A stretch of DNA of 64,000 nt from Colletotrichum lupini (lineage: Eukaryota > Ascomycota > Sordariomycetes > Glomerellales > Glomerellaceae), in the NCBI RefSeq assembly GCF_023278565.1, contig NC_064676.1:1054001-1118000 (forward strand), given 5' to 3'. Position 1 is the first letter of the stretch, and each line of letters opens with the position of its first letter. Under the pieces are notes generated by a model that made no database searches, was not told where the DNA came from, and worked only from the letters and a program-made list of their open reading frames with translations. Both the position numbers and the translations under genes were made by a program. Shown here piece by piece: positions 1 through 64,000 of the stretch.

Positions 1-1256
1 GGTGAGAATGTCTGTGTGTAGAGCCTGTTCATGACCAGCTTCTCCATTCCTTCACGAGCATTGTCAAACTCTGCGTCGGAAACGTCTCGCCACACTTCAC
101 ATTGCGCCATCTTGTTGGCAATGAAGGCGAGGAAGTCACTGATGATTTTGACTTGCTCGTGTACCATCCACTGTCGCTTTCCAAACTCTGATAAAAAGGA
201 CTTGAGGTATCTAGCGACTGGGTCCGCCTTCTTGTTTCGTAGTTGTTCTAGGAACCGATGGAAGTCGAATGGCAGCGCCGGCTCTGGCTCGGGTTCAGGG
301 GGTGGCGGCCTATGTACGGGCATACCAGGAGACATCTGGGAGTCGATGCTCATCTGCCGATCATCGTGGGACCGCGCTGGTGTCGCCGGTGGCCCGTCTT
401 TAGGAGGCACTGGCGGCCCTTGGTCATCAGGTGCTCTTTCTTTGGAGAACATGCTAGCTGGGGAGGCTGATTGTATTCTTAGACCCTGAAGCTCCTGTAC
501 CTGGTGTGACAGTGAGGGTACCAGTGGCTCGAGGCTAGACTTCCGAGGTGGATGCTGTATGCCAGGGCTACCTAGCATAGGCGAAGCAATCTCCAGCCTC
601 GGGCTCATGACTTCTTCAGCTCCAGGACCCCCACCGTCGCCAGTAAACTGCTCCATGATACTCTGGATTTCGGATCGCGACCCATTCTCTTGTTCATCTT
701 CGCTTGCATATCTGCGCTCGTCGTAGCCGGCATCAGATCGTGTAGGGGATGCAGAGGTAGGTCGGCGTTTGGCATTTGAGGGGGTTCGAGAGGGAGGCTG
801 GGATGTTCTCGGGGTTGGAGGTGTTGGATCGACATATGTAGTGGACTCGATAGTAAGAAACTGTGTGGCAGTCTCGGCAGGGAGAGGACTCGTGGGCTTC
901 AAGGTCGCTATCGACGAAGTCATCGGTTCCGGAATTGTCACGGGAGCAGGTTTGGACACGGTCTTGGGCGAGTCCTTGTGAGATTTATCGCCCACGCTTG
1001 GGTCATCTTTCGTGGTGGTCGTTGTGACCGGGGCGTCTTCGCCAAAATCGATCAGATCATCGGTCGCTTGTTGTTTGCCTGCTGCTTTTGCTGACAGCAC
1101 GGGCTGTTTGTCTTCAACATGGTTGTCAAGCTTGAGCAGCTCCGTTTCAGCCTTGGACCCCGCGGTCTCGGCGCTCGTCACCTGGGCGGCGGCAGTGTCA
1201 TTCTGGGGGGCGCCAGAGAGGCCGGAGAAGTGATCTGAGGGATCTGTAGAAGACAT
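1..1256 (-). CDS. Vps9-type guanine nucleotide exchange factor, N-terminal part (cut by window edge)
   Basis: An uninterrupted frame runs on the minus strand from an ATG at 1256-1254 to the window edge, giving 418 residues (MSSTDPSDHF...) with no stop. Residues 1-325 are low-complexity, acidic and Pro/Ser-rich. From about residue 328 the sequence matches the helical bundle that precedes the catalytic VPS9 domain: it has FxxFLEQL, then DPVARYLKSFL, then EQVKIISDFLAFI, then AREGMEKLVMNRLYTQTF. In yeast Vps9 and relatives this region supports activation of Rab5/Vps21 on endosomes (family knowledge). The catalytic domain itself and any CUE domain would lie beyond the window. The start is the first ATG in the frame. 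The call rests on the strongly conserved REGMEKLVMNRLY stretch. A Rabex/Muk1-like paralogue cannot be excluded. Confidence 0.85.
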   Translation of the reverse strand, partial: MSSTDPSDHFSGLSGAPQNDTAAAQVTSAETAGSKAETELLKLDNHVEDKQPVLSAKAAGKQQATDDLIDFGEDAPVTTTTTKDDPSVGDKSHKDSPKTVSKPAPVTIPEPMTSSIATLKPTSPLPAETATQFLTIESTTYVDPTPPTPRTSQPPSRTPSNAKRRPTSASPTRSDAGYDERRYASEDEQENGSRSEIQSIMEQFTGDGGGPGAEEVMSPRLEIASPMLGSPGIQHPPRKSSLEPLVPSLSHQVQELQGLRIQSASPASMFSKERAPDDQGPPVPPKDGPPATPARSHDDRQMSIDSQMSPGMPVHRPPPPEPEPEPALPFDFHRFLEQLRNKKADPVARYLKSFLSEFGKRQWMVHEQVKIISDFLAFIANKMAQCEVWRDVSDAEFDNAREGMEKLVMNRLYTQTFS

Positions 1257-3260
1257 ACACCACAGATATCGTGGAATATCGTTGTTCGTTTTTGGTGAGC
1301 TCTAGTCAAGCCGAGCAGCGGGGTTCGGCGTCGGTTTGGGAGAGGCGAGGCTCGAGCTCAGCAAAAGGCGGAGGGAGGAACAGTCGCTGACATGCAGGTG
1401 TGGCGGTGGGATTAGTCGAGCTGTGAGGGCCGTGGCTCGGTGTAGAATGGAAGCAAAGATCGAGAATCAGCAGATCAGAGACCCTGGCTGCAGATGGGAG
1501 GTGTTTGAAGGTTATCGGTGGTAGGTGTGTTGCTGAGCTATCACGAGAATGGGATCAGCAGTCCAAGGTAGCAGTGGGTTGGCCGTGTAACGGCGGAGAG
1601 AAGGCTGAGAATGTTGGTGTGCAACGGTAGAGATCCCCACAATTCGTGGGGTGTGGCGGGCCTGGAACTGCACGCTCGAACGCTCACACGCTAATGTACG
1701 ACGAGTGACTGACAGCAGGAAAGAGAGCGGGCGACTTTTGGCCAGAGTTTTGCCGGAGATCCAGGGTCCCCAGGTGCAGAAGGTCCGACCGACGTCACTC
1801 AGTCCCTTCCCGTCCTTCTTTCCTTCCCTTCTTCTAATCCCCAAGTGGGGTTACCGGAAGCAATATTGTACCGTTCCGGTCTATACACGTGACCCTGAAG
1901 TCATGCCGTATCGGAGCCGAGCGAAGCCTTGCTTTAGACCGCCCGGATCCGGATGGCTCCACTGCTCGCCGCCGAGTCCCCGCTGTCGTTCCTGGCTTGT
2001 TCTTCCGTCCCGGCGCACGGAGCTCCTCTGAGGCCTGTTACGTCTCATCTTCCCCTGACATCGGCAGGGAATCAACCTTACCTGTTAGACCTCAACCTCG
2101 GCCCATAAACACTGCATCGCCGCTGTCGACTCATTGGTGCACCAGAGGAGCTGAACCGCCCATGGATCCAGTAGAATTTCTGCTCTCTCCTCCCATTTAT
2201 GATAAGAATCAATCAACCAAACTGTCGGATCGGCGCAAGGGAGCATGTCTCAAAACCTCTCGCAGGTCTTTCTTATTCGGGGTGCTTTGACGGATGGATT
2301 TCACATCTTTCTCATTTTGTTTAATCTCCATTCCTCTGCGACTGCACCGTTGACTGACCCACGGCCGAGCAAGCAAACGTTTTTGACATCTTCTTGCTTT
2401 TGCTCACCGTCCGGTCGGTATCCCTTCAATGAGCCAGAACAGCCCATCTCCATTTTCTTTATTTCGTCTGCCCTCTCGGGGTCCAGAACTCTGCGTTTCC
2501 CGCGTCCGAATCCCGTTGTCTGACATTACGCTCGGTCCTCTGACAAGTGTCAAGCGGCGAGACCTTCTTTCTTCTCCAGCCCAAAAGAGGATTTGACTTG
2601 ACCTCCCCGAGCCGGCCGAAGCCCACCACACCAGACGTCAGACCCGGGATGAGAGCGTGAAGTCTTACCTGTCAGAACGAAGCGCTGGTAGTAGGCAGCG
2701 CGGGCTCTGAGTCGCCAAAAAAACCTTCGGGCTCATCCTTGTTCAGGAGTCTGCTTTGTGATCAGTTTCTCGTTTCGATCCGGTCATCTCAAGTTTCAGG
2801 TTGGAACTTCTAGAACGTATCCTGTTCCTCCCAACTCAAGCGGTCCACAACGGACGCCGTCAAGTTCGCAAGCTACACTTTTATCGACAAGCGCCGTTCT
2901 CGTGGCAGGGGACCTCGTGGTTGATGGATCTCACCCTTTCCCTTTTCTCTCTCCTTCTTTGGTTTCCCCTCAGTGGCAGAGACATCGTGTGGGAGGGTCA
3001 CTGACAGCTGGCTGATCTGAAGCCCGTGAAGCCTGATGTTAGTCAGTCTCAATCTAGCGTTCACTGTCACGAGGGCAGGCACTTTCTTTTACTTTTCTAG
3101 CTTCCTCTGGGCATCTGGAGTCGAGAAGCTTTATGCTTAGCTGCGTGAACGTTGTGCTGACAGCAACCACAACGGCACGTCACATCTCACTGATGCTTTT
3201 CTTATTCCTGAGCTGATGAATATTGACCTTCTTGTCGTTCGTTATGTTGGATAATACGAG
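1257..3260. other. intergenic region, VPS9 side
   Basis: No coding frame with fungal codon character or a recognisable domain was seen on either strand. The stretch is C/T-rich in places and should contain the promoter and 5' UTR of the Vps9-like gene. One CCTCGG hexamer lies at 2096-2101, too far from the cutinase to assign. Confidence 0.5.
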
Positions 3261-3266
3261 GCCCAT

Positions 3267-3865
3267 CCGAGGCCTTCGGCTGCATGAGGCCCGAATGATA
3301 GAGTTCTACATTCAATTCCCCTAGTCCCCGAGCCTTGTCGATCCTGGGTCGTTCTCTAAAACAATATCTGCGAAACGGCGGTCCTCCTCCCCGAATGAAC
3401 CAAGCATGAGGGGCTCTCGACCTTATCGGATTTAGGCTACCGAAGAGAAATCAAGCAAGCCATGCCTCGGTCCACTCGATCCTGCCTCCCGCCCTTTGGA
3501 TCTCCGATAAACGACATCGATCAGGCTACATGCTGGAAGCGCCACTAGCCAGGGGAAATCCAACGGGATGGCGTTGTGGAGTGGTCTTCCCGATGGCTTG
3601 GCTGCCGCATCCTGGAGACCTGCGACCGTGCTCCTCCAGGAAGGGAGTCGTGTTTCCCAAAACGGACAGACTTGCGATCTGGACAGTCCACCTCGACCTG
3701 CGCCTCAGGAGATCCCATCGACCCCAGATGCATCTTACACGCCAAGGGACACCTTCGGGGACGTCTCTTGCTTACTCGAGTTGATTCGAGAGATGCGACT
3801 GGCCCGGACGTTGGGAGCTATGGGACGAAAGTGACTTGATGTGGAAACGCCAACAACGGCCGAGG
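3267..3865 (+). promoter_or_regulatory. three CCTCGG/CCGAGG elements upstream of cutinase
   Basis: CCGAGG occurs at 3267-3272, CCTCGG at 3465-3470 and CCGAGG at 3860-3865, the last about 70 bp upstream of the TATA box and 260 bp upstream of the cutinase ATG. This hexamer is the core bound by the Zn2Cys6 regulators FarA/FarB of Aspergillus and CTF1-alpha of Fusarium, which switch on fatty-acid catabolism and cutinase genes (established knowledge). Use of these copies by such a factor here is inferred from position only. Confidence 0.45.
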
Positions 3866-3934
3866 CGGAGGTTTGCACTAATCGTCATCTCAACAACAGC
3901 CCAACGGCGTGGGTTGACGTGCAGAAACTCTCTG

Positions 3935-3940
3935 TATAAA
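3935..3940 (+). promoter_or_regulatory. TATA box of cutinase gene
   Basis: TATAAA lies 184 bp upstream of the cutinase start codon and is followed by a C/A-rich leader typical of highly expressed fungal secreted-enzyme genes. No other TATAAA stands close to this gene. Confidence 0.6.
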
Positions 3941-4123
3941 GGTTGCGGCCAGACCCTTTGACTTTATTCATCTCATCATCATCATCACCACATCTCATCT
4001 ACAACACGCAGCACTCGGCTCGCTTACATTCCAAGCCCCGGTGGCAGTCATTCTCTTCCGCGACGCTGTATCTCAGTCTGCTCTGTGAGCCATCCTCTTC
4101 GACCTTTTCTCAAATCCATCACG

Positions 4124-4840
4124 ATGAAGTTCTCCGCCATTCTCGCCCTCGCGTCTATCGCGGCTGCGTTCCCCACGCTTTCCGAGCCCGAGCTCGATGA
4201 GCGTGACATTCTTGAAATCGAGGCCCGCGATATCGAAGCCCGCCAGCGCGGCCGTGTCGGTTCCACCGCCAAGGAGTTCTCGACTGGCGGTTGCAAAGAC
4301 GTCATTATGGTCTTTGCTCGTGGCTCTACCGAAATCGGCAACATGGGTACCATTTGCGGTCCTCAAACCGCCAACAACGTCAAGGGTCAATTCTCGAGCG
4401 TGGCCGTTGAGGGAGTCGACTATGCCGCTGGTCTCTCCACTAACTTCTTGCCTGGCGGCGCCGACCCCGCTGGTGTTGCGGAGATGAAGAAGATCATTGG
4501 CGAAGTCAACAGCCAGTGCCCCAACTCCATGATGGTCGTCGGCGGCTACAGCCAAGGTGCCGCCGTCACTCACCGCGCTGTCGAGGACTTGCCCCAGGCC
4601 CAGAAGGACCAGATCGTCGCGGCCTTCATGTTCGGCGACACCCAGAACACCCAGGACAAGGCTCAGATTCCCAACTTCCCCAAGTCCAAGACCAAGATCA
4701 TCTGCGCCCAGGGCGATGCCGTCTGCAAAGGAACCCTCACCATTCTGCCGGCTCATCTGTCCTACGGCAACCAGGCTGGCAACATGGCCGACTTCATCAA
4801 CCAGAAGCTCACTGCAGCTGGCGCGCAGAGGCGCAAGTAG
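4124..4840 (+). CDS. cutinase (secreted serine esterase, CE5)
   Basis: The gene is a single exon of 238 aa. It hydrolyses ester bonds of plant cutin and acts outside the cell. Residues 1-15 (MKFSAILALASIAAA) are a signal peptide, and a propeptide follows that is rich in E/D/R. The catalytic triad is readable: Ser143 in GGYSQGAAV, Asp198 in GDAVC and His211 in AHLSYG. The oxyanion-site region is FARGSTEIGNMG at 64-75. Cys57/Cys132 and Cys194/Cys201 match the two conserved disulfides, and Cys78 is extra. The length is normal for the family. The frame can be read upstream to a GTG at 4085, but ATG 4124 gives the clean signal peptide and sits in CACGATGAAG context. A TATA box and CCTCGG elements lie upstream. 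The opposite-strand frame over this gene is a codon-bias shadow. Confidence 0.96.
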   Translation: MKFSAILALASIAAAFPTLSEPELDERDILEIEARDIEARQRGRVGSTAKEFSTGGCKDVIMVFARGSTEIGNMGTICGPQTANNVKGQFSSVAVEGVDYAAGLSTNFLPGGADPAGVAEMKKIIGEVNSQCPNSMMVVGGYSQGAAVTHRAVEDLPQAQKDQIVAAFMFGDTQNTQDKAQIPNFPKSKTKIICAQGDAVCKGTLTILPAHLSYGNQAGNMADFINQKLTAAGAQRRK

Positions 4841-7013
4841 ACGCATATCACGATTGTCATGTTTATGAGGCGGAACTAGGGGGAACATTTCATGAGTATC
4901 CATGTACACACTGTGGCTTTGCATGCATTGAGCGGCGGCCTTATTTTTTCTTCTTGTTTCTACTTCTCTCTACAGGCATAAAGAGATATCCATTTCTACA
5001 GTTCACATATTTGGGAAAGGCATTTTGAGTGTGTTTTGAAACAGTGCAATAATTAGCTACCACGCCTCCTGGATTTGGTATTCTGGCGACGGAATATCCG
5101 GTGAGAGCTTGGGTTCGCCTTGGTACTTTACCTGAGGCTGGGTACAGATTCATGGGAGATGGGCAGCCAAGACACGCCCCAGACACTCGTTGATCGATGT
5201 GTAATAAAGAAAAAACTCTCCGAACCTTGTGCTCCATCTTGAGAAATGTGTGCTGTGCTCTGTGACAGTTGATGAATGAAGAACCCGGCATTTCGGGATT
5301 CAGAAGGACGGGGTTATGCTGGCGACGGGGAGGCGACGGGGAGGCGACGGGGAGGAGATGAGGAGGCGGAGGAGGACGTTGACGTACAGTGCTTACATAA
5401 GTCAATGTTTTGGTGACACTGTACGTACCTCTGGGATATCCAGCCCTGACGCGCCTGATGACTCAGGCAGGGGCACAGCTCGTCGCACTGTGATGCGGCA
5501 TCTTCTGACATCCCGCTGCTTCTTCCTCCATCAACCGTCAAACCTTCAATTCCTCTGTCTCCCCATTGCCTTGTTCGATTTTTCATCTCCGGTTCGCATT
5601 TCGAAGCACATCAGATGGGATGAAGGTATCATCGATTCTCCCGTCGGCAATGCATAGAGGCGCTCAGCTGGAAATGATAAACACATGCCGACGGCGGCGG
5701 CAGCGATTAACCTCCATCAAAGGCCACCATTCCTCTTCAAGGCGGCCATGAGAGTTGTGTGTGCGTGATACTCCACCAATGTGCGACGTTGCGACAAAGG
5801 GTATTGCCTGTTCAGCTTTCGCCCGAACTTTCTGCCCTCGTATGACACTCGTCGGAGAGGGAAAGGCTGAAGCGTGGCCTTACACTCCCAGGGCTGGGCG
5901 GCTGAAAGTCTGAAGACAACAGATGGCATCCGTGCTCGACCTTGCCATTCGCACCTCGGATGCCTTGATTTCTCCGGGCGCACGGGACCTCGATGTTGCT
6001 TGCTGTGGGATCCGCGGATCAACGTGGACGGGACGGGGGGGAAACATGATTGTCACCAATACGCGGAGCCGCCTAGCAGAATTTATTCCATCAGCCACCC
6101 GTTGCGCCGATCTACCTAAACAAGACTTCGAGATGGAACAAGGCCAGACAGTTCGGGTCCGGTTGACCGCTTCGCGGCTAGCGACGCTTCGAGCAGTGTG
6201 TCCGAAGCCAAGCCATGCGTTGGACGGAGTTCATCCCTGGCGTCAGCTCGTTGCTTTCTTGGCGCCGCTGCTTTGGAAGGTGAGTGAGCGCAACCTTAAG
6301 CTTTCGCCCATCACCACATGCACCGCACGTGGGGAAAAGACTTCACTGGCAGCTGGCAGATGAGGGCGTCGAGCTTCTTTTCGAAATCTAGAAGAACCTT
6401 CGGTCGACTTCAATCAGAATGGCCTGGCCGCTCGATCTAATCAATCGAGTCCGAGAATGCACACTTGCACTAGCAGCAATGCCCACCACAAATATCCATC
6501 AATGACCAGCGAGAACCCCGGCCAGTGTGCCCACCACGTGGGGAGATCAACACGGGATAATGGTACCAACGGGGAATCCGCCCGCCGATTTCTGCCCTGG
6601 AGAATCGTCGCTGATTGATATCTTTAGCCACCGATTACGCCTGCTCCCTCTATGTAATTTCGCCAGTTTTCCTTGGCAGCCCACCTTTGCGCGGGATGCA
6701 GGACGTTAATGACGAACTCGGTGCCCGCTGTTTCTTCTCCATTGCCGCTCCCAATGGGTTTTCCTCTCCTGTCATCAAACTTGGCCGGGGAAACACCAGA
6801 ATGGCAGTGCGCATCGTCGAACTCTCTGCTCTGGACGTTCGGACTCGTTGAGAAAATCGGATGATCTCGAGTGCTGCGTTCAAATTTGCTGCACCCTTAC
6901 GATCTCCATAGGATCCGAACCGATGCGACCGCTCGTTTTTCGCACGGAAATGATCCATCACGCAAGACGCGACTCTTGCAATTGTCACTCGCTCAATTAA
7001 TGCCGCCGCTACG
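4841..7013. other. intergenic region
   Basis: No supported gene. An AATAAA-like signal near 5203 may serve the cutinase mRNA. Three perfect tandem 11-mers lie at 5321-5353. Open frames up to about 160 codons (for example 5923-6363 + and 6650-7141 -) have no family features and no splice-consistent extensions. The 3' part is presumably the promoter of the flippase gene. Confidence 0.5.
5321..5353. repeat. short tandem repeat, 3 x 11 bp
   Basis: The unit GGCGACGGGGA is repeated three times without mismatch and then decays into related G/A-rich sequence to about 5375. It lies in noncoding DNA. Confidence 0.85.
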
Positions 7014-10000
7014 ATGAACGAGAAACCAACAACTGAACCACCGACCGTGGGCGATGCGCCGCGGCCCGGTCCCGACGAAGCCCCCGACAGAGCGCGGTGG
7101 CTGGGCGCTAATTCGAGGCGCGATGCTGTGATGTGGTGCAAGAGTGTATTTTACGAGGTTGTCCTAGGCCGAAAGACATTGCCGCCTTCGAAGAATGGTC
7201 GCATTATTCCACTACAGCTGGACCAAAATGCGCCCCTAACGGACGAACGACGAGGCGGGCATCCCTTCCTTTCGAACACCATCCGAACTTCCCGATACAC
7301 TGTTTATGACTTCATCCCGAAACAACTCTTCTTCCAGTTTTCCCGAATTGGCAATTTTTATTTCCTCTGTGTGGGCGTCCCGCAGACCGTGCCTGGCCTT
7401 TCTACCACGGGAAACTTTACGACGATTTTGCCGCTACTTTTCTTCGTTCTGGTCACTGTCGCAAAGGAAGGATATGACGATTTCAAGCGCCACCGGCTAG
7501 ACAAGGTGGAGAACGCGAAAACAGCGCGTGTGCTCAAGCACTCGAAACATCGCAACACTAGCTCGCAGACCTGGCAGTCTAAGCTTCGAAGCACTCTCCT
7601 GGGAGGCTCTCAAGTACTAGGCGCCGGCCAAGCAGTAGATGATGGGCCCTGGATAACAACGAGATGGTGTGACATCGAGGTTGGCGACCTCATCAACTTA
7701 CGAAGAGACGATCCGGTCCCTGCCGATATCGTACTGCTCCATGCCGATGGCGAGAATGGCCTTGCTTATATCGAGACGATGGCCCTTGACGGCGAGACCA
7801 ACCTCAAGAGCAAGCAAGTTTCGGCTGCACTGGAAGGACGCGATTCTGTCGAGAAGATCGTGGCCTGCGATGCCGAATTTGTGGTCGAAGACCCAAACCC
7901 TGATCTTTACAAGTTCGATGGTCGAGTGACTGTCAACGGAAAGTCGCTACCACTGACTTCCGCCGAGGTTATATACAGAGGCAGCATTCTGAGAAATACG
8001 GCGTCCGCGATTGGCATCGTTGTCAACACGGGGGAGGAGTGCAAGATTCGCATGAATGCTAATCAACACCCCAAGGCCAAGAAACCCGTGTTGGAGACCG
8101 TAGCCAACAAGATTGTCGTTTCCCTGGCGCTCTATGTCATTATTCTTTCTGTCGGCTGCTCCATGGGATATGTATTGTGGCAGCGGTCGCAGGAGAGAAG
8201 GACATGGTACCTGAGTGGTGCTGAAGTCAAGTTCTACGAAATCATCATTGGTTTTATCATCCAGTTCAACAATGTCATTCCTTTGGCGTTGTACGTCAGT
8301 CTCGAGATCGTCAAAGTCGGACAGCTACTCATGCTCAATTCCGATGTCGAGATGTACCACGCCGAAACGGACACTCCAGCTCGATGCAATACGAACACCA
8401 TCCTCGAGAACTTGGGCCAAGTCGGCTACATCTTCACCGACAAAACAGGCACACTGACGGAAAACGTGATGAAGTTCCGCAAACTGAGCATTGCCGGCAC
8501 AGCTTGGCTGCACCAACCGGACGTCGAAGTTGCAGATGGCGATAGCGAAAACAACAGCTCTGTAGACACCCTGTTTGAGGCTAAGGGGATCCCGCGCATT
8601 TCAACCCAGCACATTCGAACCGATGCCATCGTAGACGACTACGTTCAATCTCCAGCGACTCTCGGCAGACCATCGATGGCTCGCTCACGAGCACCATCTA
8701 CGCGAAGATCGTCTTCCCAGTGGAGATCCACGAGCCGTCCGGACCATGTGCAGCCCGACGTCACTACCAGCGATCTTCTAGAGTTCATTGCCCTGAGGCC
8801 TCATTCTCTGTTTGCAAGAAGGGCAAAAGACTACATCCTTGCAATGGCACTCTGTCATACCTGCCTCCCGGAAATCCGCAACGGTGAGGTCGAATATCAG
8901 TCTTCTTCTCCAGACGAGCTGGCCATGGTTAAGGCAGCACAAGAGCTCGGCTATACTGTTGTTTCGCGGACTTCGTCAAACATCACCTTACGACAGAGCT
9001 CGGAAGCCAGTGATGCAACCAAACACATAACATTCCAGATCTTGGATGTCATCGAGTTCAGTAGCCACCGGAAGAGGATGTCTATTGTCGTGCGGTATCC
9101 CGATGGTCGGATTTGCATTATCTGCAAAGGTGCGGACTCGGTGATCTTGCCGAGACTTAAGATGGCTAGCATGGCGTTGCAAAAGGCCCAGGATGTGAGG
9201 CAAAGCGCGGACCTTGAACGCGAACTTTTGCGCAAAAGTGAACAGCATGAGCCGAGAATCAGCATTGGTGGTCGCGCTAGCATGTCTTTGCGAAGAAGCA
9301 TCGGAATCGCACGCGGTACCCCAGGCCCGAGTGTTCGGCGCCCTATGGACCGCAGCCAGTCTTTCGAGACGAGCAAATTGCGCAAGTCGGGCGACCTCTT
9401 GCGGCCATCCATCAACATCCGCACGACTTCTTTCGAAGCTTCGGGGGGTTCTTCTCCCACTTTACCATACCAAACACCCGAAAAATTCGCCTTCCTTGAC
9501 GAACCCGCCATCGCCGACGACTCGACCATTTTTACCAGATGTTTCAAGCATCTCGACGATTTTGCCACCGAAGGCCTACGAACGCTGCTTTTCGCTCAAA
9601 AGTTCATCTCGGAGCAGGACTACCTCACCTGGAAGAAAGCATTCGACGCCGCATCTACCAGCTTGACGGATCGCCAAGACAAGATCGAGGCTGCAGCGGA
9701 AACGATCGAGCAGTCCTTCAACCTCGTCGGTGCTTCGGCGATTGAAGATAAGCTTCAACAGGGCGTTCCGGAAACCATTGACAAGTTGCGGAGGGCGAAC
9801 ATCAAGATCTGGATGTTGACAGGCGACAAACGTGAAACAGCCATCAACATTGCCCATTCAACCCGCATCTGCCAACCGGTGTCCGATCTGTACACTCTGG
9901 ACGTCACTAAGGGAGACCTTCAGGGCCAGCTCGTGGCACTGTCCGAAGATTTGCACTCTGGCTGTATCCACAGTGTTGTCGTTATCGACGGGCAGACCCT

Positions 10001-11274
10001 GGCGACGATCGAGAAGTCGGACGACTTGACAGCCCAGTTCTACTCGGTGGTCCCCTTTGTCGACTCTGTCATTTGCTGTCGAGCCTCTCCGGCGCAGAAG
10101 GCGTTGATGGTCAAGACTGTTCGCTCCCAGCTACGAAAGTTGAAAGGTCGAATGGGCCACGGTCTTACACTTGCTATTGGTGACGGCGCCAACGACTTGG
10201 CAATGATCTCTGCTAGCCACGTCGGCGTCGGCATCTCTGGAAAGGAGGGTTTACAAGCTGCTCGAGTAGCCGACTATGCCATCGCTCAATTCAGATACCT
10301 TCAGCGACTACTTCTCGTGCACGGTCGATGGAACTACGTGCGTACGGCCAAGTTCATCTTGTGTACCTTCTGGAAGGAGATGTTCTTCTACCTCCCCACG
10401 GCCCTGTATCAGCGCTACAACGGTTATACGGGTACTTCATTGTACGAAATGGCTAGTTTGACTGTCTTTAACACATTGTTCACCAGTCTGTGCGTCATCT
10501 GTCTTGGGATCTGGGAACAAGACCTCAGCGCAGATACCTTGCTTGCCGTTCCCGAGCTTTATGTGTACGGTCAGCGAAACATGGGTCTAAACCTGGCCAA
10601 GTATGCTGGCTGGATGCTGTCAGCGGCAATCCAGGGCGTGTTGGCGTACTGGGGCGTCTGGGCGGGTTACGTCTGGTTTGCGCACTCGAGTGACCAGGGC
10701 CTTTACGCCGTTGGCAACTTGGCGTTCACTCTTGGCGTTGTCTGGATTAACTACAAGTGCTTGTAAGTGGAAAATGCACACTTCTTTTTGTCTGAAGGTG
10801 AAGAGTGAAGACTAACTCTGTCGCAGCATTCTCGAGACGCACCACAAATCGGGTGTCGTGATAGGATGCTTCCTCCTCACCTTCTCCGGATGGTGGGCTT
10901 GGCAAGGTTTCCTCTCGTCGATCTATACCCGCGCCCCGTCAATCTACGCCGTACGCGATGGTTTCTCAAAGACCTTTGGTCGGGATTGGACATGGTGGCT
11001 GACGTTGATTGTAATGGTCACTCTCTTCATCCTCATGGAGACCATTTTCCGCACCCTTCAGCGTTCTCTCATCCTCGCGGGGATGTGGAGGTGGCCTTGG
11101 GTTCGTAAAGAGGACGACGTTTGTGCGGATGAGTGGCGTTTGGAGCTTTGGCAAGAACTCGAAAAGGATCCTATTGTGAGGGAGAGGCTGAAGAGGTTGG
11201 CCAGTGATGAGGAGGAGGAGGCGGAGGATTGCGACGAGGATGTTGTGGTTGGCGAGTCTGAGAGGGCGGGTTGA
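7014..11274 (+). CDS. DNF3: P4-type phospholipid-translocating ATPase (flippase), Dnf3-like
   Basis: Two exons, 7014-10762 and 10827-11274, are joined across a 64-nt intron (GTAAGT, branch CTAAC, CGCAG) and encode 1398 aa. The enzyme flips phospholipids to the cytosolic leaflet of Golgi, endosome or plasma membranes. P-type landmarks are all present: actuator DGET (Asp259), phosphorylated Asp476 in DKTGTLT, nucleotide-domain SSPDELAM and KGADSV, TGDKRETAINIA, and hinge GDGANDLAM (about 1056). Ten hydrophobic helices can be placed: two near 100-150, two near 365-435, and six from about 1110 on. The M4 motif is P423-LALYVSLE, the P4 form that replaces the PEGL of ion pumps. The sequence around the phosphorylation site (ILENLGQVGYIFTDKTGTLT, then FRKLSIAGTAWLH) and a long Ser/Arg-rich insert in the N domain favour the Dnf3 branch over Drs2 or Neo1. 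The start is the first ATG of the frame. Confidence 0.9.
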
Positions 11275-11865
11275 GTCATTCCTTTGCAAGAGATACCCCT
11301 TCTGTTCTATGCACTTCCTTAATAGCTTGAATATATGCAAGCTGCCTTATCCAACTGATCAAAAGACATTTCAGGGGTGTTCGGAGGAATAAGTTATGTA
11401 TTCGCAACCTCGAGTCTAGCGCGGAGGTAAACCCATCAAAAAGCCGGTGGCTACTAGGTCCTGGGGTAGTATACAGGTGCTGTCTCCAACCCGGCGATGC
11501 TGGGATAAGGCTCCCCATACCGGATCCGAGGGCCCCACACGACGGAGCACCGGCCCGGGTGGGAGCTTACAGTGCCGTGGCAGAGGACAGTGCACCATAC
11601 TCACAACCAATCATTTACGCCAAATTACGACAAGCCGGGACTGAATTAGTCCCATTCCCATCTGACGGGTGAAGTTCCTAGGAATTTTGGTTGGTCGCAC
11701 GGCGCCATAAGCACTAAAACTTGCCATCTTCCCCCCTGTATCCATCCTGAAGGTACAAAGTTGCAAGCGCCACGAGGTAAGTACATAAGGAGCATCCTCT
11801 GCCGGCAAACCCGTTTCAATTGCAGCAGAGCTTTGGTGCACACGTAAATTCGGCTTCAAGACATC
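11275..11865. other. intergenic region
   Basis: About 590 bp between two same-strand genes. No gene seen. It should hold the flippase 3' UTR and the P450 promoter. Confidence 0.5.
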
Positions 11866-13618
11866 ATGCTTAGCATTCTGGGGCCTGATGATGGCTTCGT
11901 GCCCTCAGTGGCACTGCTCACCGCCATCCCGGTGATGCTGTACCTCGCCTATCTCATCAGATCGCCCGTCACCATGGACATTAAAGAGCCGCCTCTATTA
12001 CGCCCGACAGTTCCCTTCATCGGCCACATTATCGGTATCTTGCAACACTCGTGGCAATATCTTGACCTCGCCTAGTAAGATTCTCGTCAATCCCCCTAAT
12101 GCATGGCACAACTGATACTGAATGTCTGTGTCCAGTGCAAAGTCGAAAGCTCCCATGTTTACTCTACCAATGCTAGGCGGCAAGATGTACGTGATAACGG
12201 AACCCGACCTCGCACAAGCGGCACTCCGCAACCGCTCCCTCAGCTTCGATCCGTTTTTGAGGGATCTCATTAAAGGGATGGCTGGCGCCAGCGCGCAGAC
12301 CATGAGGGCGTGGGATGATCCCGCGTTTTACGGCCCTTGGGTGAAGAGTATCTACGGGGGTATGGCGGGGCAATCGCTACTTGGGCTCAACATCTCTGCC
12401 GTGGGATGGATTGCAACTGCGTTGAACGAGATTGGTAACGACGTCGAGGTTGCGGATTTGTACATGTGGAATCGGGAGTTGTTCACCCTAGCCAGCACGG
12501 ATTCGCTGTATGGGAGTAAGAACCCACTGAGGGCGGATAAGAAACTCATCGAGGCGTACTGGTAAGTTCCTTTAGATGATACTCTGACTTGAGATGGAGT
12601 GGTCTGACATTGAGTAGGGACTACGAAGCAGACGTCAACAAGCTCATGCTGGGCATCTTCCCCTCCCTCGTCGCACCAAAAGGCTACCGCGGCCAAGCCC
12701 TCTTCCAAGAAGCCTTCAAATCCTTCTTCGACTCCCAACTCCACGAGGGCGACGACGTCCCATCCCTCGTCAAAGATCGTCGGAGACTGAGCATGAGCTT
12801 CGATATGACCTCAGCAGAAGCCGCCAAGATTGAGTTGATCTTCCTCCACGGCGCCATCTCGAATACCTTTCCCTCATTCTACTGGTTCTTCACCCGAGTG
12901 TTCAGTCAGCCTTTGCTTCTTTCGAGACTTCGCAAGGAGGTGCGGGGCGTCATTGAGGAGAAGGGGCGGGACGTAGTCGATGGGGAAGAGAAGAGGGTGT
13001 TTGTGCTGCATATTGAAAAGCTGGAGGAGAGGTGTCCACTGCTCATGTCGTGTTTCCGCGAGACGCATCGGTTGTATGCTGCGGGTGTTCTCGCGAGGAA
13101 GGTCATGGCTGATACGACTATTTCTGATGGGAAGATGAGCTTCGTCGTGAAGAAGGACTGGCAGATTTCTGCACCGCAGAGGATTCTACAGACTGACTCT
13201 GGGATCTGGGGAGATGATGCGATGGAGTTTATTGGGGATAGGTTTTTGAAGGTTGCGGAAGAGAAGGGAGAGGCGGTTGTCAATGTTGCTGTCCGAGGGT
13301 TCCTTGGTTTTGGGGGTGGAAAACATATTTGGTAAGTTACTTGCCCCCACGATCCGTCTGCCGATGAGTGTGTTGAAGCTGACCCTGGCAAACAGTCCCG
13401 GCCGGTACTTCGCGAGCGGCGAGCTGTTGGGTTCCCTTGCGCTGCTAGTTGCTGGATTCGACGTTACCAGTTCAGATGGGCAGGCCCTTGTGGTCCCAAA
13501 GATTACGGCTGTACCTCTGACCGGCTCTTTTGGAAAGCCGGTGCCGGGCAGTGACCTCAAGGGGCGGATGAGCAGGAGAGCGGGGTGGGAAGATGTCAGG
13601 TGGGAAGTTGCTGCATAA
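11866..13618 (+). CDS. cytochrome P450, CYP7/CYP8-like
   Basis: Four exons, 11866-12074, 12136-12561, 12618-13331 and 13396-13618, join in phase to give 523 aa. The introns are 61, 56 and 64 nt with GTAAG donors. An N-terminal membrane anchor spans about residues 11-30 (VPSVALLTAIPVMLYLAYLI). The K-helix ExxR is Glu360-T-H-Arg363. The heme loop FGGGKHICPGRYFA places the ligand at Cys450, whose codon is split by intron 3, so the splice is confirmed by the motif. The I-helix has no A/G-G-x-D/E-T signature. It reads HGAISNTFPSFYWFF (289-303) with Asn294-Thr-x-Pro, as in CYP7/CYP8 sterol hydroxylases and prostacyclin synthase (family knowledge). Substrate is unknown; oxysterol or fatty-acid-type chemistry is only a guess. 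No reductase or other biosynthetic gene is adjacent. Confidence 0.88.
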
Positions 13619-15043
13619 GGTAGTTGATGATCGCCTCCAGGGAAGTAAGGCTGAAGCAGGAATTGGAACAAAGGGCCTGGCTAAAAGGGCATAATTTATT
13701 TTCCTAGGTCAGGCCATTCTATGCATGTGGTTGTGTTCAATGTACATGATCCTCCCTGTCATTCGTTTCTTTCGAGTTTCCAATAGAATTCTGAGGCATC
13801 TAGTAAGCACTTCCCGTCTCTTCCATTTGACGCACCAAAATCTCCTTAGCATTTCTTCGTCACAGTGGAAAGACTTCATCCTCACGTATTGCAAAGAGTA
13901 TCAGATCCTTTGCGAATTCCAACAACTCTCTCTTACACATATTCTCTTCAACGGCATGCACTACTATAGAAGTAGCTGGATGAAAGTTTCCGACATGAGC
14001 CCCAGGACTTTTGTTTAGATAGCGAAGACCACATCAAACCGTGGACAGATAAAGCCCACCAACTATCTAGAGGATCCTTATGTTCTTGCCTCAATTCTTC
14101 CTGTCCGCTTCCTAGCCTTCGCCAAACTTCCACCTATTTGAATTCCACCGAAACATTAGTTCCAGAATGTTCCGCTCTCATACAGAAAGAAAACAAGCTA
14201 AGCCAATATAATGGTCTTCGAGGTGAAGTATTACTTTGTGGTGCCCTTGAAGGGTCTGGGACGTAGGATGTCACCAGGTTAGTATTGCATTTCTTCCTCG
14301 AGTTGTGCATTCATGTATTTACAGATGCGTCGTCTGCTAAAGGCTTGTGCTCTTGCATCCTTACACAGTATTACCCAGCATGACTATCAACCCCTAGATA
14401 GTCACGATCCTCAATCCATTGCCTTCCATTCCGGCATGCTCTGTCTACACACCAAAGGTGTTTTGTTTCATGATCCGGATTCGAACCATAGGTGTTCGAA
14501 TCGAGAAGCGCGTCAACATCAGGCACTTCACCACACCTATTCGCTCTCTTACCGAATGTGCCCAACGACTTTCGGGAGCATTGATACGATGCCACTGATA
14601 TGTTGTGTCACAACCTCTGCATCCAACCTTCTGACAATTCTCAGTTCCATTTGTGAGGAAGTGAGTCGTAGACGAGTTCGATGTTTGATTTATCGTGAAA
14701 CTATATGGCCTTTGACAAATGGCAAGATTGGCATGATATACCCATAACGTCACTATAAAGATGCCATTCTTCACGAAGTTTCAACTCACGTGAGCGCCCT
14801 GACACTGCCCACCCCCAAATTCTGCAGTTCTGGTCATCAGGGCAATTCGTGATATGACAGCGCCAAGATCTTTAGGTTTACCTTTCGGCCTACAAACGAC
14901 TTGATACGTTGCCGAAATTACTCTAGCCAATCAGTGGCTGGATCTGTATCTAACCTGGCTCTTCACGTGGTGGCTGTGGCGGATACGTCCAGTGACGCCC
15001 AGCACGTGGCGAGTGTATTAACGAGATGGGTATGAAGTGGCTT
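13619..15043. other. intergenic region
   Basis: No recognisable gene. A tRNA B-box look-alike at about 14476-14486 lacks matching stems. Short frames on both strands have no domain features. Confidence 0.45.
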
Positions 15044-15840
15044 CTATGACTCATTAAGATTAAGCGCTGCGAGAAAGGACTCAAGTCTGGAATGGTTGTA
15101 ACTGTCAGTCCGTACCTTGAGGCCGTCCGGCGCCTGATTCGTAGTGCCGGTGGTGGTGTACCAATCGTGATACAAAACCAACGGAGCTTCGTTGACCTCA
15201 AGCGGACCAGTCTCAATGTTTGCGGCTGTCTGTCTTCGATATGTAATTTCTGCATGATATGGCAAATACCTAGTATTGAACCCCCGTATCTGTAGCATCT
15301 ATGTTGATGGTAAGAGAGCTTCACAGTGCAGCACTGTTTCCATTCAAACTCACATGATGTGCCAAAGGGCATGATTCCAACCCCTGTGTCTGTCAGAGGT
15401 GATGTTGTGTAATCCATAGCGGACGCAAGTCCGTCGCCGCGAGTATTATTGGATTCGTCACCGCATCTTCTGCGACGCAAACGTACATTATTCAAACCGC
15501 GGTGAAGACTAAAAGCCTGCGCAAATCCTCGTTGGGACAGGGGGCATTCTTCGACTGCAGGGCCGGAGCAAACAATCAACTTGCGGCACAGAGCCAATGG
15601 GCCAGGATAAATGGTCGGAGCTTCCCCCAACGGGTGTCGGAGAGGGGTAACGGATCGTAAAATGACATGACCTTGAAGCAGATTCAATTTACCGTACGGC
15701 CGAGACTTCAGGTGGGGCGGAATGATATGTTCGTAGGAGCTGGCGAGAGATGCTGCGTCCTTGGTATTGTCTTGCCGTGGAATGTAGCAAGTGCTTCTCG
15801 AAGGAATTTGATCGTCTCTGGATGCGTTCAGCTGGGCGTC
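15044..15840 (-). pseudogene. possible unrecognised gene or gene remnant
   Basis: The minus strand holds two long open stretches in different frames, about 15840-15360 and 15298-15044. They can be connected by a plausible intron of about 55 nt at 15353-15299 (GTGAGT donor, CATAG acceptor). The downstream part reads like protein (LPYHAEITYRRQTAAN... then APLVLYHDWYTTTG) and ends in a stop at 15046-15044. The upstream part contains NTKDAASLASSYEHIIPPHL. I could not find one set of splices that keeps a single frame from a start codon, and I do not recognise the family. It may be a multi-exon gene I failed to resolve, or a decayed copy. RIP signs are absent. Confidence 0.25.
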
Positions 15841-16022
15841 CTCCGACGTTGGGGCTCATCTGAAATCACAGCCACATTCTCGTTTTGTCACGTCTTGCGT
15901 TCTCACACAGAGAATGAGACATCAATAAGGGTCGAAAAGCTTTTTGAATAACAAAAACAGAACTTTTACTTTGGTGGTGAGACCTTTGAAATCTAAACTT
16001 AGACATACGACATCTTGAACAC

Positions 16023-17814
16023 CTATCTCTTTTCGATGTCCGCATCGTTCCTATTCACGACGGGCCTCTCGGCCTCTGTATCCTTGGCCGGCTCGGCCCT
16101 GCCGACAATCTCTGAGCTACGGAAGAATACCACCACAATCGTAAGAGAGGTGATGCCGAGCGCAAAGTTCATCCAATTAGCGGCCCGCAGCCCGTCCAAC
16201 GACGGTTGGTCCCACTCCAACACAGGGCCCGCTGCCTCAACCGATACACCCCTGGCCTTGGCCATGATGGCTGTCTGGACGGCGGTGGAGATGGCCAGGC
16301 CGATGGAACGGCCAACCTGCCCTACAGAGTTGACGAGAGCGCCGCCAAGAGCTTGATCTTCCTGGGGCAGGGCCTTGGAGACAAACAGGATGAGGGTGGG
16401 CCATGCCATGTCCGCGCCGATGACTGACAGGATCATAGCAGGTAGTCCGTAGGCGAAGTATGATGTGCTTGTGGGGATCGGTGTTGCGAAGAGCAGGCAC
16501 GCGATGGAGACGGAGACGTTGCCGCAAACGAGGAGTATGTAGGTTGGCACACGCGAGATTAGAAGCGCAGCAGCCCAGGCCACCATAATTCCGCCGATGC
16601 CGGTGGGAAGGAAGTAAAGCGTGGTTGTGAGGATGGACTTCGCCTGGTAGTCCTGGTAAAAGTAGGTCGCAAAGATGAGGAAGTTGTTGAACGAGGCGAA
16701 GAACATGGCCATGATGGCGAGCGCGGCACAGAACTTTCCGCTGTGGAAGATGGAGGTCTTCATGAGTGGAAGGCGATCTGTCTTGAACTCAAGGTGACGC
16801 TGCCAGAACCAGAATACTCCCATAATCATGAACGAGATGACGATAAGGACCGAGATCCAAGGAGTTTTCCAGCCAACGACGTTACCCTCAGTGAGAGCCA
16901 ACATCAGAGCCAGGAGGCCAACGGTGATCAAAGCTCCACCGATCCAATCAACCGATTTTCTAGCGCTGGCACCCTTCTTAGGCAACGTTAGAACAACGGG
17001 AGGGATGAAAAAGATGCCCGCCACAGCGACGAGGCCTGCGAGGATAGCCATGACGCCGAATACCCACTTCCAGTTGGCGTACTCGGCGATGAAGCCAGAT
17101 AGAATGGTGCCAAAGGTGCTTCCCAGGGGTACGCCAGCTCCGTATGCCACGAAAGCATACGTCTTTGCCTTTCCAGGCGGGAATGTTGTCCCAAGGATTC
17201 CAATAGCTGTTGGTACGTTGGCGGCGGCGCCTAGACCTTGTAAGCCGCGGAAGACATTGAAGGCGATCTCGTTGGGAATGAAGGGGTTGGCGATGGTCAT
17301 GACGGCGAGCCAGGCGGTTCCAGCGATGAAGATGATACGCTTGTCATAGATGTCGGCGATACGGCCCCAGAGGAGCAAGAAGCATCCGAATGTGAGAGAG
17401 TAGGCTGAGACGATCCATTGGAGACGCGACTCTGGGATACCAATGTCGCGACCGATAGTGGGGAGAATAATGACCACGGCTTGTACTGAGAGAGTCTACA
17501 TGTCATCGTTAGGCTGTTCGGCAGATGTTGTACCAAGGATTACATACGTTCATGAAGCTGGCACCGCTGACGGTTGTGACGAGGGCGATGCTACGGGCCT
17601 TGGACATGCCCTGCTTCTCTGGCCCGCTACTAACACTGCTGGACTCATCATCGGTCTGGAACCCATGGCTAGACATGACTGCTGATGTCTGAACATCTTT
17701 CTCCGGATCTGTTACCTCACCCATGTTGTGGGTGATGATAATCTCAATGTCCTTCTCTTCGCAGATCGGGATTGTCGCATGAGGGACGGCCCTCTCATCT
17801 TGTGAGCCGTTCAT
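16023..17814 (-). CDS. MFS drug/anion exporter, DHA2-type (Atr1-like)
   Basis: Two exons on the minus strand, 17814-17548 and 17495-16023, are joined across a 52-nt intron (GTATGT...TGTAG) and give 579 aa. The ATG at 17814 is the first in the frame; the upstream extension begins only with TTG. Residues 1-70 are hydrophilic, acidic and Ser-rich. Helix 1 spans the exon junction (ALVTTVSGASFMN then TLSVQAVVIILPTIG). The loop 2-3 motif is GRIADIYDKR and a motif-C-like stretch is GVPLGSTFGTILSG. The number and spacing of hydrophobic segments fit the 14-helix DHA2 family. PTIGRDIGIPESRLQWIVSAYSLTFG resembles the Atr1/aminotriazole-resistance subgroup (family knowledge). Proton-driven export of a toxic compound or borate across the plasma membrane is the likely role. 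The substrate cannot be read from sequence. Confidence 0.88.
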
Positions 17815-20800
17815 CTTGCCGCTGATCTCTCGAATGAGATGAGAAGTGAAAGGAGAGAGCAAATGAATGCTTGGAAGGCTCAAAGAATGTTGTTCTGCTG
17901 GATGGAGCGAAATCTGATTAACATCGCGCGAGGGACTTCACCTTTTGTATCCAAGATCATGATGTGGATGCGTACCCTTGCCCCGGCCATGTTTGCTCGA
18001 GATCACTCTCAAAAGAGAGAGCTTACCTCCTCCACCACCGAATCTACCCCAGCCAGGACTAGGATGCAGAGGGTTGCAAATGAAGTTGGTAGTGGAGATC
18101 ACCAAGAAGGGTGTTGGATCCTTTTCTTCTGCGATGCGTTCTACTAGGCTCGCCCTGGCCTAGACGGATGGAGTCCCGCGAGCCAGTGGGATGGGATTTG
18201 CGCACATCTCAAGACATGCGGAACCTCGATCCGGAAGGCGAACTAGACACAGGTTGGTTGATGATTGCGAGCCACCGCCCTTGTGGCCGTCCCCCTCTGC
18301 TGGCATCCCATGTCCGTCTCCCGGGAGAGGCTTCCGGGTAATGTTCCGCCGCGGCGGGTGAGACCGCATCCCTGTACGGCGAGGGCCCGTGAGGAATGAG
18401 CATCACTTCTCCTCTCCAGTCCGCAAGGGAAAAAAAGAATGAAATCTGGCGCCAACAAGTGATGACCCGCGACCAAGACCTGGGTCTTGACGGTCGCCAT
18501 TGCTTGCGTTCGCAAATCAAAAGTCTACGACTCGCCGGAGGATGCACGGAGCTTATGTCGGCAGTCTTCGTGGCCACGTCTCACTGCTCAGGAGGAGAGC
18601 TGCAACGCTGGTCTGACCACCGAACAACGCATTTGTTGATCTTTCGAGTGTCACCGCCGCCCGTTTGGTTAGAGAAAGGAGCACAGCAAATACAACGTCC
18701 TGTTCAAATTTCTTTGTGCGTAGAAAACTTTTTTTCTGCGTCGGAGAAAAAACAAAACAATAATAACAATAACCACAGCTGAGGCGCTGCAGTGTCTGAG
18801 ATGTTCCCACTTGGTAGATCGAACGTAGGGAGGAAGGTGAGTACATAGAACTGACAGAGGTTTTTCTCGGGACTCGGGAGGGGGCATCAGCTTCACATTT
18901 GCACATTTCGCACACTATGTCAGTCGAGACATTGGCGCATCGGGGCTTCCTGAAAGTGCCTCGAAGAAGAGCGAGGCGTGAAGTGAGTCTCCCACCCCTC
19001 GTGTTGGTGAAGAAAGGAAGGGAGAACGACCTCATGCAGTTGGTCGTCATTTTGGCGTTGCTGCGGCCTCGCAATGTTTCCCCTCCTTGTTGAGAAAAGA
19101 ACCTACTTAAGCGAAAGCTCGATGCAGCAGTCCAATCCCAGAAGAGTTACATAACAATAACCGGTGCATTCCCAGAGGTCTGGCTGACCCCCCGGCCAGG
19201 AGGATGCGCACATAACATCCAGATTGCAGAAGAAAAAGCAATTATCTAGGAGATCCGAGTGTCCTCCCAGAGGTTCAAGGGCACCCAACAAGCAACGAGA
19301 ACTGCGAGGCTCAGACAATGATGCCAGGGTTTCGTATACAATGAGGCGTTCACGGACGGGTACGATGGAAAATTCGTGAGAGCTGAGCTCGTGGTATGGC
19401 GCGCGCCTCACGTTATCCATCATTCTCTTTTTCCTTCGTAGCTTTTCTTCTTCTTCCTCACAGATCGACTTCCCCGATACCCCTGCTCTTTGGGCGAAGC
19501 CTCCAAGATCCGGCAGGATCCCTTTTTCGATCTGCGTTCAGGTGCCGAGGGATGGCCCCTTCACCCCCTGCCATGCATATGGAGCTGGTGTGTGTAACAA
19601 CAGATGCTAAACGAAAACAACATCGGGCGATTGGAACTCATGAAAAGCAAGAAATCGGAGACTCGCGATGCACCCTGCCGTGGTTTGAGATCATGTAACT
19701 GCCCGCGACTCCTTTTGCGGGTGCGAGGATGATGGACCAACTGTTGTTGGGGTATTGCCGCTCAGACCATCGGCACTTAAGATGAGTGTGACTGAGTGGT
19801 CATGAGCGACTGTGAATAATTTCTATCAGATGTGATTTAATGGTGCTTTCTTTTTGACAGATGTCCCCGCATGTTCTTGTGGGACTCTTGAATAACTTGT
19901 CATCCCTGGCACAGAGATCGGGAATCTCTCGCTTCGACTTTGCGCAATCGCTTACCCATTCCGTGGTAGTGGTTCCTCTTGTGAGACATATGAGTGATCG
20001 CTGACAGGATTTTTCCATCCTCTGATGAGAGAACTATGAGCCCGTGAGCCCCAAGGGAGGGCCCTTCAAGGGTCCCGGTAGTGCTGGGCGACGGGGAACA
20101 GCATTCCGTCTGAGACTCTGCTTCCCGAATCGTCTCCAATAGCTCGATTCAGGCATGAGAGAATCACCTGAAAATATGATGCCCGATCTCGGTTGCCCTT
20201 TGCTGATCTCGTATTTTGACACAGCTTCCAAATTCTTGGGAGAGGGATGACGCCTGTCTTGTTCGATGACATACCTTACTGTCAGGGTTCCGATTCCATG
20301 GTTTGTGAATTTCACTTTCCACTGACGGGCGGCTGCAGATTACTCGATCTGAATTTTCCGAAAGCATATTGTCGGTGGTTGATGCAAGGGACCGGAGCGT
20401 GACGGGGAGCCGCAGCCGCCCTCCCGTCGTCCGGTAGAGACTCGGCCACGGGACGGCAGTTCCCGAGTGGATTATTACTCTGGGCCGAAATAATATTCTC
20501 GAGGTCTCGGTATGAGAATTTTGGTACTGAGAGAAGCTAATATGACTGCGAATCTTTTGCCCGCGTGAAACCATCATCCTCAAACCATAAAAATGTGAGA
20601 CAGTGAGAAATTGCAAACCCTACAGAACGCACAACTCAACTTGATCAAATTGCTACTAGTTTAAACTAACTCCTATCGATGGTAAAGGATAGTAAGAGAC
20701 TGTTCTTCTCGAGTCACGAGTGTCTTCAGAAACATATCCACAGTACATGTAGATGACACATAAAGTCCATACGTCCGTGGTCAATCTACGCCGTAATACG

Positions 20801-22920
20801 TTGGATGAGTAGACCATTGCGTTCAAACGGCTCGTTGGGCCTCCTAAAACGGTTTTGAAGAGTAGCAGATGTTAAGCGTGCCTTGTGAGATTCAATCATG
20901 GAACATCAGGTTTGGAAGATCCATAGATCTCAAGTTTATTACTCGCGTCTACTTCCAAGCATCTGTGAGATTCATTGATGACCTTTACCTAATTCCTTTT
21001 ATTCTTCAACAATGGGTCTAGATCCAAGTTTGAAAGGGACTGATGGGATGCCTTTGTCATGAAAACTGACAGACATTCCCGCTGCTACTTTTAGTGAGGC
21101 AATATGGAAGACTATAGATGTCTTTGTGGTCCGGAGCTGGGAGACCGGAGGAGCTCAAAGATCGTCGTGATGGACCATATCTAGACTGAACTTTCGTTGG
21201 AACCCAAGAATGACAGCCAGAATTCAGAGAAAACATCTCGTACACTCCGTGATCTGTCGGTTGAACCTGTCCTTTCGATGGGGGCTGAAGGCAGGTGACG
21301 CCATCTTTCCTTTCAGGTCCCGAATCACCTTAAGTTCGAAACGCAATTTGGTTCAATATGTCATGTTTCATTTGAAAGTAGATTCAAACACATGATCAAG
21401 GAGCCGCGTTGTTCAAATGTCACAGGTTTCTCGATACTTCAGGTCTTCTCGTCTGCTATCTGTGGGTCCATCTTCAGTCTGCCGAGTTCAGACAGAAACT
21501 TAGGCTGATAAGCTAGGGTTCTAAACAACCCGAAGCTCTTTGCAAGTAAAATCGTTGTAGAATCCTGGAGTAAGAATTTTTAGTAAGACGTGGTAATCTT
21601 CGTCGGTTCAATTTCAACCCCCCTCAAAGCCCAGCCTACTCTACAAGATAAGGCACTTATGTGGGTAACAGAAGTCGGTACAAGAGGGAGTTAACTGCGT
21701 TTTTGAGATAGCTCCTTCTTTCTTCCACTTCTGCTCACAAGTCACCTTATTTAGAGCGCAGGAATAAGTCGATACATCTCACAGCCTCAACATTGTGAGC
21801 ACTTTGATTTGATGGAAATTGGGGCCTAGCCCCTATTGCAACTTCACAATCGCTGCCTTGCATACAGTAACTTACTCAACTATCCATCTGAGCTCTGTGG
21901 AACAAAGCGGTCCATCTACCAACGAACGGTCTGTAAGCAACTTTCAGGATATCCTTGCACATTCCATCCAATTTCGGGCAATGCTAGCTCCTACACTGAT
22001 TCTTGGACACGGTGACCTCCTCAAATGTGCTTTTTAGCAAATTGTGCCCCATGTCACTTTCACTTTCATCTCACCTTCAATGCGAATCTCTTTACCGGGT
22101 GCCGTAATTCCTCAAAGAAAGATGGATCTTTGGTCAAGTTCATGAAGGCCGTATATGTTGATCTTAATTGGGGAGCAATTCCCTCAATGCCTTGAAGCTC
22201 CAAGCCTTCACTTTATTGATAGACAACTCCTCAAACCTGTCATCTGACATCGGGAATTCTTTCATCTTCACTCTGCTGTAAGGTAGGCTTAGGCTCCAGG
22301 CCCACTATTCGGACTTCCATATCCAAGGCTCCAAGCCTTTTTGCTATCCTTCATAATCTCAACTTCACCTTTGGTCCTTACACAGGCAGTCCATCCCCTT
22401 TGGACTAACACCATGTGCCTGATAGCCTCCCGACCGCCCAACGACCTGTACCTTCCTTCCACCCTTCATACCTGCCTCCTTCGACCTGCCTGATGTCTCG
22501 AGCCGCCCTGAACCGCCCTCGAACCGCCCATCCTCCCATTCTTCATCATAAAACCTCCTCCTCCATCCCGGAACCAGGCCAATTCCTCTCCTTCCTTCAT
22601 CCAACTCATGGACAACCAATATTTCGCCTGAAACAATCATCCTGTTTCTTCCTTTACTCATCAAGTCTTTGAACTCTGTCACCAATCGGATCAAATGACT
22701 GACTGTCATCTTACCGAGTAAACTGTCACCAACAAACTGCACGCAGAACCTACAACTGTTACTTTTGCTGTTCAAGACACATACCTTCGTTACATCGGTC
22801 CCTAGGAAGTCTCTTCAACCAGAGATCAGGCTTCTTGTACGATTCCAAAGCAACCACACTCGCAGCTTCTTACCTCAACTAACATCAAGAAAGTTTACTG
22901 TCTGACTTGTCAACTTCACG
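17815..22920. other. long gene-poor interval
   Basis: About 5.1 kb without a supported gene on either strand. The left end should hold the MFS promoter. The right end (about 22680-22920) is C/T- and CAA-rich, like a fungal 5' leader of the RRM gene. The part from 20640 to 22300 is moderately AT-rich but keeps ordinary CpA/TpG, so it is not a saturated RIP tract. No tRNA, LTR or inverted-repeat structure was recognised. Confidence 0.45.
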
Positions 22921-24636
22921 ATGGCTGGTTTCGATCTTCTCGCTGGATCTCCCGAGCACACTGCTGCTGCTTACCAGGCTTTGGTCAATGCTCCTCGCAA
23001 TATTCGAACGCATGCCAACGCTGCTGGAGGCAACGATGATCAAGCTATTCTTTCCAGCTCTGTCTATTGCCCGGGTATTGCCCGGGATGCTCACCAGAAC
23101 CTGATCAACCATCAAAATGGCAGCAAGCACTCCAACCACAGATTGGTCATGGATCCTGCGATTGAAGCGAATTTGCTCCAAAGCATGGCCCGGATTGATC
23201 TCGCCCATACCCATGCCATTCGGACTGATAGTCATCGCACCATCGTTGGAAGCGCCTACGTTCACCCCCGAGTCGGCTCATCCTCCAGCCATGGGTCTTC
23301 AAGCACCGATCGGCTTTCCATCTCGTCCGGTGCCCGCCAAGGTCCAGCCTACTACAACGCCACCGACTATAAAGCTGGCGAGAATACGGGAATCGATAAG
23401 GGCAAGGGCAGTGAGAAGACCAACTCCTCTCCACCCACCACTATCTCTCCTGATTCCACTTCTGCAAACGTCGGCGGCTCCAACACCAAGACTCAAGGCC
23501 AGAAGCTCAATGCGCCAGATGGAACTCCCGAGAGAGCTCCTGGCTGGGTTTTGCCTCGTTTCCGCGGCCAAGCCATGCCTGTTCGAGAGCCCGTGAATGC
23601 TGGTGCTCAAAACAACTTCCCAGGCGGCCCTCGTGCGAGTTTGGCTGGTCAGGTGCAGCCACAGCCGCGGCAGTCTGGCTCCGAGTCAAGTCGCAACCGA
23701 GTCTTCATCCCTCAGCCAGATGTTGGAATGCCGTCAACCCATCGCAATGGCACGAAGCCCATGAACAGCCAAGCTCCAATCGGCACAGGTCGTTGGGACC
23801 ATCATACCCTGAGGGAGTTGCTCACTCCTCAAGCCACGTCTGTCTGGGCTCAGTATGAGCCTCGACCTGCGGTTGTTCAGAAGGGCTTCCAATCTTACGC
23901 TCCAGTTGGCGAGTTTCGGCCAATGAACGCCGTCACTCGAACATTCTTCCGCCCCGAGTGCGATCCCCAGAAGGATCTCAAAATGGCCCAGGGTGTCTCG
24001 GCTAACTACAAGGGCGATGCTTTGAACCCGCGCAACCTTTCGGATGACATTCCGGAGTGCAAGAATGTCTCCTTCTTCTTGACCAATCTCCCAGCGGACG
24101 TCACCTACAGCCAGCTCCTGGGTCAAATTCGCGGCATGGGACGTGTCTGGGCCACTGTGATCAATCCTCCAGATGGTCACGAGCATTTCACCTCGGCCGC
24201 TAAGTTGGTGTTCTTCGAGCTGGCCGCGGCCCAGCGCTTCTACGCTCACTGTAGAAACCCGGCCCGTCGTCTCATCATCAGTAGCTACGCCGTCAAGATT
24301 GTTCGCAACCGGGTTCGAAAGGCCGAGGAAGATGTCGGCGGCTACCACTCTCGTGTTCTCGTCGTTACCGGCGAGTTGTCCTTTGTCAACAAGGACACTC
24401 TGCTGCGTTACTTCCGCATGAAGCTCGATTTCGACACCGAGGATGTCATCGCCCATGTTCAAGACCCTCAGACTGGAATGGGAGAGCTTGAAATCCGGTT
24501 CGCCTGCTATCGGAACCAGTCCGAGTCTGCTCGTCAAGCGCTGAGCAAGGAGTATCCTCCCGGTGCCACCCTTCCAGATGGCAGGATGTCTCCAATTTGG
24601 GAGCTCAGATACGGTGTCGACCCTTGCTCAATCTGA
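22921..24636 (+). CDS. RRM-type RNA-binding protein, uncharacterised
   Basis: Single exon, 571 aa, starting at the first ATG after a CAA/CTT-rich leader (CTTCACGATGGC). Residues 1-340 are low complexity (Ser, Asn, Gly, Pro) and probably disordered. Residues 381-465 form an RNA-recognition-motif-like fold: beta-1 is NVSFFLTNLP, then an LLGQIRGMGRVWATVI helix-strand unit, then an AAKLVFFELAAAQRFYAHC strand-helix unit and a final ISSYAVKIVRNRVR strand. A second degenerate unit follows (SRVLVVTGELSFVNKDTLLRYFRMKL, about 476-505). The aromatic RNP1/RNP2 positions are only partly kept, so RNA binding is likely but not certain. Fungi carry many such single-copy RRM proteins without known function. 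No operon-like context. Confidence 0.75.
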   Translation: MAGFDLLAGSPEHTAAAYQALVNAPRNIRTHANAAGGNDDQAILSSSVYCPGIARDAHQNLINHQNGSKHSNHRLVMDPAIEANLLQSMARIDLAHTHAIRTDSHRTIVGSAYVHPRVGSSSSHGSSSTDRLSISSGARQGPAYYNATDYKAGENTGIDKGKGSEKTNSSPPTTISPDSTSANVGGSNTKTQGQKLNAPDGTPERAPGWVLPRFRGQAMPVREPVNAGAQNNFPGGPRASLAGQVQPQPRQSGSESSRNRVFIPQPDVGMPSTHRNGTKPMNSQAPIGTGRWDHHTLRELLTPQATSVWAQYEPRPAVVQKGFQSYAPVGEFRPMNAVTRTFFRPECDPQKDLKMAQGVSANYKGDALNPRNLSDDIPECKNVSFFLTNLPADVTYSQLLGQIRGMGRVWATVINPPDGHEHFTSAAKLVFFELAAAQRFYAHCRNPARRLIISSYAVKIVRNRVRKAEEDVGGYHSRVLVVTGELSFVNKDTLLRYFRMKLDFDTEDVIAHVQDPQTGMGELEIRFACYRNQSESARQALSKEYPPGATLPDGRMSPIWELRYGVDPCSI

Positions 24637-25395
24637 GAGCTTGAAGTGGTTACCTTCTCAAACCAGTGAGATCAAGGAAGATAAAGCTGATTAGGAGGTT
24701 CATGGGCAGTCACTTAGAACAACAAGCACGGATCGGACGGACTGGAAGTCACTTACACTTGTCTTGGGAGGGAGAAGTTCTGGATTTTGAGTTTGATTTG
24801 TGTTGAGGTACCCCGGCGTTCGCTTTTAATTTGCTGCTGGGCAGTTGTATCATCGCCGACTTCGGTCGATAGAGGTGTTGGGACAATGGCTTGCCAGGTA
24901 ATTTGGTTGGGATTTCTTCAGATAGTGATGGGGCTTTCAGGATGGACACGGATACACGGATAGTCATGGAGGTCCTCCGGCAATGAATCAAATTTTGTTT
25001 CTGAATTGCGCTCAGTTCATTTTCCACTCATGTATCGTGACACTCATTCAGCGGCGAAGTCGCCCAGGGAGTTACAAAAACCCTCAGGGGTTGCATCTTG
25101 ATCGCTCCTTGTGGAAGGAAGGATGTTTGACGATGACATAAGCATGAAATCTGCAAGTGGTCTGGGGAAGGATTGAAATCCCCTGCTCTTTCCTCTTGGA
25201 GCTGTACATATGTGGTCTGTGCGCAGGGATTTTTACCCATCCAATTGGGCAGGCTCGGTGTGACGCAACCCCCACACCTTCCTTCGTACTCGGTGGTGGC
25301 GGCATCGAATACTCAGCTTCTCACCCTCAACTTACCTCCATCACTTGATAAGAGAAAGACACCAGGGCTTGAGGCTCACGGGAATCTCACCGAAG
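24637..25395. other. intergenic region
   Basis: About 760 bp between two same-strand genes. No gene seen. Holds the RRM gene 3' UTR and the F-box gene promoter. Confidence 0.5.
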
Positions 25396-26658
25396 ATGAA
25401 GGAAGCTGATGAAATCTCAGGAACCTCATCGAAGGGACCCAAAGCCTCTCACAAGCGGAAGGATACGGCCTCCACGAAAGTCAATCCTGCCAAAGTATCT
25501 CCGGCTGTGAAAAGCTCACCAAAACCAACGATGGCAGCAACTACGTCAGAAGGGCCAGTCGTCGACAACTCAATTTTCACGGTCATCAACAGTGATGGCA
25601 CAACTTCCTACTACACAAGCACCGGTGAGCTGATCGAAGGCGAGTCTTCAAGACACACCGAAGCCACAAAGGAAGTCACCGATAGCGAGCGTGTCACAGC
25701 AAAGGGCGCGCTCAATCTACGCTCAAAGAAGACTGAGAGAATGAAGCGGAAACTTGAGAAGAAGACTGCAAAGTCCTCAGCTCGCCGGACAACTCAACTC
25801 CTCGACCTTCCCAATGAGACTCTTGTCGACATTATCAGCAACATGCTTCCCAGCGAGGTTTTGAAGACTGCCCAGACCTGCAAGACACTCCGCAAGCTCA
25901 TCCAACACAACGAGAAGCTTCTCTCGCGCAAAATCATCTCTCAACGATACCCAGTTCTTTCCAAGTGCTTCAGGCTTCCAGTAACACTCGACGAGATCGA
26001 CCCAGAACTTCACCCGGTCCTCAAGAATGACGCCAGAATCGACATGCTCGGTATCCACCGGCGATACGTCCACATCCCTCAACCCGAGCCCTACGTCTTA
26101 TGCACCTGCCTCACCTGCGTCTTGCGCTGGCAGGCCTGCTGCATCATTGTCGACTTCAACAAGTGGCGCCCCAATCTCGACTCCGGGGTTCCCATCACTA
26201 TCATGCGCCGGGGTCAAGACGCTTCGTGGAACTTGGTCTGGAAAGACAGAATTACAGAAACCGTGCTCCATGCCATCCGCTCCCCGCTCGCCTACGCTCA
26301 CCTCCTCGAGGTCCATCTCAACAACACCTGTGCCGCGATCAAGAGGCAGAGAGCGAACAAGGGTAACCGTCGTCGCCACTTTGAGATGTCCGAGGCCGAC
26401 GCGGAGTCTCTCACAGACGCCTTCTTGGAGGGGAACGGCCCGCCCACCATCGATCTCCCCTACTCGCGGGATAACTATTACATGCTCGAGGCGTACATGC
26501 CCGCCAGAACCTGGCTCAAAGACGAAGAGAAATGGGTCTATATCCCGGCGGACTTTCACGATAGAGACCTTGATTGGGTCGCGAAGCGATGGGGTCCGGA
26601 ATGGGGCGTCACACATAATCGGGACAGGCCTAATGAGCAGATGATGGGACCGGCTTAG
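25396..26658 (+). CDS. F-box protein
   Basis: Single exon, 420 aa. ATG 25396 is the first ATG in the frame; the frame extends upstream only through a TTG. Residues 1-130 are Lys/Ser/Thr-rich with a basic patch (SKKTERMKRKLEKKTAKSSA). An F-box lies at about 134-175: LLDLPNETLVDIISNMLPSE, then LKTAQTCKTLRKLI. F-boxes bind Skp1 and bring substrates to SCF ubiquitin ligases. The C-terminal half has a Cys-rich stretch (LCTCLTCVLRWQACCIIV) followed by an uncharacterised region common among fungal F-box proteins, with no WD40 or LRR repeats. The target is unknown. Confidence 0.85.
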   Translation: MKEADEISGTSSKGPKASHKRKDTASTKVNPAKVSPAVKSSPKPTMAATTSEGPVVDNSIFTVINSDGTTSYYTSTGELIEGESSRHTEATKEVTDSERVTAKGALNLRSKKTERMKRKLEKKTAKSSARRTTQLLDLPNETLVDIISNMLPSEVLKTAQTCKTLRKLIQHNEKLLSRKIISQRYPVLSKCFRLPVTLDEIDPELHPVLKNDARIDMLGIHRRYVHIPQPEPYVLCTCLTCVLRWQACCIIVDFNKWRPNLDSGVPITIMRRGQDASWNLVWKDRITETVLHAIRSPLAYAHLLEVHLNNTCAAIKRQRANKGNRRRHFEMSEADAESLTDAFLEGNGPPTIDLPYSRDNYYMLEAYMPARTWLKDEEKWVYIPADFHDRDLDWVAKRWGPEWGVTHNRDRPNEQMMGPA

Positions 26659-27170
26659 AAGGCTAAAAGGAACCTTGATTCTTACCGTACACATGCCATG
26701 TGCCACGCTCGTCATCATCCGACGGACTATAACGGCCCGCTGATTCCTGAGTCGGAGATGTGCAAGACCAGCGTGGCCCACCCAGGCGGCAGAGTAGAGG
26801 AAATTTCCTTTGCTCTGGCCCTGATTTAGAGGCAGTTTCGAAGGTTCTGGGCGGTTGTGAGGGTGGTTTGTGGTATGAGGGGAGGGCACTGATCTTTTGG
26901 TACCATGGACTACCTTACCTAATGGGAAGCGGGCAGTGATTGGGAGCTCCTAGAAGGGAGGTCTCATTTGTCACACGACTTCACATGAGCGACGAAGATA
27001 ATGGTTACGATGAGTACAATGGATTTCATTGAGAAAAAGAAATTGGGCCACTAAATAACCTTGTCGTCCGTGTCTCCTTCGGACCCTCCTTGCTGTCTCC
27101 CTGACCTCCCTCACTATGAACAAAGACTCGTCAAGAGCAAGCACAGCCTTGGCTCGTCTCTTCCATAGCC
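26659..27170. other. intergenic region between convergent genes
   Basis: About 510 bp separating the 3' ends of the F-box gene (+) and the P450 gene (-). No gene or structured element recognised. Confidence 0.5.
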
Positions 27171-29242
27171 TCACAACCGAGTCTCGGGCCTCTTCGTAAA
27201 AACACAATCCAACTTTGCGGGCTTAATAATTAGCTGAAACTTGGCTTCTTCCTCAAACGTCTCGCCGTCTTCTCCAGGGGCAAATTCAAAGTCATAGTTC
27301 CAGAGAGTATAGGCAATGGTTAGCCGCAGAACGTTCCAAGCCAGACGCCTTCCTACACAGTCATACCGACCTGAACACCAGATTGTGAGCTGTTCCATTC
27401 TTCCTATGCTTTACGCGACATATCCTTACCGTAGCTAAAAGGCAAGAAAGCCCTCCGGTCAATGACCAACTCTGGGCGAGTCGTCCAGCGCTCGGGTATG
27501 AACTCATTAGGGTACCTCCAGTACTTGTGGCCTATAGTGATTATCAGCGATCAAAGTTTGTACATCCCACGCGAGTTTCTGGACTTACTTCGATGATAGC
27601 AGTGGATTGGCGTACATAAAGTCACGTCTCCAGGGATGTAAGTCCCATCAATCGTCACACCCTCCGACGGAGCCATTCTGGGCCCATTGATCGGCGCGGG
27701 CGCATACATCCGAAGGGTCTCGGCGATGACAGCTTCAAGCAGATCAAGCTTATTGAGGTCCGTCACAGCGAATTCCCCTTCCAAAGTCTTGGAGTGCATA
27801 GGCGCAATCTCTTCGTAAAGACGCTGACGGAGTCCGGCGTCGCGGGCGATGTAATAGAAGGCGTACCCCAAAGTGCAGGATATTGTGTCTCTGGCCTTTA
27901 GTGAGCATGTGTGTTTCTCCAAACAAGAGTCCCCATATATACGTACGTCGCTCCGATGAGGATGGCTTGAGAGTCGGAATACATGATATTGACATTGAAG
28001 AAAGACTTTGGTTTCTCAGACTTATAGTCGTCGAGGAAGTACTTCAACATATCGTGAGATTCATCAGAATCAACCTATTCAATCATCAGCTATACTTCAC
28101 CATAACACCTCTAAGTAGGTCTTAACTTACGGCGATCCTCTCATCCACAAGTCGAACCCCCAAATCCTCAAACTCCTTTTGCATACCCATCCGCGGCAGC
28201 TTCGCCAGGAACACGAGCGGCCAAGGCGTCTGCCCCAGTCGAGCGCCCAACTTGAACGTCGTCTCAATGAGGTCGAGCATCCTATCCTCTCTGCCGTCTC
28301 GGACGGTACCGAAGTCTCGGCCGTAGCCTACACGGCCCATATTGTCAAAGGGGATGAGTTTCGCGTAGTGCGAGGCGTTGATTGGCTTTCCTTGGACTTC
28401 TTCGAGGCGAGATAGCCAGGTTCGGAGGACGGTGCGGGTTTCTTCTTCGTATCTTTCGAGGGCTGGAGGAGTATTAGCATATTCAACCTTTCCTTGGACA
28501 AACTCCCTGAAAATTTGAGGCCTAGTGGAATGAGAGGGGATGCGGCGTCACCTTTGCTTCCTAAAGCTTGGTCCCAGACTTTACGCCTGTCGCGGTGTGC
28601 CTCGTTGTGCGAAAGAGAATCCAAGTTCAACTCGCCCTTTGTCCTCAAAGCGTCGTAGAATCCGGTATTGCGCTTGGTGCACTGTGTCTGTGGTCCGTGG
28701 ATCTTGGTGATGGCGTCTAGGTTGACGACTGAGATGTCGTTGGGGCCTGGGGTCTTGTTAGCTGGTACTCAGCCTCCATTATCACCAGCGCTCGCTCGAG
28801 TTATTGGGTCCGTACCAACGCGCACGAAATCTCCGTGCTTCTCGTGCATCTCGAGATATTTTTCATGCAATTTCCAATCTCTGTTGAGCCACATGATGTA
28901 GGGCTTCATAATTCTGGCCGGAAAAGGACCGGGGAACCGGCGCAGAGGGTGGAATATTAGGCGGTATACCACGATACTGGTAAATAGGCCTGCAAAGTAA
29001 GAGCTGGATATTGCAAGATGCGCCGTTGTACCCGTTGCGAATCCCAGACTTGTGACGGACTTGATGAAGAGAAGCATCAGTGCGACGCCGTGGATGACCA
29101 AGATATTGAACACCTCCATGCTCCTGTGCCCGCGGATATAGTAGCCCCAGTGTGCTAGGAGACCAGCTCCCGCCGCCAGGGCGCAGGATAAGCCAATTCC
29201 GGTGCCCAGTGTGGCGCTCAGTGTAGATAAAATGTTTTCCAT
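27171..29242 (-). CDS. cytochrome P450, tryprostatin-hydroxylase-like microsomal type
   Basis: Seven exons on the minus strand join in phase: 29242-28816, 28746-28552, 28462-28131, 28074-27947, 27890-27589, 27531-27430 and 27370-27171, giving 561 aa. All introns are 56-89 nt with GT/AG ends. The N-terminus has three hydrophobic segments (about 10-30, 47-63 and 75-96) before FHPLRRFPGPFP. The I-helix motif GATDT ends at Asp362-Thr363, and its Thr361 codon is split by intron 4. ExxR is Glu418-T-L-Arg421. The heme loop FSYGRYDCVGRR puts the ligand at Cys500, and its Gly496 codon is split by intron 6. Both motifs independently confirm the splicing. The multi-helix N-terminus with HWGYYIRG resembles P450s annotated as tryprostatin B 6-hydroxylase-like (family memory). 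Substrate unknown; no secondary-metabolite backbone gene is visible nearby. Confidence 0.88.
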
Positions 29243-30364
29243 AGCGGCGTGTTTTCACGAGTCACTATTGATTGCGGGCCTCAGTTATCAACATGTCGAG
29301 CTGTGAGGTGTTCAGGGCGGTGGAGCTTAAGTATATCGTCCGCCTAAGCTTTCCCCCCTCGGGTGCCGAGGCCAGGTTACTTCGGCCGTGCAGTATCCAG
29401 ACCATCTGATACACCAGTTGCAGTTCCGTCTTAGGCGACTTTGGGGTAACGCCCGAAGGATGTTCTCATGGGGCAGCCCTGTAATATGTGCAAAAGTTCG
29501 ACCGGCGGCCCGTCGGATACCAGAGACTAAAGGTACCTAAGGCACTATTCTAGAGATTAAATGCTGCTTTCTGGCTGAAGCCTTCGCTTCTAGTATGAAA
29601 TGTAGAGTTGGGTGGTAGGACTTCCCCGCATCTCTACCACAAATGATGCTGTAGAGAAGTAGAGATTGCGAAGACTGAACGGGATTTAGATTCCGAGAGA
29701 AGGGATTAGCTCCTCGCACTTCCAAAGGTTGGGATGTTGAGAAACGAAAGGGATGCCTCATGGTTTTTTGTTCATGCGGTGTCGTCCACAGTACTGACAA
29801 CTCTCACTTTGGCCTCGAGTCCTTTCCTCGTGCTACAGCATAGCACGACAAGTGATAGCAGCGATAGAGTGGGCATTCGAAAACGGTGTGTACGCGGTGA
29901 GGCATGTGGTTTGGCTCTAAGTACCGTAGCTTTCTCTGGCTCTTCAAATTCCCCCTTGAATCTTTTCACAACACATCACCATCGTCTGCTTAAGGAGGTA
30001 AATTTTGAGTGTGGTCTCGATAGCGACAGTGCACCTTGGCCTTGAGACACACGAAAGGCATGGCAATGTATTCTGACTGCGCAAGTTGCCAACGGCCCGT
30101 CGGAATAATCTAATCTTCAGCATTTTGAAGGGAGGCAAACAGCCATCCCGTGCGAGTGCGAACTGATCAGACACGCATGTGGTTTTGTGCAATGACGTAA
30201 GATAGTGTGTCTTTGATGTATGTCGATTACTAATCTGATTGTTGAAACTTTGAAGCTTTGAAGCTTTGAAACGCCTGTGCCCTTGAAATCATGTTCCCGC
30301 CGTGATATACAATTCTAATGCATGCAAATCATTCCGTAAAAATCGTCATAAGTCACCCCCGAGT
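29243..30364. other. intergenic region
   Basis: About 1.1 kb with no supported gene. A short imperfect repeat of TTTGAAGC lies near 30249-30270. Contains the P450 promoter and the glycine-rich gene 3' UTR. Confidence 0.45.
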
Positions 30365-30610
30365 CTACCAGCGACCACCGCGGCCTCCCCATCCTCCACC
30401 CCTACCGCCGCCGCCGTATCCATGTCTGCCGGGTCCGCCAAAGCCGCCGCCGCCGAAGCCGGGTCGGGGGCCGCATGGTCTAGGTCCACCCATCATGCCG
30501 CCGCCGTGATGGCCGTGGTGGTGGGTCTGTACGATAACTGGGCGGGGGCCGTAGCCAGGACCGCCGTAGCCACCTCCGTATCCTCTGCGTCTCGACAAGC
30601 CGAAGCACAT
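30365..30610 (-). CDS. small glycine-rich protein
   Basis: Single exon, 81 aa, beginning MCFGLSRRRGYGGG and ending in RGGGWGGRGGRW. It is made almost wholly of Gly with Tyr, Pro, Arg and a His cluster (QTHHHGHHGG); there is no signal peptide or known domain. Support for a real gene comes from its context: a TATAAA on the minus strand at 30882-30877 lies about 270 nt upstream, followed by a long CAA/CTAC-rich leader typical of expressed fungal mRNAs, and the ATG sits in ACAAGATGTG. Similar tiny Gly-rich proteins are often abundant or stress-linked transcripts in fungi, but no function is established. Confidence 0.6.
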   Translation of the reverse strand: MCFGLSRRRGYGGGYGGPGYGPRPVIVQTHHHGHHGGGMMGGPRPCGPRPGFGGGGFGGPGRHGYGGGGRGGGWGGRGGRW

Positions 30611-30876
30611 CTTGTGTCGTTTGTAAAGATAGGCTGGAGGTAGTTGAGCTTGTAGGTTGTGAAGATTTCGTTGACTTTAGGTCTGCCGCAGGTAATTTGA
30701 TTGTGCGACTTTGTAGTAGTTGGTAGTTGTAATGTCAACTGGTAGGTTGAGTGTTGGTTGGAAGTTTTTGAGTTTGGATTTGGTTCTCAATGAGAGGCTC
30801 AAGTGTTTTTGTAATTGTAGTTTGTTGTGATGATGAATAGGACAATCAGTCATGATGAAGGGGAGAATCATTCCAC

Positions 30877-30882
30877 TTTATA
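30877..30882 (-). promoter_or_regulatory. TATA box of glycine-rich gene
   Basis: TATAAA read on the minus strand, about 270 nt upstream of the start codon and before a purine-poor leader. Confidence 0.5.
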
Positions 30883-31988
30883 GATCGCCTGCTTGATGCG
30901 TTCATCTGCCCAGCATAGTGCTGCCAGACCCTTCGTGCGTCATTTCGTCCCGACCGGAGAACGCTAAGTTGCCAATGCCCCCAGCCTACACTAGGATAAT
31001 GGAAGCAACTTGGCTCATGTCACCATGTCATGAGGGGCCGCGCAATCGGTCTCCGCACGGAAGACAGCGAAAAACCTAGTCCCACGTCACTGAGAACGCC
31101 GCAACCAGCGCGCCCAAGTCGCTAAACGGCTCGAGCGGCCGAAGGCGAAGCCTTAGAAGAGTCAAGGTCCATCCCAGACAACGTGATTGTGGCTTTTAGG
31201 TCCTGAGCCACAATGCCTTGTGCTGTTGCTGCTGGACCTCAGCCAATGCCGAGCCACACCGAAGGGCCCCGTTGGAGAATCCCGAGGTGCCGCCACATTC
31301 CGATACATTGGTGCGGACCCGAGCGTCTTCGTGGAGTGACCAATTGGGTCGCCGTTGGTCTCCGGCGCCGGATGGCCGGCATGGTTTGGCGCCGCATTTG
31401 GTTTGCCAAGTTGGCCGAATCGGCTTGGTGCCTTGGCTATCGTCTGTTCTTGGATTTTCTTCAGCTGCTATGTGTTGAATTGGTCCCTTTTTGGGGTTCT
31501 TGCTGAGTAAAGGTTGCTGAGAAGTCTTGAGTCGAGTCGTCCGATGCCTCGGTTTCCCTTTCAACGTCATTCTGGAGCTGGGTCTGTTGACTCAGAAGTT
31601 CTAGAACGCAGTCTTAAGACTTGTGGATTGTCGGGATCGTCGCTGGGGCACAAGCGATGCTTGGATGCACTCTCGTGCCTTGTTCGCCCATCTATCCCGT
31701 CAAGAACATCTCATCAACCACCGCATCTTAACTTATGGGTTAAGTGGAATGGTTTTGGATGTAACCACAGTCCAATCAATTCGTTAAAAGACCTCAGGTG
31801 TAGCATGAACTTGAATGCTATCCTGGACTTGAAACCTGAAATGAGAAACATTGCCGGAGAGAAAGGAACGCAGGCACGAGCCAAAACGAAGGGGTGCATT
31901 ATTACGAATGTACATTGAACTGTTACTATCGCTTGCCACGTGTCGTCTTCTTCGAACATTATGTGCATATCTCCGACGTTTGAGTGGT
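30883..31988. other. intergenic region
   Basis: About 1.1 kb. Frames on both strands (for example 31196-31570 -) lack any family features. It marks the left edge of the transposon-disrupted compartment and still has ordinary base composition. Confidence 0.45.
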
Positions 31989-32587
31989 TCATGATTTGGA
32001 AACTCGTAAGCCGCCTTGAACGCATTGAACCGCGCCTACCAACGCACCGAGTACCAAGACCAAGATTGCCAACCAGAACGTGCACCAAACAACCCTGTTT
32101 CGACGGTCATGCCACCATTGAGATATAGTGCGAGGAGTAGCATCATCATATGCTTGCTTGAGGACGATAAGACGATTTCTCCAGAATCTAAATCTCTCGA
32201 TCCTTCGGGCTTCAGCAGATAGTGTTCCGATGGATCCAAGCCCCCAGTCGATAGGAGGGCATGGCTGTTTGGATAGAAGCTTCTGATACCAAGACCAGCG
32301 TCGGCGTTTGGATATACCTGTGCCGCCAAACTCCGATTCAGGAAAGAGTAGCTGCAGCGTCTTTAGGGTCTCTTCGAGAAACCCAACAGGGTAGATTGAG
32401 CTGGGTGATGATCGTATTAGTGCCAAGTCATCGGATAAATGTTCTCGAATACCCGTCATTCTACTTGCCTTTGATGACATCGAAGGAAAGAAACGTGATG
32501 AAAAACCAACACTTTAATCCCAGACTCTTCCTCAATAAGTAGAAGATGGTCTGCTAAGTTATCCGTAAATTCAACTTAGATACCTCT
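31989..32587 (-). pseudogene. 3' part of a membrane protein gene split by copia element 1
   Basis: This is the continuation of the gene starting at 40732. On the minus strand, 32587-32469 and 32400-31989 follow in phase from codon 174 across the transposon. Reading resumes inside a stretch ending EFTDNLADHL, then VFHHVSFL. A 68-nt intron with a GC-AG border (AAAG|GCAAGT ... CACTAATAC ... CCCAG) restores the frame into YPVGFLEETLKTLQLLFPES. The C-terminus has a WHDRRN motif directly before one strong transmembrane helix (WCTFWLAILVLVLGALVGAV) and ends RVSKS. I recall this C-terminal pattern from many uncharacterised multi-copy ascomycete proteins. One in-frame TAA lies 14 nt inside from the junction and fits CAA to TAA by RIP. 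Rebuilt length is about 350 codons. Confidence 0.75.
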
Positions 32588-32592
32588 AATTG
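32588..32592. repeat. target-site duplication of copia 1, left copy
   Basis: AATTG abuts the left LTR; the right partner at 40211-40215 is AATTA. The single G/A difference fits RIP. Confidence 0.65.
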
Positions 32593-32769
32593 TGTCACGA
32601 GTTATGGCACGCAGCAATGGGCATACGGAGTATAGTAAAAGTGGCTTAACTATCAAAGTGGAAATAGACAAAAGGAGAAGGTCTATATATACGATATCTA
32701 AAATAGATACGTAATTTAGCACGTAACGGGCACTTTATAAGGTGCGATTACTATCCCTATTACGTAACA
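32593..32769 (-). repeat. LTR of copia 1 (3' LTR in element orientation)
   Basis: 177 bp, beginning TGTCACG and ending ACGTAACA. Compared with the right LTR it has about 21 differences, all transitions. Its outer part (near the host gene) keeps C and G; its inner part is mutated to T and A. Confidence 0.9.
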
Positions 32770-35700
32770 TACCCCCTAATTACTACTACTAAGGAGCTAT
32801 TATACTTAAAATAAAATCTCTAAATGCCCTTATAAAGGCCTAATTTAGTTAAATATAAATAAAGGAAAATTAAGTATAAGGGATACGTATCTTTTAAACC
32901 GCGTTTATTATAAATATATCTCTTTATTTAAAATAAATAAAATCCTAACTTAGAATAGCGCGTATTCTACTATTTCTAATATATAAATTACTAAGGGCGA
33001 GGCTACTTAGCTACTTTATATATATTTAAATTCTCGCGGCGTTACTTAGCTATTATTTTTCTTCCTTTTTTTAACCTCTCGTAATTATTATAAATACCCC
33101 TATTTACTACGCGCGCACGCCTACGCCGTCGAATCGTTTACTAATTTTATTCTAAATATAAATATCTAATATATCTAGAAATAATAATAAGTTTTATATA
33201 ATTTTTATAATACCTCTTATATATACGTTATATAGTTTATTAAGAGTTTAAATAGGTAATAATATTAACGAGCCCTTTTAAGTCGTTACCCCCCCCTATA
33301 ACCTCCTACTTACTTACTAAGGCCCGGCTACTAAGCTCTCCCTCTTTAGCTAAGAAGATATTAAGGTTATTAATTAAAACGCCGAGGACTTTATTAAGTT
33401 CGAGGCTCTTTTTAGCGGCTATAATAAGGGTAATAATAAAGTAAATAGTAATAATAAGAGCTCTAATAGGCTTTTACTTACCCCCCCCTCAGAGTTTAAA
33501 AATAAAAATAAAACTAGTTTAGATAATAAGCCCTTTAAGAAGGGTATATCGTATATTTATTATTTTAAAAGTTTATATTTAATATTATTTTAAAGTTTAA
33601 AAAACGCAAGGCTAGCTCTTTTTAAAAAGGTAGTAAGAAGTAAAAGAGAACGCCGAGAAGTTAAGGTACTCCCTATAATAAGTATAGTTCTTTTCGCTAT
33701 TCTAGGCCTATTTAACGTATATTTAGTCCCTAAGAAGCTTAAAAGAGAGGCTCTTAAGGAACGGGAGATCTAATATTTACCCTATTTTAAAATAGCCCTT
33801 TAGTATATTAATACTAAGGATAGTAGTTATTATTTTATAAGAAGTAGTAGCCGGTATGTGTACTATTTTAATAGCCGTTTAGCTAAAGGGTATATTAATA
33901 TACTAATCGTTTTATAGCTAATAGCCCAGGCCCTTATTAAGGCTATTATAAATAGCGCTCCCTCTCTTATAAATATATTATCCTTTTTTATTATTAAAAA
34001 GCGCACTTCTAATTATAGTTTTAATAAAATATTACTAAGCTCCGTAATATTGTCCGCTAGATATATAATAACTAAAGGATATATAAAAACTATATTAGCT
34101 TTTATATAAAAAACTTCTTTAACGCGCGCCCCTAATCCTTTCTTATGCTTATTATAATTATTTATAATTAACTTCTTATCGCGCCGCCCGCTTTTATATT
34201 TTAAGTCGTTAACTGAACGGTTATTTTAGCTCCCGCGCCCCCCGCTACCCCTACTACTCCTAGCTTTATAAACTTTAAGGTATATAAAATACGTTTCTTA
34301 GCGCGCATACTAACCCTCCTCTTTAATAACGCTATATTCTTAGTAATTACGTACTTCGTAAACTAGGAGTTTAAATAATAAGCATAAGCCTAAGTCTTAT
34401 TTTTATATATATATACCTTATAGGGTAAAGTTATTTTAAGAGTTTAGGCCTTTGGGTTATAAAAGGTTTTTATTTTATTTATTTTAGGCCTCCGGGCCGC
34501 ACTCTAAGTTCCGTTTATCGTTTACTTTTAGGTATTAAGTTTTTCTAAGCATAGCCTAAATTAATCATTTTTAACTATTTTAACTATTTATAATAGCTTC
34601 TTGCGTATTATAGAAGTTAAGAAGTATATAAAAATGTTCGAACTTAGCTCGTAAAAGGTTTTTAGTAAGTTTATTTATTAATATATTTTTTATTAATATA
34701 TAAGTAACCTCGAAGCTATTTTTAGTATACTCTTATCTTAGCTATATATTTTATATATCGATATAGCGAAGTTAAGTAGCTATTCTTTCTTTTTCCCCTA
34801 CGACGAGTCGAATCGTTTATTAATTATCGTAGTTAACTAACTATACTTCTCCTAGGTTAAGGGCAATATCCTTAAAAAGGCGCTTCAGAGCTATAGTCTC
34901 TTTTACGGTTTCCTTAAGGTAAAGAAACTTAGCTTTAGTAATTAATGTTATAACCGTCGCCTAGCGTACTAATTTCTATTAAATTAAGCTATTAAAAAGG
35001 AATATTATATATCCCTAAGATAATCGTCGTATTACTTCGTTATTTACGAAGCTAATATCTCTAATTAGAAATAATAATTGCGTACTTAGTATATTACTAT
35101 AATAGAGCGCAAAATATCTTATTATATAGAAATATCGGATATAGTAGTTAATTACTTTAATATAGGTTGCGCTTAGGTTAGTTAGGAACCGTAATAATTA
35201 CGAGTAAGTAAAGGCGACGTCTAGTCTAATTATAATAGCTATATAAAGCACACTCCCGACCTTCTCTTAATAGCTCTTTATTTCCTCCTTTATTACCTAC
35301 CCCTCGTTTAGTTTAAACTCTTCTTAAGGAAGAGGGGTAGCTAGATATAATAAATCTATAAGGTTAAAGCGCTTAGTAACTCGCTCGATATATACGTCGT
35401 AAATAAAATAAACCTTATAAATAATATAGTCTTATAAAATCCGTACTCTAAAGAAGTAATTAATCGGTTTATTCTCTTTAAGGTTAATATATTTTTTTAT
35501 ACCATTAACGATCTCCTAAGCCGCATTTTAGTTATTTTAATAATATAAAATAATAAAGTTATCGACGTAGAATACTAATATTACCTTCTTATTTATAGTT
35601 TAATAAATATAGATCTCCTCGTAATTATATATTATATTTATACTATGGAGTATAGAAGTAAAGGTTTAGAACTAGAGAATTAATAAGTCTCGGAGGCTAT

Positions 35701-38700
35701 ATAGAGCGCGTTAAAGTTTACTTATTTTATTAGTAACCTTATATCCCTCTAAGAATTTAATAATTACTAACTTCTTACTCTTAAGAGGCGCGTTAAGGAA
35801 TACGTTAATAATATTATACTAGTTTACTTTAAGGTCGAATTAAGTAGCTATTACTATTATAAGCCTAAAGGCCTTTGCGGCGAGCGTCGAAGCGTACGTA
35901 TTTTATAAGGGGTTAAGTAGTTATATATCCCCCTTTATATATATACGTACTTTTACCTCGCTAACCTCGTTATTAACGTCGTACTTATAAGTATATACCT
36001 ATTTTAATAAAAGTAAGATCCCTTATTTAGGATTATAGTCGACCTCTTTTTATATATTAATATCCCTTAGCTTTTTTATTTCTATATTTATAATATCCCT
36101 AAGTAACTTTTATAGTTACGGTAGGAGATATTTAATATTACTAAACTTCTTTAGTAAGCTTTAGAAATTAACTTTAGTAAGTCGTAGTTTTTAAACTCCT
36201 CTAGAGCGCTCTAAGTAGGTCTTATAAACTACTCCTTTTACTACTTAATAGAGTATTATATATCCTATACTACTTTCCTTTATAGCTTTTTATTAATTAG
36301 GTATAAAGGTAGAGAAAAAGCAGTCCTAAAGACGGTTATAATAATCGCCGTTTCTTATATTTAAATATAAGAGCGTTGCGAAAATACTATTATCGAAGCG
36401 TTATAAAGGTCTATAGGCCCGGTTTAAACGTCTAGGACCTAACGGAGCTTTACTTAGTACTTAATAAGGTAGTTCTTATAAGCTCTATTCTTATATAATA
36501 ATAGAGGTTTATTATAAGGGTTCCTTATTAACGTCGACTTTAGTATTAAGAATTACTTTTTTATAATCGGTACTTCGTCTACCGCGTGCTTTAGTATTTT
36601 ACTAAGAGCTATTAAAAATTAAAAGCTTAAAAACCTCCGTAATATATATAAGCGCTCGTAAAAAGGACTATAAACTACGTAGAGCCGTTTATAACTTAGT
36701 TACTATATCCCCTTCCTTATCCCTATCCCTAAGCTCGCGCAAGGGGGTTATTTTAGGGGTTAGTAATAATAATAAAACTATATTAACCTCTTTAGCCTTA
36801 TTTACCGTACCCCAGAGTATATTTATTAGTTACTTAGCGTCCTAAATAGTTAAAAATCTAATAATAATACTATCCTTAATTACAAAGTTATTTTAAATAT
36901 TAGTATTTCCGAAGTTTAGATCTACTTCCCTAAGTACTTAAATTAACTTATTATTAATATTAAAAAGTTCTTATATTTTTTAAATTACTAAATTTACTTA
37001 CTTACTTACGATAGCTTATTCTTTATATATAGGATTATAAAAGACTTTTTTGTTAAACTTAATATTCTTTATAATAAATACCTACTTAAGCGCGGGTACT
37101 TAGACCCTATATAAGTTATACGTTTTTAGTATATATTTAACTAGGTATTTTATATACCCGCAGGGAAGTACTTTAAACTCCTTTTAATATATACCCCTCT
37201 TACGATCCCTATAAAGAGGGTATACTTAGTAGCTATATATATAGAAGCTACTAAGATACGGAGTAACCGGTTTAAAATCCCGTACTTAGTAACCCGTCTA
37301 TTACTAACGTTAATACCGCTTCTACTAATTAATTTCTATTATAATAAGCAAATCTCCTTTATTAGCCTCTTATAAAGTAATATTATGAATAAAAATTACC
37401 GCTAGTACTATTTCGTTCTATAAATTCGTAAGGAGGTTTATAAAAAAGCATATCTTACGAGCTTTAGTAATTACGAGTTAACCTACTCTTTTAGCGTTAT
37501 TTACGGGTTCTTTCGTATATAAAAATAGAAGTTCTATTCCAATTCTTAGCTCGCTATACTACGTTTTATATATACGTTTAATATTTATAGTTAAGAGAGC
37601 GGTCTTATTATTATTTTTAAAAAAGTAGATTAAAATCCTTTTTTAATAACAAATCGCTACTTCAAGGCTTTATAATACGAAAAGTACTTCCTCTTCTATT
37701 TTTATCCTTAAAGGGAACTCCCTAAGCTACTTATTATATTTATTAAAAACTATAAGTATATATTATTATTTACTAAGAGATAGTTCGAAGTAGAAGAGAT
37801 CTTAGTATATATAGTACTATAGCTATAAGGCTCTTTTCGAGGGTAATCTTTTTAAAACTACTATTTTAGCTTTAGATAATATACATACCCTATACTTAAC
37901 TTATAATAAAAGTTTAATACGTATACCTTAAGTCTTATATAGTAATTAACGAAGAGCATTAGGTCCGAGATAACTTATTTTAAAGTACTAGAGGAGCGCG
38001 CTATTAGACCTCTTATAAGTACGTTAATATAAGCAACGGAATTTTCTATAGCTAATTAGTAATATAATACTAACTAGGCTTTATAAAATACGCTTAAGGT
38101 TTATAAAAAAAGGATAGAATTAGAAGAGCTTATATTCGAAAAAGACTAGATTATTCTTTTGAATAAGCTACTTTTTAATAATACTCTTATAAAGCGTTCC
38201 CTATTATAAAGTATAATCTAGACCGCAATACTAAAATGCGCTTCTATTTAGTAAAGTCTCTAAGACTATATTAATATAAAATCCCTTAATATAAGTAACG
38301 TTCTAGAGCTTTAGATCGCAGGTTCCCTTTCCCTTAGGTCCGTTTAAAACGCCCTTTATAATATAAGTACTACGTGCGGTAATAAGTAATATAATAGTTC
38401 CTAATTTAATATAGTCTTTATTACTTAATAATACGTAACTCTTAGGTTTAAATAGGCTCTTATTATTAACTAAATATATTATTTTATAACTATTTATTAC
38501 CGTATTTTTAAAAAGGGGGTAAGCGCTACTTATAGGGGTACTAAAAATTACGTTTACCTCTAAGTCTTAACTCTTTATAAGTATAATAACTACGTAGCCC
38601 TCGTCCTAGTTTATTAATAAGCTCGCTATAAGTTAATTAGAAGATCCTTTTAGAAACCTAAGTTTCTTAAGGGTTCTATCGTTCCTTAGCTAACTAGCTT

Positions 38701-40033
38701 TCTTAAGCTTACTATAAAATAATTTCTACTTACTTAATTTAATAATAGCGAGGACTTCTTCCATATAGCTCCTTAGTATTTATATTAATAACTTACTAAC
38801 GTTTCGGCCTATAAGTACCTATTCTAATTTTTAGTACGCCGTAGAGCGCTATAGGTATGCGTAATTATAAAAATATATAACGTTACCCTTATTATTTATA
38901 TCGTTAACTAAATTAGAGCGTTTAGTAAAAATAAAATAAGTCCCTCTTTAACCTAAAAGTCGTTTAGTATATACGTCTTAAGTTACTAAGTTAAATATAT
39001 ACGCAATTTCCTCGAGGGTCCTCGTATACGTTCTAAAGGCTATTAATTCGCTAAAGGTCTTATATATACGTTAGCTTTATATAGGGTTAAGTCTAAACTT
39101 AACTATAACTAAGAAGTTAAGTATAGCAATCTCTTTATTAATTTCTAAAATATTATACGTTTTAGCTTAAAAATAAGTAAACTATTACTCTTTATACTAG
39201 CGTTAAGGGTTAATTCCGGTCCTCGCTTTATTAAAGGCTTATTGGTATTCCTCTCGAACCGCATTCCTTATTACTAGTTCGGGGGGCGTAAATTCCTACT
39301 TTAGATATCTAATAATTCGCTATATACTAAACTTAGTACCGTTCTTAGTAGCTTTTTAAAATACGTATTCGTATAGTATAGTATTAACTAATTTTATTAA
39401 CTACTAAATAAGGACTTTAATATAGGTATTAATAATATTACGTTCGTAAGCTATAAGTTACTCGTATTTAGTATCGAGCTCTTATTATTTTTAAATACTC
39501 TCGAGCGTATAAATCCTCTTTATAAGTACGGTATAAAAATAAATTTATTTACGTAAAGTAAGTAGCATAGTTAGCTTTATAAAAAGAAACCCGGCTTAGT
39601 TTTATAAATTACTTATACTTAAAGAAGTTAAAAGGTTCGTATTAAGAGTTATATTTAGAAGCTATTAACGGAGGATTTCTTAGTTTCTTTAGTTATTCTC
39701 GAACGCCTTATAACGGGCTTAGTAGACTCGTAGTTCTTTTTTATTATAGGTCGTAACTAATCGTCCGAATTCTAAGGGTAAAGTGAGCGCTATAGAGGGG
39801 TTAAGGAATGCGTTAAAATCTAGAGTATCTAAGTCGACGTACTTCTAAACCCTAACGCCCTTACTTATAGCGCGAAGTATATTAAACTATTTAATCTAAC
39901 TATCGTAGCTAGTTAGTTTAGCTTAGGCTAAAGTAGGTACGAGTAAGTTAATTATTTTAAAGAGATCGTAAGAATCGTATTAATAAGTACGTTATCGTAG
40001 TATAGGGTCTTAACTAAGAGCTAGGCTTATAAC

Positions 40034-40210
40034 TATTATAAGTTATAGTACGTAGTAATGGGCATACGGAGTATAATAAAAGTGGCTTAACTATTAAAGT
40101 GGAAATAGATAAAAGGAGAAGGTCTATATATACGATATCTGAGATAGATACGTGATTCAGCACGTGACGGGCACTTTGTGAGGTACGATTACTATCCCTG
40201 TTACGTGACA
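40034..40210 (-). repeat. LTR of copia 1 (5' LTR in element orientation)
   Basis: 177 bp partner of 32593-32769, with no indel. Here the inner end (TATTATAAG...) is mutated and the outer end (...GTTACGTGACA) is intact, the mirror image of the left LTR. Confidence 0.9.
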
Positions 40211-40215
40211 AATTA
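40211..40215. repeat. target-site duplication of copia 1, right copy
   Basis: AATTA next to the right LTR terminus, partner of AATTG at 32588-32592. It lies inside the reading frame of the host gene. Confidence 0.65.
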
Positions 40216-40732
40216 CTACCACACTCCAAGCGTGGAATGTCTTAGGCAAGCGGACGCCCTTCACGTCTAGGCGGGGCCCTTCATCCAGGTATCTCGCTAT
40301 ATATTCTCTCAAACAGCCAGCATCCCATATCAGGTGATGATGTGGAAATGCCTCGCCCTGAACAGGTCCAAATTTGAGCATGAGCAAAAGGCGTAGCGCG
40401 AGGTTGATGGTAGACTCTTGCGCTTCAGAGTTTGGCCGCTCCCCGTCTTTATCGCAGAAATAGGCGGACACATCGGCTTTCGTGATCGAATTCGCAGTTG
40501 ACAAGTAGAGAATGAAAGCCTTGAACTTTTCGGTTTCCTTGAGAGCCATGTAGAGACCGTTATGGTACCCGGCTATCACGCCCCATTGGCGATAGCAGTA
40601 TCCAAGGTAAGCAGACTGACTACAAGGTATGGTGGTTGCCAGTCGTCCATAGCGAGCAACATCGGTAGGTTTCGGTAGACTACAAAGAGTCTCAGCGAGG
40701 TCTTTGAAATCGGCTTCTCCAAACTCTGTCAT
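40211..40732 (-). pseudogene. 5' part of a membrane protein gene split by copia element 1
   Basis: The minus-strand frame from ATG 40732 gives 174 codons (MTEFGEADFKDLAETLCSLP...) up to the transposon edge. Visible features are KPTDVARYGRLATTIPCSQSA, a TyrCys-rich stretch around YLGYCYRQWGVIAGYHNGLY, and KGVRLPKTFHAWS just before the junction. The frame continues across the insertion into 32587-31989, making a protein of about 350 codons with one C-terminal transmembrane helix. I recognise the layout as a recurrent, uncharacterised ascomycete protein but know no function for it. It was transcribed divergently from the GDSGG-motif gene that starts at 41126 or 41369. An exon upstream of 40732 is possible because a TATAG acceptor-like site precedes it. 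As it stands the gene cannot make the full protein. Confidence 0.75.
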
Positions 40733-41125
40733 TTGACAACCGTGCTATATGTCGGGTTGAGATTAGAAGGTAAAGGAGTTAGAACAAAACTTGACTAAAC
40801 GAAAACATGCGAGAATACCTTTGTATACATTGTCTAAGACAATAATATCAAGCTGTCGCCCCATTTCCCAAAATCAAGGCGGCAGTCCTCCTATGATGGA
40901 TGCACATCCTCTAGCGTTTTTACACTTCTGAGCAACCTATGACTATCCCCTGTTCCTCCCTCCCTTGCGTCAAATAAACTGCTCAGTTACACAAATGGTA
41001 CAGAGACAGATGGAAATTCCCGCTAGATATTGTCTAATAAAACGTTCCCATTGGTTAAATCCATAGGTCACAAAATTGTGGCTGGATTGCCCCGAAGGTC
41101 GGATGTGATGATAGGGTGACACGGC
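40733..41125. promoter_or_regulatory. shared promoter region of a divergent gene pair
   Basis: 393 bp between the two disrupted head-to-head genes (636 bp if the + gene starts at 41369). Base composition is normal and CpA/TpG are retained. No clear TATA box was chosen. Confidence 0.45.
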
Positions 41126-43644
41126 ATGCGTCCTCGAATTCCGCTTGGCTCATTCGTCAATCACTGGCCGCTGAAAGCCACGCCGCCTCGTTTTGCAGGG
41201 CACGCCTTTAGCAAAGTTGCCCTATATCGTCCGCCATGTCCGCGAAGTCGTCACCGGAGGGGAAATGGCACCGTATTTCTGCTCTTAAACCTAGCACTAA
41301 CATTGTCGTTCTCCTTGGGAAATCCCCTCAGGCATGGCATTACATTGGGGTCAATTTCGCGACATACAATGCCTCAATTCAGGCGTCCGAGATGGCCAAA
41401 CCCTCAAGACTCCTGCGGTCACGAGATACTCAATACGATTCTCACGAGGAAAAAGGCATGGTTCGCAAATGGACTAGCCCTTGAAAAGTATTCCACAGAC
41501 TTAGAACCAAATCTTCAAGCAGCCTTGAATAGCCTCGGTCTTGAGCGTGGCGAGATATATGTTCGACTTTACATGATCGGCCGGGCTGAAACAACATCAG
41601 AGCCCACGATCATGGTCTGTTGCATGAACGAAAGCATCAGGTCTCGCGTGAAAAACGAACTACGAGCCAATCCTACACTACGAGCCTGTCGCGAGTTCCT
41701 CGTCCATGGGCTGCCGCACCCGCTTGAGCAACTGCGTCCAGCACGACCTCTGGCAGGAACTAGCAACAACTGTAGTCGTTACGAAGAAAAGCTTGAAACA
41801 GACTTGCCTTCTAATGTAGCTTCGGGCGATGAGGTCTTTTCGCCGACTGCGTCGCTAAGCTTGGGACGCCGTCTGTTCAAGCCTCCAAACGACAACGAGG
41901 CTATTCTTTGGGCCACGGGTGGTGTTTTTCTTCATATCGATGGCGCATGTCTTCAACTCACAGTTGAGCATGGTCCAAGTGACTTAGACGCGGATCAAGA
42001 TTCTCCTTCTACGCTAGAAACGGATCTGGACGCCTTCTCAATCAATGGGAGCGAGGATGACGAAGAAGAGGAATCCTTGCTCACCTACGACGTCTTGAGT
42101 CAAGGGAGTATCACTCCGAAAAGGAGCTTTCTTTCGCAAAGGTCATTTTCGATCAACCGATCAGAGAGTTCTTCATGGGACAACGAAAGCTCCATTGCAG
42201 AGGATTGGCCCTACGGAGACAACCATGATACTGGATCTGATGCTGAACCATCGCGTAACTCAGGGTATCGAACTCGGAATTCTATCGACGATATCCAGCA
42301 CCTCGAAGCTACAAAAAGTGTCGGAGTGATTAGTATTCGCGCCAGCCAAGGCTCATCCCCAGGGCTCGATTACGCCCTTATACACACACCACCCCCAAAG
42401 CCATGCGATTCCGTCAATGGGTTCACTGTTCCGATTGGGAACGCAACGAGATCCCTCTACGTCTGTAGAAGCGACTTATCTCCGCCAGGAGAGAAGAAGA
42501 TACTTATAGTTGGGGATGGTGGATCTATTCGTACCGGAGACCTCCCACCAGGAACGACTCTGTTCAAAAGAACCGGTCTGAACTCCTTCCAACACTTACA
42601 AATTGTGCGACTCATCGGCAGCAACTTCGTCTTTGGCGATTCGGGAGGGGCAGTGCTAGACCAAGAATCAGGCGCCTTCTACGGTCATGTTGTGAGCGGC
42701 AGTCCGGGTACGGGTATAGGTTACCTGGTGCCAGCAACCGAAGTGTTTCAAGATCTGAGCTCGAGGGGCTTTCAAGCAGAACTACATGGACGTCATTTTT
42801 CCCAAAGCGTGCAATACGACATGGATAGATCCAACAGCTGGTTGGATGATCAACTCAAGGCCAGCAAGTTCCCCCGTAGGGATGCCTCAACTCAAACCGA
42901 ATTTGCCCTGCTACCTACGCCGCCCTTGTCGCAGGTGGGCAGTGACTCCTATCAGCCTCGCTTACGAACTCCATATTTCGTAAGTCCCATCGAATTTGGT
43001 CATAAATCATTTAGATCTCGCTGGCCATATTTTGTCGGCCCCGAGAGATCAGTGCTAGCCACTTGGTTCAACGACAGGCTGCTAGACGACCTGCAAAATA
43101 TCGGTGCTGAGGATCTGTGGTCGATGTTCTTCGAATCCAGTGCATCCACATATTCTGGAAAGATCGAAGCGCTTCGGAACTTTTGTCGAACAGCAACACT
43201 GGAATCCCTGGAGATGGGTGTGTCCAAAGTGTCCAAAGTTTCGACGATATGGCTAGATCAGCGAGAACATCATAGCCTCGGAAACCGATCTACCCCGGGA
43301 GCTCTCACAGCCGGAGAACTATTCAAACAATTGAAGCTCAAGGTGCGCTTCTCATCCCACATCTGCAATGCTTTGTATTTGCCGACTGTTCCAAATGCTC
43401 ATCTCTCGCTAGCGATTTGGTGAACGTGGTTATGTTGATGCCGACAGACGAATAATGTACGTTCTGGTACGACAATTCGCCCATCTTCTCAACTTGCTAA
43501 TGCCCACATAGATTTGTGCAGAACCTTGACCCTTCCTCAGTACTGTGCCTTGCGACCACATGTTCAAGGACAGAGCGAGATGGGTTAGGAAATATCATTT
43601 ACAGACATATAATGTTTCGTCCCTATTTTGGCGTCACGCTACGC
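41126..43644 (+). CDS. GDSGG-motif membrane protein, 5' part (exons 1-3 before LINE)
   Basis: Exons 41126-43342, 43413-43456 and 43512-43644 join in phase (introns of 70 and 55 nt). They continue after the LINE at 50202-51870, for a total of about 1298 residues from 41126, or 1217 from ATG 41369, which starts MPQFRRPRWPNPQ and may be the true start. Landmarks in 41126 numbering are YSTDLEPNLQAALNSLGL with GEIYVRLYMIGR (near 143-172), an acidic Ser-rich linker (about 290-390), and Ser506 in FGDSGGAVLDQESGAFYGHVVSG, which looks like the nucleophile loop of a trypsin-fold protease. Next come ALWFxDRLLDDL-like and SASTYSGKIEALRNFCR segments, and NLDPSSVLCLATTC with YRHIMFRPYFGVT in exon 3. Catalytic His/Asp were not located, so activity is unproven. 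All exons are open in spite of the nearby RIP tract. Confidence 0.7.
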
Positions 43645-43654
43645 GTAAGTAAAA
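43643..43654. repeat. target-site duplication of the LINE, left copy
   Basis: GCGTAAGTAAAA, identical to 50150-50161. It overlaps the last two exon bases and the GTAAGT splice donor of the host gene. Confidence 0.9.
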
Positions 43655-46600
43655 CAACCTTCCTCCTATATACTTTTTCTTAGCACGCACTATTAGTATA
43701 GGCCACTCTACTATACTAACCTCCTTAATAAGGCCTATTCTACCCCCCTTTCTCCTATATTAACTATAACTAGCTTAAATAACGGCCGCTATATACTATT
43801 ATAACTATTACCCTCTTTAAATACTTTTAATACCCTCTTAAGCTTTATTACGATTATCTAATTTATATTACTTTAGTCCCTAACTAAAAAACGCCGTATT
43901 CCGGACTTTATTAAAGTAATACTTATAACCCCTAAGATTATAAAAGTTCTAATTATAAGACCTAAGCTAGATACGTTTATTACTACGACTTAGCTTAGAT
44001 TAATAATAATAACCTAACTCTTCCCTAACTACGGAGCGCGTTTTAATAAGATTATAATTATTAATAAGATTAGGACCCGTCTCTTTAGCCTTTATTTTAT
44101 AAGGGATATTACTCTTATAACTATTTAAAAGTCCTTTTAGCTATTAAAAAACTCTAAATATGCTATTATTATAAGCTATTATATTACTAAGCTCGAGGCT
44201 CTTTTTAAAAAACCTTAGTTATTACTTATTAGAACCTCTTAATATAAGCCGGATTATAAAATTATAATAGGCCTCTTTTTTATTAGAGTACTTTTTTAAA
44301 ACTCTAGCTATTATACTTAGCGTCTTATTAATTACTAGCCCTAGGGGCTTATAGCTCGAGCTTTAAATATAATAAGTAACTTATAAAAAAGAGCTAAAAA
44401 CGCACTTCCCTCCCCTAATACCTATATTTTTATTTACTTTAACCCTAAGAATCCCCGCTATTAAGTAAAGGTACGGTTTATTTATAAAAAAGTTATTAAA
44501 AACTACTTACTTAAGGGTAAAAATATTAGCCCAGTAACTAAGGTTTTAACTAGTTACGTACTTACCCTAAAGACCTTAAGAGCATAATAAGCTATACTTA
44601 ATCGCTATACTTAGCTACTTAAACTCTTTAATATAATTATTATTAAAAGATCTGAAATTTAGTCTACTTATATTATTAAAAGTATTAAGACTTAGATCCC
44701 CGGCCTTAATAAGTAACCCCTCGACTTTAGTATATACGTTTAGGACGAGGTTAAAGTAGTAATAAAAATAACCCCCCTGTACTACTAGACCTCTAGCTTA
44801 ACAAATAGCCCCCGCATAACTTATATTATATCTTTCCTAAAACTAATAAAAAGGCCTTTTAATATTTTTAAATTAGTAATAGCCTAACTACTTACTTACC
44901 GACCCCTTTTTAAGTAATACTAAGTCTACTTAAATTAGTATAGCTCTAAGGACTATATTAAAACTTAACGCTACTATTATTATAAAAAGCTAAGATATAA
45001 TAATAACTATACTACGATCGTTCTTTAATACGCAAATTACTAGGGGCTATATATAAGTAACTATATAAGCTATTTTATATACCCTTAAAAAAAAGATAGT
45101 ACTATTATTTACTAAACCTCTTAATAAAAAAAACTCTTATATAAAGTAAGTAGAGAACTTTATATATAAGCTACGAAGCTTAACCTCCCCCTAAGCCTTA
45201 CCCCTAAGTTAGACCTTATAAAGTCCTTAGGTACTTAGCTCTAAAATAAGATTATAAATATTAAAATAGAGAGACTTACTAAGGATATTATTTAGAGGTT
45301 TATAATTATTAATATAGCTATATATAATACTAAAAACTACCTAAGTAAATAAGAATAAACTTACTTAACTATTATAAAGTTAAATAGTATTATAAATTTT
45401 ATTTTAAAAAGTAATAACTACCCCTTTTTTAAGAAATAGGGCTCTAAACTCCCCCCTAAAAATAACTTAGAATACGAAGAGCCTACTTTAAAAAAAAAGA
45501 ATAAAAATAAATATAAAAGCGCCTCGCATAAGCGCTTTATAACTACTTATAACTAGCGTATTTAATACGTATTAAAATTAAAATATTATAAACTAACGTA
45601 TAAAAAAACGGCCGTAAGTATAACTACGCCCTTATTACTACCGAATTCGAATAAATAAACATCCTATTATTATAAGAGCTATAATATAATATAAATAAAC
45701 TATAAAATATTACTAAATCTTACCCTAGCTTTACCTTATACTCGCTAATTTAGAACTAAGTTATAATTATTAATAGACCCCGGGTCCTTATATATATCTA
45801 CCGGACCTTCTTATACTTAGTAACGTTCGATATTATAAAGCTCCCTTACTAAGACTTACTTAGAGTACGTATTTTAAGATATTATATTTTTAATATCTAC
45901 TATACCCTTAATAAAAAGTATATATTAATAATACTTAATTACTAAACCCCCCCGCAAAAGCTATTTATTATAGGGGATCTAAACTTTTATTATACTAATT
46001 AATAACCGGGGACCCCTTTATATACCCCTAAGAACTACTTTATTAACTAAATAAACGGCTACTACCTTATTATACTAAACCCTATAGGGGTCCTTATTTA
46101 TAAAGTGGGTAACGTACTTAACTTAACTATTTTTAATATCCTCTTAGCCCGGACTTAGATTACTAACTATATATATATTAAATTAGATTATAATACCCTT
46201 ATTACGACTATCCCCCTTCTTATTAACTTAAGTAATACGTATTAGCTAAGAAAAAAAAGCAGAGGATTAAACTAAAGAATATATTATAGTTCGTAAAGAG
46301 GGTTAAGGAGCTAACCTAGGTATTATATATTATATATAATACTATATAAGACCTCGATCTAATTATAGAGAGCCTTAATAACGTATTTTAGTATACCTAT
46401 ACTTCTTCCTTTACCCTATACTATATAAGGAGTAGGGGGATAAAATAATAAGATAAATCGTATACTAAGGCTGATAAACGCTTTAAAGCGGTATACGTAG
46501 CCGACCCCTAATTTCTTATTATAACTATAGCTAATTAGTAACGTAATAGTACTATATAAAGGGCTAAGGCCGCTATATAAGCTAGAATAGTCTTTTTTAT

Positions 46601-49600
46601 TAAAAAGGATTTAGATATATACCGAATTATAAATTAGAACCGGCCTAGGCCTTAGGTCTAATCCCCTCTTTTATAAAATAATAAGAATATAGTTACCGAA
46701 CTTACTAAAAAAGCGATACTCTTTTAAAAAAAGCTTTTAAAGCGTATAATTATAAAAGACGACGTATATTTTGACCTTATAATATACCCTTAATAATTAT
46801 TATTTTAAGATCTTATTATTTATTAATACGAAGTAAATAATATAATACTTAGTATAGGAAATACTACCCTTAGTATAAATAATATTATAATTTTAATACT
46901 ACGGGCTTACTAGTTATATATTAATAACTACGTCCGTTATTTTTACTAAGCCTATCTCGTACTTAAATACTACCCTAAGGCCTAGTAAGACGCTAAAGTA
47001 ATAATAATACCGAAGCCTAATTAAAATATACGTACTTATAAAAGCTAGCACCCGATCTTATTTTTAATAACCCTAGAGAAGGGGCTAGAGCGCTTTATAG
47101 CTAAGAAGATATTTTATATTACTATTACTTAAGGCGTACTTAACTTATAAGTAGCCGGGGTACTACCTAAATAATTAACTACGGATATAGCTAAGGTAAT
47201 AGCCTACAATATATAGGCTACTTTTAATAAAAAACTAGTTACTATTATTATTATAATAAATATTAAAAGAGCTTTTAACTTAGTACTATATAACCGGCTA
47301 TATAATTAGCTCTAGGCATAGGGTTAGCTTAAGAATATTATTACCTAAGTATAATACTTTAACTAGTCGCACCGAGCCTCGGTTTATTATAAAAAATACT
47401 AAACTCTTATATCCCCCCTTTTTTACGGTTTATTATAGAGGTTACCGATCTTACTTATTCTTTTTTTATTATATACTAAGTAGATTTATTAAATTAGCCC
47501 GGAGTCCTCTAAATTCGGCTATATTAATAACTATATAATATTAAGCGTTAAAAAGGACCTTATTAAGGCTACCTCCTAGGTATAGTAAATTCTAAATAAT
47601 ACTATTACTTAGGGTAGGGATAATACTATTTAGTTTAATCCTAAGAAAACCGAAGTCCTTTATTTTATAAAATAGACCTCGCCGAGGGCTAGAAATATTG
47701 CCCCCCCCCCTATTTACTACGGTAATAAGGAGATTAAACCTTACGAAAAAGGTATTATAAAATAACTAGGTATTACTTTTAATAAGAAACTACTTTTCTA
47801 TAGCTATATCGCTAATTACCGAAGTAAGGCTAGGTCTATAACTAACTATATTAAAAGCCTTAATAAAGTCTTTAATAATACGCCCCTAGCTACTATATAT
47901 AAAATAATTTATATTATCGTTATTCCTAAGGCCTTATATAGCGCTAAGCTATAGTACCCCGGCCCGACCTAACCTATTTTTAAAATTAGGGTTAATTCCG
48001 AAATACGCGCCTAACTAGAAGTCTAATACGGGCTAAAGTTAGTTATTAAGACCCTCTAAACCTTTATTAATATTACTTTAAGGGGCTCCTTTTTAATATA
48101 GCGGATTATATTAATTATAGCGCTACTGCGCGAGGTAAGTATATTATTAATAAAGCTTTTTTTAAACTCTTTTAGAAACTACTATATTATTAGGCTTTTT
48201 ATACTAAACTACTCTTATCCCCTAGCCTAGAGGATTTATAATTATAAGCTACTATATAACTATAAAAACCCCTCTTACTTAATTATACTTATTTAAATAG
48301 CTAGTTAAGTTAAACGTCCCCTATAACTAGCCTTATTACCCCGCGACTTTTTAATTATAAATAACTTTAATAATATTTAAAAAATAACTAAAATAAAAAA
48401 AATATAAAGCTATTACGAATAATATAAATCTCTCCCTATTACGTATATTATAACCTATATAAATAGGTTATAAATAACTCTAAAGACTACGGGCTTTGGG
48501 TATACTATTTACTAAGGACCGTAACTAATTTATTTTAAATACTACCGCCTCCCCTAAACTAAGGTCTTTAATACTAAAATAAAAGGGGCTATTATAAGTC
48601 TTTACGCGGCGCTAAGGCTTAAGAATAAGTCTATTATAACTATTATAATTTATTTAAATAACTAGGCCGCTATTAAGTACCTAAATAATACCCCCCCCTT
48701 ATCTTTTTAATAAGCTATTCTTAAGTTTAAAGAGCTTATTAAAAACGTTAAGGTCCCCGTTACTTCTTATTAAATACTTAGCTATAAGAGTATTATAGAG
48801 AACGAAATAGTAAACTAATTAGTTAAAAAAAGTATTATTATAAGTCCTTTTAACCTACTTATATACCCCCTAACTATTACTTATATTAAGTATCGTACTT
48901 AAGAAAAATAACTAACTATATTCCGGGGCTAGTAAGAGGATTATTAACTAGACTTTTATAAGGCCCTCGCCTTATTTATTAATAATACGGCGAGCCCCGA
49001 GCTAAAGTTACTTATATAACGCTAGCTCTATTAGCTCCTCTTAGCTAGGTCTAGCTATAAAGACTATACTATATATTACTACCTATATAACTATAATAAT
49101 ACTAACCTCTACTACTTATATAAAAAGAAAAAAGTACTTAACTATATTTATTATTACTATTTAATCTTGCGCAGGGGCACGCTATAGTTTATTTAAACTA
49201 ACTTCGTTTAATATTAACTCAGTAAAGACTAATTTACTTATATTATACTACTATAGAGCTCCTAGTTCTTTATTAATATCTACCTAAAATAAACTAATAT
49301 TTATTAAAATCGGGTTAGTGCGCGCGGAATTAGTTATAATAATACTAAACCCGTATTTATTACTAAATAGTACGGCTATAGTAAAAGTATTAGGGTGCCC
49401 CCCTTAGCCCTTATATTAATAAACCGACGTAATAAGACGTATTATATAGTTTATATCCTAACTAGCTATTTAGAATAGACCTTTTTAAACTAAACCCCCC
49501 TACTATAATAAGTTTACTAATACGGCCGTTAGCTCCCCTAATAAATATTAATCTTATAGGGCGAGTACGTTAATACGGCTCGTTTAATTAGGATACGTAA

Positions 49601-50149
49601 TAAGCTATATACCCCTTCGGCCTTATAAAGCTTATATTTACTTATAATAGCGCTAATAGTAGTATTACTCTTTATTTATATTATATTAATACTTTACTTT
49701 ACTATATAATATAATATATTACCTTATATTATAATATATATTATATACCTCCCCCCCTTACCTTACTATTTTATACTTTATATTATACTACTCTTCCTCT
49801 ACTTACTAAAAGAGCTAGACTTTTTACCTCGGGTAGTAATACTTATTATAGTATAATAACGGTCTTTTTATAAATATATAAAATACTACTTAGTTAGTTT
49901 ATTATATTACTAGCGTAATACTCGAACCTCGCTAAGTACATTTACTCTAAGTTATAAAATAGTACGGGGGGCTATACGTAAATAGAAGGGTTAATTTTAG
50001 ATTATATATTATACTATTTTATAAGAAGGTATTATATAGGCTCTACGGGGCACGGCACACGGTTTTATAATTTTAATATAATATAGTCGCCTTTTACCTC
50101 ACTTAAGGACACTACGGCGTAAAATAGCATAAATAAACAAATAAAATAT
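43655..50149 (+). mobile_element. Tad-like LINE (non-LTR retrotransposon), RIP-degraded, 6495 bp
   Basis: There are no terminal repeats. A 12-bp target duplication flanks it, and an A-rich tail (AAATAAACAAATAAAAT at about 50129-50147) marks the 3' end, so it lies on the + strand. An APE-type endonuclease signature survives at about 45958-45990 (LFIIGDLNFYY). Reverse transcriptase blocks follow at 47000-47900: VIIIPKPN, then LEKGLERFIAKKI, then PLFYGLLQRLPILLILFLLYT, and the catalytic box as FGYINNYIIL (YVDD changed to YINN) at about 47515-47545. RNase-H-like sequence follows near 48500-48800. The 5' 1.9 kb should hold the gag-like ORF1. This order fits the Tad1 clade. CpA/TpG are almost absent except in the first 100 and last 130 bases. 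Stops sit mainly at former Gln/Trp codons. Confidence 0.88.
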
Positions 50150-50161
50150 GCGTAAGTAAAA
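50150..50161. repeat. target-site duplication of the LINE, right copy
   Basis: GCGTAAGTAAAA, a perfect match to 43643-43654. It carries a second copy of the splice donor, directly followed by the rest of the original intron (50162-50201). Confidence 0.9.
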
Positions 50162-50201
50162 GGGAAAACCATCTGTCGTGGCAAATTGGTTACTGACAGA
50201 G

Positions 50202-51870
50202 GAAAAGCCATCAGCTTTGCAAACGTTCGACCTAGAGTTCCACATTCCCATGGTCGCCCTGAGATCTTACGCAGGAAAGGCTCAATGTTCGGGCAGCCCT
50301 ATTAAAGAAGCCCACCAGTCGACTGATGTTTCGTTTCTCTTTCCGGCCAAACATGGATCTTCGACAAGTGGTATTTCTCAATTCCTACACCAAAGCCAAG
50401 TTTCACTCTTGGTCACGGGATTCGACGAGAATCGATGGACGGCCTTTTGCTTTGTACATGCTCCTTCCGAAGACCAAGAAAATTCTATACCACTTATCAA
50501 CGACTCTGACGAAGAGCTACTGACGGATCCAGTGTCCTGTGGCAAGCTACCGGTTGGGATGCCTTGGAATCCAAGAGAATACTTTCTTGCGGTTCTGCGA
50601 GTTCGCCTCAAACACTTGGCTCGGGAGTGGGATCACACCGTACGATTTCTCGAAACAACAATAAGGCATCAGGTAAGTTCATCTCCCCGTTTGAAATTCA
50701 CCTCATTAATGGTGCCCATAGATGTCCTATTGGCCAGCCAAAGGTACCCAAAACCTTGTGTTGAAGAATGACATCCTCGAAGCTCAGGACCGCTTAAGAC
50801 GCAGTCAAGTTCTGATCATGCATCTCATCTACACTATCTCGGGAACCCTGGCAGAGTGGGACAGATTTCAAGAAGACGCCTTGGAGTCATATTTCGACGA
50901 CTTGCAGAACCGAAAATCGTTCTCGCACGATGCTTTCCGTCGTGATATGTTAAAGTCACTTGAGAGCGTCAAGCAATCCGAGACTTCCTTACGAAAGATT
51001 AAGGACCTATGTATAAGCAGAAACTCTCAGTACTCCATGGTAAATTTATTGCGGCATTTCCATTGACACAGTTGCCTTACTAACGCTTTCTGACAGGCCT
51101 ATCAGATTTCAGCGACGAAAGCATATGAACCTACCGTCCCTGGGGATAGGCTCCTTAAATTCATTACAGTGATGGGCCTGGTAAGTCCTCTCCATCTGTG
51201 TGTGGGTGAGACATCTTACTCATTTGATGATCTTTTGTAGCTATTCATGCCACTGTCACTGAGTTTCTCGATCATTGGCTCTGATATCGGTCATCTACAA
51301 CGCACTTGGCCCGTACTTTTAGGAACGACGATCGGTATCATGGTGATAATGTTGCTGTTCATAGTAGGGGCTGAACTCGGACTACCAACCATTTTCAAAC
51401 GCATACATGCCGGGGGATTGCTTCTCAAGAAAAATCTCAAGGAGGGGTTTTGGGCTATGAAAGGTATACTTCGACTGCCAGTGACCAAGTCTTCACATGC
51501 CATGGCAAAGCAAGAGGTATCTTGTCAAGAAGATGGAATCGAACTAGGGACCTTTCATTCACCAAATGTCTTGGACTTGAGGCAACCTGATCCACAGCTC
51601 ATCACCACAGGACCCTCCAATGCTCAGCTGTCCTACCTCAGGCCTTCGAGTCGACAAATTCGTGTCGCACAATGGTCAAAAGAGTACCCAAACATTCTCA
51701 CTCAAGACCCAATCAAGGTCTACCTTCCCCTTCCCAAACCTTCCCTCCAAACCAAAGAGTGCAACAAGCCACAGGCAACGAGGCGCTTCGTACGTCGGCT
51801 GAGAACATCTTATTGGGAACACGAAGTACAACCACGGGACTACCAGGCACCTGAAGGCAGCGTAGTATAA
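50202..51870 (+). CDS. GDSGG-motif membrane protein, 3' part (exons 4-7 after LINE)
   Basis: Exons 50202-50672, 50722-51039, 51097-51180 and 51241-51870 are all phase 0 and follow directly from exon 3 at 43644. The first exon starts EKPSALQTFDLEFHIPMVALRS, which completes the block begun by FGVTLR upstream. A coiled region follows (LKNDILEAQDRLRRSQVL, then DMLKSLESVKQSETSLRKIKDL). Near the C-terminus AYEPTVPGDRLLKFITVMGL leads into two transmembrane helices (LFMPLSLSFSIIG and VLLGTTIGIMVIMLLFIVGAELG). The arrangement of a long helical stem before two C-terminal helices recalls CorA-like membrane anchors (inference). The GMN signature is not present. The last 150 residues are cytosolic-looking, Pro/Gln-rich. 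The intron acceptor before 50202 must be ...CAGAG to keep frame; without splicing, a TGA is met. Confidence 0.7.
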
Positions 51871-52724
51871 CTGTACCGATACTAGATTGTCGGGGGCTCC
51901 TCGAATTTCTCTCTTAATATACGAACAATCATTTTGTATAACGGGAGCTTTGGTGTGCAAGGCGCAGCCAGCTCAGGCCTGGAACTAAAGGTTTCCTTGG
52001 ATTTGACACCTGGCGTGGAAACCTCATACTATCTCATATACGTCGGGTGACTTGTTAGGACCGATGCATAGGTTCTTTCAGTAATCAGGACACGGAAGAA
52101 GTTGAGCGACGTAGGGCACAACATATCAATTTCATGCTCTGAGAATACACGTGATGTGAAACGGGATCGCTTTGTACAAAATGGTAAATACTCTTCGAAA
52201 GTGGAAACATGGATCCGTCGAGCACATACCGTTGTTCATGTTCTCTTTGGCTGGACATGTGAATGGCCTGCTCTATATAAAAGACATCGTTACTCCACAA
52301 TACCAAGGTGGAACACGTTGCTCCGTTGGCACACGCGATTACGATATGTGCGGTCATCGACGACTTGCCACTACTAATAGTCGGCGGTCTTGCCTCATTT
52401 CCCCTATTTTCTTAGGTGTCTGTATCTACCTTACTCAAAAGGTAGTAAACGAGTAGGGAAGTCTTTCATAGTGGGTTCATAGAAGCATAGACTTTAGACA
52501 ATGCGCATCAAATGCTTAGATTCAAGAACCAAAATTATGGTATACAAGCTCTTCTCAACATTTCGAAACGTCTTGTCTCTCTTAGCATGCGCACCTATCT
52601 TCCACCACAGTCTTCATGTGAGATCACTGATTCAAGCATGGCTATTCTACATGGTGCTGCGGAGACTGGTTGCTGTTGTCGCCAACTGCTCCGCTAGAGC
52701 ACATATGCAAGTCACGCATATGAA
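51871..52724. other. intergenic region between convergent genes
   Basis: About 850 bp with no supported gene, and normal CpA/TpG content. Separates the 3' ends of the GDSGG gene and the dioxygenase gene. Confidence 0.45.
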
Positions 52725-53878
52725 TCATTTGCCGTCCCAGTCAAGGTGCGGCTCCCGAACCTCCACAATTTCTCGGTTAGTGATAGCAATGTAATCTTCC
52801 TGTTGAGCCAAGAGTCGCTTCACAGCTCCGACATCGATCGGCTTCTTCGCTTGATGAATCTCTTCTAGGGTCCCGTGTATTGCTTTCAGTCGTTCCTGCA
52901 GCACCTCGATCCTATACTTTGCCCATTGATAGTACAATTCAGAGTGCTCAGATATTGGTCGGATAGATGTCAGGACCGAGTCGTCCTTGATGCATGGGTC
53001 TCGGGGCCGAAAAGATGTGATCATCGTGATACGCTCCGCGCCTCCGATGGCTGCAAGAGCTTGATGTTCGACATATCTGCCTTGAAGAATGACTGCAGAT
53101 CCCTACTGGAAGTCAGCACATCAAATAATCAAATCAGCTACATATGGAAGGATTGCACATACCATCTGTGGGCCCCTGACCTTGAGAATTTCGCCCGTTC
53201 CCGTCTTGATAGCTGTCTCCCCACCTACCATGTTCGTCGCATCACTCATCATGACAACACACACAAAAGGAAAAGCATCATAATGCCATTTTGTGACGGA
53301 GGTGTTGTTGCTAGCATTCATCTGGGTCCTTTCCTGGTCGCCGGTCTTGCTCTGTACGGAGATGTTGATGTTGCCAACTTCGTACTGGATGTTGGGGATG
53401 AGATCCACCCCAGCGACTTGGGAAATGACAGCCAAAGTCTTCGGATCGTTCCAGGCTTGGTTCATGAACGGCGCGTACCTGCCTCCTATGTGAGCTCTGC
53501 GATAACTTTTGACTCGTCTCAATGGTGAATAACATACTTTGGGCAGTGGCCACGCAACTGACAGGGCGCGAACCTGGTGCTGTGAAGGCAGTTCTCCCAG
53601 ACCTCGGTCGTGAAGATCTCTCGTCTCATGTACTGGATGGCCTCTTCAGTAAAGAGAGGGAACGGCTCCGAGCAGGCCACTTGAGAGATTCCAATATCCT
53701 CGGGCAGAGAAACATCTTTGAGAGACAACTTCTTGGGATCGTTGACGAATGCAAGATGCTTGTCCGGGTTGAATGTTTCGGTTTTGGCTGGGGTAGCTGG
53801 GTTCAGGTTGTCCTTGATGATGGGCGTGAAGCTGAGCTTTGCCAAAGGGGATGGAGTTGCGAACGCGATATCAGCCAT
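52725..53878 (-). CDS. 2OG-Fe(II) dioxygenase-like protein
   Basis: Three exons on the minus strand, 53878-53538, 53478-53163 and 53102-52725, give 344 aa. The introns are 59 and 60 nt. ATG 53878 is the first in the frame. The iron site is readable: His179-Tyr-Asp181 in TKWHYDAFPFV, and the distal His232 in GRYVEHQAL. Arg243 (GGAERITMITSF) or Arg251 (SFRPR) would bind the 2-oxoglutarate carboxylate. The order HxD...H...R within about 70 residues fits the double-stranded beta-helix dioxygenases. The segment GPQMGSAVILQGRY spans the second splice junction and supports it. The N-terminal 100 residues contain LSLPED-like and TTEVWENCLHSTRFAPCQLRGHCPKYAPFM-like sequence, common to a fungal subgroup of unknown substrate. 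A C-terminal helical tail follows. The gene is transcribed divergently from the disrupted SSADH gene. Confidence 0.8.
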
Positions 53879-54619
53879 AGCTGTGTTTACAGTTGATGGG
53901 TCGGGGTTTATGAGTTCTCGTAAGTAGAGTAATTGTGGCAACACAAATGTTTCGATATGTCTTGATAGCTACGATATTCTCTTCTCACCATAACGAAGGC
54001 CTCTTGATATAATTAAGAACTCAGAGGTGTGATGCACAGCTCATGTTTCACAGGCACAACGTTAGCACAGCCATCGCCGACGGTGTGTGTGCCACCTCGA
54101 GTTTGTTGGGCATCAGGCCGCCTGACAGTGCCTCCGAGCCAAAAAAGATTGTCGATATCTCATCCAGGGCCAAGCAATGCATGCGTTCACGTGTGCCTCG
54201 TTTCATTGTTGTGATTCTAATCTTTTCGAGTAAGAAATTCCGCGATATCTGACATGCAACCATCTCGGCTTCTCATTATCGAGTGTGATGTTCACAAATA
54301 AGCCGATCCGAGATCGCACCCGATCCCTGTCACCCGCGCCCCCGCTTGCGGTCATTAGTCCCGAGACCTGCTTGTCCCTCCGAACCCCGCACCGAAGACG
54401 CGCTTGGGTGTCCGGCTCTCATTTCAGTTTCCCTATCAAGACAGTATGTGGGACGTGGCACCGATGAACGACTACCGGTGCCATGAGACGATAAAGATGA
54501 ATCCTGTCAACCACCTGGGCGAAATGCCGCGAATAGGAGATCGCTTCATCTTACACAGGTCCTTGAGCATCAATCGTTATCACCTCGCGCATTGACTTCC
54601 TGTCTGATATTCCCTCACA
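53879..54619. promoter_or_regulatory. intergenic region between divergent dioxygenase and SSADH genes
   Basis: 741 bp shared upstream region. A short open frame at 54404-54595 has no features. Ordinary composition; no RIP. Confidence 0.4.
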
Positions 54620-54637
54620 ATGTCTTCCTTCACATCC
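54620..54637 (+). pseudogene. first six codons of a split succinate-semialdehyde dehydrogenase gene
   Basis: ATG TCT TCC TTC ACA TCC lies directly against copia element 2. The reading frame resumes at 61559 after the second copy of the CATCC duplication, as MSSFTS|SLKDPSLF. The start context CACAATGTC is good. It is assigned to this gene because the frame, spacing and duplication all agree. Confidence 0.75.
54633..54637. repeat. target-site duplication of copia 2, left copy
   Basis: CATCC, identical to 61554-61558. Confidence 0.85.
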
Positions 54638-54863
54638 TGTTGGTATACACGTAGGCAGGTCAGACCTTTTAGGTCGCAACTAGGTCAATAGGTCAGTATA
54701 GGTCTATTGCGTGTGTATAGGAGGGGAAGATCGTGGGCAGAGCCCGCGGTCCCTCAGTGGGTATAGGTAGGTGGAAGGGTCCATCTACACGGGCCCAGAC
54801 TGCCTACCTACTACCCCTACCTAACTACCTAATAGGGCCCCTTTTCTGCCTCGTAATCTAACA
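54638..54863 (-). repeat. LTR of copia 2 (3' LTR in element orientation)
   Basis: 226 bp, with about 15-17 transitions relative to 61328-61553. A central stretch of about 70 bp (54708-54790) is identical in both and keeps CpA and TpG. Confidence 0.9.
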
Positions 54864-57800
54864 TTAGCAGTCTTCTACTTTTATAGCAAAAAAGGCTAGA
54901 ATAGGGGCTAGGTCCCCCGCTAGCGAGAACTAGTAGTAGAATCTATAGTTAATCCCCTATTTAGAAGTACCTAAAGCCGTATACTAAAATTTTAACATAG
55001 CTTCCGCTATAATTATTCGTATAGAAATTTTAATATCCCCTCCTTCCGATTACTTCCTAATCTTTTAATATATATAATCTATATACCTAAACTCCTCGGA
55101 AATCGTTAAATCTAGCGTAGTTAAAAAAGAGCTTTTTATTAGTCTAACTATGCCCCGAATACGTATATTTCTCTCTAAGCTAAAGCCCGAGAGGCGTATA
55201 CGTTCGCTAAACGACTTATTACTTATAGTATATTACTATTTTAACTACGTATTACCTATCCTTCTATCTTAACTATAATAATTCCTTTGCTAACGAATTG
55301 TTCGAGGGATTTGTTTAGTATGCTCTTTATAAACCCGTTAGCTAGGTTATCGTCGCTACTAATTTAACGGATCTTATAAAGCTTGCGGCGTTCGTATAAT
55401 TACCTAAGTACTATAATATCTATTATAAAGCGCTTTTCCTTCGTAGTACCTAGCTTAACGAGGTATTTATATAGTAAGTATAAATCTATATAGACTATAG
55501 TAGGGATCTTTAAAACGTCGAGTTATTTAATAATAAGGTCTAAGGTAATTAAAATAGTATAAGCGACGTTAACGCCTACGACTATTCCGTAAACCTCTAA
55601 TACTAGTACGCTCCGGGTGATCCTTTTGCTCTTTATAAAGCTATAGTAAATAATATTATTATTAATCGTAAAGCTCTCGTTAGTCTATTCTTTATTTATA
55701 AAGATAATAATATAACCTAGTTATGAGGTATAATTAGCGTTATTTGCGAATAACCTATTTACGAAGACGAAGAGTTTAGCTATAGTTAGATTTAATAGTA
55801 CGAATATAAGCCCTCGGTCTAAGTAATCTATTTACTATTTAATATAATAGTTTAGCGTAGCGTAGTTAATAAATAACGGATCTACTTAGTATTAAGTAGT
55901 AAACGACGTATTAAAAGCTACTTTTAGTTAATAAATTAATATAATATAGGCACCTCGAGCTCGCTACTTAACGAATTATTATTTAGTATCTAATACCGAG
56001 GGGTTAACTTACTTAAGCTTCTTTTTTTAGTTCTTCTATTTAAGTACTATATTAATACTTTTTAGTAAGATAATCCCGCCGTTAAAGATAAGTAGCTCGT
56101 TAGCTAATAGTTACTACTTTAGTTTAGTTAGTAGCTTAGCGCGCTTAAGCTCGGTTTCTTTTTTTTAGCTAAAAGTCTTATTTAATAGTTTAATAGTATT
56201 ATCGGTTTATATACTAATAATTCCGAATAATCTGCTTTCTCCTATCGAGACTAATAAGTATAGATCGAACGTAGATATTATTATTTAAAGTATTTTTAAA
56301 TAATACTTACTATATATTACTTATTAATAGGTACTAGATTTTATAAAACCGTATAGTAGCTATACGACGTATAGAATAGTACCTTTAGGGTATAAATAAC
56401 GGATCTAAGCTAGTAATCGGGCAAAAACCTTATAATAAAGAGGTTAGCTCGATTATATATATACTTAAGTAATATCTCGTAGCTAGACGACGTGGCCTTC
56501 CCGGATCAGGGTCGGGGCTAGGGCAAGGATTAGACGTTAATTAGTTCTTTAGATTATTAGCGACTACGTAAGGATCTCTTTCTTCCCCTCGTTATTATAC
56601 CCTTATATAATTAAATAAGACTTTTCGATAGGGTTAAGTTTTAAGTTCTTAATCTCGTTAACAAATCGAGACTTAAATATCCTTATATCCCTATGCTTAG
56701 GGCTAAGTTAAACGAATTTAATTACCCCTCTCTTTACTAGTCCTAAAAGCTCCTTACTAGTAGATTCTATAAAAAGTGCTCTTAGGGTAGTAATAATACC
56801 CTTACTACGGAGCTTAGTAGCTAGCTTAAGATTTGCCTCTTTTTTAGATATAAGGTAGGTTATAATTATAAAAATATTACTATAGCCGCGCTATATTAAT
56901 ATTCTTTTAGTCCTCTTACTCCGTAATAAAGGGTCGTCGTTAATTATAATAACGATCTCGTCGAGGACTTTATTTATAATAGTATTATTATTAGTTAGCT
57001 AGTTAACCGCGGGGATTAGTAAGCGGTCGACGTGCTCTATTATTATAGCCGGCGGCTCGGGGTCGACCTCTTCCGAGTACTAGGGTTTAATTATAATAGC
57101 CCAGAAGCTTATTAGGCCGTAAAGTAATTTTACTACGTAAGTAGTACTATTTATTAAGACGAGCTTAAATAGGCCTTTTTATCCCTTACCTTCTTACTAG
57201 ACTTTAACGTCTAACTATAGTAGTAAATTAATAGTATAGGAAATATTTAGTCCGTTTTAAGTAGCCAGTGCCTCGCTCACTTACTTTTTAATATAAAGTT
57301 TACGGACTTCCCTTATTACTTTCTTAACTACCTCTATACGTTAAGTAATATTTAGTAACGGTAGAGATTCGTTAAAAATATATAGAAAAGCTCTAAAAAC
57401 GAAGAGTATAAGAACGAGGCCGTTTAGGCTAATTATATCGTTAACTACTTTAATTATAGCCTAAAGTATAGCCTTTACGCTTATCGATAGGTATTTATTT
57501 TAAATAATATTATATACCCTTTTAAGTACTACGTAGTATTTCTTAGCCTTACCGATACTATTATAAGCTTCGATAAGTACTTCCTTAACTTCAATAAATA
57601 TAGATCTAATAAAAGATTTAAACTTTGCGGTACTAAAGTTCTTATTAATATTTATAATAATCTAGTCTAGCGGACCGAGGTAAACGTCGATTTAATATAA
57701 CTAAAGAGCCTCTTATATATACTTCGTAATTATATCCGCGAGGAACCTTATTATTTAAAAGGAAGTAGTAGTATTAACGACGTAAAGCACTAGTCGGTTA

Positions 57801-60800
57801 GTGCCCTTATAATTTATTAAGTATATTACGTTAATTATAACTTTATAGTTAAAATCGTAATTATTTTATAAAGTGAATTTAAATCGGCTAGAGGTAGTAG
57901 CGTTAAGTTAATATTATTAGCAAATCTTCGTAAGCTTTTTAAGGGCTGCGATTTCTATATCGTTACTAGACTACTAGAGTAGCTTTAAGAAACGAGGAAC
58001 TAAAGGGTAGCCGAAGCGCCGATATAAGCGGCGTAATTCGCCCTCCGTTAGGTAGTTAGTAATAGCTTTTTTATTATTAAGGAGCAGAAGCTAAGGGTAT
58101 CCTTATTTATAAATAATAAGTACTATAATATCTCCCTTAATTAATAAGTTATTAACATTATTAAAGTATACTCCTAGCTTATTTATGTCCCTTAGGTAGT
58201 ATAAGAAAGGAGTATTAGTTAATAAGATATAAAAAGTAATATTACTAAATAGGGTGCTAACGACCGTAGATCTTAATAATCTTACGGGTTTATTATTACC
58301 GAATCGAATACCTACTTCGCCGGCTCTAAAGGTATTAAGAGTAACTTCGGGTCGTTACTATTATAATACGAGGAGTTAAGGGTAGCCCGTAGTTAAGAAT
58401 TCCGTAGCGCTAGTATTAAGTATAATACTTTAAAAGTCCCCTAACGACTACCTCCCGTCTAATAAGAAGGAGGTCGTTAGTTCCGTAAGCTTAGTTAACT
58501 CGTCAATAGAAGTAGTACTAATAAGGCTATGCTCTATTACTTAAGTAGCGAGGATATTTATAAAGGTTCTGCCGTTAGTAATAGTTATAAGGTATATTAT
58601 TAAGATCTAGACTTCGTCCTCGTAGTTATCTTTATAGTTAAAGTTAAGGCTATTAAAATATTAGATTATAGTATTATTATCGTCGTTATTATTAGTAGGG
58701 GCGGTTCCCTTATAGAAGGCGAGGAACTATAAGTATAAGCTCGGTATAAATCTCTTATTTCTTTCTTTATTATTTTTATATTTCTTATATACCTAACGTC
58801 GTTCTTCCTCTAAGTACTTAGTTAACTAATAGCCGGTCTTATAATAAATAAAATACTTTTTATTAATAATACCGCGGCCGCGTTAATTCCGTTTATTAAA
58901 TCGGGTCTTTTTACTAGAGCTACCGTAAGTATAGTCGGTTTAGTAAGTAGCGGGGACCTCTTCGTTATTAGTACTATTTTAGAGATATTATTACTACTTA
59001 TTACGGTCGCGCTCTCTCTTTATAGTATTAATTAAAGTACTAAACTAGTGGTAAATATTAGTAAATATAGGTACTAGGTTAAGTATAGTAAGTCTATATT
59101 TTAGTATACTACTTACGTAATAGAGGAGTTAGTCGCTTATATTAAAGATAGATCCCTAGGTAGCTAGTACCTCGTAGAGGATTATAATACGGTTAATTAG
59201 CGCTTATAAAATCTATTAGTTCGACTTACCTAGGTTCTTACGAACTATAGAGTATTAGTAGAGGTTATAAAGCTTAGCGAGGTAGTTCTAACGGCTCGTA
59301 GGTAGCTTAAAGTATTCTTAGGTCCTCTAATATATTACGTCGAAGCTAAGCGGGTTAGAGGTACTACTAAGTTAGTTAAAATAGAAAGTTAACGCCCTTT
59401 TTTTAAGTATATTTAGGAAAGTACCGGAATAGTATCGTTTACTAATTCCTGCCCGTTAGTATAGTACTTTAAAAATCCGAAGCTTCTTATTAAAAATATC
59501 GTACTTCTTACTACTATACTTATTTTTATTATTATAGAGCTTAGCGAGGTTAATTAATTAGTAGGTATTAAGTATAATATCGTCTTTAGTTTTTATATCG
59601 AAGTATAATATCTAACGGGGTAGATTTTGTTATTAAGTAATAATGACTTTATTCTCTAGTTCTTCCTCCTCTTTTTCTAAGAGAGGCGGTAGGTCGGTCG
59701 GTCGATAATAAGGCTAAGGTTAGTATTTTAATTACCGGGATTGAGCGAGTTAGGGTTATACGGATTCCCTTACTATCTCTCTAGCATATTAAATAAAATC
59801 GTTAGTATTTATTAGCTACGGGAGTAGTAAGTAAAAGAAATAAGGATTATAATATAATATATTAAAGTATTTAGTACGGCTACGGTAAGCTACGATCTCT
59901 TTAAAAGTCTAAGTAGGGAAGTATTAGGTATTAAGGGCGCTAGCGATCTTTTTTATTATTTAATTACGATCTCTAATCGTTAAATTAATACCGTTATTTA
60001 TAAGGAAGTCTCTTAGCTTCTTAAGAATCGCACTTTTTACTCTTAAGAAGTCCCCTACTTCCTAGCTTTAGAAGTCGGTCTTAAAGTCCTTTTATAGCTC
60101 CTTACCCGTTAGGCCGTCTCGATAGTAATATCTTATTATATAGAGGATAAAAGTATTAAGCTTTTTGTTATTTATAAGGGCGGGTATAATATTAAATAAG
60201 CCCTATTAAGTTAGGTTAACGTAGTCTTATTAGTAAATTAGAATTAGATATAGTTCCGTAATTTAAGAATATAAGTAGGCCGGAGGTAATATTAACTAAT
60301 CGTTAGACCCTTCTTACTTATTACTAAGGCCGGCGGTTATTATAGTATATTTACGAAGTAAGTTATATAATAAAAGATTATTATAAGATATAATCGTCGT
60401 ATTATAATTATAGTATAACGTTAGTTAGGTTAGAAAGAGTAATAGGTCGGTCGTAGTAATTATTTTAATAGTAGTAAGCGGGCTATTATTATTAGTTAAA
60501 AAATTCTGCTCCTTTAACGAGGTATATAAACGGAAGGTTACTAAGGTCGGCAAAAGGTTATAAAAAAGAAAGAAAGGTCTTTTATAACCGTACTTCTAAT
60601 AGTAAATAAAGGATTCCGTCGGCTACTAATTAGCGATTCTTATTAGCACTTCTCGTACTTTATTTTACTAGTCTAGTCTTAGAGTTTCCGTTAGGTTAAA
60701 AAGAGGTAGATTTATTAGTAATATAAAATAGATCCTTATTATTACTACTATTAAGATCTTTTCTTTTCTTTAGTATCTCGGAATACTTCGCTATTAATAA

Positions 60801-61327
60801 GAGATTTGCTATTAACGTACTTATAATTCTAAAGGTCTTATTATTACTAAGCGCTAGTATATTAGTAATTATCGGATTAATCTCTTAGTAGTTAATCTCC
60901 TCTTATTTATTATTAGTTTAAAGTAGTGCTTAGCTATAATATATTTAAAATAAATTCTTTTGTGAGTAGTTCGATCGGAGGGAAGTTAGTAATAGTAATA
61001 AGGTTAGTAAAAATAATATTAACGGTAGAGGTAAGGTTAATAATAGTAATAAAGTAGTTAATCTTTCCGTAATAGTGTTCTTAATAAAAGAGATTATATA
61101 TAATAGAGCGCGCTCTTAACGGCCCGCGACTAGTCGATTAGTCGTTAGCTAGCGGTAGTAAAAGAGAGCTAAGGTAATATAAACTAGGCCGCTTATCGTT
61201 AGTTAAATAGATAGAACTAAGTTAATAGGTCGGAATAGCTAGCGAGGTAGGTCGAGGCTATCTCTTCTGCGGTTATATCCTTACTAACCTGCGGTAGAAA
61301 TATATATATAATTCAATTACTAATTAG

Positions 61328-61553
61328 TATTAGTATATACGTAAGTAGGTTAGACCTTTTGGGTCGCGACTAGGTTAATAGGTTAGTATAGGTCTATTAC
61401 GTGTGTATAGGAGGGGAAGATCGTGGGCAGAGCCCGCGGTCCCTCAGTGGGTATAGGTAGGTGGAAGGGTCCGTCTGCACGGGCCCAGACTGCCTACCTA
61501 CCACCCCTACCTAACTACCTAATAGGGCCCCTTTTCTGCCTCGTAATCCAACA
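61328..61553 (-). repeat. LTR of copia 2 (5' LTR in element orientation)
   Basis: 226-bp partner of 54638-54863. The inner end reads TATTAG where the left LTR has TGTTGG; the outer end CCAACA is intact. Confidence 0.9.
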
Positions 61554-61558
61554 CATCC
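61554..61558. repeat. target-site duplication of copia 2, right copy
   Basis: CATCC, identical to 54633-54637; reading of the host gene resumes after it. Confidence 0.85.
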
Positions 61559-63073
61559 TCTTTGAAAGACCCTAGCCTCTTTGTCGAGAAGTCGTACATC
61601 AACGGTCAATGGACGTCGTCAGGTTCTGGTAAAACCTTTTAGGTCACCAACCCGGCAACAGAGGAGCTCATCGGGACATGTCCTGAGTCAACCATCGGCG
61701 ACCTCAACAATGCCATTGATGCCGCAGCCAAGGCATTCCCTGAATGGAAAGCATTATCCGGCCGTCAACGAAGCCGTATCATCGGGCGCATCTTCGACCT
61801 CTTAGTTGACAACCAAGCAGATCTCGGCAAGATCATCACCGCCGAGAATGGCAAAGCAAAAGCGGATGCCGAGGGCGAGGTGATGTTTGGAGCAAGCTTC
61901 TTCGAGTGGTACGGCGAAGAGGCCGCTCGGATCTACGGAGACGTCATTCCCCACAGCAACCCGACTTACAGGACCCGGGTTATCAAAGAACCTGTCGGCG
62001 TCTGTGGCTTGATCGTGCCTTGGAATTTTCCTCTAGCGATGGGCGCTCGCAAGGTGTCAGCAGCTCTTGCAGCTGGGTGCACCGTTGTCATGAAGTCTGA
62101 TGGACTTACACCGTTCTCTTCAAACGCGCTAGCTGTGCTTTGCGAGAGGGCTGGCGTACCTCCTGGAGTCTTCAACGTTGTCACTGCACTAGAAAACACA
62201 CCTCATCTTGGGCTTGCTCTATGTGAGTCAGACGTCGTGAAGAAGATATCTTTCACGGGCTCGACAAGAGTTGGCAAGTTGTTGATGCAGCAGTCAAGCA
62301 ACACCCTTAAGAAATTGAGCCTTGAGCTAGGAGGCAACGCGCCCTTCATCGTGTTTGATGATGCAGACATGGACATCGCAATTTCCAGCGTTCTTGTATC
62401 CAAGTTCAAGGTCACTGGCCAAACGTGCGTGTGCGCCAATCGGATTTTCGTGCAGGAGGGCATTTATGACAGGTTTAGTCAGAGGCTGGTGGAGGAAGTC
62501 AGAAAGTTCCGAGTTGGCAACGGCACAGACGCGTTGGTCACCCACGGACCCTTGACCAACGGCGTTGGCAAGGTTGAGCAGCATATCAAGGACGCCGTCG
62601 CCAAGAACGCAAAGATCTTGCTAGGCGGCAACCGATTACCATCAGCCGGCAAGAACTTTTATGAGCTCACCATCCTCGGAGACGTCGACGACTCGATGAC
62701 AGTGACACAAGAAGAGACGTTTGGTCCTCTTGCGGCTCTAACGAAGTTTTCAACTGAAAAAGAGGTCATTGAGAGGGCTAACAAGTCTGAAGTCGGACTG
62801 GCATCATATGTCATCACGAACGACCTAGCCAGGTCAACCCGAGTATCAGAGCTCCTAGAGTTCGGTATGGTTGCCATCAACACTGGTGTCATCTCAGATG
62901 CTTCTGCGCCGTAAGTAACCGTAATTCGAATCATCCATATATGAAATCTAACACTTACTAGGTTTGGAGGTGTCAAACATTCTGGCTTTGGCCGGGAAGG
63001 CAGCAAATATGGACTCGAGGATTACTTGACGATCAAGATGATCGTGACGGGCGGCATTAGCACGCGTCTATAG
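61559..63073 (+). pseudogene. succinate-semialdehyde dehydrogenase (SSADH), main body, broken
   Basis: Segments 61559-62910 and 62962-63073 (51-nt intron, GTAAGT...TACTAG) continue in phase from the six codons at 54620. The rebuilt length is 493 aa, normal for NAD(P)+-dependent SSADH of the GABA shunt, which oxidises succinate semialdehyde to succinate. Aldehyde dehydrogenase signatures are intact: IVPWNFPL, FTGSTRVGKLL, catalytic Glu262 in LELGG, and catalytic Cys296 in GQTCVCANR. The C-terminal block [21 protein letters not shown] completes the fold. Defects: copia element 2 sits after codon 6, and an in-frame TAG at 61640-61642 (codon 34, GKTF*VTNPATE) fits CAG to TAG by RIP. The usual KPxxLTP is KSDGLTP here. 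The rest is open, so the break is recent or limited. Whether another SSADH copy exists elsewhere cannot be seen. Confidence 0.85.
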
Positions 63074-63261
63074 TAGGTTGTGACAAGTTGAGTGTGAGTT
63101 TGACCGTCAAATGGACTGCACGCTGAGAGTCAATATGAAAGAGAGCCAAAGATTTTGACGTCGTTACAATGCCACTCATGACCATCCGGTCACATTCTCA
63201 ATTTTGTGTATCGCTAGAATAAATTTTCAATCCGCTTTTATGCTCGTTCCATCGCAGTCCC

Positions 63262-64000
63262 TCAAACAAGGTGCAGGGTTCCGTTGTTGTTTCCTATCCT
63301 CTCATCCAAGTTGACAGAGCTGCGCACCCACTGGCCGTTGCGGGACAGCTCGGCCTCGAGGACCTGGCCGCCCTGAACCAGACGGGCATCGCGCGCCGAG
63401 GCGCCGAAGTTGCCGCCGGAGTTTCCACCGCGGCCGGGGATCTGAAGGACCTGACCGGGCCAGATCTGGTCCGGGTTGGGGATGTTGTTGTGTCTCGCAA
63501 TCTCCTCGAATCCCACGTTGAATCTCGCAGCGATGTTGCGGAGGGTATCGCCCTGCTGAACGGTCACGGAAGAGTCACCACCACCGCCACCGCCAGAGGA
63601 CCAACGGAAGCTGCCGTGGTCGTTCTCGAGAATTCTGTTCAAGCTGATGGTACTGCTCTGCCACTCGCCATCACGGCGTTTGCAGGAGGCATGGAGGTTG
63701 TACTCTCCGTGGGCGTCGAGACGAATGTCTCTAGATGAGCCGGTGAAGCCACCGCCGTAGTTTCCACTGCGAGGCTTGTCGTCACCATGGCGATCGTCGT
63801 GGTGGCCGTGGTGATGGTCCTTGGGAGGAGAGTGAGGGCGATCGTGGTCATGCTTTTGGTCGTGCTCGTGCTTCTTCTCCTCGTCCCGCTTGTCCTTCCA
63901 GTCGGAAACACCATCTTGTAGCTTGTGTCCGGCGAAAGCTCCCGCAACAGCACCGATGAAAGTGCTGGTCTTACTGTGGCCGAAGTTACCGCCAACCTTG
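63262..64000 (-). CDS. CVNH-LysM lectin with glycine-zipper N-terminus (cut by window edge)
   Basis: 245 residues are visible on the minus strand, open to the window edge. The visible N-terminal end has a glycine-zipper-like helix (FIGAVAGAFAGHKLQDG, 14-30), then a charged His-rich linker (EKKHEHDQKHDHD and DHHHGHHDDRHGDD, 41-74). A cyanovirin-N homology half-domain spans about 83-133 (DIRLDAHGEYNLHASCKRRD). A LysM is inserted at about 143-189: VTVQQGDTLRNIAARFN, then IPNPDQIWPGQVLQIPG. The second CVNH half follows (198-245, ARLVQGGQVLEAELSRNGQW, ending LHLV). LysM splitting a CVNH fold is the type III CVNH arrangement described for fungi such as Magnaporthe. Mannose and N-acetylglucosamine polymers would be the ligands. 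No signal peptide is visible so far. The true start lies outside the window. Confidence 0.88.
   Translation of the reverse strand, partial: KVGGNFGHSKTSTFIGAVAGAFAGHKLQDGVSDWKDKRDEEKKHEHDQKHDHDRPHSPPKDHHHGHHDDRHGDDKPRSGNYGGGFTGSSRDIRLDAHGEYNLHASCKRRDGEWQSSTISLNRILENDHGSFRWSSGGGGGGDSSVTVQQGDTLRNIAARFNVGFEEIARHNNIPNPDQIWPGQVLQIPGRGGNSGGNFGASARDARLVQGGQVLEAELSRNGQWVRSSVNLDERIGNNNGTLHLV

What the first reader, a model, noticed from the sequence alone, without database searches (positions are those of the whole stretch)
43643..50201. LINE inserted exactly on a splice donor, with the donor copied in both target duplications
The 12-bp duplication GCGTAAGTAAAA contains the exon end (GC) and the GTAAGT donor of an intron that was originally 50 nt. 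After insertion the left copy still gives exon 3 a donor, and the right copy restores donor plus branch and acceptor. All seven exons of the host gene stay open and in phase. The gene may therefore still be expressed with a 6.5-kb RIP-mutated, AT-rich intron, which would be exceptional in a filamentous fungus, or by use of cryptic sites.
Basis: partly seen in the sequence, partly recalled or inferred. Interest (0 to 1): 0.8.

Follow-up and report, generated by a model that had tools for sequence, protein, structure and literature searches.

The report
LINE insertion splitting a fungal gene
A jumping gene landed, probably by chance, on an intron's start signal in a fungal gene and copied that signal on both sides; it most likely just broke the gene, because splicing the whole element out as a giant intron is improbable.

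Summary
The anatomy is real. A + strand LINE with RT and RNase H homology (43655 to about 50149, 6.5 kb, heavily RIP-mutated) sits between two exact copies of GCGTAAGTAAAA (43643-43654, 50150-50161) that carry the GTAAGT donor of a host intron. The seven exons are open and in phase, but relatives place the acceptor at 50207|50208, so the ancestral intron was 56 nt, not 50. The genome fits Colletotrichum lupini by size (inference).

The donor hit looks like chance: of 26 copies with a called duplication, only this one carries GTAAGT. The identity of the two copies says little, because this 12-mer has no CpA or TpG for RIP to attack.

The proposed 6.5-kb functional intron is not supported. The right copy re-creates the complete 56-nt intron beside its own acceptor, so a read-through RNA should lose that short intron and keep the LINE. 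The left donor faces a nearby cryptic branch/acceptor (TACTAAC, AG ending at 43732), and both predicted 5' products stop within 12 or 23 codons. The likeliest outcome is a split gene. No RNA data and no relative's DNA were available, so the outcome is inferred. This is an ordinary insertion with a neat footprint.

The parts
41369..43342 (+). Host gene exon 1 from the methionine at which P0001 starts (the frame is also open upstream to 41120); trypsin-like region with GDSGG
   Evidence: 98% identity (643/658) to C. abscissum P0001; open frame
43413..43456 (+). Host gene exon 2 (44 nt)
   Evidence: RFGERGYVDADRRII matches P0001
43512..43644 (+). Host gene exon 3, ends ...FGVTLR at the donor
   Evidence: carries three amino-acid differences from P0001 that can be read as RIP-type
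43643..43654 (+). Left copy of the target-site duplication GCGTAAGTAAAA (exon end GC + donor GTAAGT)
43645..43732 (+). Possible cryptic intron: left donor GTAAGT to TACTAAC (A at 43719) and AG ending at 43732 inside the LINE
   Evidence: consequence translated (inferred, no RNA)
43655..50149 (+). LINE (endonuclease / RT / RNase H type, Tad1-like by inference), RIP-mutated, with a short AT tail at the 3' end
   Evidence: 5' and 3' ends shared with copies in the same genome; RT-RNase H region matches P0025 at E 9.5e-100
50150..50161 (+). Right copy of the target-site duplication
50152..50207 (+). Complete 56-nt ancestral intron re-created by the right copy: GTAAGT, CTGAC branch (A 50196), AAG acceptor
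   Evidence: acceptor from P0001, P0023, P0004 and paralogous loci L103, L104
50208..50672 (+).
50722..51039 (+). Host gene exon 5
51097..51180 (+). Host gene exon 6
51241..51870 (+). Host gene exon 7, hydrophobic CorA-like tail (LFMPLSLS...) and stop
   Evidence: the same motif in C. godetiae P0023, whose best Pfam match is CorA at E 6.5e-5, below Pfam's curated cut-off

Best explanation
An endonuclease-type LINE inserted by target-primed reverse transcription into a single-copy host gene, and its 12-bp target happened to include an intron's 5' splice site. The duplication therefore put one donor before and one after the element. RIP later mutated the element. Because the right-hand copy restores the complete original 56-nt intron, the spliceosome would pair the near donor with its acceptor and leave the LINE in the RNA, while the left donor either stays unspliced or uses a cryptic acceptor inside the LINE's 5' end; either way translation stops 12 or 23 codons after exon 3. 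The gene is most likely split and no longer makes the full protein. Shown: element, duplication, RIP, gene structure, absence of a donor-like target in the other copies. Inferred: insertion mechanism, order of events, splicing outcome.
For: Exact 12-bp duplication at element ends. 25 other same-family copies with called duplications of 9-14 nt (13 of 26 are 14 nt) and CAAA/TAAA tails, as expected for LINE insertions. GTAAGT in 1 of 26 duplications; at the strictest donor score 1 of 26 insertion sites against 2 of 209 control windows in the flanks. RT-RNase H homology to P0025. Complete 56-nt intron at 50152-50207 with a branch A 11 nt from the AG. Cryptic TACTAAC + AG 13 nt further on, 88 nt from the left donor; ten branch+AG combinations in the first 700 nt; 205-229 stops per forward frame in the element. 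Products of retention and of cryptic splicing stop after VSKTTFLLYTFS or after 23 residues.
Against: No transcript data: the splicing outcome is untested. All seven exons are still open and in phase, which a long-dead gene might not keep. At a lenient donor score the insertion sites are somewhat richer in donor-like words than the controls (6 of 26 against 25 of 209; not tested for significance), so a weak target bias cannot be excluded.
Confidence: 0.85

Rival explanations
1. The gene is still expressed in full: the left donor at 43645 is spliced over 6,563 nt to the acceptor at 50207, skipping the right donor, so the LINE is a giant intron.
For: Donor, branch and acceptor are all intact; exons in phase; the exon-3 end is unchanged.
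Against: A near donor of the same sequence sits 56 nt from the acceptor; other host introns are 49-70 nt; a Sordariomycete with measured introns averages 102.3 +/- 112.2 nt, median 72 (PMC4324775, passages); the element carries 16 CTAAC words and many possible decoy acceptors.
Confidence: 0.05
2. Both halves live on separately: exons 1-3 give a truncated protein without the hydrophobic tail, and exons 4-7 are transcribed from a start inside the LINE's 3' end, with the 56-nt intron removed normally.
For: Both halves keep open frames, and the short intron is complete. A protein corresponding to the 3' half alone is annotated in C. godetiae (P0023, 485 aa, starting 30 residues before the junction), though that may be a gene-model artefact.
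Against: No promoter evidence; heavily RIP-mutated DNA is usually silenced (recalled). The 3' half differs more from P0001 than the 5' half does (260/278 against 699/717 identical), but it is also the faster half in P0002 and P0004, so this tells nothing either way.
Confidence: 0.12
3. The LINE targets splice donors or donor-like words, so the position is selected, not chance.
For: Donor-like word at score 5 or more in 6 of 26 insertion sites against 25 of 209 control windows.
Against: GTAAGT in only 1 of 26 duplications; at scores of 6.5 or more 1 of 26 sites against 8 of 209 controls; no shared word is apparent among the duplications (by eye).
Confidence: 0.04

Closest known systems
Fungal Tad1-type LINE insertions (LINE-Tad1 is reported from C. 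lupini; PMC11645255, passages and part of the Results seen)
   Same: Single + strand element of about 6.5 kb with RT and RNase H homology, short A-rich tail, target-site duplication of 9-14 nt, many copies, RIP-mutated
   Different: Nothing in the element is unusual; only the landing place, on a splice donor, is. Clade membership was not tested with a tree
Introners / transposon-derived introns (PMC9860276, passages seen)
   Same: A transposon whose target duplication contains a splice site
   Different: Introners are short (median lengths 30-654 nt in that paper) and are themselves spliced introns; the paper reports ascomycete Introner families without TSDs. Here a 6.5-kb LINE falls into an existing intron's donor and splicing is not shown
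Transposon insertion in an intron of a fungal gene giving truncated or chimeric transcripts (the Fot1/niaD case; recalled, the search found no paper on it)
   Same: TE in or at an intron, probable truncation inside the element
   Different: DNA transposon in that case; here a LINE with the donor itself duplicated

Membership tests
Endonuclease-type LINE (Tad1-like) | Target-site duplication at the element ends | tested here: met
   12/12 identical here; called in 26 of the 27 copies with both ends; one (C3:6598k) gave none
Endonuclease-type LINE (Tad1-like) | Reverse transcriptase and RNase H | tested here: met
   X-filled frame-2 translation matches P0025 (1243 aa; Pfam PF00078, PF14529, PF00075) at 31% identity over 93%, E 9.5e-100. 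Pfam scan of pieces of the element itself gave 0 families
Endonuclease-type LINE (Tad1-like) | APE-type endonuclease domain in the element | tested here: inconclusive
   A stretch with FIIGDLNFYYT in frame 3 looks like one by eye and P0025 bears PF14529, but the stretch gave no Pfam match
Endonuclease-type LINE (Tad1-like) | Place in the Tad1 clade on an RT tree | not tested
   No tree built; the name follows from LINE-Tad1 being reported in C. lupini
RIP-mutated repeat | TpA excess with CpA/TpG depletion | tested here: met
   1.78 and 0.07 in the element against 0.58-0.80 and 1.11-1.22 in five host exons
Functional spliceosomal intron / Introner | Removed from mature RNA | not testable with these tools
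   No RNA data held; the predicted outcome is that it is not removed
Functional spliceosomal intron / Introner | Length within the organism's intron range | tested here: not met
   6,563 nt against 49-70 nt in the same gene; median 72 nt in Trichoderma. The whole-genome intron distribution of this species was not measured

The most novel reading that the evidence does not exclude
A filamentous ascomycete gene stays functional by splicing a 6.5-kb RIP-mutated LINE as an intron, choosing the far donor over an identical donor 56 nt from the acceptor.
Probability: 0.05. Interest if true: 0.65.

Novelty: new member of a known kind. Interest (0 to 1): 0.22.

Why it matters
It is a clean natural test of intron recognition in a short-intron fungus: two identical donors, one 56 nt and one 6.5 kb from the same acceptor. 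If the far one were used, ideas about intron definition in filamentous fungi would need revision. As an ordinary insertion it documents a gene lost to a LINE. It also shows that identity of duplication copies is a poor clock in RIP genomes when the duplicated word lacks RIP targets.

Tried and rejected
Target preference for donors: rejected on 26 duplications; the donor score frequencies were recalled, not measured. RIP spilling into exon 3: differences from P0001 that read as RIP-type are 3 of 4 within 150 bp of the element and 3 of 32 beyond (Fisher 0.010; 4 of 6 and 2 of 30 at 200 bp, 0.003; 4 of 10 and 2 of 26 at 400 bp, 0.04). The cut-offs were chosen afterwards, the direction of change is assumed, and one of the three nearest (Y792) is also Y in P0023 and P0004, so I keep this as a weak hint. 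Support comes from the family: 7 of 10 mismatches between left and right duplication copies are RIP-type. Faster change of the 3' half as a sign of lost function: rejected, because that half is faster in the whole family. Pfam naming of the LINE pieces failed. The RVT_1 scan of the genome (150 of 309 candidates scored) did not list this element. A named solved structure, a fold prediction and a search of metagenome contigs were not attempted. Literature: no paper held all six terms LINE, inserted, splice donor, target site duplication, intron, RIP; searches gave no report of such a case in their listings (listings only, apart from passages of PMC4324775, PMC2851567 and PMC9860276). This is not a claim that none exists.

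Dropped rows: of 28 5'-end matches and 34 3'-end matches, this copy plus 26 others were paired by position; C3:6598k was dropped (no duplication found); one 5' end (C1:6737k) and seven 3' ends without a partner were fetched (L091-L098) but not analysed. In C8:156k, C3:3436k, C9:904k and C10:2272k the duplication was read by eye because the script's choice was wrong or not flush with the element.

Full report
What is there. The window lies in a 63,443,975-base assembly of 12 contigs, the smallest one seen 523,226 bases. The closest protein to the host gene is from Colletotrichum abscissum, and Colletotrichum lupini assemblies reach 63.4 Mb with an accessory chromosome of up to 0.52 Mb (PMC11645255, first third of the Results seen). 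C. lupini is therefore the likely source; this is an inference.

The element. Two exact copies of GCGTAAGTAAAA flank 43655-50149 and occur nowhere else in the window. The inside is 28% G+C with TpA/ApT 1.78 and (CpA+TpG)/(ApC+GpT) 0.07, a strong RIP signature, against 0.58-0.80 and 1.11-1.22 in five host exons. The 5' end matches 27 and the 3' end 33 other places in the genome (lower bounds). An X-filled translation of the RT-RNase H part matches P0025, a 1243-aa protein with Pfam PF00078, PF14529 and PF00075, at E 9.5e-100. Pfam itself does not recognise the mutated pieces. Frames 1-3 carry 219, 205 and 229 stops in about 2,165 codons each.

Is the landing place special? I paired both ends for 27 copies including this one and could call a duplication for 26: thirteen of 14 nt, seven of 13, five of 12, one of 9. 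Only the window copy contains GTAAGT. With a rough donor score (recalled frequencies) 1 of 26 sites passes the strict thresholds, against 8, 4 and 2 of 209 control windows at 6.5, 8 and 9; at the lenient threshold of 5 it is 6 of 26 against 25 of 209. The donor hit therefore looks like chance. Nine of the 26 pairs differ between left and right copy; 7 of these 10 mismatches are RIP-type, so RIP reaches past the element's ends. The window's duplication contains no CpA or TpG, so its perfect identity does not show youth or selection.

The host gene. Seven exons, 41369-43342 (the frame is also open upstream), 43413-43456, 43512-43644, 50208-50672, 50722-51039, 51097-51180 and 51241-51870, read open and in phase. 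Exon 1 is 98% identical (643/658) to P0001. The junction is VTLR|PSALQTF; P0001 has VTLR|SSALQTF, P0023 VAIR|SPGLRTF, and P0004 a stretch of the same length. Paralogous loci L103 and L104 have GT...AG interruptions of 69 and 53 nt at the same residue. The gene has no close paralogue: P0001 finds six matches in this locus and four elsewhere at 28-33% identity. Function is unknown; relatives give sub-threshold Pfam matches to Trypsin_2 (P0005, E 0.0039) and CorA (P0023, E 6.5e-5). The annotated P0001 lacks 11 residues and the hydrophobic tail that the window and P0023 have, so the relative's model, or gene, is itself imperfect.

How it most likely works. The duplication gave the locus two donors. 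The right one, 50152, stands in a complete 56-nt intron; the left one, 43645, is 6,563 nt from the same acceptor. The host's other introns are 70, 55, 49, 57 and 60 nt (with the exon-6 start corrected). Trichoderma introns average 102.3 +/- 112.2 nt, and intron definition is said to predominate in fungi. The short intron should therefore win whenever RNA polymerase crosses the LINE, which leaves the LINE in the RNA. The left donor has a good cryptic partner inside the element: TACTAAC with A at 43719 and an AG ending at 43732, an 88-nt intron. Unspliced, exon 3 reads VSKTTFLLYTFS then stop; cryptically spliced, 23 residues then stop. In both cases everything encoded by exons 4-7 is lost. These are predictions; no RNA was examined.

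Against this reading. The open frames of all seven exons are what one expects of a live gene or of a recent insertion. Three amino-acid differences in the last 60 bp of exon 3 can be read as RIP damage, but one may be ancestral. The faster change of the 3' half (260/278 against 699/717 identical, p 0.004) is seen across the family and says nothing about function. No relative's DNA could be read, so absence of the LINE in C. abscissum is inferred from its uninterrupted protein model only.

Verdict. The functional giant intron is improbable (about 5%). It is a standard LINE insertion that most likely split a gene of unknown function; the doubled donor makes it a tidy test case, not a new kind of system.

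Noticed in passing
window 32500-39500: AT-rich RIP-mutated block (TpA/ApT 1.71); a 501-base piece finds at least 40 similar places in the genome (40 of 134 candidates scored), at 90-93% identity apart from itself. Element type not identified.
   Followed up: partly
window 55000-61000: Second AT-rich RIP-mutated block (TpA/ApT 1.80); a 501-base piece finds at least 40 places (40 of 83 candidates scored), at 86-91% identity apart from itself. Element type not identified.
   Followed up: partly
window 41369-43342: The host protein carries GDSGG, with LTVEH and LDYAL before it, like a degenerate trypsin-like protease (motif reading recalled); relative P0005 gives a sub-threshold Trypsin_2 match and P0023 a sub-threshold CorA match.
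   Followed up: partly
L103, L104, L106 (C9:3.42 Mb, C9:3.44 Mb, C1:5.24 Mb): Distant paralogues of the host gene's exon-4 region (28-33% identity); L103 has an in-frame TAG in the match.
   Followed up: partly
C. abscissum P0001: Its annotated protein lacks 11 residues and the hydrophobic tail and ends in another frame of exon 7, suggesting a wrong gene model or a decayed gene.
   Followed up: no
other copies of this LINE, e.g. C9:3013k-3026k and C8:257k-271k: Several copies span 9-21 kb between their ends, not 6.5 kb, which suggests later nested insertions (positions).
   Followed up: no
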